DNA of 44,431 bases from a bacterium (GTDB taxonomy: Bacteria; Patescibacteriota; Microgenomatia; UBA1406; GWC2-37-13): assembly GCA_021789865.1 (NCBI GenBank), contig JAJYIX010000003.1:1-44431 (forward strand). Direction: 5' to 3'. This document shows positions 1-44,431 of this stretch, piece by piece. The notes beneath the pieces were generated by a model. It was not told the DNA's origin. It made no database searches and saw only the letters and a program-made list of their open reading frames with translations. Made by a program: the position numbers and the translations under genes. Every line of letters starts with the position of its first letter. Positions within the stretch are counted from its first letter, which is position 1.

Positions 1-752
1 ATCTATTGGCTAAATACGTGGATAAAGACAAAATACAAGTTTTGTCGCTGGCTACAAAAAAAAGCAAAGCCGTAGGAAAAAGATCCGCCCGCACGACTCT
101 CGGATTACCGGCTAAAGATTTCCTAGTTATGGTATTCGGATATATAAACGGTTATAAAGGCATAGATTTTGCGATAGATTCATTTTCAAGATCTAAGATA
201 AGAAATGCCAAGCTTGTGGTCGCAGGTGGAAAGAATCCGTATCTAAGAGATAAAAAATTCTATCAGAGATTTTATAAGAAAATAATGAAACACGCCAAAA
301 TGAGCGGCAGGGTAGTCACAACCGGATTCGTGCCCGATAATAAAGTTGCGTCTTATTTCTCGGCGGCCGACCTCGTCGCCCTACCATACGAAGTATTTAT
401 GTCCGCCTCAGGCCCATTTTCACTGGCCTTATCTTATGGTAAACCGGTCATTTTGTCGGAAAAATTAATCCCATACAAAGAATCGTCTGATTTTAAAGAA
501 GGCATGAAATATACCGGACTGAATACTAAAGATTTATTTTTCAAACTCAAAAGAGAGTCTTTCATGACACTAATCAAAAAAACAAAAAACAGCAAAAAAC
601 AAATGAGAAAATTGTCTCTGTTTTCAAAAAAATTATCAGAAAAAAGAGACTCCGGGAAATTGGATTTCGAATACAAGAAGATATTGTTCAAAAATAACAA
701 TCCAACCTTTTTAAAAGCTAAAAAGAAAGAGTTGAAGTTTATCTATAATTAA
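1..752 (+). CDS. Glycosyltransferase (GT4/GT1-like), 5'-truncated by the window edge
   Basis: ORF open to the window start. C-terminal GT-B motifs: GYINGYKGIDFAIDSF, LVVAGG, TGFVPDNKVASYFSAADLVALPYE, SGPFSLALSYGKPVILSE. Confidence 0.85.
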   Translation, partial: LLAKYVDKDKIQVLSLATKKSKAVGKRSARTTLGLPAKDFLVMVFGYINGYKGIDFAIDSFSRSKIRNAKLVVAGGKNPYLRDKKFYQRFYKKIMKHAKMSGRVVTTGFVPDNKVASYFSAADLVALPYEVFMSASGPFSLALSYGKPVILSEKLIPYKESSDFKEGMKYTGLNTKDLFFKLKRESFMTLIKKTKNSKKQMRKLSLFSKKLSEKRDSGKLDFEYKKILFKNNNPTFLKAKKKELKFIYN

Positions 753-763
753 CTTATCACCCC

Positions 764-3700
764 ATGAAAAACTTTTTCAGTAAATACAAATACCAGCTTT
801 TACTGCTTCTAGCCGCCGGGGTGCTTTTTTTTGTGAACTACAAGCCGGGGACGAACCTCTTGGGTTGGGACGCTTTGTCGACCGGCCTCAATCCTTGGCT
901 GGCCGTCAAAAGGGCTTTTTTTAGTGTCTGGGAAGAGTACCAAAGCTTCGGACTGACAGCCGGGATGGCTCACGCAACGGATCTGGTCCGCGCGACATTT
1001 TTGTGGATTATAAGCTATATTTTACCTTCAAATATCGTGAGGTATTTTTACCATTTTCTGATGCTGGCGATAGGTGGAATAGGAATGTTGAAATTATTAA
1101 GTCTGGATTCCCGCCTTCGCGGGAATGACATGAAGGGGTACGAGAGAATGTCATTTCGACCAAGTGACCGAAGGGAACGCGTGGAGAAATCTCTGAAAGA
1201 TTCCTCGGCTCCACTCGGAATGACAGGGTGGCCGGCTTTCATAGGGGCTCTTTTTTACATGCTTAACCTCGGAACGGTTCAGATTTTTTATCTTCCTTTT
1301 GAAGCTTTCTCGACATTCTTTGCATTTTTGCCCTGGGGAATATGGATTTTTATAAAACTTATCAAAACGGGTGTCGAGAGGAAATGGTTCCCGGCGGCGC
1401 GCAGTGGAGGGGTATTGTTCGACCGAGCACCGACGGGAATTGACTCGAGACGAGCCCCGTTTTTATTATTTCTATTGATTAATCTTCTGGGAACGCCGGC
1501 TTTCTATACTCAACAACTTTTTGTCGTATATATACTGGTATTGGGATGTATTGCTTTGGGAATATTATTAAGTCAACATACTAAATATTGGATACTAAAT
1601 ACTAGATACTTTATACTAGCCTTCTTATTGATTTTAGCTGTCAATTCCTTCTGGATTCTCCCCCAGATTTATTTTCTGAAAGTCCAGGGAAGTTGGGTCT
1701 CACAGGCCAAGGTGAACCAGATGTCGACCGAGCAGACTTTTTACCAAAACCTGTCGAAAGGAACTATCGGCAATTTCGCCAGGCTTGAGGGATTTTACTA
1801 CGATTTGAAAGGATTGCATGGTACCTATCTCTTTGCACCTTGGAAGGATCACTTTTCCGGAGTGATGGGAGTTTTACCATATCTAATGGGTCTAATTGGA
1901 CTCATTGGGCTTATGAGTCTCATTGGAAAAAAGAGGTGGGAGTTCGTTCTGATTTTCCTACTTTGTGCACTGGCGCTTTTATCGGCAACGCCCCCTTTTT
2001 CCTGGATCAACGATTTAGTTAGACAAAACAGTTTTATAAACCAGATTTTCCGTTCGCCTTTCACAAAATTCATCATCCCCTATTCTTTGGTATATAGTTT
2101 TTTTGTCGCAAAAGGAGCAAATGTCATGCTGAATTTATTTCAGCATCCAAACCGGATCCCGAATCAAGTTCGGGATGACACAAAAAATTATGCTCAAAAT
2201 GCCAGGGTACCTGCAAATGACAAACGTTTGAATTTGTTTATTTGCTTATTTGTTTATTTGCTTATTTTTTTCTATACCCTACCATCTTTTCAAGGTTATT
2301 TCATCTCGCCGGAGATGAAAGTCGCCATACCTCAGGATTATTTGCAGGTAATAAATTATTTTCAAAGCCAGCCCGATAAAAATCAGCGAATCGCCCTTCT
2401 TCCAGACTATACCTACTGGGGATGGTTTTTTACCAACTGGGGCTACAACGGAAGCGGATTTTTGTGGTATGGGATAGAACAGCCCATCATAAGCCGCACT
2501 TTTGATGTCTGGAGTCCCAACTCGGAAAGCTACTACTGGGAAGCAAAACAGGCACTGGAGGCCGAAAATTTGCCGGTTTTTGAAAAGATATTGGATAAAT
2601 ACGATGTAAATTATCTTTTGGTCGATCAATCTCTTATTCCCGTCGTATCGACTTATAAAAGTTTGAATACCGACAGGCTCGAAAGCCTTTTATCGCAAAG
2701 CTCAAAAATCGCCTTGATTTTTAAAACCCAAAATCTGGCTCTTTATAAAGTAAGTCACTCAGGGGAAACGAAAAACTTTGTTTCGGTAGCATCAAATATC
2801 AAGACAGTAGGCCCCGATATAAAAGTCAGTCCCGGCGACACCGCCTATCAAAATAATGGGATATACGAATCAACTTCGATTAATCGAAGTGATTATTATT
2901 ATCCTTTTTTAAATCTGACCAGCCAAACCGATATTTCAGATAAAGCTTGGGAAATAACCGAAGATTCCCAATACATCTACGTTTCTTCAAAACTGGAAAT
3001 AAACCCAGCAAATTACAATTTTTATATGCCGTCGTCATATCTTCTGACATACTTCGACGGAAATAAAGACCAGACGGTCAATCTCATTCCGGAATACAAA
3101 ATCGAGGGAAATACTCTTAGTGTTAGAATTCCGAAAATAAAGATCTCCGAATTCAACAAACAACAAAGTGGCAAGGATCAGTTCGGATTCGATGTCCCAA
3201 CCCTTTCCCAAAAATACGGATATTTGGCCGAAGTAACGACTAAAAACGTCAGTGGCTCGCCTTATCTATTTTACATTTCTGACGATACCAAGAACCAATC
3301 CATAATAGAAGACAAGTTATCAAAAAGCGATAATTTTTTTATCATTCCCGAGCATTACCAATACGGCCTTGGGTATTCTTTCAATTTTCAAAATCAGTCG
3401 TATGCAAACTATCCGGCCAAAAATATTTTTCAGGACCTGAAAATCTACGCATTTCCTTACGATGCCATTAAACAAATTCATTTTTCCAATAATACTTTTG
3501 TGGGTGTTCAGGCTTCATTTTCCAGTGATTTTACAGTCAGAAAAACAAACTATTTTACATACGAAGTATCTTTCCCCAAGCCATCGACCGCCAATGACCG
3601 ATCGCTAATTCTTTATCAATCCTTCGATCCCGGATGGTTGGCTTACGCGGATGGAAAAATTTTGCCGCACGTGAAAATCAACAATTGGGCGAATGGATGG

Positions 3701-3877
3701 AACCTTCAAACTTTAAAACCTTCGAACCTGAAAACTATCTATATTATTTACTGGCCGCAATATTTGGAGTATATCGGATACGCATTAATAATTGTCATTT
3801 TTGCTATAGTTTTAGCCCGCTCTATTGACCCGAAATGCCGTCCCCGGGACGGAAGTGACAAAAGGGAGCAGGAATAG
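764..3877 (+). CDS. Large multi-pass membrane protein, YfhO/GT-C-like
   Basis: 1037 aa. Many hydrophobic helices in the N-terminal half, then a soluble region. C-terminal 'LILYQSFDPGWLAYADGK...NGWNL' is typical of YfhO-like membrane proteins. Several palindromic insertions are read through in frame. Confidence 0.65.
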   Translation: MKNFFSKYKYQLLLLLAAGVLFFVNYKPGTNLLGWDALSTGLNPWLAVKRAFFSVWEEYQSFGLTAGMAHATDLVRATFLWIISYILPSNIVRYFYHFLMLAIGGIGMLKLLSLDSRLRGNDMKGYERMSFRPSDRRERVEKSLKDSSAPLGMTGWPAFIGALFYMLNLGTVQIFYLPFEAFSTFFAFLPWGIWIFIKLIKTGVERKWFPAARSGGVLFDRAPTGIDSRRAPFLLFLLINLLGTPAFYTQQLFVVYILVLGCIALGILLSQHTKYWILNTRYFILAFLLILAVNSFWILPQIYFLKVQGSWVSQAKVNQMSTEQTFYQNLSKGTIGNFARLEGFYYDLKGLHGTYLFAPWKDHFSGVMGVLPYLMGLIGLIGLMSLIGKKRWEFVLIFLLCALALLSATPPFSWINDLVRQNSFINQIFRSPFTKFIIPYSLVYSFFVAKGANVMLNLFQHPNRIPNQVRDDTKNYAQNARVPANDKRLNLFICLFVYLLIFFYTLPSFQGYFISPEMKVAIPQDYLQVINYFQSQPDKNQRIALLPDYTYWGWFFTNWGYNGSGFLWYGIEQPIISRTFDVWSPNSESYYWEAKQALEAENLPVFEKILDKYDVNYLLVDQSLIPVVSTYKSLNTDRLESLLSQSSKIALIFKTQNLALYKVSHSGETKNFVSVASNIKTVGPDIKVSPGDTAYQNNGIYESTSINRSDYYYPFLNLTSQTDISDKAWEITEDSQYIYVSSKLEINPANYNFYMPSSYLLTYFDGNKDQTVNLIPEYKIEGNTLSVRIPKIKISEFNKQQSGKDQFGFDVPTLSQKYGYLAEVTTKNVSGSPYLFYISDDTKNQSIIEDKLSKSDNFFIIPEHYQYGLGYSFNFQNQSYANYPAKNIFQDLKIYAFPYDAIKQIHFSNNTFVGVQASFSSDFTVRKTNYFTYEVSFPKPSTANDRSLILYQSFDPGWLAYADGKILPHVKINNWANGWNLQTLKPSNLKTIYIIYWPQYLEYIGYALIIVIFAIVLARSIDPKCRPRDGSDKREQE
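1107..1225. repeat. Two adjacent palindromic elements within the 1037-aa ORF
   Basis: ATTCCCGC-CTTC-GCGGGAAT (1107-1126) followed by GACA, and a 77-bp element with ITR-like ends TGTCATTTCGA...CTCGGAATGACA (1149-1225). Confidence 0.85.
2126..2180. repeat. Two adjacent palindromes within the 1037-aa ORF
   Basis: ATGCTGAA-TTTAT-TTCAGCAT (2126-2146) and ATCCCGAA-TCAAG-TTCGGGAT (2156-2176) followed by GACA. Translated MLNLFQHPNRIPNQVRDDT. Confidence 0.88.
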
Positions 3878-3906
3878 TTGTCTCCGTGGCCGGATTAAAC
3901 TATAAT
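3878..3906 (+). promoter_or_regulatory. Sigma70-like promoter TTGTCT-17-TATAAT
   Basis: TTGTCT 3878-3883, 17-nt spacer, TATAAT 3901-3906, then 7 nt to the ATG at 3914. Confidence 0.7.
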
Positions 3907-3913
3907 CAATTTT

Positions 3914-6103
3914 ATGGATAAGCTTTCGTTTTTACAGATACGAAACCCTAAAGACGACGAAACACCCATAGAGTCGGCGACCCAGATATTTGCATCGCTC
4001 CTCCCCTATCCCTATATCCCTCTTTTGAGGCGTTTTTTTGTTCATCCAAAGACTTACTCTTTTGAACTGTATCTTATTTCGCAAACATTATATTTTTACG
4101 TCTCAACACCAAAAGAGACAGAGACATTCGTCCAAAGCCTGATCTCGTCTTCTTTTCCAACCTCTACCGCAAAAAAAACCGGCGATCCGATGGACGTCAT
4201 TTTAAAGTCGCAAAGGCTGGCTTTCAGCGAAGTGGCTTTGAATTCATACACGTATCTTCCGACCAAAACTTATTTTGATTTCAAAGATGTCGACCCTTTA
4301 TCATCTCTCATAGGTTTTATGTCGCGCCAGCCTCCCCACCTTAAAATGGCAATCCAGATTGCAATCACGCCAGCATACTTTCCCTGGGCCGACCAAGCGG
4401 TTTCCGCCGCCCACAAGATGGCTTATGACGAGACAGCCGCCAAGTACGGACAAAACCCCCAAAGAATGTTAATCATGAAAAAAGCGTCTTTCCAGGGCGG
4501 CAAGGCATCCATACGGATCCTTGTTGGGTCAGCTAGCGATTCTATAAATCCATATCCTTATCTAACCCAACTGGCCGGTACATTCGGATCTTTTTCACTA
4601 GGAGAAGGAAATCAATACGTCTTCAAAAGAAAAAGGCTTTTCAAAAGCGCTTTTTTAAAAAGGATCAAGGAAAGGAGAATCGGTTATTTTGAAGATCGAT
4701 TCCAAATCCTTAATGCCCAAGAGCTGGCGACATTGTGGCACCCACCTGGATACCTGCTTGGCGGAATCAAAAACATCGCTTGGGGTAAAACCCTTCTGGG
4801 TGAACCGCCGGAGAACTTACCAGTTTCATCGGCTCCAGAATCAGGGACTGTCCCTGATAGGGACAGTCCCTATAAAAAGGATGTCAACTTTTTCGCTAAG
4901 ACGGAATTCAAAAACAAAGAGCAGATTTTCGGAATAAAGACCGAGGATCGACGTAAACACGTCTACATCATCGGAAAAACCGGTGTCGGAAAATCCACCC
5001 TTATCGCCAATATGGCCATAGACGATATACGAAAAGACCGAGGCATAGGGATCATCGACCCTCACGGAGATTTATCGGAAAACATCCTTGATTTTATCCC
5101 GAAGCGCCGCCTCAACGATGTTGTTTATCTTGAACCTTTCGACATGGAAAGGCCGTTTTCTCTCAACGTCCTTGAGGTGAAAAATAAGCAGCAAAAGGAC
5201 TTGGTCGCCTCCGGTATCGTCTCCATTTTTTATAAACTTTACAAAGATAGCTGGGGACCAAGACTTGAATATATTTTAAGAAATGTTATTTTGACCCTTC
5301 TTGAAGCCCCTGGAGCCACCCTTGTCGATATTCTTTCCCTTTTGGCCAATGTCGATTACCGAAAAAAAGTTGTCTCGCAATTGACCGACCCCGTCTTGAA
5401 AAGCTTTTGGGAAAAAGAATATGCGAAGATGCCGGACAGACTGAGAGCCGAAGCCATCTCACCTATCCAAAATAAAGTCGGCCAGTTCGTGACCTCAAAA
5501 ATGATCAGAAACATCATCGGAAAAACCAAATCTTCAATCGATCTTGAAAATATTATGAACGAGGGAAAGATCCTTATTCTCAATCTTTCCCAGGGCAAAC
5601 TCGGTGAAGATAATACTTCTCTTCTCGGAGCAATGCTCATTACACAAATACAGTTGGCGGCCATGAACCGGAGCTTTATCAAAGAACACGAAAGAAAAGA
5701 TTTTTTCCTTTATGTCGATGAGTTTCAAAATTTCGCGACAAATTCTTTCATAAAAATCCTTTCCGAAGCCAGGAAATACCGGTTGTCCTTGACTTTGGCC
5801 AATCAGTATATCGAACAGTTGGATGAAGAAGTTCAGAGGGCTATTTTCGGTAACGTCGGGACTTTGGTTTCATTCGTCGTCGGCGCCCGCGACGCCTATG
5901 TCCTGTCCAAAGAATACGGGGAAATTTATACTGAAAATGACTTGGTGTCTTTGGGTAAACATGAAGTAGTAATGAAGTTATCAATAGACGGTATGACCTC
6001 AGCTCCTTTTCCGGCCATCACCCTGCCTCCGCCTTCTTTGAAAAACGAAAACCGGGATAAAATCATCAGACTTTCGAAAGAAAAATACGGAAGAAAGGCT
6101 TAA
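3914..6103 (+). CDS. TraG/VirD4/HerA-like type IV secretion/conjugation-type ATPase
   Basis: Walker A IIGKTGVGKSTL; GIGIIDPHGDL; KILILNLSQGKLGED; Walker B FFLYVDEFQNF; SEARKYRLSLTLANQYIEQL. Confidence 0.88.
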   Translation: MDKLSFLQIRNPKDDETPIESATQIFASLLPYPYIPLLRRFFVHPKTYSFELYLISQTLYFYVSTPKETETFVQSLISSSFPTSTAKKTGDPMDVILKSQRLAFSEVALNSYTYLPTKTYFDFKDVDPLSSLIGFMSRQPPHLKMAIQIAITPAYFPWADQAVSAAHKMAYDETAAKYGQNPQRMLIMKKASFQGGKASIRILVGSASDSINPYPYLTQLAGTFGSFSLGEGNQYVFKRKRLFKSAFLKRIKERRIGYFEDRFQILNAQELATLWHPPGYLLGGIKNIAWGKTLLGEPPENLPVSSAPESGTVPDRDSPYKKDVNFFAKTEFKNKEQIFGIKTEDRRKHVYIIGKTGVGKSTLIANMAIDDIRKDRGIGIIDPHGDLSENILDFIPKRRLNDVVYLEPFDMERPFSLNVLEVKNKQQKDLVASGIVSIFYKLYKDSWGPRLEYILRNVILTLLEAPGATLVDILSLLANVDYRKKVVSQLTDPVLKSFWEKEYAKMPDRLRAEAISPIQNKVGQFVTSKMIRNIIGKTKSSIDLENIMNEGKILILNLSQGKLGEDNTSLLGAMLITQIQLAAMNRSFIKEHERKDFFLYVDEFQNFATNSFIKILSEARKYRLSLTLANQYIEQLDEEVQRAIFGNVGTLVSFVVGARDAYVLSKEYGEIYTENDLVSLGKHEVVMKLSIDGMTSAPFPAITLPPPSLKNENRDKIIRLSKEKYGRKA
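4843..4871. repeat. 13-bp perfect inverted repeat, 3-nt loop, inside an ORF
   Basis: AGGGACTGTCCCT-GAT-AGGGACAGTCCCT. Translated in frame as ..SGTVPDRDSPYKK.. Confidence 0.9.
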
Positions 6104-7236
6104 TTTTTTTTATACACGTAGAAAAAATCCTTGTTGTTGCCGTACAAATACCTTTCGCCGCCCAACATCGATTTTAGAAGCGGATAAAGACGGTAGTGAC
6201 CGTTGCCTTGGTTTTCAAAAACGATAAATTTAATCCACGGAGGATTGATGTCAAGTTGTATTGCCTTATAAGCTCCGGCGTCAACAAGAGCCCTTGCCAA
6301 AGTCTGGGGCACCAGGGAATTGCCGACGGCGTAAATAAGATTACCATTGCGAGTAATCCCCAGGCCCGACCTCCAAGTGTACATATTGTTAGTTGTCGTT
6401 CGGCCCCAAGTGTCTGGACCTTCTTCAACATACGATGTCACGACTCCGTTGTCGACCAAATACGGTCCGTTCTGGCGGATAGCGGCGACCGCTTTTGAAA
6501 CCGCTTGACCGACGTAATTATCGATAAACTGGACCGACCCATCGAGATACAAATATATGGCTGGAATGCCTTTTTTTAGGGGAACGTAGACTTTTTTTCC
6601 GACGACCATTCCGTAATGACCGTCCTTCTCCTGAAATCCCCCGTTAAAAACGGCCATTAAACTGCCCGCGGCTTGAATACTTTTTGGAACGATTCCCGGC
6701 CCATAAACTCCATGGGTTCCGCCCGGATAGTATGTTCCTGCTTCCGTACCCAATCCCAACTTTTTCATATTCATTTTCACCAAAGATACGATGGCATAGG
6801 GCCGGTCGATGTCCGGTCGTATGAATGACTGGGCCATCGACTGACCTAAGATCTCCCATTTCCCTTCCCCGGGCAAGGCCTTCATACCGGAAAAAACTTT
6901 CAAATCCGTTAAATTCATTTGTTCAGACATAACTGCCTTGACCGGCACCGACATATCGGGCCTCGAGTAAGTTGGCGGTTGTAATCCAAAAAGCTTGTAA
7001 TCAACGGACTCTATTTTGTCCTGAAGCCCAAAATACACAGATTCTAGCTGCAAGGTATTTTTTTCTCCCAAAAGAGGGTGAAGAAAAAAGTCGGTCACCT
7101 GGCCCAGGATGGAAATGTCGAAAACTCCGATTATCAGAATCAGAATCATGGCTATGGACAAGGTAATCTTTATTTTTTTGCGTTTTTTCTTTAGAAAAAT
7201 TCTCAATTTTTTCCAAATAGATATAAGTTTCGACAT
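6100..7236 (-). CDS. Membrane-anchored phosphodiester glycosidase (NAGPA/DUF2233-like)
   Basis: One N-terminal TM, then YYPGGTHGVYGP, AVFNGGFQEKDGHYGMVV, GPYLVDNG, WRSGLGITRNGNLIYAVG, ALVDAGAYKAIQLDIN. Confidence 0.75.
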   Translation of the reverse strand: MSKLISIWKKLRIFLKKKRKKIKITLSIAMILILIIGVFDISILGQVTDFFLHPLLGEKNTLQLESVYFGLQDKIESVDYKLFGLQPPTYSRPDMSVPVKAVMSEQMNLTDLKVFSGMKALPGEGKWEILGQSMAQSFIRPDIDRPYAIVSLVKMNMKKLGLGTEAGTYYPGGTHGVYGPGIVPKSIQAAGSLMAVFNGGFQEKDGHYGMVVGKKVYVPLKKGIPAIYLYLDGSVQFIDNYVGQAVSKAVAAIRQNGPYLVDNGVVTSYVEEGPDTWGRTTTNNMYTWRSGLGITRNGNLIYAVGNSLVPQTLARALVDAGAYKAIQLDINPPWIKFIVFENQGNGHYRLYPLLKSMLGGERYLYGNNKDFFYVYKKN

Positions 7237-7274
7237 AAGCTAACAATTATAATATTTTTACAGGCAAGAATCCT

Positions 7275-8024
7275 TTAAAAGAATTTACCGCGAATGGTTT
7301 TTATCAACGACGTGACCTTTTCGGGATTATCGGGACGGGGCCGTGGTAAATTTACCGCCTCCAACCCGACCAGTCTTCCTTCATTCATAATCCCGATCCG
7401 GTCGGCCAAATGTACTGCTTCCGCCAATAAATGGGATACCATTATTATCGTAAAATTGCTTTTCTTCCAAATTGCTAAAAGATCTTTATGAAGCTCTTCA
7501 GTCGTAATTGGATCCAACGCGGAAAACGGCTCATCAAGTATAAGAACTTCCGGGCCAACGGCGAGAGCCCTGGCAATCCCGACCCTTTGTCTTTGACCTC
7601 CCGATAGTTCTCTCGGATATTTCTTCTCGTACCCTTCGAGCTCAACCATTTTTAAGTATTTAGCTGTTACCGCCTCAATTTTATCGGTTTTGATCCCCGA
7701 CATTTTAAGGCCAAAAGCAACGTTGTCGACGACGCTCATCCACGGAAAAAGAGCCCCGGACTGAAAAACCACCGAAATATTTTGAGGTTTATCGACCGAA
7801 CCTGAAGTCGGTTCTTCTAAGCCGGCGATAATCTTTAAAATGGTCGATTTCCCACAGCCAGATGGTCCGACAAAACAAAAAAATTCACCTTTTTTTATAT
7901 TTAATGAAAAATCGGATACGACAAAATTTTCTTCATTCCCGTACTTTTTATACACTGATTTTAGAGTGACAATATTAGTCGAACCGGAATCGCTGTCCAT
8001 AGTGAAGAAGTCTTTGCCAGACAA
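7275..8024 (-). CDS. ABC transporter ATP-binding protein (nitrate/sulfonate/taurine-type)
   Basis: Walker A GPSGCGKST, signature LSGGQRQRVGIARAL, Walker B VLILDEPFSALD, switch H SHLL. The start may be downstream (MDSDSG). Confidence 0.95.
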   Translation of the reverse strand: MSGKDFFTMDSDSGSTNIVTLKSVYKKYGNEENFVVSDFSLNIKKGEFFCFVGPSGCGKSTILKIIAGLEEPTSGSVDKPQNISVVFQSGALFPWMSVVDNVAFGLKMSGIKTDKIEAVTAKYLKMVELEGYEKKYPRELSGGQRQRVGIARALAVGPEVLILDEPFSALDPITTEELHKDLLAIWKKSNFTIIMVSHLLAEAVHLADRIGIMNEGRLVGLEAVNLPRPRPDNPEKVTSLIKTIRGKFF

Positions 8025-8790
8025 AAAAATTCATCGTGGCAATTATTAATACCATGACTAAAAGACCCGCCAAAAAAGCCGCGTTATTTGAAGTATAACT
8101 GGCACTAACAAGCAAACTTCCTAGCCCGGGCAGGTCCTGTGAAGCGGTACCGCCGGGGATATAATTGTGAAGAACTTCGGCGACAATAATTATGTTCCAA
8201 CCTTGGGCGAAAGCGAGCATCGAACCGGTCACCATGTATGGAAATATTGAAGGTAAAGTCACGAATATGAGTTTTTTGAATCCATTGGCTTTGAATATCC
8301 TTGCTGCTTCTGTGATCTCGGCCGGCACGGATTTTAGACCGCCGATGGTACTAAATACGATATTCCAAAGCATTGCCATAAAAAGAATGAAAATGGCCGC
8401 CCCTTCGGTCATCCCAAATCTGATAAATATCAGGACGACAAATGGAAAAAAAGCCAAGGCCGGTACCGACTGAAGAATATCGAAAAAAGGCAAAAGAATT
8501 TTTTCCACTTTTGGTGTCGATACGACGATAAGAGCCAATGGTATTGCCACGATTAGTGCTAAAACATATGCGACAATGAGGCGAATGACCGTCGCCAGGC
8601 TATCGGAAAAAATCACTTCCCATGAAAGTTGTCCGATATTCAAGTGAGAAGCCGGTAGGAGAAAGTGAAAAGCCAGCAACAGACAGATAACGACGAATAT
8701 CGAGACAACAAGGATATTGGAATAGTGCTTACTGATCGTGGTCGGATAGGAAAAGTGATAATGGGGATGGCGGATTCTTTTTTCGGTCAT
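7975..8790 (-). CDS. ABC transporter permease (TauC/SsuC-like)
   Basis: About 6 TM helices. EAA-loop-like 'EITEAARIFKANGFKKLIFVTLPSIFPYMVTG'. Overlaps the ATPase ORF. Confidence 0.92.
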   Translation of the reverse strand: MTEKRIRHPHYHFSYPTTISKHYSNILVVSIFVVICLLLAFHFLLPASHLNIGQLSWEVIFSDSLATVIRLIVAYVLALIVAIPLALIVVSTPKVEKILLPFFDILQSVPALAFFPFVVLIFIRFGMTEGAAIFILFMAMLWNIVFSTIGGLKSVPAEITEAARIFKANGFKKLIFVTLPSIFPYMVTGSMLAFAQGWNIIIVAEVLHNYIPGGTASQDLPGLGSLLVSASYTSNNAAFLAGLLVMVLIIATMNFFVWQRLLHYGQRFRFD

Positions 8791-8848
8791 TTTAACTTAA
8801 GAATACAAAAAAAATCCTTTTGTTATCAACTGGATTTAGAATGTTATA

Positions 8849-9016
8849 ATGAACTACTATGGCAAAGCTTCAAATCGGGATAGTCAGAACATTATCCCAT
8901 CTATAAAATTCAGGTTTTCATTTGTTGCCAAGACTCCAAGAAAAGCAAGAATTATTGTTGCACGAGATAAACAGTGGAGAATAGTAAGTTCAACGATTCC
9001 TCCAATAAAAATATAG
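8849..9016 (+). CDS. Possible small basic protein (55 aa), unknown
   Basis: Open frame MNYYGKASNRDSQNIIPSIKFRFSFVAKTPRKARIIVARDKQWRIVSSTIPPIKI*. Below the ORF-track cutoff. No recognised motif. Confidence 0.25.
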   Translation: MNYYGKASNRDSQNIIPSIKFRFSFVAKTPRKARIIVARDKQWRIVSSTIPPIKI

Positions 9017-9069
9017 TTCAAATCTAGATTTGTAGCTAAACAATTTGTAAATTTGCTATACTAAATTCA

Positions 9070-9462
9070 GTGAAATCTCCATCTCAAGAAATAGATACAA
9101 TAATCAAAAAAACTGATGATTGGCATAGCAAAAAGTTGTCGCAACTTCGCACTCTCATTCAACACGCTGATCCAGAGTTGGTAGAGGAAGTAAAGTGGAA
9201 AAAACCTTCTAAACCCGAAGGAGTTCCTGTTTGGTCACATGATGGCATTGTATGCATAGGCGAAATGCTTAAGAATGTTGTGCGGTTGACATTTCCCAAA
9301 GGTGCACAGATTAAGGATCCAAATAAATTATTCAACACTCGTTTAGATAGCAAGTCTGTTCGTGCCATTGATTTCTTGGAAAATGATACAATTGATGAGG
9401 CGGCTCTAAAATCACTTATTTTAGAAGCTGTGAGAATAAATACAAATACGAAAACAAAATGA
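9070..9462 (+). CDS. DUF1801 (YdhG-like) protein
   Basis: GTG start. DxxHSKKLSQLRTLIQHADPELVEEVKWKKPSKP..VPVWSHDGIVCIGEMLKNVVRLTFPKGAQIKDPNKLFN pattern. Confidence 0.85.
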   Translation: MKSPSQEIDTIIKKTDDWHSKKLSQLRTLIQHADPELVEEVKWKKPSKPEGVPVWSHDGIVCIGEMLKNVVRLTFPKGAQIKDPNKLFNTRLDSKSVRAIDFLENDTIDEAALKSLILEAVRINTNTKTK

Positions 9463-9830
9463 AAAGACCCAAGTTTATAACAATATGGCTCATTGTAATG
9501 CTTCTCTTTTCTGTAGCACTTTCAGTTGACTCCCTTACATATCTTTCTATGATACTTCTTACTAAAAACTACATTAGTCTTATTGGTATTGTTGCCGGTT
9601 TTGTTCAAATATTTGCAGTAGTTCAACTACTCAGAGGGAAAAAGATAGGAGTTACAATCTTACTGTCCTCAGCGATTGTAGTTTTTCTCGTAACAGGTAT
9701 TAATGAGTTTTATATTGTACCTAATGTAAACCAAATCATCATAAGTATGGTAATGGTTTTATTGGTGAATATTGTTATGCTTGGAATTTTGTATTTGGCG
9801 ATAAAACCTAATTGGAAAAATTTCAAATAA
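9459..9830 (+). CDS. Small multi-pass membrane protein (about 4 TM), unknown
   Basis: Strongly hydrophobic; overlaps the upstream gene stop (ATGA). Confidence 0.7.
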   Translation: MKRPKFITIWLIVMLLFSVALSVDSLTYLSMILLTKNYISLIGIVAGFVQIFAVVQLLRGKKIGVTILLSSAIVVFLVTGINEFYIVPNVNQIIISMVMVLLVNIVMLGILYLAIKPNWKNFK

Positions 9831-9890
9831 AAAATCTTTAACGAAAAAGAATATAAGTAAATAGCTTCGATTTCTGTTAAAATATGGGAT

Positions 9891-11009
9891 ATGAATCTTT
9901 CTGTCGGTATCGTCGGACTACCAAACGTCGGGAAATCGACGCTATTTAACGCCTTGTTGAAAAAACAGGTGGCGAATGTCGCCAATTATCCTTTCTGCAC
10001 TATAGAGCCCAACGTCGGGATTATCGAGGTGCCGGACGAAAGACTTTCCGTCCTAGCAAAAGTTGTCAATACGACAAAAATTGTCCCGGCCGTCGTCGAA
10101 TTTTACGATATTGCCGGACTGGTCAAAGGGGCTTCGACTGGGGCAGGATTGGGCAATAAATTCTTGTCACATATCCGTGAGGTGGCCGCAATCGTCCACG
10201 TGTCACGACTATTTGAAGACGCCAACGTCACCCATGTCTCAGATAAAATTGATCCCGTCGATGATATCAAAACTATCGAATCGGAACTGATGCTCGCCGA
10301 TCTGGCGACCTTGGATAAGCAAAAAGAATTTAAAGGAGACGGGGCTCCGAAAGATGCTAAAGTCGCCTTAGAAGTTTTCCAAAAAGTAAAAGCCGAATTG
10401 GATAAGGGCATCCCGGTCCGTTCCCAGGCTTTGACGGACGAGGAATTGACCACCTTAAAACCCTTAAATCTTCTGACTTTAAAACCGGTTATTTATGTTT
10501 TTAACGTATCCGAAGAACAGCTAGCCGATAAAAAAGCGACCGAAGATAGGATTGAGAAAATTCTGAATCAAGTTCAGAATGACACTAATCGCCAATCATC
10601 AACCGTCAGTCACTTCATATTTCTTTGCGCCAAAATGGAATCAGAGATCGTCGCTTTTACTGTCGACGAACAGAAAGAATATTTAAAACAGTATGGCCTC
10701 GTTGAGTCGGGATTGAACCGGCTTATCAAAAAAGCTTATGAGACCTTGGGACTGATTTCCTTCCTCACGGCGGGAACTATAGAAGCTCGGGCCTGGACCA
10801 TCGCGAAATGTACTCTAGCACCTCAGGCAGCCGGAGTAATCCATACCGATTTTGAAAAGGGTTTTATCAAGGCGGATGTCATTCCCTACCAAAAGTTTGT
10901 GGATGCGGGCGGCTGGACCAAGGCACGAGAGCAGGGGCTTGTCGCAACTGTCGGTAAAGATTATGTCATGAAAGACGGAGAGGTAGTCGAATTTAAGGTA
11001 AATGCGTAA
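9891..11009 (+). CDS. ychF: Redox-regulated GTPase/ATPase YchF (Obg family)
   Basis: MNLSVGIVGLPNVGKSTLFNALLKK, NYPFCTIEPNVGIIEVPDERL, DIAGLVKGASTGAGLGNKFLSHIREV, C-terminal TGS-like IHTDFEKGFIKADVI. Confidence 0.97.
   Translation: MNLSVGIVGLPNVGKSTLFNALLKKQVANVANYPFCTIEPNVGIIEVPDERLSVLAKVVNTTKIVPAVVEFYDIAGLVKGASTGAGLGNKFLSHIREVAAIVHVSRLFEDANVTHVSDKIDPVDDIKTIESELMLADLATLDKQKEFKGDGAPKDAKVALEVFQKVKAELDKGIPVRSQALTDEELTTLKPLNLLTLKPVIYVFNVSEEQLADKKATEDRIEKILNQVQNDTNRQSSTVSHFIFLCAKMESEIVAFTVDEQKEYLKQYGLVESGLNRLIKKAYETLGLISFLTAGTIEARAWTIAKCTLAPQAAGVIHTDFEKGFIKADVIPYQKFVDAGGWTKAREQGLVATVGKDYVMKDGEVVEFKVNA
10560..10580. repeat. Palindromic element (ATTCTGAA-TCAAG-TTCAGAAT) in ychF
   Basis: 8-bp arms with loop TCAAG, followed by GACA. 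Read in frame as ILNQVQNDT. Confidence 0.85.
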
Positions 11010-11048
11010 AATAGTTTTAAAGTTTGAAGGTTGTAAAGTTTAAAAGTT

Positions 11049-11981
11049 TTACTTTTGAACTTTCAAACTTTCGAACATTTTAACTTTCCATTTTATATAT
11101 ATTGCCCAAAATCTTATCGAAGAAAACAGAGCAAAGACGAAACCGGGAAAGCCATCCATAAAACCCTTGTGGCGAAAATACATCAAAAAGAATGTCTTTT
11201 TTGGATACCAAATAAAATATTTAAAAAAACTTAACTTTCGAACTTTCGAACTTTTTGAACCAAGAAACATTCTTTCTACTTCCGCTGTTGTATACCTATC
11301 CCAGCGCATAAGATAGCGGGAAAAGTCTGGATCAGCATAATGCAAAATGGGATTTTGTAAATATCCAGTAACTAATTTGTGATTTTTCGACTGGATTCCC
11401 GCCTTCGCGGAAATGACAGAAGGGGTGATTATTTCAACATTCTCGTGCACATCCTTACACGGGAATTTCGCATAGCCATTGCGGTAAAGCCTGATCGTAT
11501 AGTCCGGATACTGTCCCCCTTTCATCAAAAAACCGGTTAAAAACCAATTTTTTCTAGGAATCCAATACGCAACAAATCTAGAATTATTAATTAAGAATTC
11601 AGAATTGATTTTCGAATTTTGATTTTTTGGTCCTTTTTCTTTTGATTCTGAATTCTGAATTTTAGATTCTAAATTATTGTTAATAATGGTACGAATTTCT
11701 GATTTAAGCTCTTTACTTACCGCTTCATCGGCATCAAGCTGGAGTATCCACTCCCCTTTTGCCGCTTCGATCGCCTTTTGTTTGTTTTTGTGAAACATAA
11801 CTGGATTGTCGGTTACGATCACTCGGACCTTTTTACCATAGGCCTTGACGATTTCAACCGTTTTGTCGGTCGATCCGCCATCGACTATGACTACTTCATC
11901 GGCGATATCGTAGGCGGAATCCAGCGCAATATGGAGATTTTTCTCCTCATTGTAGACGGCCAGACACAAAGAAAGCTTCAT
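11049..11981 (-). CDS. Family 2 glycosyltransferase
   Basis: MKLSLCLAVYNEEKNLHIALDSAYDIADEVVIVDGGSTDKTVEI, LQLDADEAV, FPCKDVHENVE. Contains in-frame repeat insertions. Confidence 0.92.
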   Translation of the reverse strand: MKLSLCLAVYNEEKNLHIALDSAYDIADEVVIVDGGSTDKTVEIVKAYGKKVRVIVTDNPVMFHKNKQKAIEAAKGEWILQLDADEAVSKELKSEIRTIINNNLESKIQNSESKEKGPKNQNSKINSEFLINNSRFVAYWIPRKNWFLTGFLMKGGQYPDYTIRLYRNGYAKFPCKDVHENVEIITPSVISAKAGIQSKNHKLVTGYLQNPILHYADPDFSRYLMRWDRYTTAEVERMFLGSKSSKVRKLSFFKYFIWYPKKTFFLMYFRHKGFMDGFPGFVFALFSSIRFWAIYIKWKVKMFESLKVQK

Positions 11982-12014
11982 AGCTTCAATTATACATAAT
12001 CATTCGTGCAATTC

Positions 12015-12023
12015 TGCTATAAT
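12015..12023 (+). promoter_or_regulatory. Extended -10 promoter (TGcTATAAT) upstream of def
   Basis: TG at 12015-12016, TATAAT at 12018-12023. Predicted start near 12030, giving a leader of about 80 nt. Confidence 0.6.
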
Positions 12024-12037
12024 TTGTGGATATAGAG

Positions 12038-12094
12038 AGCCTTGGGTCGGCCCATATTACACCTACGAGGTGTTCTGTGGCCCCTTGGAAGGCT
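12038..12094 (+). ncRNA. Candidate structured 5' leader RNA of def
   Basis: Nested complementary segments: AGCCTT(12038-12043)/AAGGCT(12089-12094); GGCC(12049-12052)/GGCC(12079-12082); ACACCT-ACG-AGGTGT hairpin (12059-12073). Confidence 0.45.
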
Positions 12095-12111
12095 TAAATT
12101 CCTAATAAAAT

Positions 12112-12651
12112 ATGCTGAAAATTGTCAATATCCCGAATTCAGTTCTTTCAGAGCCGACCAAATCGGTCGAAAAAATCGACGACAGCGTGCGGAAACTCGT
12201 CTTTGACATGGAAAAAACTCTTGTTGCCCAAAAAGACCCCCAGGGTGTAGGCTTAGCCGCCAATCAGGTTGGCCTTTCCTTGTCGCTTTTTGTCATCAAA
12301 AAATCTCCTAAAGCTGAGGCTAAAGTGTTTATTAATCCGAAAATATTAAAACTCGTTAACCCGTTAACTCGTAAACCCGGAAGTAAAAAGAATAAGAAAC
12401 CAGTAAAACTTGAGGGTTGCCTCTCTATCCCCCGTATCTGGGGTCCGGTCAGAAGGGCTAATAAAATTTTTCTTGAATATCAGGATTTGACGGGAAAAGT
12501 TCGAAAAGAATGGTTTACCGGATTTGAAGCAACGATAATCCAACACGAAATCGATCATCTGAACGGAATTGTCTTCACTCAAAGGGTGCTCGAACAAAAA
12601 CACCGACTCTACAAAGAAGTTGATGGAGATCTGAAGCCGATTGAGATATAA
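12112..12651 (+). CDS. def: Peptide deformylase
   Basis: Motifs GVGLAANQVG, EGCLSIP and QHEIDHLNG. Confidence 0.97.
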   Translation: MLKIVNIPNSVLSEPTKSVEKIDDSVRKLVFDMEKTLVAQKDPQGVGLAANQVGLSLSLFVIKKSPKAEAKVFINPKILKLVNPLTRKPGSKKNKKPVKLEGCLSIPRIWGPVRRANKIFLEYQDLTGKVRKEWFTGFEATIIQHEIDHLNGIVFTQRVLEQKHRLYKEVDGDLKPIEI

Positions 12652-12745
12652 AACAGTTAAATCCTAAACCTTAAACTGTTAAAAAAATTTGCTTTGGAGT
12701 TTAAAATGTTTAGAGGTTTAAGAAGTTTTTTTAAGGTTTAGCCGT

Positions 12746-13021
12746 TTAAGTCTTAACCGTTTTTGATGTAGTTGCGAGCGTTACAAATGGTTTTTTGCCG
12801 TCTTTTACATCTTTTTTCACTCTTTTAAGGCAGTTTGTGCAAAGCTTCACTCTTTTTTTGACTCCATTCTCAATGATTGAGAGCCTGACAAAATTGACCC
12901 TAAAAATCTTTTGTTTTTTTGGGGCTCTTTTCTTCCACCGGCCTCCGGCAACACCTCGGTGATGAGTGTGGGTGCGACCATAAAGAACTGTCTTTCCACA
13001 ATGGTAACAAGTATTATCCAT
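12746..13021 (-). CDS. rpmB: 50S ribosomal protein bL28
   Basis: CYHCGKTVLYGRTHTHHRGVAGGRWKKRAPKKQKIFRVNFVRLSI...KRVKLCTNCLKRVKK, with two CxxC pairs. Confidence 0.85.
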   Translation of the reverse strand: MDNTCYHCGKTVLYGRTHTHHRGVAGGRWKKRAPKKQKIFRVNFVRLSIIENGVKKRVKLCTNCLKRVKKDVKDGKKPFVTLATTSKTVKT

Positions 13022-13126
13022 AAGAGTTTATGATATCATATTAACAAAAGTAATTCAATTTAAAAATAATTTGTTAGCGGGTTTTGCGAGTTAACGCGCT
13101 AATTCGTTAACTGAAAAACTGAATTT

Positions 13127-13780
13127 ATGATTAGCTATTTATTTTCCAGTCCGCTTACTTTTTTTCTTTTTCTTATTGCCCTTTTAGTGGCAATTGATAT
13201 TCATGAATTTTCCCATGCGGCGGTTGCCGATTTTCTAGGAGATCCGACACCGAGGCTTCAAGGAAGGCTAACCTTGAATCCTTTGGTTCACATTGACAAT
13301 ATTGGCATTATATTCCTTTTACTAGTCGGTTTTGGTTGGGGGAAGCCCGTCGAGTTCGATCCATACAATTTAAAAAATCCCCGTACCGATGCCGCCTGGA
13401 TCTCGATAGCCGGTCCGATATCTAATATTCTTTTAGCCTTGATACTTTCTTTATTACTAAGATTGTTCATGTTTTTACAACTTAATCTTTTAACTACTAT
13501 AGGTGGATTAATCTTTTTACCGATAATCCAAATGAATATTGTTCTCGGAATATTCAATATAATACCTATTCATCCGTTGGATGGTTTCAAAATAGTCGGA
13601 GGACTTTTAAGTCATGATCAAGCAAAAGAATGGTACGGAATGCAAAAATACGGAATTTTTCTGTTATTGCTGTTGATAATTCCCTTCGGAGGCTCATCGC
13701 TTCTCGACTTTATCATCCGGCCGCCTATTAACTTCCTTTTTAAGCTTCTCATTCCCTTTAGTACGGGAGGAATTATATAA
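13127..13780 (+). CDS. Site-2 protease family (M50) membrane metalloprotease
   Basis: HEFSH (HExxH), NLKNPRTDAAWISIAGPISNI, IIPIHPLDGF (N/HPxDG), several TM helices. Confidence 0.9.
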   Translation: MISYLFSSPLTFFLFLIALLVAIDIHEFSHAAVADFLGDPTPRLQGRLTLNPLVHIDNIGIIFLLLVGFGWGKPVEFDPYNLKNPRTDAAWISIAGPISNILLALILSLLLRLFMFLQLNLLTTIGGLIFLPIIQMNIVLGIFNIIPIHPLDGFKIVGGLLSHDQAKEWYGMQKYGIFLLLLLIIPFGGSSLLDFIIRPPINFLFKLLIPFSTGGII

Positions 13781-13863
13781 AAAATACTCTTCAGGGGGTT
13801 TAAAAGTTTAAGTGTTTAGGAGTTTTTTTAGGATTTAACCGTTTAATACTTAACTTTTTAAAA

Positions 13864-14454
13864 TTAGGGCGTTGGGGTCACCTTTTTGACGCAAAGCAGG
13901 TAATCTTGCGTCGAACAGCCTTTGCCAAGCTTGGCTTTTATCGCATTACAATCAGTCACATTACAATTTTCGTTACCGCTCGGTATTTGCAAGGTCTGGA
14001 CAGGGGTCGGACTCAAACCGCTAGTTCCGGTCGAACCCGACGGGGTGGCGGTTGGCGAACTGACCACCGATTCTTGGGCACTCTTGGTCGTAAAAGTCCA
14101 CGGAACCCCACCATTGTCATATTTCTTATTAGCGATGCTGATATCGAAATAATATGTTGTCGAAGGTGATAATAGCGTCAAATCAAGTGAGTGAGTCGAC
14201 GTCTTGGACGGCTCTGGGGCAAAAAAATTAAGGCTCGTCGGGGTCGTACCGTACTCGACGACTCCCTGAGTGTCGGTGCCGGTAGACCAAGATAAAGTGA
14301 CAGAATTCTTGGCAATGTTGGCAACGACGACGTCACGAGGTTCGAAATCAGCCGCTTTCGCTCCAGTCAATTGAAAAGCGACTATGACAATGACGATAAA
14401 AAGGATTATTCCGACGACTATAGCCGCAATTTTCGTAAATTTGGGATTGTTCAT
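13864..14454 (-). CDS. Membrane-anchored fibronectin type III-like domain protein
   Basis: N-terminal TM, then FN3-like 'PRDVVVANIAKNSVTLSWSTGTDTQGVVEYGTTPTSLN...HSLDLTLLSPSTTYYFDISI', then an S/T/P-rich tail with Cys pairs. Confidence 0.75.
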   Translation of the reverse strand: MNNPKFTKIAAIVVGIILFIVIVIVAFQLTGAKAADFEPRDVVVANIAKNSVTLSWSTGTDTQGVVEYGTTPTSLNFFAPEPSKTSTHSLDLTLLSPSTTYYFDISIANKKYDNGGVPWTFTTKSAQESVVSSPTATPSGSTGTSGLSPTPVQTLQIPSGNENCNVTDCNAIKAKLGKGCSTQDYLLCVKKVTPTP

Positions 14455-14579
14455 CGATACAATGATAAACTATTAGTTTAAAAGTTTAAAGGTTCAAATG
14501 TTTTACTGAAATGAATTCAGCATGACGCAATAAAGGTTTTTCCTTTTAAACCTTTAAACTTTCCAACTTTCAAACTATT

Positions 14580-15248
14580 TTAAAGTACGAGTCTTATCGC
14601 CGCTCCAACAAAAAGTAAAACCGCTCCGGGAATGGCAAATTTTGGTAACAAATCGGTCGCTCCTGTCACTGGCAGGGCCGATGGCGTTGGCGATGTGCTG
14701 CTACTACTACCTGACGAATTTGATGAGCCTGAAGAGTTTGAAGAACCGCTACTGCTTCCCGACCCGATCGTCACCGTCGAAGTACCGTCGGCGCTACAAT
14801 TGAGAACATTGGTCGCATTGATATCGTTTTTAACGGCTTTTGAAGAACTACAGTTGTACGAGAGCGACGTCGTCCCATCCTTTAAAGCCTGGAAAGTGAT
14901 GGTGGCGACCGTGCCGGCTGTCGAGACGGACGAAGCGGTATCGTTGACCAGCCCGGCAATATAAACCTGTCCCGACGTAGAAGTATCGTTTGTCACGGTC
15001 GGGAAAAGAGTGCCGGCGGCCACGTTGGTCGGCTTTAAATAGCTGGCGTCATATGTCAAATATATATCGGCCGAATAAAGAGCGTCGCTTCCCGGATCTA
15101 TCGTGACGGCGATGTTGAAAGTCCCACCAGATGCGACGGTCACCGTGGTCTGGTCAAAACTCAGAGACGCTGCAAAAATATCAGAAAAAAACGGCGTCAC
15201 CAAAAAGAAAATCATCGCGACTAAAAGTATTTTCAGATAATTTTTCAT
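14580..15248 (-). CDS. Secreted cohesin-like domain protein with an LPVTG plus C-terminal hydrophobic segment
   Basis: Likely start MKNYLKILLVAM (ATG complement at 15246-15248). Signal peptide. Cohesin-like beta pattern 'VASGGTFNIAVTIDPGSDALYSADIYLTYDASYLKP'. SGSS-rich linker, then ALPVTGATDLLPKFAIPGAVLLFVGAAIRLVL. Confidence 0.75.
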   Translation of the reverse strand: MKNYLKILLVAMIFFLVTPFFSDIFAASLSFDQTTVTVASGGTFNIAVTIDPGSDALYSADIYLTYDASYLKPTNVAAGTLFPTVTNDTSTSGQVYIAGLVNDTASSVSTAGTVATITFQALKDGTTSLSYNCSSSKAVKNDINATNVLNCSADGTSTVTIGSGSSSGSSNSSGSSNSSGSSSSTSPTPSALPVTGATDLLPKFAIPGAVLLFVGAAIRLVL

Positions 15249-15400
15249 ATTATAGTTTAAATCCAAACTATAAAATCCAAATGTCAAATCAAGCCCAAAG
15301 CTCAAAATTCAAATATATTATTATTTAGATTTTGGATTTGATTTGTTATTTGACATTTGAGCATTGGATTTAGTTTAGATCTTGAGATTTAGATTTGTAT
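15249..15400. repeat. AT-rich intergenic inverted-repeat element
   Basis: AAATCCAAATGTCAAATCAA near the left side is mirrored by TTTGATTTG..TTATTTGACATTTGAGCATTGGATTT on the right. Confidence 0.7.
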
Positions 15401-16015
15401 CTATTTTACACTTATCGTCACATTGTTTAAAGCCGGATTTAAGACTTCGCTTTTGTCGGTCGTCATATCGGTCGTTTCACTCCCCGCTTTGCTTTTCAAA
15501 GAAAAAGTCGACTGACCGACTTTTACCGCTTTGAATGTCAGATTAAGGACATCCGTATTGAAAAACGTCGAGGCTGTTTTGTCTTGCGGGTTCTTGATCG
15601 CGGTCAATGAGATGTAATTCGCCTTAGCATAGTTGTATATTTTAAAGTTAGGCAAATCCGACGTGGCGTTAATAAAATTAAAAGACAACGGATCGTAGAA
15701 GACCAATAGATCATAACCAACGATATTTTTGTTATTGGAATCAGCTTTGATGTTAAACGTCACCTGATCACCGACCGACGTTGTGTTGGAGGAAGGCAAA
15801 ATGGAAAATAATCCTTGTTTTGGTGCCGGCGTTGCAAGAATAATATCTTGTTGACCGCTTCCTGCCGTACTGGTCGCCACTGCTTGCTGATTGCCGGTAC
15901 CGTCTTTGTTGGCCAAAGCCAGGAAAAGTCCGCTCCCGACAAAAATGGCAAAAAATATTATCAGTAGGTAAAAATAAATTTTTTTTCCTTCGGTTATATT
16001 CATCTTAATCGCCAA
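15401..16015 (-). CDS. Membrane-anchored cohesin-like domain protein
   Basis: N-terminal TM. 'TTSVGDQVTFNIKADSNNKNIVGYDLLVFYDPLSFNF...DVLNLTFKAVKVGQSTFSL' cohesin-like pattern. Confidence 0.7.
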   Translation of the reverse strand: MAIKMNITEGKKIYFYLLIIFFAIFVGSGLFLALANKDGTGNQQAVATSTAGSGQQDIILATPAPKQGLFSILPSSNTTSVGDQVTFNIKADSNNKNIVGYDLLVFYDPLSFNFINATSDLPNFKIYNYAKANYISLTAIKNPQDKTASTFFNTDVLNLTFKAVKVGQSTFSLKSKAGSETTDMTTDKSEVLNPALNNVTISVK

Positions 16016-18722
16016 GCTTAAATGATAATGACGCTAAAGCCAAAGAATAGTCCTGAGTGTCACATTTGCCGTCGAGATTGATATCGCAAAGAGCCAATTT
16101 TGCGGCGTCGGTCGTTCCGAGATTGTTCAAAATAAAGCCCAAGTCAATAGAGTTGATCACATTGTCCTGGGTACCGTTTGGTCCGGTAATATCTCCTCCA
16201 AGAAGAGTGACTCCGGAGAAATCCAAATTATTATCGCCGCTAGTCAAGGTAATGTTCGGACTACTGCAATTGTAGGTGCCGGGATTGGCTTCCGTCGGTG
16301 TCGCCTCACAAATTTTTTTCGTCAAATGGTGAGGACCTTGGACATAGACCGAAAAAGGTGTCGATGTAACACTTGGAACGTTAAATCCTACCTGCCCCGA
16401 CCAGATGCCGTTTGAATCGCTGGTAAAATCTCCTGTAGAAGTCAGTTGCGAAGCTAACCCTCCATCGGCCAAAGTGACTTTGACTTTCATATCGTTTAGG
16501 TCGCCTGTCGGCGCACTGCCTATACCTTGGAATTTGAGTTTTAAATTCAGAATTACATTGCCGGTTACTTGTGTATCCCCACAAACAAATTGTCCCGTTG
16601 CTGTCTGAATTACGGAACCGTTTGATCCAACTCCGTCAACCCATACACTATAGTTATCTCCGGGTACCGTAGTAATTGTGGCTGAATTATCATTCAAATT
16701 ATCCATGCAGGAATCCCCTTGGTTTTGTGTCTTTGAGCAATCATTTACCCAACCATTTGCGTTATCATCAGCTCTCAGATTGTAATGCGTGGCACCGGCC
16801 ACACTCGGCCAGCTTAGAGACGCCTGAGTATCTGAAGCTGTACATGTGGCGATAACTTTATATGTATTTGTCTGGGTTGGACAGGTTAAAGAAAAATCTG
16901 AAAAAATTCCTGTCGAGGCCGGATAATCTGGTCCCAAACTAACAGATAATATTTGAGGAATTACAGGACCAGAAAACACGTTTGTAAATGTTTGAATAAG
17001 TTTATATCCTGATCCGTCCATCAGATCATAGTAGGTACTCGCTGTGTTACCGGTCCGCACAATTTTTACTTTTAACGGAGTTGTAGGCGTAAGATTGATA
17101 TTAGTGCTAGATATTACATTTGTATCGCTGTTATTGGTTGGCGGCCAAATGCCTGTGGCGTTATATGCATTTATATTTGTGCTGCTATAATATCTAGCAA
17201 TTCTAATAAAATTTAATCCGTTTGTCGGATCTGTAATACTTAATTCAAGGCTGCCAGTATTTTTTGAAGAATTTGCATCAACTATAGAATTCAATACGGC
17301 TTCTACTGTAAAGTCTCCGTTAATAATTTGTTTGCCGTTTAAGAAGGTTGCATTTTTTGTATGATCGGCGGTAGCATCTGGATTATTTATATTCCCCTCA
17401 CCACCACTAATAGTTACCGTTCCGCTATTATTGGTCCAAACAGACCAATTGTTTGTATCTATAGAACTGTTTCCATTGGAAAAATTATCCGTAAAACTTG
17501 TGCAGTTCGTATTTCCAGATGCACAGGTCAAGGCAAAGTTGTTGAATCTCGAAGTCGTTGCCGGATAGTTGGGGCCCCAGTTTGAAACCTCCATCTGAAG
17601 ATACCCATCGGTAGAAGCGAAATTAGTAAATTGCTTTAGAAGTTGATATCCCTTTCCATCCTGAAGATCGTAGTACATATATATCGTAGTTCCCTGTCTT
17701 GCTAATTCGAATTTTACCGGTGTATTACTGGTCAGGCCGACGTCGACACTGCCGTATTGGGCATTATTCCAATCGGTATCTGAATTATTAACCACCCAAT
17801 TTATTTTTGAATCATTTGAATTTCTTGAAATTCTAAACGATTTTTGTGTACTAGTATTAAAATCAAAGCTTGACTGACCAATGCTTTTCCCTGCTTCGGC
17901 AGATACCGATAGTTCTGTCACTTCCGCACTAAAGTCGCCTCCGAAGGTTTTTGAGTTTACCCCATACCAAATTGTCGCCGAATTTGTGCTTGTAGGAATA
18001 TTAAGCTGCGCGGCATCATTGACTATTGAATACGTACTTCCAGGGGCATTTGAATTATCGAAGCTCCAGTTACTATCCGATCTTGTTGATCCGGAAAAAT
18101 TATCGGTAAATGGAGTACATGATCCTCCGCTACTACTGCCCCCATTTACATTCAAATTCTCGACCGTAGTGATAAAGTTTGTTTCGATAGTTCCGTCCGC
18201 GGCCATTTCGTAGAATCCACCTGTACCCGACACTGTGGTTCCGGAAGATGACAAAGCCTTGAAAGTCAACTGTACCAGGTCCGTAGTCGAACTGGCGGTG
18301 ACGATACTTCCTGTTGCCGTCTGGTCTTCTCCCTGGACATAAATACTTCCGTTTTGATTTATGGCGGCGGCATTGGCATCGGTATTACCCAATCCGGCAC
18401 TGACCGTACCCAATTTGTAGACTATATTTTGGAATTGCAATTTGGTTTTGTCGAAACTAAGCTTAAGCATGTAGCCGCGAATGGATACGTCGGCGGAAGG
18501 AGTCATTTTGGCCGTTACGGTAAAAGCGCTTCCGGAAGCGACAGTCGGCGAAGCATTGTCGTAACTGACGTTTATCGTGTCGGCAGCGGCTTTTGAACGC
18601 GGACCCGAGCTATTTAAAAATATGAATTTCAGGCCAAAAAAAACCGCCGCAACGGTAATTACAAAAATGATCGCCGATTTTATCAAAAAACTTTTGTTCA
18701 TATAAGACCCCTTACTGCGCAT
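16005..18722 (-). CDS. Large surface protein: N-terminal cohesin-like domain, two tandem LamG/ConA-like repeats, C-terminal dockerin-like repeats
   Basis: Cohesin-like 'VASGSAFTVTAKMTPSADVSIRGYMLKLSFDKTKLQF'. Repeats begin CTPFTDNFSG and CTSFTDNFSN. Dockerin-like 'CDINLDGKCDTQDYSLALASL' preceded by a degenerate copy. Confidence 0.75.
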   Translation of the reverse strand: MRSKGSYMNKSFLIKSAIIFVITVAAVFFGLKFIFLNSSGPRSKAAADTINVSYDNASPTVASGSAFTVTAKMTPSADVSIRGYMLKLSFDKTKLQFQNIVYKLGTVSAGLGNTDANAAAINQNGSIYVQGEDQTATGSIVTASSTTDLVQLTFKALSSSGTTVSGTGGFYEMAADGTIETNFITTVENLNVNGGSSSGGSCTPFTDNFSGSTRSDSNWSFDNSNAPGSTYSIVNDAAQLNIPTSTNSATIWYGVNSKTFGGDFSAEVTELSVSAEAGKSIGQSSFDFNTSTQKSFRISRNSNDSKINWVVNNSDTDWNNAQYGSVDVGLTSNTPVKFELARQGTTIYMYYDLQDGKGYQLLKQFTNFASTDGYLQMEVSNWGPNYPATTSRFNNFALTCASGNTNCTSFTDNFSNGNSSIDTNNWSVWTNNSGTVTISGGEGNINNPDATADHTKNATFLNGKQIINGDFTVEAVLNSIVDANSSKNTGSLELSITDPTNGLNFIRIARYYSSTNINAYNATGIWPPTNNSDTNVISSTNINLTPTTPLKVKIVRTGNTASTYYDLMDGSGYKLIQTFTNVFSGPVIPQILSVSLGPDYPASTGIFSDFSLTCPTQTNTYKVIATCTASDTQASLSWPSVAGATHYNLRADDNANGWVNDCSKTQNQGDSCMDNLNDNSATITTVPGDNYSVWVDGVGSNGSVIQTATGQFVCGDTQVTGNVILNLKLKFQGIGSAPTGDLNDMKVKVTLADGGLASQLTSTGDFTSDSNGIWSGQVGFNVPSVTSTPFSVYVQGPHHLTKKICEATPTEANPGTYNCSSPNITLTSGDNNLDFSGVTLLGGDITGPNGTQDNVINSIDLGFILNNLGTTDAAKLALCDINLDGKCDTQDYSLALASLSFKLGD

Positions 18723-19350
18723 TGACTACATTTGTCAGGACCGACTGGACTACGATCGAGCGGTCCGCACTGTCAACTTTACCATCGCCGTTAAAATCCA
18801 GATTGATGCTTGCCGGTACAACCCCACCGGATGATTTTGAAACAAAGTAAAAATAGTCTGTCAGATCGACTTTTCCGTCGCAATTGGCATCTCCTTGGGA
18901 TTTGAGAGGACACGCGGATGTCGCCGGTGTCGGAGTCGGTGTGGAAAGTGGGCACATATTAGTCGTGATTTGAATTTTACACGGCGGAATCGCATACAGA
19001 CATCCTGGAGGCGGAACGCAGGTCGGCTTGGGTGTTGGTGTCGCGGTCGGAACAGTCGTGCCTCCGCCTCCCCCACCACCTTTTTGACATGTTCCGTTTT
19101 TTACCCCGGAAATCGCTCCGGAGCAGACATAACCGGCAGGACACTCAGACGAATTAGTACACCATATTGTCGTTCCCGTACCCGTGCCATTTTTTACACA
19201 ATTACCCGAGACGCAGTGATAACCGGAAATACAATGTATGTTTCTACATGCCGGATCATTTACATAAGCTAAAACCGTTAGTTTTTTCGTCAAAAAAAAC
19301 ACGACAGCCAGTCCAAATAAGACTACTATAAACAATATGATTCTTTTCAT
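18712..19350 (-). CDS. Membrane-anchored Cys-rich protein with C-terminal type I dockerin
   Basis: N-terminal TM. Cys-rich 'CRNIHCISGYHCVSGNCVKN'. PTPTP linker. Paired Ca-binding motifs DANCDGKVDLTDYFYF and DFNGDGKVDSADRSIV. Confidence 0.85.
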   Translation of the reverse strand: MKRIILFIVVLFGLAVVFFLTKKLTVLAYVNDPACRNIHCISGYHCVSGNCVKNGTGTGTTIWCTNSSECPAGYVCSGAISGVKNGTCQKGGGGGGGTTVPTATPTPKPTCVPPPGCLYAIPPCKIQITTNMCPLSTPTPTPATSACPLKSQGDANCDGKVDLTDYFYFVSKSSGGVVPASINLDFNGDGKVDSADRSIVVQSVLTNVVNAQ

Positions 19351-19643
19351 ATCACTTTCAACAATCTAAACATCAAAAAACTCACAAAGTAGAATAATAC
19401 TACCTGGAAAATCGGCAAATATAGACTCAGGAATATCGTCACGATAGCCAATATGAAAAATGCTTCGTTGTGAATAGATGGTAAAAGACCTTTGGTGATG
19501 AGCATCAGGACAACCAAGGTGATAAGAGCCCGCTTGTCAAACCACCACAAAGGCCAGCCAAAAAGCCATGCCAATCCAAGGAAAAGAGCGGCAAGGATCA
19601 AAAAAAGCTCTTTGGTATCGAAATAAAACGGTCCGATGTACAT
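19347..19643 (-). CDS. Small multi-pass membrane protein, first gene of the cohesin/dockerin operon
   Basis: Several hydrophobic helices. AGGAG Shine-Dalgarno 7 nt upstream of the ATG. TTGACA-17-TATTAT promoter upstream. Confidence 0.7.
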   Translation of the reverse strand: MYIGPFYFDTKELFLILAALFLGLAWLFGWPLWWFDKRALITLVVLMLITKGLLPSIHNEAFFILAIVTIFLSLYLPIFQVVLFYFVSFLMFRLLKVI

Positions 19644-19662
19644 AATTTTTCTCCTTTAATTC

Positions 19663-19691
19663 ATAATAAGAATTTGTAATTTTTTTGTCAA
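19663..19691 (-). promoter_or_regulatory. Sigma70-like promoter TTGACA-17-TATTAT
   Basis: Complement: TGTCAA 19686-19691 and ATAATA 19663-19668, 17-nt spacer. Confidence 0.75.
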
Positions 19692-19710
19692 ATTAATTTA
19701 CCAATACTGT

Positions 19711-20202
19711 TTACCGTCCAGATAAATCAATTATATTAACAACCGTTCCGTCCGACAATTTAAGCTGCTTCACTTTATACGCTGTACCATTGTCGATTTT
19801 TAATATGTTGTTACCGTTTCCGGAGTCGTAAGCGTATACCCCTTTAGCTAATGGCTTAAATAGATTTGCCGGTATTGAAGCCGGATCAAATCTGTTTTGG
19901 CCAGATGTTGGCGTTATTTTAGTAAAATTCATATTGTTTCCTAAGTATGATGGCGGAGTAGGTGTTATTTTTTGCTTGGTATTTTTTTGATCGAAACCAT
20001 GATTTTGCCAAGAATTTAAAGCGAGGTATATTGAATTCAAGTTTTTATTAAATTTTGTTTTTAAATCTGCCAAATAATTTGGATTCAGATTTGGGGAATT
20101 GGCTAAAAAAATATTATTACCTGCATAAATAGATATCACTAATGTTAACGCCATTATTCCAATTATTGATAAATATTTTTTCATTGTTTTATTTCTTTGC
20201 AA
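19711..20202 (-). CDS. Secreted/membrane-anchored protein, unknown
   Basis: N-terminal hydrophobic helix (MKKYLSIIGIMALTLVISIYAG). Overlaps the upstream ORF. Confidence 0.6.
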   Translation of the reverse strand: MQRNKTMKKYLSIIGIMALTLVISIYAGNNIFLANSPNLNPNYLADLKTKFNKNLNSIYLALNSWQNHGFDQKNTKQKITPTPPSYLGNNMNFTKITPTSGQNRFDPASIPANLFKPLAKGVYAYDSGNGNNILKIDNGTAYKVKQLKLSDGTVVNIIDLSGR

Positions 20203-21182
20203 CAGTGATAAAATTCTCCGTCATAAATTAAAGGTGCCGAAGATCCAAAATAGCTGACACAGTTTTTGATATAGTTTGTCGGATCTTGTGGCGTCAAACC
20301 GCCAAAAAAACCCATAGTGTCAAAACTTGGAAGACAATTCAAATAGGTGGTACCGTTATATTTATAACTTGGTCCGTTATAACTTGTGCCTCCCGGGATC
20401 GATCCTGCAGCTGAAGTCGGAAGAGGGGTAGCCGTTGGAATAGGGGTACCGGTAGGTACTTTTGGAAAGCATTCTACTACTGGATCTACAGTTTGCTGGC
20501 AACCGGCACGATAATATGTCCCAGGGGTTCCAGATTTTGTATATACATTTTTGCTTCCAAAATCGACATCAGGATTTGAGGGACCGAATAAATTTACACA
20601 ACTTACAGACGAACAATCACCTGTTACTAAATTAGAGCATGTTTTAATAAGATCCGCTATAGCTCCTATTTTGGTTCCTTTACATTTAGTACCCTGATAA
20701 TATATGTTATTTTTGTCTTCACTAAATTGTGTAGTTGTGTCGGTACCGACACCAGCCGCCAGACATGTTAAACTTGGCGTAGTGCAGTTTGATGGAGCTG
20801 GAGAACCGTTATTTCCGCCCGTATCTCCACCTGTATCACCGCCTCCACCGGAACATTCCCCTGTATAAGTACCACTAGGGTCACTTGGGTCACAATATCC
20901 CCAGCTCGTCGCACCGTATGATCCCCCATAACTAGACGGTTCCGCTGACATACAATTAGCTTTACGTGCAGCTGATGTAGCAAAGACTATCACTCCACCT
21001 TTTTTGCAAAAACATATAGCTTGATCCGGGTTCGGTATTTCACTATCACAAGTAGCGGCGCGCGAATTATTAGCGATTTTATTATTATTAGTCAAAAAAG
21101 AGACGCCAAAAGTCACTGCGGCGCCAACTATGACCAAAACTAGTGCCAAAAATACCGTGGCTTGACCTAATTTATTTCTCAT
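20181..21182 (-). CDS. Pilin/TadE-like N-terminus, Cys-rich secreted protein
   Basis: MRNKLGQATVFLALVLVIVGAAVTFG resembles the TadE/pilin-like GQATVE.ALVL.. segment. Many cysteines in the ectodomain. Confidence 0.55.
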   Translation of the reverse strand: MRNKLGQATVFLALVLVIVGAAVTFGVSFLTNNNKIANNSRAATCDSEIPNPDQAICFCKKGGVIVFATSAARKANCMSAEPSSYGGSYGATSWGYCDPSDPSGTYTGECSGGGGDTGGDTGGNNGSPAPSNCTTPSLTCLAAGVGTDTTTQFSEDKNNIYYQGTKCKGTKIGAIADLIKTCSNLVTGDCSSVSCVNLFGPSNPDVDFGSKNVYTKSGTPGTYYRAGCQQTVDPVVECFPKVPTGTPIPTATPLPTSAAGSIPGGTSYNGPSYKYNGTTYLNCLPSFDTMGFFGGLTPQDPTNYIKNCVSYFGSSAPLIYDGEFYHCCKEIKQ

Positions 21183-21370
21183 TTAAAATTAGAAATTCCT
21201 CTTATATATAATATATATTAATAGTAAGGGCAATGCAATACTAAACGGTTAAACTTAAATTTTTAAACTATTAAAAAAACACTCAAACTTTTAAAACTCA
21301 AAACTTTTTAATTTTTTGTTTATCTGTTTATTTAACAGTTTATGTTTTAACCGTTTAACTGTTTAATTTC

Positions 21371-22381
21371 ATGCTTATCCAAAGACTAAAAATTCTGACC
21401 GGAATGATCATCGCCTTGATTCTTGTCGAAGGCTATGTGACAATATCTCAAAAACCGCAAACAGCTCAAGCTCAAGTAGAAAACGTCAAGGGGCTTTTGG
21501 CCAACATAAAATTCCCAAGCATAACAAGTCTATTGAGCTTCAACATTTTGCCGGCAAACCTATCTTCAAAGACATGGGGAGGCAATCCTAATTCGAATTC
21601 TTTTAATTTACCGACCGGTGTGGCGCCTACCAAGGCCCCCGGGAACACCTACGAGGTGGGAAATGGCCCGTCGGGAAGCCCCACGGCCGGCGATTCTGGG
21701 CAAATTTCTCTAACTCCAACCAATGTACCCGGCCAACCGGCAGCATCGATCAAACCAACGAAAACCCCCAAGCCGACGGCGACGCCGGTTCCCCCGCCGG
21801 TCACATCGGACGTCAGACCCGGAACGACACTTGGAGCAATTTTTCAGGATGTTGGCCAACGAGAGTGTATTCCGGCCGCCCTGCTGGCCGCTTTTCAAAC
21901 TGAAGAGAGCGGCGCGTGGTGGAGTCTAGGCGATTCTCCGGCTAAAGTGAAAATATATAATACTTATGGTTGGTGGATTAACGGAACCGGTGATTCTTGC
22001 ACCGGAATGGGCTACGATACACAAACCGGAATAGTGCCCCAAGACGCCGCCGATGCCGGAACTGTTTGCCAAAATCCAATCCCAAGTGGCGAAGACCAAC
22101 AAATAATGGGACTTTTACAGATATCTCAGTTTGAACAAGACGCTGCTGCAAAATATTTGAAGTCCCAGTTACCCAAAAACCTTGATCGTCGGGTAATTTT
22201 TGACAATGCCATGATATTTGCCGTCATCACAAAAAATCGCCTCGGGACTCCCCCATCAGACTGCAACAATTGGCCCGACAGCGCCGTCTCAGAAGCGGCT
22301 CAAAAACATTACGGAAGTTGCGGGGATAACTATTGCAGCAACGTTCTGAAATATTATCATCAGTATCAAAAAAGTCTATAA
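21371..22381 (+). CDS. Secreted lysozyme-like/lytic-transglycosylase-like protein with a Pro/Thr linker
   Basis: N-terminal TM, PTKAPG..KPTKTPKPTATPVPPP linker, then CIPAALLAAFQTEESGAWW (SLT-like ESG) and IMGLLQIS (G-L-x-QI). Confidence 0.55.
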   Translation: MLIQRLKILTGMIIALILVEGYVTISQKPQTAQAQVENVKGLLANIKFPSITSLLSFNILPANLSSKTWGGNPNSNSFNLPTGVAPTKAPGNTYEVGNGPSGSPTAGDSGQISLTPTNVPGQPAASIKPTKTPKPTATPVPPPVTSDVRPGTTLGAIFQDVGQRECIPAALLAAFQTEESGAWWSLGDSPAKVKIYNTYGWWINGTGDSCTGMGYDTQTGIVPQDAADAGTVCQNPIPSGEDQQIMGLLQISQFEQDAAAKYLKSQLPKNLDRRVIFDNAMIFAVITKNRLGTPPSDCNNWPDSAVSEAAQKHYGSCGDNYCSNVLKYYHQYQKSL

Positions 22382-22392
22382 ATTCTCCTCTC

Positions 22393-22421
22393 TTGACAAA
22401 CGAATTTCATGCTTTTATAAT
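22393..22421 (+). promoter_or_regulatory. Consensus sigma70-like promoter TTGACA-17-TATAAT
   Basis: TTGACA 22393-22398, TATAAT 22416-22421, 7 nt to the ATG at 22429. Confidence 0.85.
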
Positions 22422-22428
22422 TCAAACC

Positions 22429-22653
22429 ATGTCAGTCGGCAACAAATCATCTAAAAAAGTATCACTCTCGGATTTACCGGATCTTTTGACAATCCGTGAA
22501 GTCGCCGACCTACTTAGAGTTTCTCCACTGACAATCAAAAGGTGGGGTAAAAAAGGCAAGCTGCCAGCCGTCCGCATCAATTCCCGCGGCGATAGAAGGT
22601 ACAGAAAAGAAGTTGTTCTGCGTCTACTTGGAGTCGAGGAAGAAAACAAATAA
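22429..22653 (+). CDS. MerR/excisionase-like (BldC-type) HTH DNA-binding protein
   Basis: LPDLLTIREVADLLRVSPLTIKRWGKKGKLPAVRINSRGDRRYRKEVVLRLL. Start chosen at the ATG next to the promoter. Confidence 0.85.
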   Translation: MSVGNKSSKKVSLSDLPDLLTIREVADLLRVSPLTIKRWGKKGKLPAVRINSRGDRRYRKEVVLRLLGVEEENK

Positions 22654-22995
22654 TTATTCGTCAGGTTCCCATTTCTCTGTACTTAAAGGCTTCAAAAACG
22701 CATGAGATAAAACCAATCTTGCAATTTGTTTAATAGGTATATGTTTTTCATCTCCCTCTGATTTTTCTTTATTTGAAAATGAATATTTTATTAAGTTATT
22801 TAATGATATATGAATCAAAAACGGCACCAGTATCATGGTCAAATTCCAGATCATAGGCATATTTAGGTGTTCTGATGAAGCATGTGCTATCCCTAACAAA
22901 GCAAATGCCTCACATGCGGCAGATCCTGCAGTCTCTACAACGAGAGCGGTTTTAAAAGCCGCCGTCCTTAATTGTTCCTTGCGTTGATTGTGCAT
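22654..22995 (-). CDS. Small membrane protein, unknown
   Basis: Two or three hydrophobic stretches; 9 nt downstream of the next upstream minus-strand gene. Confidence 0.55.
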   Translation of the reverse strand: MHNQRKEQLRTAAFKTALVVETAGSAACEAFALLGIAHASSEHLNMPMIWNLTMILVPFLIHISLNNLIKYSFSNKEKSEGDEKHIPIKQIARLVLSHAFLKPLSTEKWEPDE

Positions 22996-23004
22996 ATGGG
23001 CGTT

Positions 23005-23322
23005 TTATTTTTTACGATTATTTACCAGATTAGTTCTTTTTTCAAAATGTTTGTATGCCTGATAAAACTTTATGCCTGAACTGGCGGATAGCAAGTAGCC
23101 TCCAAATTCCCTTCCTTGTAATGGAGAAAAAAGAGTTATCAAAGCGCCTACAAATAATCCAACAGCCATAATTCCATCACGCATTTCCCGGTATTCTTCC
23201 CTACTTATTTCAGTTGAAGTATTTTTATGTGAGGAAATATATTTGCTTTCGAAAAACATATCTACTTTATCCAAACCACCTGAGATACGGTCGCCAAGAT
23301 TCATTTTTATTTTCGCTTCCAT
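23005..23322 (-). CDS. Small membrane protein, unknown
   Basis: Hydrophobic segment 'GIMAVGLFVGALITLFSPL'. Promoter TTGAAA-17-TATAAT upstream. Confidence 0.6.
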   Translation of the reverse strand: MEAKIKMNLGDRISGGLDKVDMFFESKYISSHKNTSTEISREEYREMRDGIMAVGLFVGALITLFSPLQGREFGGYLLSASSGIKFYQAYKHFEKRTNLVNNRKK

Positions 23323-23331
23323 ATAGCCGGT

Positions 23332-23360
23332 ATTATACTATAAGTCTATTTATTTTTCAA
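23332..23360 (-). promoter_or_regulatory. Sigma70-like promoter TTGAAA-17-TATAAT
   Basis: Complement: TTTCAA 23355-23360 and ATTATA 23332-23337, 17-nt spacer, 9 nt to the ATG. Confidence 0.75.
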
Positions 23361-23366
23361 GTAATC

Positions 23367-24761
23367 TTATGGTCTTGTATAGACAATAGTTCCTGCCGTA
23401 AGATCTTTGCCTTCTTTTTCAACGATCTGCATTTCCCCGGTTTCGGCATTAATTTCTTCAAATATTACCCTGACATCCTTGCCGTCGGGAGTCTGACAAA
23501 CACTGATTATTACCCCCGAAAGCCCGTCCTCCGTCGCTATCTGATCTCCTGGAATTGCTTCCCGTAAATACCATTTTCCTTTTATTGATCCTTTACTATT
23601 AAACAAACTTTCATTAGATGTAAAGGCCTGGTAAAGGGTACTCGCGCTGATGTCCTTGCCGCCGTTTAAAATACCTGCTTGTTGAATAATTTCCTGCGGA
23701 GTGATAAGTTGAACGCCATTGAAACCAAGAATCGCTTGCAATAAATCATAAATACTTTGTTGCGAATAGGGAAAATTTTCCTGGGCAATGTTGGCAATAG
23801 CTTCCTCAATATTTTTTGAAAATTTTCCCGACCCTATAGGACTTTCATATAAGGGCTTACCGCTTGAATCGGTTTGCTCTAAAAGCCCAAGCCTTATTGC
23901 CGATGCCTCATCTTTCCCGGACTTAAAGACAACGTTTTTATCAAAAAAACCGCTGACTGTCTGAAGATTATCCAGGACGGTTAAGGACTGTTGGGTGAAG
24001 CCATCGGGATTGGCAATAAGTTCTAGCTTTGACTGAGCAAAAGAAGTGGCCAGCTCGGGGTTTTTAGCGGCTAGAGGCGAAAACCGTTTGACGGAAATAT
24101 TAGATTCGTTTTTTATGCCGTGGGTTACTTGTTTTTTTTCCAAGTAGTTCCCTATTGCTGGTGGCACCATATGTTGGGCCACCAATTGTCGCATCGTCTC
24201 CGCGTAGATTTCTTTCGGTCCAAATTGGGTCATAGCAAAGCGGCCGGTACCGGCGATAGCTAGCGTAGTAAATCCAACTATTGTCAATGTCCGTCTGACG
24301 TCGGCGGGAATTACCGTATCAAAGATATTCTTCATTTCCATATCGAGATTAAGCCATTTCAAAAAACTATCAAGCTCTTTTATCAATTTTTCGTCTTTTA
24401 TAGAAACTTCCCATTCGCCGCCATTTCCTTTAATAATTGCAATATTGGTTCCGTCTTTTGACGTAAAATTTATGCTGCTGATTTGACTATTGGAAAAAAA
24501 TTGTTCGTCGACACCTTTTTCAAAGAATATTTCCGCCGTGCCTTTTTTTTCTTTACCAACTTTTGATATTTGCAGGCTCTTTTGCAATCTGCCTTCTCCG
24601 ATCGGTTCGTTATTCCTTATTATTTTCCAATTGTCGGGTTGGGGCCTGTGTCTCAGTAGCTTGCCGCTGACTGTTCCTGCTTTGGAGATGACATCTGGTA
24701 TTTTTGTACGTGGTTCGACAGAAGCACCGACTTCAATTGCAACAATCGCATTTTCCATCAT
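23367..24761 (-). CDS. Membrane-anchored protein of unknown function (464 aa)
   Basis: Single likely TM 'RRTLTIVGFTTLAIAGTGRFAM' between soluble regions. TATAAT 8 nt before the ATG. Confidence 0.65.
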   Translation of the reverse strand: MMENAIVAIEVGASVEPRTKIPDVISKAGTVSGKLLRHRPQPDNWKIIRNNEPIGEGRLQKSLQISKVGKEKKGTAEIFFEKGVDEQFFSNSQISSINFTSKDGTNIAIIKGNGGEWEVSIKDEKLIKELDSFLKWLNLDMEMKNIFDTVIPADVRRTLTIVGFTTLAIAGTGRFAMTQFGPKEIYAETMRQLVAQHMVPPAIGNYLEKKQVTHGIKNESNISVKRFSPLAAKNPELATSFAQSKLELIANPDGFTQQSLTVLDNLQTVSGFFDKNVVFKSGKDEASAIRLGLLEQTDSSGKPLYESPIGSGKFSKNIEEAIANIAQENFPYSQQSIYDLLQAILGFNGVQLITPQEIIQQAGILNGGKDISASTLYQAFTSNESLFNSKGSIKGKWYLREAIPGDQIATEDGLSGVIISVCQTPDGKDVRVIFEEINAETGEMQIVEKEGKDLTAGTIVYTRP

Positions 24762-24798
24762 ATTTACAAATTATAGATGATTATGAGACAATAAAAAT

Positions 24799-25260
24799 AT
24801 GTTCGTTTCCATTTCGGAGCTAAATCTGGCGGATGTTTTGAATCTCGACAAAAGTCTCGGTCCCGGAGAGCTTGATGAATTGGCTGACAATCTCACTCAA
24901 GAGATTTTTTTCCGGTTTTTGACCGAAGAACTGCCAAAACTCCTGACTGAAAAAGATTTCGGATATATCCGAGATAAGTATATGCTCGGTGGAGATCTTG
25001 ATTCCCTCATGGATGAAGTTTCCCAAAAATGGCCGGGAATAAAAATCGATTGGCAGTTGCGGCAAGTCTCCTCGAAAGTGAAAAAAGATTTCATAAATAA
25101 TTACTACCTGGAAATGAAAAATGATTATAAAGATCCATCTCTACACCGATACATCGATGACCTTTTGAAAGAGATAAATAGCGAGCAGATCAATCTTAGC
25201 CTCATTCTACAACTTAAAGAAAAAATCCGGCAAACGCTTGCCTACATAAATAGAAAGTAG
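24799..25260 (+). CDS. DUF5663-like small helical protein
   Basis: Helical, 'LGPGELDELADNLTQEIFFRFLTEELPKLLTEKDF' pattern as remembered from DUF5663 in CPR genomes; not searched. Confidence 0.5.
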   Translation: MFVSISELNLADVLNLDKSLGPGELDELADNLTQEIFFRFLTEELPKLLTEKDFGYIRDKYMLGGDLDSLMDEVSQKWPGIKIDWQLRQVSSKVKKDFINNYYLEMKNDYKDPSLHRYIDDLLKEINSEQINLSLILQLKEKIRQTLAYINRK

Positions 25261-25268
25261 AAATCAAA

Positions 25269-25300
25269 ATCATTACAATGTTTTAAAACATTGTAGTGAT
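25269..25300. terminator. Long inverted repeat at a convergent gene junction, possible bidirectional terminator
   Basis: 16-bp arms ATCATTACAATGTTTT/AAAACATTGTAGTGAT with one G.T wobble, between the ends of convergent ORFs at 25260 and 25303. Confidence 0.6.
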
Positions 25301-25302
25301 GA

Positions 25303-25850
25303 TCAATTACTTATTGGTACCGAGTCCGAAACCGGACGTATGATTGCAAATTCCGGTTGAGGTAAATTACCGTTCGCGTATGCAAATTTTGGAGCCGCTT
25401 CTTTGGCAACCATAGGTACCAATTGATCCATGGATGTTATCGTCCTTATCTGCGAGACTCCGTCTCCATTGGCGTTTGTATCGAAGATTATGAGCTCCGG
25501 ATTGTGATTTTGATCATAACCACTGTAAAGCACATAAAGGATATGGCCCGGATCATTATGAGAAGGAGTATCCAGCCACCGGAATCGTAAAACCATCGTG
25601 TCCCCCGACTGGACCTGCTGGATTTGGTTCACATATTCATAAAGAAGATTGTGTCCCACACTAGCTTGCTGTGTCAAACCATTTACCACAAGAGGATCAC
25701 CTATGCCGTGATGCCTGCTGGCGTTGGCCAAAGGAGCTATAAAATCAATCGCTTGCCCTTTACCCAGGCCCTGCATATCCGGAACTCCGACATTCGCATT
25801 AAATAAGATTTTATTTATGAGTACAAACCCGTTGACGCATTGCTTGGTGT
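25303..25850 (-). other. CHAP/NlpC-P60-like domain at the C-terminus of the giant PBP
   Basis: KQCVNGFVLINKI (Cys), VQSGDTMVLRF (PGDxVVF-like), DPGHILYVLYSG (GHVAIV-like), LIIFDTNANGDG. Confidence 0.55.
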
Positions 25851-28800
25851 TGTTAAACTCGGCTATTGCACTTGACAAATTATCGGTATTTATTCCCATC
25901 GCTTTTAACTGAGCAGTAAAATCAGCTGCATTTGCTGAGGATTTGGAAGCCTGGACAACATCGATGGCCGCTTTTATCAAAGTCGCGTTGGCTTTTGTCG
26001 CATTATAAAGGTTTGGATGTTTCACAATATCCTGTAAAAATGAAATGACTCTATCCGATGAAAATACCGCTTCACTACTCGCAGGCGTTGCCGATAGAAC
26101 ATCCACGGGCGTGAAATTGTTGGCGGCAGCTGTCTGATGTTCATTCAACCCAAGAAGAGCCAAAACCCTATAATCGGTATTAGATTGTACTTTCTGGAGC
26201 TGTGAAATCATGTCCGCAGCACGAGCGGCGCTAGCAGAATCAAGCGGAATACCATGGTTAATTTTGTCCTGCAAATAAGTAAAATCACTGTAAGCTGCCC
26301 AAATATTTGGGGCAAACAGCTTGGCTTTTTCCGGATTATTCATTAGATTATCGAACTGCTGGATTAAGAATAATCTTTCCGAACTACCCTGCACCATCGA
26401 CTGGGAAGAGTGGGCATCGACAAATATTCTTAGAAGGTCATATGTTTGATTAGAAACGCCGTTACTATACAAAAATTGGTCAAGACCCGAACCAAATTGC
26501 GCTTGGTCTGCCGCGGGCATCTGGGCGATTCCGACATCGAACATTTTTTCCAAAGACATAAAGTTTCGTTCTGCCGCCAACTGATCAAGAACTGTGTGGG
26601 AATCTGCTGTCAGGTGTCCATAGGTCGGATCATACGGGTTACCCGTATAAAGCTTTAAAAGATCGGCGTTGACGAAGACTGTCTTCTGCGGATCAAAACC
26701 CATTTCTTTCATTATCTTTGCCGCGTCTTCTGGCCCCATAAGTAAAAAGTTGTTTTTTTTCATCTGCTCGTGCAAAGTAAAAAGTAATGGCGAAGTCTCG
26801 GAAGCGCTTATGGGAACAATGTTTACCCCCTGAGATTGCAAATTAGCCAAAAGTCCGGCGTATTTTGCCGGATCGGATTTACTCGCTTCGGCAAGCATGG
26901 AATAGATGACTTTCTGGGCACTGTTGTCATAAAACTGAGCAACATCGCCGGCATTGATATGGGTGATAAAGCCGGCAGGTACGTCAAAAGAAATAAGATT
27001 GTTTTGTCCGGCGGCATTGGTGACATGAAGGGCAACCGTCTGGACATCAGTCGCACCGTTACTATGGACAGGTCCGACCAAGTCGACAAAAAGCGAAGAG
27101 GTATGGCCGCGCATGATCGAATCGCTCAACTCAGCGTATCGGCCAGGCGCAAAATCCTTGACATACGGGAAAAGTTCGTTCACCGATACGGCTCCAAGAC
27201 CATAACTTCCGCCCCCACCCATGTATACGGTATTAAGGGCCTGCATGACGAGATCCGATGATGAGCTCGAGCCCATAGCCCGTATCATCTCCGCTTGAAT
27301 TGGCAGTGCTTCTTCACTACCCCATGTCAATTCGACCGGATTGCCGTTGACATCACGCCCTCCGGCATAGACTAGGAAAGCAATCACTTTACCGGTCTCC
27401 GGGTCAAGTTTGGCGCCGAAAGTCGCCACCCTTCCGGCTATCCACTGACCGTTTGGCCCCATCATCGACTGGGTCCCCGTCTTGGTAAAGCCGTTGTCCA
27501 TGGTAATATCCTTGATATTATTCAAAGACCAAATATCTATTCCTGTCGGGCCTTGTTTGTATGCGGTATTATGGAGGGCGTCAAATATATATTTGGCAGC
27601 GGCGACCTGCTTCGGATCGCCTTGACCTTTTAAAGCCAAAACTCCTAAATCATAGTAAAAATGCGCCATCTGGACAAGCCCGCTGTCGGTCGGCTTGGCG
27701 CCGCCGACATAAATATTCCCATATCCGGCATCGACCGTCGGAATGTGATCCATCGGGACATAATTCCCGCCTTTAACTTCGTAAAAATATATCCCGAATT
27801 GATGGGCAAAATTCTGGAAATCAGCCCAGGCTTTCGGGTCCTGTCCTATCAAACGATTCCAAAGCTCGGCCATCGGTACGTTGGCTGAAGCAGCCAAGGC
27901 ATAATTGACTGTGTGCGGACCGGCCATGTCGGTAATCGTGGTTGAGTTTGAAACCGCTATACCGCCAACTGTAGTTGGCGCAAAATTAAGCTTTGGATCA
28001 AAACCGGTCTTCGGATCAATATCTGGCTGCATGTATTCTGGATGATGCGTGAGAGCCCAAAGGGTAAAAAGCGGTTTGAAAGTCGATCCGAAAAGCTGCG
28101 GATGCTTGGATAGTTCGTTGGTCGGGTCGACGACGACGGCATTGTAATCACCGCTATACTCGACCATAGCCATCCCGGGGACGGTAACAGCACCGGCATG
28201 CCAGGCTGGAACTTGAATCGGCCCTTCGGGAGTATTGATCGTATAGAAATTCCCGTGAAGAGTGCCCTCGGCAAAAGCCCCTGCATAAAATAGATCGATA
28301 AGGCCTTGGGCTTGCTTGTCGGCTGGAAGCGGCGCCGGGAAAATTACCTGCGACGGGATAATCTTATTTTCAGGAGTCGCCGCGGCATCTTTTAAAGTGA
28401 TTAAAATCCCGTCGGCAATTTTTGTGACGGATTTGACATTGCCTGCTTTTACCTGCTCTTGAAGTTGGCTGCCGGTCAGCCCTTCAACTCCAATCGTCTG
28501 GGGGGTGGAAACATTTTGCACTTCTTTTGGAAGTTCCAGTCCCCCGGTAAAGACTTTTCCCCATACTTTTGGATCCTGATTGGTTTTGGTATCTGCTGTC
28601 ATCTGACTTTGCATGTTCAGAAGATCGTGCAAAATACGAGCCCTATCCGAATTATTACCAACGATAGAGTCGAGCTTCCCCCCAATTTTAGGACTTTGTA
28701 TATTTGCCAAAGCATGATCTAGGGCTCGTTGAGGATCTGCAACATATTGACCATTTTGATAGTCAAAAAGATACCCCATCGGTGATTGTCCTAAACTGAT

Positions 28801-31800
28801 TATCAGATATTGCTGCCCGGCATTCAGGCTCTCCCAGGATTTTCCGAACAATACCTGGGAAATCGCCCCGGCTCCTCTGATGTCTATACCGTTGACGGTA
28901 CTTCCGTAAAAATTTTTAATATATGTTTCATCGATAGTGTTTTGTCCAAAATTCTTGTCCAATTGCGTAGCGGCAATATAATTTTCCATTTTGAAACAAA
29001 GCATGTCTATCAATTGTTTGATCTTGGAGTGTGATTCGTTGTATTTTTCGGGTTGAAGATTCATGGTCGGTGCCATCCGCGCCGCCAGCTCGTTCGGGAT
29101 CCTTCCACGGACATCGGCCATGACAAGTTTTATTAGATAGTCAACTCCGTATTTACTGTAATTATGAAACATCGATTCTTTATTGGCGGATGGAATATTC
29201 GGATCAAGAAGCATGTGGGCCGAGCCTTCGGTCAGCCAGCCAAAAAGAGTGACCGCCGGCGTCGATCCTCCGGACAGCGGCCCTTTACCCAAAATATTAC
29301 GATAAATCAAAGTTGGGAAAAGTACCTTCGGATCGTTTTGGGATTCCTGTCCCTCTATGGACTGAAGCATGGCGACATTCAGAGGAGATATTTGAGCGTC
29401 AGTGTAAAAATTGGGATGATATACGCCGACGATATTGCCGTTTTGCATGATAAACTGCGTTTGGCCGAATTTCGTTTGGACAAGTTGATTCAAGTCGGCA
29501 ACCTGGTGGGTCAAGGCATAAGAATAGGCAAATTGAGGATCGGTAAAAAGGGTCGGATCAATGTTTAATTTCAATATCGAATCGGAATTAAGGACAGGTC
29601 CATTTACAGGCGCCATACCCATTTGGAGCATGAAAGGCTTTATCTTGGAAAGCATTTCCGAATGGGCAAGGGCTTGGTCCTGAGGAATATTGATAAGGAT
29701 ATTGTCGTAGATTCCGGCTCCATTTGCAGCATTAAACATTTGTTCGGGGTTTATATTAGGGTTGCGTGCCGACTCCCTCAGTAAAAGCTGATACAATTCG
29801 TTGTACGAAGCGGCATCGCCGTTTTTGGCTTGATTTATCAGATCAACCAGATGCCCCGTCTGTTCAAAAGAAGGAAAACTGCTGAAGATCTTGTATATGA
29901 GAGAGTCATGAGAAAGATTGGGGCTGTTTTGAATGTCACTCATGGACAAAGGTCCCGTCGGATTGACAAAACCATTCATGCTACTATTGGAATCCGCTAA
30001 AAAAGCCGCAAAGTGGTGATTGACAGCTTGCTCCAAAGTCGTATTGTCTGTCTGAAAGATTGTATGAAATTGCATCAGAAAAAGCTTATCCCAGTTTCGC
30101 TGAGCCGCCGGTAGCTTATCAACAAATCCGGCAACAACATCTCCGACGACTGCCAAAGTTTGCCGGTGGCCATCGGACGTCGTGACGTCAAAAGGCGCCG
30201 AAACTGCGGACGAAACAGCCTCTTTCTGCTGATCGGCTGTCAGATTAAAAAGGGAAAGCTGATCGGCAAGATTCATCGGGGGAAGCTTAAGTTTTCCTGC
30301 CAAATCAGCATTATTTATACTGATTAAAGCAGCCAGATGATGATCTTTGACGGCCGTTTCCATGAAAAGCTGAGGATTGTTTTTCAAAAAATATTCGACC
30401 AGCGGAGTCAAGTCTTTATGATCTGTTCCGTTCATGGCCGCGGCCAACCCGGCCAGTGAGTCCTGACCTTCCTTGAAGGTCGAAAGATCGTATATCACTC
30501 TCATCAGATCGGCGGAGCTAAAATTACCAAGCGATTTTTGGAATTGCAGGAGTTGCGCTCCGGTCAAACCATTGTAGGATGCATTGTTTGAAACCAAAAT
30601 CTGTCCTGCACCATTATTCGTATCGCTATTAATAAGTATTATCAGATTGTTCAATTCGTAGAATCTGGCCGCTACTTCGTTGGCCGCGGATGCATGGTCA
30701 CTGCTGTTGAATTGGTAGACTTCGGTCGAAGGTGCTTGAAGAGCTTGGATCATTGTCTCGGGCCTACGGGTATCACTTCCGAAAATCGCATTCATAGGCT
30801 CGTGTAAGGCCGGCGAGTTGGCCGCCAGATAACTGAGGCCGGTGAAGGCGACTTTATAACCCAAAGACGCTATTATGTATTTACGCCTCCTCAACCAGAC
30901 TTTTGCCCTCATCGACTTCACGTCGGTATCAACTCTTTGGAGAACGTCGAGCATATCTTGATAATCCTGTCTTGGCATATTTGCTTGTGCGTAATGCAAA
31001 AGTTCTGCTCTCATATTGTCTATATCTTTCAAGGCCTGTTTATTGTCGAGGAGTTCTGATTTCCCATTTTGAGTTCTGATTTTTCTTCGTCCGTAAAAAG
31101 TAGGATTATGGATAATATAAGTCGCCTGTTCATCTTTTAGCCAGTTTAAAAACTTTGCCAAATGGATAAGCTCCAGGTCCGTCATCGATATTTTCGGATT
31201 ATCCTTGGCAACCAAAAATTTTCTAAGCAGCATCAGCTTGTCTACCGACCCTTCTTCGGTACCGGTCATTTGTTGGAATGTCAGGGATTTCCAGGATCTC
31301 TTTTCCAAGTTTTTAGCAGCCTTCGCTCCCAACCTAATTAGACCCCCCTTCAAGCCTTTTCTTTGCGAGCTTCCCAAAGCTTCGGAAAGCTGGGAAAAAG
31401 GATTGACAGGTACGTCGAAATTTTTTCCCATGAGCATCTCCACCCCGCGATCCAGAGTACTTTTGTTAAATCTGAAATTGATCATCGTATCGACACCCAT
31501 TCTGCCGCCGGCTCCGCTTATGACAGCGTATGCGGCCGTATTGGCCGCCATCATCATCGCCGGTACGGCCGAAGGATCCATGATCCCAGGTGCATGGGCG
31601 CCCAAAAACTGGAAAATCCCGTTGATCCCCAAAGCAGTTATGTAATAACTGCCCATACTTAATCCGTATTTAATTTTGTTGTGCCACAGCGATTTCGTCA
31701 GTTCTCCCTTGTTCTTCCAAGCGCTTTCGGCCCGGTATAGGAATTTCTCCTTGGCCAAATATCCGGCCAGATGTTTTGTCGACTCAGGAAACTTCCTCCA

Positions 31801-33777
31801 TTCGAATTTGCTTCGGGTAGCATGCCTTTGACGCGCCTTGATTTCCTTCATGAGAGCGCTTGCTTCCTTATATCCGCCATACAAAACCATCCAAGCCATA
31901 AATTCTAAACCGCGGTTAACCGGGCCTTCCAAAAAGTAGTTAACGGCATGCCCTCCTAAAGCGGTCAGAAGAGTTGAAATAACAATTGCTTTGGTTTCAC
32001 TCCCGGGAGTAGATTCGGCCATGAAAGGGCTTTCTCCCTCAGGGTAGAACATTGCTTTTTGTGAGGCATTTCTTACTTTCGTTCCTGCAGAATCGGCATA
32101 TTTCAGTAATTTTTGTTTAAATCTTTCCAGATGAGATGTCTTTTCAAAAGCTTTTTCGACTCTTTCTTTCACCTTGGGATCGTTTTTTATCTCACCTTCT
32201 GATAGGAATTTGAAGGAATTTTCTTCTTTCGCAATATGTTCATTTAAAGTGTTTGAGGCTTTCTTGTCTTCCGAAGCCTTTTCCCGGGCGGTATCCTTGA
32301 TAAGATCTCCAAGGGTGACGCCTAGTCCGAATCCGTCGATATTTTTTTGATTTGTAAAATCCGTAAGAACAGATGGATCACGAAGGAGCAAGTCCCGGAA
32401 CATAAGCTTAAAGTCGGCAAAATTCACCGCTCTTATGGCAAAATCTCCTTGCTGGTTTTCAATATCGAAAAGGTCTTTATTCCAAGCTTCTCCTTTAAAA
32501 ATGCGTTGGTAATCGCTTTGCATCTTAGGACCAAGATAACCTTTGAAAGCCATATACGCTACGTCTGCATAATAATCTTTGAAGTTGGCCGTCATGAATT
32601 CGGCCAAGGTCTCGCCGGCAAGTTTTCTTGCCGATGCAAGGTAATTTTCTGCGTTATTCTTCACTTCGGAAGGCGCCAAGGTTCCAAATCCAAGTTCACC
32701 CCGGACGCTAAAAAGCATACCCTGGGATATCAGATCCAAACCGTGAAAAGCTTCCAAAAACTCTGAATCCTGCGGCAATCCCATCTCCTCCATCGTCTCA
32801 AAGCTTCGGCCTTTGACAGTCTTTTTCGGAGTTAAAGACTTTTCGACAACGCTTCTTGTTGTTGAATTATCGTTTATTCCGGAATTAAGTTTCGTGAACC
32901 AATATCTTTCTCCTTTAAATCTTTTTTCCTTGGCTTCATATGACAGAAAATTATCCAAGGATGGTTTGTCTTTCCTGGCTGCGGCGCGAACTTCTGCAAG
33001 GGTGGTTACGGCTTCCTGGCCGACTTGAAAAAGCCCGGCCAGTCCAGGCCCTTCTTCATACATAAAACGAAAGTCATTGAAGTAGCTTCCTAAAAAATTC
33101 TCCGGATAGGCATTGGCAAGATATTCAAATTTATCCTTCCAACTTTGAATATTTTCAACTTCCTGAGCCATCAGACTATGACCGCGTAGATATCTTTGAA
33201 GAACAAGTATTTCTTGTTTTGACTTCTCCGGGTCACCGAAGTTCTCGCGGCTCTTTTTTCCCAGCCCGATAAGGGTTGATCTGTAGGCTGTCTTATACTC
33301 ATCCGTTTTAAGGAGCTCGGAAAAATCTCCTTCTTCGATTTTTTGTTTTGCTGGCGTATCAAGTAGGCGGTACTCTTCAAAAAAGATTCCCGCCGATAGA
33401 GTGTCGACGAATGTTCCTGATCGGCTCTTAAACACCTGCTCGTTATGCTTGCGGACATACCCGCTGAATTCAATTTCTTCCTCTCTTCTTCTCATTTCAA
33501 CAAGAGGAGTTGCGTATCTTTTATGTCGGGCTTTGGCTTTTCGTCTTATTTCAAGCTCTTTTTCTGTTTTTTCTTGATTTAAATTTTTTCCTTCGAACAA
33601 ATCATTGATAAGCTTTTTCTGGTGCTCGTTTTCGATCAATTTCCTGTCAATAAAATAACGTCCGAATTTTTTTCTCTCAAGAAGACTACGATTGTTTGAC
33701 TCTGGCTTTAATTTTGGTGGCTCTTTATGAGGCTGAACCGGCAAGACAGCCTCGCTTGCGCCGGGGTGATCGACCAT
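25303..33777 (-). CDS. Giant (2824 aa) membrane protein: divergent class A penicillin-binding protein with CHAP-like C-terminus
   Basis: About 590 aa cytosolic N-terminus, about 5 TM helices, GT51-like motifs, transpeptidase STFK/SAN/KTGT, C-terminal Cys/His domain. Confidence 0.8.
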   Translation of the reverse strand: MVDHPGASEAVLPVQPHKEPPKLKPESNNRSLLERKKFGRYFIDRKLIENEHQKKLINDLFEGKNLNQEKTEKELEIRRKAKARHKRYATPLVEMRRREEEIEFSGYVRKHNEQVFKSRSGTFVDTLSAGIFFEEYRLLDTPAKQKIEEGDFSELLKTDEYKTAYRSTLIGLGKKSRENFGDPEKSKQEILVLQRYLRGHSLMAQEVENIQSWKDKFEYLANAYPENFLGSYFNDFRFMYEEGPGLAGLFQVGQEAVTTLAEVRAAARKDKPSLDNFLSYEAKEKRFKGERYWFTKLNSGINDNSTTRSVVEKSLTPKKTVKGRSFETMEEMGLPQDSEFLEAFHGLDLISQGMLFSVRGELGFGTLAPSEVKNNAENYLASARKLAGETLAEFMTANFKDYYADVAYMAFKGYLGPKMQSDYQRIFKGEAWNKDLFDIENQQGDFAIRAVNFADFKLMFRDLLLRDPSVLTDFTNQKNIDGFGLGVTLGDLIKDTAREKASEDKKASNTLNEHIAKEENSFKFLSEGEIKNDPKVKERVEKAFEKTSHLERFKQKLLKYADSAGTKVRNASQKAMFYPEGESPFMAESTPGSETKAIVISTLLTALGGHAVNYFLEGPVNRGLEFMAWMVLYGGYKEASALMKEIKARQRHATRSKFEWRKFPESTKHLAGYLAKEKFLYRAESAWKNKGELTKSLWHNKIKYGLSMGSYYITALGINGIFQFLGAHAPGIMDPSAVPAMMMAANTAAYAVISGAGGRMGVDTMINFRFNKSTLDRGVEMLMGKNFDVPVNPFSQLSEALGSSQRKGLKGGLIRLGAKAAKNLEKRSWKSLTFQQMTGTEEGSVDKLMLLRKFLVAKDNPKISMTDLELIHLAKFLNWLKDEQATYIIHNPTFYGRRKIRTQNGKSELLDNKQALKDIDNMRAELLHYAQANMPRQDYQDMLDVLQRVDTDVKSMRAKVWLRRRKYIIASLGYKVAFTGLSYLAANSPALHEPMNAIFGSDTRRPETMIQALQAPSTEVYQFNSSDHASAANEVAARFYELNNLIILINSDTNNGAGQILVSNNASYNGLTGAQLLQFQKSLGNFSSADLMRVIYDLSTFKEGQDSLAGLAAAMNGTDHKDLTPLVEYFLKNNPQLFMETAVKDHHLAALISINNADLAGKLKLPPMNLADQLSLFNLTADQQKEAVSSAVSAPFDVTTSDGHRQTLAVVGDVVAGFVDKLPAAQRNWDKLFLMQFHTIFQTDNTTLEQAVNHHFAAFLADSNSSMNGFVNPTGPLSMSDIQNSPNLSHDSLIYKIFSSFPSFEQTGHLVDLINQAKNGDAASYNELYQLLLRESARNPNINPEQMFNAANGAGIYDNILINIPQDQALAHSEMLSKIKPFMLQMGMAPVNGPVLNSDSILKLNIDPTLFTDPQFAYSYALTHQVADLNQLVQTKFGQTQFIMQNGNIVGVYHPNFYTDAQISPLNVAMLQSIEGQESQNDPKVLFPTLIYRNILGKGPLSGGSTPAVTLFGWLTEGSAHMLLDPNIPSANKESMFHNYSKYGVDYLIKLVMADVRGRIPNELAARMAPTMNLQPEKYNESHSKIKQLIDMLCFKMENYIAATQLDKNFGQNTIDETYIKNFYGSTVNGIDIRGAGAISQVLFGKSWESLNAGQQYLIISLGQSPMGYLFDYQNGQYVADPQRALDHALANIQSPKIGGKLDSIVGNNSDRARILHDLLNMQSQMTADTKTNQDPKVWGKVFTGGLELPKEVQNVSTPQTIGVEGLTGSQLQEQVKAGNVKSVTKIADGILITLKDAAATPENKIIPSQVIFPAPLPADKQAQGLIDLFYAGAFAEGTLHGNFYTINTPEGPIQVPAWHAGAVTVPGMAMVEYSGDYNAVVVDPTNELSKHPQLFGSTFKPLFTLWALTHHPEYMQPDIDPKTGFDPKLNFAPTTVGGIAVSNSTTITDMAGPHTVNYALAASANVPMAELWNRLIGQDPKAWADFQNFAHQFGIYFYEVKGGNYVPMDHIPTVDAGYGNIYVGGAKPTDSGLVQMAHFYYDLGVLALKGQGDPKQVAAAKYIFDALHNTAYKQGPTGIDIWSLNNIKDITMDNGFTKTGTQSMMGPNGQWIAGRVATFGAKLDPETGKVIAFLVYAGGRDVNGNPVELTWGSEEALPIQAEMIRAMGSSSSSDLVMQALNTVYMGGGGSYGLGAVSVNELFPYVKDFAPGRYAELSDSIMRGHTSSLFVDLVGPVHSNGATDVQTVALHVTNAAGQNNLISFDVPAGFITHINAGDVAQFYDNSAQKVIYSMLAEASKSDPAKYAGLLANLQSQGVNIVPISASETSPLLFTLHEQMKKNNFLLMGPEDAAKIMKEMGFDPQKTVFVNADLLKLYTGNPYDPTYGHLTADSHTVLDQLAAERNFMSLEKMFDVGIAQMPAADQAQFGSGLDQFLYSNGVSNQTYDLLRIFVDAHSSQSMVQGSSERLFLIQQFDNLMNNPEKAKLFAPNIWAAYSDFTYLQDKINHGIPLDSASAARAADMISQLQKVQSNTDYRVLALLGLNEHQTAAANNFTPVDVLSATPASSEAVFSSDRVISFLQDIVKHPNLYNATKANATLIKAAIDVVQASKSSANAADFTAQLKAMGINTDNLSSAIAEFNNTKQCVNGFVLINKILFNANVGVPDMQGLGKGQAIDFIAPLANASRHHGIGDPLVVNGLTQQASVGHNLLYEYVNQIQQVQSGDTMVLRFRWLDTPSHNDPGHILYVLYSGYDQNHNPELIIFDTNANGDGVSQIRTITSMDQLVPMVAKEAAPKFAYANGNLPQPEFAIIRPVSDSVPISN
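27250..28330 (-). other. Penicillin-binding transpeptidase domain
   Basis: FGSTFKPLFTLWAL (SxxK), AASANVPMAELW (SxN), GFTKTGTQSMMG (KTGT), in correct order and spacing. Confidence 0.85.
28800..29400 (-). other. Divergent GT51 (glycosyltransferase) domain
   Basis: SIEGQESQNDP (EDxxFxxH-like), SGGSTPAVTLF (GGSTITQQL-like), YIKNFYGSTVNGIDIRGAGAISQVLFGKSWESLNAGQQYLIISLGQSPMGY (YLNxxYFGxxAxGIxxAAxxYFGKxxxxLxxxExAxLAxLxxxPxxY). Confidence 0.7.
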
Positions 33778-33796
33778 AAAAAAATGATAGCAGAAA

Positions 33797-34198
33797 TCAA
33801 ATCTCCTCGGAGGCTATTTTTCGCATTTGAAGAATGATAGAAGCGTCAAGCTTTGGTTCGAGCTTGGTTATAAAGTCGTTTAATATTGACGAATAAGCAA
33901 TATTGAAGACCTGCCGAGAGTTAAATCCGGTTTCTTGTAACTTTTCTTCCATCGTCTTTAAAAACTTTTCGACTTCTTCGGGTTTTGTTGGAAGTTTTGT
34001 CGAAAGTTCATTTATCCATTGCTTGTTTTTTTTATCCTTGGCGATGAGTTCCATTAATTTCAAATCAATACTTTTCATTAAATTCCCTTTTACTGCTTCT
34101 GATTCTTCTCCTAAATCAAGAAACCTTACAATACTCCCGATTTTTTTACCAAGTATATCTTCCATATTATTTTTTCTTCCTCTGATGATAATTTTCAA
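33797..34198 (-). CDS. Small helical protein, unknown (possibly DUF5663-like)
   Basis: In the giant operon; start probably at the internal MEDILGKK. C-terminus 'KLDASIILQMRKIA' resembles 'INLSLILQLKEKI' of the 24799 ORF. Confidence 0.6.
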   Translation of the reverse strand: MKIIIRGRKNNMEDILGKKIGSIVRFLDLGEESEAVKGNLMKSIDLKLMELIAKDKKNKQWINELSTKLPTKPEEVEKFLKTMEEKLQETGFNSRQVFNIAYSSILNDFITKLEPKLDASIILQMRKIASEEI

Positions 34199-35141
34199 CT
34201 GATTGGATGATAGTATTTCTACCAGGGACTAAAGCAGTCATCCCTATCGCCATGCCCGCTTCGGCATATATCAATCCAGCGGTATGAAACGCTTCTATCG
34301 GTGATGAGTGAGCTAAAAGTCCTAATGCAATAGTTTGCGCCGCTACTGCAGCCACACCGAGAGTCAGAGCTAGATCTGACATAGGCACATCTTTCCATTT
34401 AGGAAATATGTCGAAAGCTTTCCGGAAATTATCGCGTGCCGATGATAATACATCTTTCGAGGCTGTTAGGACTTCCCCAGCCTTTTGCTTTACCTCATAT
34501 GTCCTTATTCTGTCAAGAAGTTTCTGAAGACTGTCCTGACCGTTCACAACTATCGCCTCGGTCTTATGTTTTACTTGCAATAATACGGGTTCCGTCTTTT
34601 TTCCCGTCACTTCTTTGACAATTTCCTTAATAATTGGTTTGAGTGGCGTCTGCAATCTATTGGCATTGTGATCGCCTACTCCTTCATACTCGTCAAATTG
34701 GCACAACAAGTCAACTTGTTGATAGAAATCTTCCGGAAGTTTGACTATTCCGTTTTTTAAAGCCGTCTTCAGGTCGGAACCAATGGCGAATTGCCTAAAC
34801 GACGGATCATCGGGATAAAATCCTTGCAAAGCCCATAAAAGGACGTCCGGACGATTTTCTCCTATAAGTTTTGACATTACATCACGTGCCTTTTTGAATT
34901 CGGGGCTTTTTGAATTTAGATTAGAAGACAAAAGGAGCAGATCGGTACGGGTGAGATAATTACTTCTTCGTGCATCAGGATTGGCATACTGAAGCAATCC
35001 CGGGTCGACTCCGTCTTGTTCAGCTTGCCATGTGCCGGTTTTTCTAGCTCTTCTTTCAAAAAGTCCGTCAATTTTAGAACTAAGCTTTTCCGCGATTGCG
35101 AGAGGTGGTCTATCGGCCGGGACAGCTACTTGTTCTATCAT
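34167..35141 (-). CDS. Membrane-anchored protein sharing an N-terminal domain with the 1335-aa ORF
   Basis: RTDLLLLSSNLNSKSPEFKKARDVMSKLIGENRPDVLLWALQGFYP... matches the 1335-aa protein. About 2 C-terminal TM helices. ATGA overlap with the upstream gene. Confidence 0.75.
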   Translation of the reverse strand: MIEQVAVPADRPPLAIAEKLSSKIDGLFERRARKTGTWQAEQDGVDPGLLQYANPDARRSNYLTRTDLLLLSSNLNSKSPEFKKARDVMSKLIGENRPDVLLWALQGFYPDDPSFRQFAIGSDLKTALKNGIVKLPEDFYQQVDLLCQFDEYEGVGDHNANRLQTPLKPIIKEIVKEVTGKKTEPVLLQVKHKTEAIVVNGQDSLQKLLDRIRTYEVKQKAGEVLTASKDVLSSARDNFRKAFDIFPKWKDVPMSDLALTLGVAAVAAQTIALGLLAHSSPIEAFHTAGLIYAEAGMAIGMTALVPGRNTIIQSVENYHQRKKK

Positions 35142-38100
35142 AGTACTGATCTACCTCCCTTGGCTGGCCCTGAGGAAGGTGTGTCTGTATCATGTGCAAT
35201 TTTTTCATCAGCAAGAATTGCTTCATGAATCGTGATCAAATCATTATAATCTTCAAGAATAAATTTATAGTTAGGAAGTTTTTTTACTAACTCATTTTTC
35301 AAGTCTCCCAATGCAAATTTAAGATAAAGTTTTGTTGTCTTTTTAACATCAACATCTTCAAATACAATATAATTAAAGAGTTCATTTTGCAGCCTTTGTA
35401 AGTGATTAGTTGGACTATCTCTTAAATATGATTTAATATGGTCCAACACAGGTAATTCTGCGAGCGGAATTCCCAATGCTTCTTCGATCAACCGGTCTAC
35501 ATATTTTGCCAAAAATACCTCGGACAACATGATCTCTGGCTCTTCATGCCCTCTTACTCTAGCATTTTCTTCTTTATAATCCATAATTAGTTTTGAGACA
35601 TCAAATTCTTTTTCCAATTTCTGTTGGATTTTCCGTACCGGAGATTCGCTGTCTTCAGCTTTGGTTTTTTCCTTGAAGTCCTCATTATTTTCTCTAAATA
35701 CAATTACCTGTCCTGGAATATAACCCCCGTCGTTATCCCCAACACTTATACGATTAAAATCCCGTACATTTTGCAATACTTTTATTCGAACTCCCAAAGA
35801 CAGATGATTAAATAGTTCGTAGAGTTCTTGCTCTGTGGTCGGTACCTTCACCTGAATTTCATGTTCTTTCAACGCTTGCATGATATTACCCGATTGTGCT
35901 TTTAATATTTTATTGACTTCTTTAGAATGCCAGGCACTTCTGCCAAGATCATATTTTATGGCATCCATTAGCGTCATACGATCGCCGATCGATTCTATTC
36001 CGAGAACATGCTCAAGTAAAAAGCTACTCATTCGTTCGAATCTCTTTGTGTAATCAAGTTCCATAAAATCACCATTCTTATACTCCTGATAGATTTTTAT
36101 TAAATTGTCACCTGCCAATATATCACCTAATTTGATGGCCTCACCCGGTTTTATTTCTTTTACTGGAGAAGCGAATATTTCTTCCTCTTCGCGGTTAATA
36201 AGTTTATATTTTCCTTCCCTGAGAACCACTTCCCATCCTTTTTGTTTATATATCGAATACAAAGAACTAAATGTGCTTCTATCAGAGGCTTCATAGAGAG
36301 CTTTAAGATAATCTTGATTCGTATTTACTAGCATGTGGATATTATCTCCTGCCGCATCCGGTACCATGGACCGAGCGATATTATATACTAGTTCTTCACT
36401 AGGTCCATCGACCATCAAGCCTCCTTCAACTTTTGGGTCGTAATGTTTCGAAAGTAAAATTAAATCCAAGCGTCGTCTATTGTATTCGTCAGCAATTTTC
36501 GATACTCTTCCGTCAATCAAGTAATCCAATAATATTCCTGCCTGACCTGGGTGTTTTTGGACCTGAGACACAGCATAATCCCACATCGCAAATGTTAAAG
36601 GAAAGCGATTTTCGGAAGAAATATTGTTGGTTTCAATAATCATTTGACCTCGTAGCGAGGTGCTAAAGTGGGAGATTGTCTTAGTTTCATTTTTTGTCCC
36701 TGCATCAACTTCCATAACGCCCGGAACGGAATTATGCAGCATCATATTCTCTAGGTCGTGTCTCAACGATGCCGGATTAGGGCTAATCATGAGCTTTTCG
36801 AAACCGTCGAGATAGGCAGAAACAGCTTCTCTATTGGTCACTATCACATCGTGTTCTCGATCTCCGGTCGGGCCCAAGTTTCTCCTGTCCGGAAGGTTCT
36901 TTTTATTTCTAAAGACATTTTTTAACTGATCAAGATTAGTCACTTTTTCTGTTTTTGATTCCGGAAGATTGGCGTTTGAAGAGACTCCTGCCAGCTCGTA
37001 ATTTTTTTTGTCTGTTTCCCGGACATAAAAACCAGCTCTGAGAAGGTGAGCGTCCCATCTTTTGTATTTTTCGTCTTTTTTCTGATATATTTTTTTCAAA
37101 AATAGTTGCGAATCCGGTGTATTTACGACAGGAGAAAGATCTTTTAGTATTTCCTTGGCGGCTGCTTCGTTCATGCCCATATATTCGCCGAACGTGTATT
37201 TCAAAAGTGCTGAGTTTACGTGATTCATTAAAAGATCCCTCTCTCCTTTTTCCTGTTTATCAGGTCTTATCGTGCTGTCGCCATATGCGATCGGCATGAG
37301 CTGAAAAATCTTTGAATACAGCATCTTTTCTCGATCGCTGGCTTTTCCGGGTTCTCTCATCATCCGTTCCCGCTTATCGAGGCCGTGGAATCTGACTACC
37401 TCGTATAAATAACTTATGGCCATATTCCTTATTTGCTGCTGACCTTTGAATCTGGGAGTTATTTTTTCTTTGGCGATAAGATAGTTGGCTATGGCAAAAA
37501 CGGCATTTTCTTCCGGAGGTATATCTATGAAGTTCAGTCTCGATAAGCCTCCGTAAATGGCATCCGTGGCTAGTGGTTCCTTAGTAAAAAAATTCATTGA
37601 CTTCTCTTGCGTCATCCCCGGATTGGAAAAGCGGATCAGATTTTCTGTCAATTCGTTTATCTTTTTTTCATCCATCCTATCTTTAAGCGATTTTTTGAGA
37701 TCCTCCAGCGCTTTTTTAGTCTCGGCATTTTCATATCCATTTTCTGTCTGATCTTTAATGCTTTTATCTTCGACTATCAATCCTCTGGTGACTAAGGACT
37801 TTCGGACATCATAAAAAAAGTCTGCTTTTCCGTCTTTAGGCTTCCTGGCCCTAACCAATCTTTCTGCGAAGCGCTTTCCGTTGGGAGTGGAAAAAATTTC
37901 CGCGAGGTCGTCGGCAGACATTCCCTGAATGTCTTCTGAAAATTGGCTCCCAATTTGTCCATCAAACCTTTTAAGGTTGGATTTCGCGTCAGGGCCAGTT
38001 ACTATGCCGCCAGACCTTTCTCTATACGCCAAAGAAAGTTCCAGACACTTGGATAAAACCGTTTTTTTATCCTCTGCTTGTAAGCCGCCAAAAAATACCG

Positions 38101-39145
38101 GATCGGTAAATACGTCTGTCATGTACAAAACAGCTACTTTGACTGCTTTGTTATTGTGGTCTGTGGTACTTAATCTGGCAAGGAGGTAATCGGACATGGC
38201 AAGCATGGCGGCAGGATTTTTTGGGTCATATTTATAATTATTGATCAATTTATCCTGGTCAATTCCATGTAACTCGGAAGCGAAAAAGTTTTCTCTTGCT
38301 TCCAGATAGTTATACCCATACTTATCAAAAAATTTATCCAATTTTTCGACAATATCGTCTGCTTGAGACTTACTATCGCCCGTCACCTTTTTGTACTCTT
38401 CTATTAGCCTATTCCTGGAGTCAACATAACCTGGTGGTTTTTCTTCGGCGATCGCTTTCAAAGTGGTTCTGTCAGGTGACGATCCCGCATCACCGGAAGC
38501 AGCTTTTTTAATTCTTTTTAAAAGAAGTTCCGTTTGTCCACTTTTCTTTTTTTTGGCAGCAGACTCGGCAACTTCTTTTTTCACGACATCGACAACTTCG
38601 GATACAATCGGCAAGAGAATGGTTTGATTCCTGCCTGGTTCATCCGGATCTTCTACACCTTCAAACTGGTCAAATTGCATCAGTATGTTTCCCACCCTTT
38701 CTCCAAAATCCTTAGGCATACTGACCAATTTTTTTTCTAATTCATCGGCTAGTTCACGTCCTTTAGTGTATTTATCAAATGGCGGTCCGGGATAGAATCC
38801 TTTCAAGAGCCATAAAGTGAGATCCGGACGTATTTGTTTTTCAAGAAAAAGTTCACTCATGAGCTGTTTTGCTCTTTGGAATTCAGGAGTCTTTGGCTTA
38901 AAACCTTTGGCAAGCAGGAGCAGTTCCGTCCTTGAGCAGCCTTCATCTTTCATCCTTGCTTCTTTAGTAACCTTATCCACTAAATAAGCGTATTCTCCAC
39001 CTTTAAGTCTTTCTGAGCAAAATTTTTTATCGATCTCCCAATTGTTTGGCTGGCGATTTTCCTTGCCAAACCGTTTAAAAAAAGCTTCATTACTCAAAGG
39101 CGCATTTTTCGCATTTGCTGTAAGCGCTGATTCTGACTGTATCAT
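35138..39145 (-). CDS. 1335-aa cytosolic, mostly helical protein with three module copies
   Basis: Long ORF, no TM, in a tight operon; internal repeats shared with the 1748-aa ORF. Confidence 0.85.
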   Translation of the reverse strand: MIQSESALTANAKNAPLSNEAFFKRFGKENRQPNNWEIDKKFCSERLKGGEYAYLVDKVTKEARMKDEGCSRTELLLLAKGFKPKTPEFQRAKQLMSELFLEKQIRPDLTLWLLKGFYPGPPFDKYTKGRELADELEKKLVSMPKDFGERVGNILMQFDQFEGVEDPDEPGRNQTILLPIVSEVVDVVKKEVAESAAKKKKSGQTELLLKRIKKAASGDAGSSPDRTTLKAIAEEKPPGYVDSRNRLIEEYKKVTGDSKSQADDIVEKLDKFFDKYGYNYLEARENFFASELHGIDQDKLINNYKYDPKNPAAMLAMSDYLLARLSTTDHNNKAVKVAVLYMTDVFTDPVFFGGLQAEDKKTVLSKCLELSLAYRERSGGIVTGPDAKSNLKRFDGQIGSQFSEDIQGMSADDLAEIFSTPNGKRFAERLVRARKPKDGKADFFYDVRKSLVTRGLIVEDKSIKDQTENGYENAETKKALEDLKKSLKDRMDEKKINELTENLIRFSNPGMTQEKSMNFFTKEPLATDAIYGGLSRLNFIDIPPEENAVFAIANYLIAKEKITPRFKGQQQIRNMAISYLYEVVRFHGLDKRERMMREPGKASDREKMLYSKIFQLMPIAYGDSTIRPDKQEKGERDLLMNHVNSALLKYTFGEYMGMNEAAAKEILKDLSPVVNTPDSQLFLKKIYQKKDEKYKRWDAHLLRAGFYVRETDKKNYELAGVSSNANLPESKTEKVTNLDQLKNVFRNKKNLPDRRNLGPTGDREHDVIVTNREAVSAYLDGFEKLMISPNPASLRHDLENMMLHNSVPGVMEVDAGTKNETKTISHFSTSLRGQMIIETNNISSENRFPLTFAMWDYAVSQVQKHPGQAGILLDYLIDGRVSKIADEYNRRRLDLILLSKHYDPKVEGGLMVDGPSEELVYNIARSMVPDAAGDNIHMLVNTNQDYLKALYEASDRSTFSSLYSIYKQKGWEVVLREGKYKLINREEEEIFASPVKEIKPGEAIKLGDILAGDNLIKIYQEYKNGDFMELDYTKRFERMSSFLLEHVLGIESIGDRMTLMDAIKYDLGRSAWHSKEVNKILKAQSGNIMQALKEHEIQVKVPTTEQELYELFNHLSLGVRIKVLQNVRDFNRISVGDNDGGYIPGQVIVFRENNEDFKEKTKAEDSESPVRKIQQKLEKEFDVSKLIMDYKEENARVRGHEEPEIMLSEVFLAKYVDRLIEEALGIPLAELPVLDHIKSYLRDSPTNHLQRLQNELFNYIVFEDVDVKKTTKLYLKFALGDLKNELVKKLPNYKFILEDYNDLITIHEAILADEKIAHDTDTPSSGPAKGGRSVL

Positions 39146-39148
39146 ATA

Positions 39149-42100
39149 TTAGTCGTCTAATACACTTTTCATTTTATGCGGTTTTTCTGTCAGTGTTGAT
39201 TCTGTTTCTCGTACAGGAGGAGGGGCGGCTCCAAGAGGAGCGGCTTTTGGAGGAGGCTCTTCTTCTTCCCATTCAGGAACGACTTCTTCTTCGCGGTGTG
39301 TCGATATCGTTGATTCTGCGGCGGCGGGTGCGGGAGATTGAGGCTGTTGTTGTACTTTTTGTTGGGCTGGTTGAGTCGCCGGTGCGGGTGCCGGAGCTTG
39401 TGCTGTAGCCGAAACTGATGTGGCTGGCGGAGTAGCCGCTGGTGGAGCTTGAGTTGTGGTTGGAAGAGGTGTTGGAGACGCCGTAGTTGCCGGTGCCGAA
39501 GTGGCGGGTGTGGCTGTGGAAGAAGCTGCAGTTCTCCGATTTCTAAGAAATTTTGGAATATCATCATTCGGATTCACTGAAGTATCTTGTTCGTTAGCAC
39601 CTTGTCCAGATTCTCCTTTTAACCAATACAAAACATTGTCCGCCGAGCTTGAATCTGATACCGATCCTGCAGGCTGGGTACTAGCGGTCGATGTCAACCG
39701 ATCCGGAAGGTTTGGTTCTTCTGGCCCTGAATCCTGTTTTTGGACTGAGGTATCAGTCGCAGCGGCTGGAGCAGGAGTGGAAGTTGGTGGCTGTGTCGGA
39801 ATAGAAGCACGAACTTCTTCGGGTGGGTTTTCCGGAAATTTAATTTTTAAGACAGCTTCAAGAATCTGTATAGCATCATTTAGTGCCTCATTTATTCTAA
39901 AATTCACGATGTCATCCTTATTCCTTAATTGATCAACTGTTTCCCTTACATCATCAGGGATATCCGCTCCTGCCTTAACTGCATCGTCAAAATAGTACAG
40001 AGCTTCCACGGTCGATGCGACAATATCTGCTGGTCTGTGGCTTTGTAGTCTCGATTCCAGTAAGTCAACGGTCGTTTTTCTATCATCTACATCTAGCGGT
40101 TTACGCTCTCTTATTTTGTCGTGAAGATCGCGAAGATCTAATTCGCTAGCATGCTTTCTTAGATTCGGCTTATATTCTTCCCTTTTAACTAAACGATATG
40201 TGCCTAGACCTTCTACTATTACATATCCTTTTTTGGCTGCTGTTTCGATAAAACCTTTTAGACTGTCATCTTCATTAGCTTTTTCTGAAAGCATTTTCAA
40301 AAATTCATTTCCTGATTTGGAATTAAGTACGGGCAAGATATCTGTCTCAAAATTTACCGCTGAATTTCCCTCGAGTATAATTGTTTCTAATGAGTTCATG
40401 ATGGAGCTTTTTATCACTTCTGTCTCACCTGGTTCAAACGCCAGCGGGATCATTTGCAAATGACGGGCTAATATCTGTTGGAAGTCTCCTTTATCTTTGA
40501 ACCTATCAGGGCGGAAATATCTCCCATTTTCATCATAATCATTTAAGTGTCCATAAGTTAGATCGGAGATCAGTCGCTCGACGTCCGGATTCCTAGTCCT
40601 TTTCGCGAGTCCAATCAGGTAGTCGTACATGTGAACGATTTCTTGCTGTCCGGCAAGAGCCGGATCGATAGTCGAATGGATTAATACACTTAGCAAATAT
40701 TCGTTCGTTTCTAAAAATTTATTTGCTGCATCTCTTACCTCACCCGGATCCGTCGACGACAAGGCGATCAAAGAATTCATTAGTCTATCTCCTCTTTGGT
40801 CCCCATTTAAATGCGGATTCGTCACGAATTCTTTAAAGGGGTCAAGATGTGCTCTTTCATCCAATACAATTCTTCTGTTTATCCTGAAAGAACTATCTGA
40901 AGAACTTTCTGATGATGTAGATTTATCGCCGATTTTTACGATTCTATAGACTTTACCATCTTTCTCAATAGCGTAGTTCCTTTTTGCTCCGAATCCTTCC
41001 TCGAATAAGTATCTTATCACCGTATCCGGATTGGTGGAAAGTTTTTGCGATTCGTCGTAGATCATCTGCAGGACGTGCTGAGCATGAGAATCATTTTCAT
41101 TATTCAAAATCCCAAGATAATCGGGATGGAAATCTCCTTTATTGTCTTGAAGTTTTCCGTAGAAATCTTTGATTTCGACTCTGTCATTATTTGACAGCTG
41201 ATAGTTGTCTCTTTCTCCATGAATGTCGATTAATCGAATCTGCTCTTCCAGCATAGCCGGACCTGTTTTGTATCCCAAAGTCCGCTTAAAAAGCTGATAA
41301 GCCATGTCTTTGATCCTTTTATTTTCCGGCTCGCTCGTGGCTTTTGCGTAAAAGTAATCAAAAAAGGCTAACGCTGCCTCTCCTCCATCTACTTGTCCAT
41401 AATCCATGACATCATAAAAATATGCCCCGACTGGTCTTCCTTCTTCCCCTCCTGGTAGTTTATCGAAGAATTCGGATGCTTCTGTGTCATTTAGGGCTCT
41501 GCGTTTATCTATAATCATGTCATCAAAATTTTTCAAGAAAGCTTCTACCTCCTCTTCAGTATTAAATATTTGCCCTCCTTCGACTTTCCAATTCAATTTT
41601 TTGAAGGCTTCGACTATTTTTTCTTTCGCTATGTCGCGGGCCTCCCCTATTTTTAATTCTCTATCTTGGCTGAATTTAAAAGGGTTTTTGATGAGATCTA
41701 ATTCATTTTTGGTAATAAGATCAAATTTGTCGTCAGAAAAACGAGTCAAAAATAATTCATCTTTCCTATCTTCCGCTGGTAAATTCGTACTTTCGAATAT
41801 TTCTTCAGCGGGCTTATTGTTTTCTTTTAGTATTGAAATTTTCAGAGTTGAGCGTTCTCCCAATCTAAAAGCTGTTTTTGAGTTTACAAAGTCCTGGACA
41901 ACCTCATTCGAACTTAAGAGTAGATTAAGCGTCGAATCTACGTCGATTGTCTCGATAGCATTGTCGGCCAATATGGTAAATTCGCCATTCCGGACGACGA
42001 GAGCACCTATCGTGCTTCCTTCAAAATTTAAATTAAAGTGCCTTTCCGGATCTTTGGATTCCAACTCCAGACGATCTATGTAGACTCCTTCTATAGCTTT

Positions 42101-44395
42101 ATTGAGCCCTAGATCATTTGATTCCGTTGCATTCAATTCTAGATTAAGATGGCCTATAACTAATGTTAAATTGGGATATATCTCTTTTATCTGTCTCAGA
42201 GTATCAAGATCGTCGATCGAGGTCAGATTCATATCATCAACCGTGAATTCAATACGTGTTTTTAATTTTCCTTGTTCGTCGGAAATTTGATTAACGCGTA
42301 CGTCTTCGCCTATTTTTTTTATAAAATCATCAGCATCTTTTACGTCTTTCAGGCCAAGTATGCCCCCTATTTTTACCGCCAGTTCATTCTTTTTTTCCGG
42401 AGTCATGCCGTGCTCCGGTGCTGTACCGCCACCTGATGATCCGCCGTGATTTTCCCCGCTTGAAGTCGGAGGATGTGTCGTCGACGTGGCTGGCGGGACT
42501 GCTTTTTGGTGCATTACCGCTTCCGCCTTATGATATTCCTCATCGCTTAACTCTCCACCTCTTAAGGCGACAATATGTTCGTTGCCATGTCGATCTCTTA
42601 CTAGTTTAAAATTGGCCTTTCCTTTCATATCAGGAGACTTGTATCTGTCTACCTCATCAATCCGCCCTGATTTACCTCTTCTGTACAATAATTCCATTCC
42701 CTTAATACCTTCATCCATGTGAGTCGTGAATCCTATGTCTGTTGGTCTAACGACATTGCCAAATTTCTTCTTCGTAGACAAGGTCAATTGCTGCTCAAGT
42801 GCCATTTGAGTTGAAAACCCTTCTCTGATAATTCTCAAAACTGATTCTCGTTTGTCACCCGATAATTTATTGAGTAGATTCGATTTTTCGATCAATTTGT
42901 CTTTTGCATGTGGATCATGGTTTTTATTCGAGTAGTCAATGGCAACGTCAAGAGCTAAGCCAAACAAATTCATAATGGCATCTTCTATTCTTTTGGACTT
43001 TGCATCATGAGTTTCATTTGGATTAGAAGGGATCAGATTTTCTGACTCTAATAACTCGGCGGTTTTTATCACATTCATCGTTGTCAGATTCAATCCTGCA
43101 AGGCCATCCTTTCTTTTGGACAACTTAGCTATTTGTTCTGCGACTATTTTTCTATCTTCGGCAATCTCGCGAATTTCATCGGGTGTAAAGACATTGAGAT
43201 TTTCTGATTCCGCCGCGATTGATTCGATTTTTGAACCCTTAGGAAAGGCTCTTTCGACCTGATAATGTTTAAGTATGGCCATTCTCCAAACTTGTTTTTG
43301 CCTTGATAATTTTTCGTTTAATTCCGCTCTTTTTTTATAATCTTGTGTCTGTTCTGCAGTTATCTGGTCTTTTTTCATTTGCAATCTGACTGGAGCAGGG
43401 ACAAGAATTTCAAAAGCCTGAGCCATGGCTATATCCAACATTACGGAATATTCCATTTCGGATTTATTCTCAGTCATCGCATGCATCGTGCCTTGCAGCT
43501 CTCTTGCGGCTGATGAATGTTTTGATGAATCACCTACATTATGAGCTACTTGAAGTCTTTGAAGTAAATTATCGAGAGCGGTTCGCTCGCCTTTATATCG
43601 CTGCGGTCTTGTGAGCTCATATGCTTCTTCCTTTAATTTTGCGTCAACAGCTTTACGACAAGCGATATTCAAGGCTTGAAAAATCGATTTATCGGTAAAA
43701 AGTTGTGTCGAAGCTTTACTATCTATGACAACATCTCCAGCGTTTTTTAATTTTTGATACCCTGCGGTAATTCTATCAATTAACAGTTTTTTTACCCCTC
43801 CATCTTCGCTTTGATGGGAATTATCAACATTCACAACTTTCGAGTAAATCATGAGCATTAGATTTTCCCGCTGTATAGCTGTTAAATTTTCAGGGATTAC
43901 CAGCTTTCCTCTCTCAATTCTAAGAAACGAATAAGGATGGATCATTGCTGGCTTTCCATCTTTATCTAAGATAATTTTTCTTTCTTTATTTTCATCAAGA
44001 CCTATATCCGGAAATTCTTCGTCAATATCGTCTTGTGTTATAAACCCTTCTTTTGTAGCAAGCTGAGCTAAATCTTTGACATTTTTCAATAAAAAATCAG
44101 AAAGCGACAAAGACTCTTCCTTTTTTTTATTCTTTCCTTCTTTATGGGATACTTTGATTTGATGGGCTTCATCAAATTCATGTATTTCATCCCAATCGGA
44201 TGCTGGTGTGATACTTATTTCTCCATTGCCTGATGCTCTTTGAATTCGATATTTCCCATGAGTTGGTTTTGTCTCATCATCCACCCACCTACCCTCGGAA
44301 TCTTGTTTTTTTTCGAATTTTGGAGGGATGAGAATATGTTCCGCGAGGGTTGGCGGACGCGGTGGTCTTAGTCCTTCTGCAGCTGGTTCTTGCAT
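39149..44395 (-). CDS. 1748-aa repeat protein with beta-solenoid-like segment and Pro/Thr/Ala-rich C-terminal tail
   Basis: Long ORF, no TM or signal peptide; two module copies; PTA-rich tail then an acidic stretch EEEVVPEWEEEEPPP. Confidence 0.85.
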   Translation of the reverse strand: MQEPAAEGLRPPRPPTLAEHILIPPKFEKKQDSEGRWVDDETKPTHGKYRIQRASGNGEISITPASDWDEIHEFDEAHQIKVSHKEGKNKKKEESLSLSDFLLKNVKDLAQLATKEGFITQDDIDEEFPDIGLDENKERKIILDKDGKPAMIHPYSFLRIERGKLVIPENLTAIQRENLMLMIYSKVVNVDNSHQSEDGGVKKLLIDRITAGYQKLKNAGDVVIDSKASTQLFTDKSIFQALNIACRKAVDAKLKEEAYELTRPQRYKGERTALDNLLQRLQVAHNVGDSSKHSSAARELQGTMHAMTENKSEMEYSVMLDIAMAQAFEILVPAPVRLQMKKDQITAEQTQDYKKRAELNEKLSRQKQVWRMAILKHYQVERAFPKGSKIESIAAESENLNVFTPDEIREIAEDRKIVAEQIAKLSKRKDGLAGLNLTTMNVIKTAELLESENLIPSNPNETHDAKSKRIEDAIMNLFGLALDVAIDYSNKNHDPHAKDKLIEKSNLLNKLSGDKRESVLRIIREGFSTQMALEQQLTLSTKKKFGNVVRPTDIGFTTHMDEGIKGMELLYRRGKSGRIDEVDRYKSPDMKGKANFKLVRDRHGNEHIVALRGGELSDEEYHKAEAVMHQKAVPPATSTTHPPTSSGENHGGSSGGGTAPEHGMTPEKKNELAVKIGGILGLKDVKDADDFIKKIGEDVRVNQISDEQGKLKTRIEFTVDDMNLTSIDDLDTLRQIKEIYPNLTLVIGHLNLELNATESNDLGLNKAIEGVYIDRLELESKDPERHFNLNFEGSTIGALVVRNGEFTILADNAIETIDVDSTLNLLLSSNEVVQDFVNSKTAFRLGERSTLKISILKENNKPAEEIFESTNLPAEDRKDELFLTRFSDDKFDLITKNELDLIKNPFKFSQDRELKIGEARDIAKEKIVEAFKKLNWKVEGGQIFNTEEEVEAFLKNFDDMIIDKRRALNDTEASEFFDKLPGGEEGRPVGAYFYDVMDYGQVDGGEAALAFFDYFYAKATSEPENKRIKDMAYQLFKRTLGYKTGPAMLEEQIRLIDIHGERDNYQLSNNDRVEIKDFYGKLQDNKGDFHPDYLGILNNENDSHAQHVLQMIYDESQKLSTNPDTVIRYLFEEGFGAKRNYAIEKDGKVYRIVKIGDKSTSSESSSDSSFRINRRIVLDERAHLDPFKEFVTNPHLNGDQRGDRLMNSLIALSSTDPGEVRDAANKFLETNEYLLSVLIHSTIDPALAGQQEIVHMYDYLIGLAKRTRNPDVERLISDLTYGHLNDYDENGRYFRPDRFKDKGDFQQILARHLQMIPLAFEPGETEVIKSSIMNSLETIILEGNSAVNFETDILPVLNSKSGNEFLKMLSEKANEDDSLKGFIETAAKKGYVIVEGLGTYRLVKREEYKPNLRKHASELDLRDLHDKIRERKPLDVDDRKTTVDLLESRLQSHRPADIVASTVEALYYFDDAVKAGADIPDDVRETVDQLRNKDDIVNFRINEALNDAIQILEAVLKIKFPENPPEEVRASIPTQPPTSTPAPAAATDTSVQKQDSGPEEPNLPDRLTSTASTQPAGSVSDSSSADNVLYWLKGESGQGANEQDTSVNPNDDIPKFLRNRRTAASSTATPATSAPATTASPTPLPTTTQAPPAATPPATSVSATAQAPAPAPATQPAQQKVQQQPQSPAPAAAESTISTHREEEVVPEWEEEEPPPKAAPLGAAPPPVRETESTLTEKPHKMKSVLDD

Positions 44396-44431
44396 ATTTC
44401 ATTAAATAACAACCTGAAATATTTTTCAATA

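Follow-up and report, generated by a model that had tools for sequence, protein, structure and literature searches.

Two giant neighbouring proteins of an uncultured, ultra-small Microgenomatia bacterium, p1748 and p1335, share a repeated module, and comparison of their sequences confirms that its copies are remotely homologous. The tail of p1748 also carries a peptide closely resembling the C-terminus of FtsZ. Both proteins share an operon with p2824, a giant penicillin-binding protein (PBP) of class A. We give about an even chance to the idea that p1748 and p1335 form a lineage-specific cytoplasmic scaffold, which would attach to FtsA by its FtsZ-tail mimic and recruit or control the giant PBP at the divisome.

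The window, meaning the whole stretch of DNA analysed, is contig JAJYIX010000003.1 of assembly GCA_021789865.1 (Patescibacteriota; Microgenomatia; UBA1406; GWC2-37-13), with a length of 44,431 nt. The operon consists of five genes running from 44395 to 25303, with overlaps or gaps of fewer than 20 bases between them, and p2824 is the last (Table 1). A scan for promoters and terminators returned nothing beyond chance. The small protein p133 has no family match in a Pfam search. p324 is probably anchored in the membrane via its C-terminal hydrophobic hairpin. No hydrophobic segment of transmembrane strength was found at the N-termini of p1748 and p1335, and we infer a cytoplasmic location for both. 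Homologues of p153, the convergent companion, adjoin giant PBPs in genomes G035, G043 and G062. The genomes are single drafts on short contigs.

Table 1. Features of the p1748–p2824 locus (window coordinates; E-values of module copies from profiles with that copy left out, unless stated otherwise).
Feature	Residues (aa)	Coordinates	Strand	Description
p1748		39149..44395	-	1748 aa; helical N-terminal part, middle region, two modules, disordered tail
p1748 copy A	972-1158	40922..41482	-	individually weak, E 0.035 (partial match)
p1748 copy B	1185-1408	40172..40843	-	E 5e-7
p1748 tail	1506-1748	39149..39880	-	Pro/Ala/Thr/Ser-rich; disorder by composition only
FtsZ C-terminal-peptide-like motif DDIPKFLRNRR	1611-1621	39533..39565	-	near copy of FtsZ tail peptide
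p1335		35138..39145	-	1335 aa; p324-like domain, three modules, helical C-terminal part
Shared domain in p1335	71-185	38591..38935	-	p324-like
p1335 copy 1	282-464	37754..38302	-	E 0.004
p1335 copy 2	517-721	36983..37597	-	E 8e-10; first sequence in structure model
p1335 copy 3	774-988	36182..36826	-	BLAST E 0.05 to p1748 copy B; unrecovered when left out
p324		34167..35141	-	aa 64-175, domain common to p1335; hydrophobic hairpin aa 257-305
p133		33797..34198	-	small, helical; TTG start as listed; overlaps p324
p2824		25303..33777	-	2824 aa; N-terminal part of ~600 aa, hydrophobic segments between aa 598 and 986, GT51-like and transpeptidase domains
GT51-like domain of p2824	1458-1671	28765..29406	-	Transgly match and homology to G035/G043 domains
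Transpeptidase domain of p2824	1841-2171	27265..28257	-	STFK, SAN, KTG in order
p153		24799..25260	+	small conserved companion, convergent with p2824

The original prediction had described at least five copies of an unnamed helical module in two proteins of 1335 and 1748 aa. Both ORFs, on the minus strand, are right, and the module positions that it gave match our delimited copies to about 30 bases. The self-comparison that it proposed as a check is marginal only: the best pair, p1335 copy 3 and p1748 copy B, reaches E 0.05 by BLAST and about 0.06 by hhalign. Profiles perform better, and they include a sixth copy from a 989-aa protein of the same-genus genome G013. When one protein is held out, it ranks above 858 unrelated ORFs of these genomes (E 0.0015 for p1335, 0.034 for p1748 and 0.0012 for the congener protein), and shuffles score as well in 0 of 3000, 0 of 3000 and 1 of 3000 cases, respectively. 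With the congener copy withheld from training, the cross-hits are not significant, p1335 ranking fourth and p1748 third.

Leave-one-out E-values, calculated for 20 sequences, reach 1.5e-4 for the congener copy and are listed for the other copies in Table 1. When only the C-terminal module ends are used, significance is reached by three copies; the other three still align in register. Three of the six copies hold individually, a fourth is marginal, and two are recognised mainly by pattern. Because of the profile, shuffle and leave-one-out outcomes, the shared module can be taken as confirmed, whereas a total of five copies in p1748 and p1335 is probable. The weakest of them are copy A of p1748 and copy 3 of p1335. 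A different repeat links p1335 to p324. The shared domain shows 44% identity between the two proteins (E about 1e-20 or better in BLAST and hhalign self-comparison), much stronger than the helical-module repeat, and was absent from the original prediction.

In the AlphaFold2 model (pLDDT 70), the module has a helical body and a winged-helix-like tip, and is helical except for a C-terminal beta hairpin, in agreement with the helical character claimed for it. The C-terminal order H-H-H-E-E in both models would fit a winged helix. In one fold search the best match has an E-value of 1.0 and none is significant, many of the weak matches being winged-helix domains. In another, the best matches are ARM/HEAT-like (importin beta, CNOT9), but with E 0.36 and TM about 0.2. 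Comparison with EzrA repeats gave no Pfam or PDB sequence match and no significant fold match. No known fold in the PDB or among viral models matches significantly, and the family is indeed unnamed in Pfam, NCBIfam, PADLOC, PHROGs and PDB sequences. We also considered a phage or defence origin, for which there is no PHROG or PADLOC match and no relative in viral or phage collections.

The FtsZ peptide is normally located at the C-terminus. FtsZ of this genome ends in FDIPAFLRKK, and its ORF matches FtsZ_C at 1.7e-20. The p1748 motif has the same core, D-[I/V]-P-x-F-[L/I]-[R/K], followed by basic residues, and lies at the end of a linker that is disordered as judged by composition; the genome also encodes FtsA. 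Unlike the FtsZ peptide, it is internal to the tail of an unrelated scaffold, 128 residues from the C-terminus, and is preceded by acidic residues and not by Leu/Phe. Pfam gives no FtsZ or tubulin match for p1748, i.e. the protein is without a tubulin-type GTPase domain. The congener module protein carries up to three such copies (DIPTFLRNR, DIPTFLRDR and DIPDWLRNE). Neither this motif, nor the PBP identity of the downstream 2824-aa gene, nor any function was part of the original prediction.

We searched the DNA of 20 congeneric genomes for the pattern D-I-P-x-F-L-R/S. Among 29 matches, 20 are FtsZ C-termini and three fall in the two module proteins; the remainder are one 12-aa FtsZ-like fragment, one other sizeable ORF and ORFs of at most 66 aa. 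The reversed control pattern matches twice. In genuine ORFs, D-I-P-x-F-L-R is thus confined almost only to FtsZ C-termini and module proteins. All six genomes examined encode FtsZ with such tails as well as FtsA, and SepF was undetected in all six. The peptide KEPDYLDIPAFLRKQAD is a ligand of E. coli FtsA (PMC9098913). The tail motif is not universal, since the proteins examined at the giant-PBP loci of G035, G043 and G243 show none.

Like class A PBPs of the PBP1a/1c type, p2824 has GT51-like and transpeptidase domains with SxxK, SxN and KTG motifs, which are present in all five giant homologues. It differs from them in its length (2824 aa against about 850 aa), the N-terminal part preceding several hydrophobic segments, an extra C-terminal domain and a strongly diverged GT51 domain. 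The match to Pfam Transgly (E 5.9e-6) has 26.3 bits against a cut-off of 27; the Glu of motif 1 is kept (IEGQ), and the neighbouring Asp is lost. The homologues in G035 and G043 match Transgly and Transpeptidase; the latter is found in homologues only, just below the cut-off. We suspected a C-terminal CHAP/NlpC-like hydrolase from Cys/His motifs, which Pfam does not support.

Modules were found only here and in G013 among 73 genomes of the family and 385 of the class. Searches for p1335, p1748 and p2824 in viral contigs, p1335 in phages and p1748 in plasmids gave no relatives, and a search with p1335 in 97 related genomes added none beyond G013. Of 20 genomes of the genus, two have both the modules and a member of the p2824 family, and 18 have neither. 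In G013, the module gene and the gene of the p2824 homologue are convergent and share no operon. In the draft assembly this homologue breaks off beyond the hydrophobic region and is without the enzymatic half, so the G013 scaffold may not serve a PBP. At the order level, the counterpart of p1748 is G062_1416, which is located beside another giant PBP and carries SDIPGFLKGR. Outside the tail motif, hhalign does not support homology between them. The N-terminus of G062_1416 matches the module end at E about 0.07, which is suggestive only. A bactofilin-like or beta-helix region suspected by eye in p1748, G062_1416, G035_372 and G043_1041 is unsupported by hhalign.

On the basis of these observations, we propose that p1748 and p1335 act as cytoplasmic scaffolds with the modules as repeat units, co-encoded with p2824. 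The disordered tail of p1748 would display the FtsZ-peptide copy and dock on an FtsZ-tail receptor, most likely FtsA. The helical modules may serve as rigid, protein-binding spacers, which would join this anchor to p1335, to membrane-anchored p324 and to the large, predicted cytoplasmic N-terminal part of p2824. In this way the giant synthase would be brought to the division site, or its action there gated.

Known division factors offer partial parallels. EzrA of Firmicutes is a spectrin-like cytoplasmic scaffold of linear helical-domain repeats (PMC4243239) and has a motif binding FtsA (PMC12288466). p1748 and p1335 resemble it in their linear repeats and, in p1748, a putative FtsA-binding motif. 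In contrast, they have no sequence match to EzrA and no N-terminal membrane helix; their modules have winged-helix-like tips, and the motif is of the FtsZ type, not QNR. In S. aureus, GpsB is bound by both FtsZ and PBP4 (PMC11062636), which sets a precedent for a single division factor shared between FtsZ and a PBP. The proteins are different, and here it is the scaffold, instead of the PBP, that bears the FtsZ-like motif.

The motif match and its specificity would also fit a competitor, in which the p1748 tail titrates FtsA or another FtsZ-tail receptor to delay or block division, the PBP having a separate function in the operon. Multiple motifs in the congener protein would favour such avid competition, and the congener lacks the PBP half. 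We consider a competitor unlikely, as the operon with the PBP and the order-level counterpart beside a giant PBP point to wall-synthesis coupling rather than simple inhibition. It is quite unlikely that the operon encodes a surface or attachment system for host-cell contact with an incidental FtsZ-like motif. Giant membrane proteins of Vampirococcus, a CPR bacterium, were inferred to act in host attachment (PMC8080830), and the locus is patchily distributed; however, p1748 and p1335 have no N-terminal segment of transmembrane strength, and the motif is largely specific for FtsZ C-termini and module proteins.

The winged-helix-like tips could bind nucleic acid, and p1335 and p1748 would then tie the chromosome to the division site like nucleoid-occlusion factors. 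The H-H-H-E-E order and the weak winged-helix matches agree with this role, which we regard as very unlikely, given that no fold match is significant and winged helices also act as protein-binding domains. As for the repeats themselves, a chance likeness between helical, charged segments might explain the marginal pairwise scores, the two copies unrecovered when left out and the failure of cross-protein ranking without the congener copy. It seems extremely improbable, because in each of three tests the held-out protein topped a ranking that included 858 real ORFs, with matches at the expected positions, and the module recurs in a same-genus protein reached via a different gene.

The FtsZ C-terminal peptide is a hub where many division proteins meet. 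To our knowledge, the cell cycle of CPR bacteria is almost unknown, and a limited literature search found no report of another protein displaying copies of this peptide in the same cell. The scaffold reading yields a concrete prediction, that a 20-residue peptide binds a defined protein. If the p1748 tail binds FtsA, mimics of the FtsZ tail, instead of FtsZ itself, could tune division. CPR bacteria would then provide a case of a purpose-built scaffold wiring wall synthesis to the ring. With somewhat less than even confidence, we propose an undescribed domain family, sporadic in Microgenomates, whose cytoplasmic scaffolds bear one or several FtsZ-peptide copies, with which they occupy FtsA and link a giant peptidoglycan synthase, made as a single polypeptide, to the division ring. 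If true, FtsZ-tail mimicry would be the principle by which an accessory machine for wall synthesis is recruited.

The genes for p1748, p1335, p324, p133 and p2824 (proteins named by their length in residues) lie consecutively on the minus strand, neighbors either overlapping or less than 20 bases apart. The window is the entire contig G000:C5 (44,431 bases) of a 1.07-Mb draft genome, whose relatives with named records are Candidatus Roizmanbacteria. Elsewhere on the contig, secreted proteins of this CPR bacterium carry cohesin-like and dockerin-like domains, a pairing of the cellulosome type.

The original prediction placed at least five copies of an unnamed helical module in p1748 and p1335. 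Self-comparison, its suggested check, gave only a marginal signal from single sequences, and the likeness of p1748 to p1335 was marginal at this level. A further relative came from the same-genus genome G013, as an ORF of 989 aa left open by the end of its contig. Profile tests built on six aligned copies support a common module. Held-out proteins ranked first against 858 unrelated ORFs; in this real-ORF control they matched where expected, with E-values of 0.001 to 0.03. Shuffles matched the held-out score 0, 0 and 1 times per 3000 trials; as helical periodicity is lost in shuffles, the real-ORF control is the better one. Taken one by one, three copies are firm (p1335 copy 2, p1748 copy B and the one from the congener) and p1335 copy 1 is marginal; the case for p1748 copy A and p1335 copy 3 comes mainly from the pattern they share with the others. 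No named family matched in Pfam, NCBIfam, PADLOC, PHROGs or PDB sequences. The predicted module is real and unnamed and, as far as these libraries show, a new domain family.

The module spans about 185–225 aa. In the alignment, a helix with an FF-type motif at its end leads into a helix pair centred on DYL-A-K and a variable middle; next come an N-T/S motif, FLK-x-L-Y, a further helix closing in G-Y/W/F and, last, a short hairpin of beta strands. The AlphaFold2 model from the five window copies (pLDDT 70, pTM 0.76) has helices at 2–228 and strands at 231–235 and 241–245. The last 70 residues show an H-H-H-E-E order, also when modeled alone, which fits a winged helix. No significant fold match was obtained for the module (best E 0.36, ARM/HEAT proteins) or its tip (best E 1.0).

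Coordinates of the features discussed (window positions unless a locus is named)
Feature	Position	Strand	Remark
p1748	39149-44395	minus	
p1335	35138-39145	minus	
Domain common to p324 and p1335	34617-34952 (p324); 38591-38935 (p1335)		44% identity
p153 homologues	L011:12229-12720; L012:128-577; L019:18916-19380		conserved beside giant PBPs across families
G013 p2824 homologue	L010:3159-5354		
G243 giant protein	L055:2033-13733		
G062 PP2C protein	L020:12214-17082		
Cohesin/dockerin-like domains	16005-19350		
12-codon fragment	L102 (G015:C31:2604-2623)		

A 243-aa Pro/Ala/Thr/Ser-rich tail closing p1748 contains DDIPKFLRNRR. The congener 989-aa protein carries DIPTFLRNR, DIPTFLRDR and DIPDWLRNE in a comparable setting, and SDIPGFLKGR occurs in a 1416-aa protein adjoining the giant penicillin-binding protein (PBP) of G062, from another family. 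A pattern search of the p1748 genome gave four matches: p1748, the end of FtsZ (FDIPAFLRKK; FtsZ_C 1.7e-20), a 13-codon open frame on the strand opposite a larger ORF, and a site whose residues are ordered differently. In the genus, 20 genomes gave 29 matches, of which 20 sit at the C-terminus of FtsZ, nine residues ahead of the stop. The others are three in the two module proteins, one in a 12-aa FtsZ-like fragment, one in a different ORF of 317 aa and four in ORFs of at most 66 aa; a reversed control pattern matched twice. A 12-codon fragment NSFDIPAFLRKK, on another contig of a congener, is apparently a stray FtsZ tail end. As a rough density, one unrelated sizeable ORF in ~17 Mb stands against three matches in the 2,737 residues that make up the module proteins; because the motif was chosen after p1748 was seen, this should not be taken as a clean p-value. 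The two congener matches and the one in G062 do not depend on that choice.

p2824 is assigned as a class A PBP. Its GT51 match falls just under the Pfam cut-off, two homologues (2501 and 1548 aa) match GT51 clearly, and each of the five giant homologues has SxxK, SxN and KTG in that order. Of 385 class genomes, 384 gave PBP-like matches of ordinary size (about 850 aa). Giant forms are rare: G000, G043, G062 and G243 have one in this sample, G035 has one outside it, and G013 has a fragment. In G243, a 2582-aa protein has transpeptidase motifs only, and separate neighboring genes encode GT51 (723 aa, Pfam 9.5e-43) and Amidase_2 (592 aa, 1.6e-12) proteins; we read this locus as a split giant PBP. 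By eye, the N-terminal part of giant PBPs (p2824 aa 1–600; G035 and G062 homologues) resembles two tandem helical repeats. The G062 giant PBP also has as neighbor a 1622-aa protein whose C-terminal domain is a PP2C phosphatase, which may hint at control by phosphorylation.

p153, the small convergent companion of p2824, adjoins the giant PBP in G000, G035, G043 and G062, with weaker matches of the same kind in G079 and G361; no Pfam family reached significance. p324 and p1335 have in common a 115-aa domain, absent from the original prediction and much more alike than the module repeats. Since p324 shares this domain and ends in a hydrophobic hairpin, it could be a membrane-anchored partner.

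FtsA binds the E. coli FtsZ peptide KEPDYLDIPAFLRKQAD in subdomain 2B (PMC9098913). All six genomes examined encode FtsA, and SepF was not detected in any of them; FtsA is therefore the likeliest receptor of the p1748 motif. Because p1748 and p1335 have no N-terminal transmembrane segments, both are predicted to be cytoplasmic and could there encounter FtsA as well as the N-terminal part of p2824. Read most simply, the proteins would form a scaffold tying the giant PBP to the division ring, in which the FtsZ-tail mimic would be the anchor and the modules spacers or binding surfaces. Within the genus, two genomes have both the modules and the p2824 family, and the 18 others have neither. The main rival is that the motif protein competes with FtsZ. 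The p2824 homologue of G013 ends past the hydrophobic region, either through truncation of the gene or as a true form without the enzyme; because this genome lacks the glycosyltransferase and transpeptidase half (lost or never present), the PBP link is weakened and competition is kept alive.

The proposed scaffold would be closest in working mode to EzrA, a repeat scaffold resembling spectrin (PMC4243239) that binds FtsA through its QNR motif (PMC12288466), although no sequence or fold in common is demonstrable. GpsB of S. aureus binds both FtsZ and PBP4 (PMC11062636) and offers a precedent for docking shared in this way. No FtsZ-tail mimic of the p1748 kind was found in the literature searched (subscription papers and preprints not included). 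The p1748/p1335 system would be a divisome scaffold, and the stronger find than the module itself is its context, a copy of the FtsZ tail and a giant PBP.
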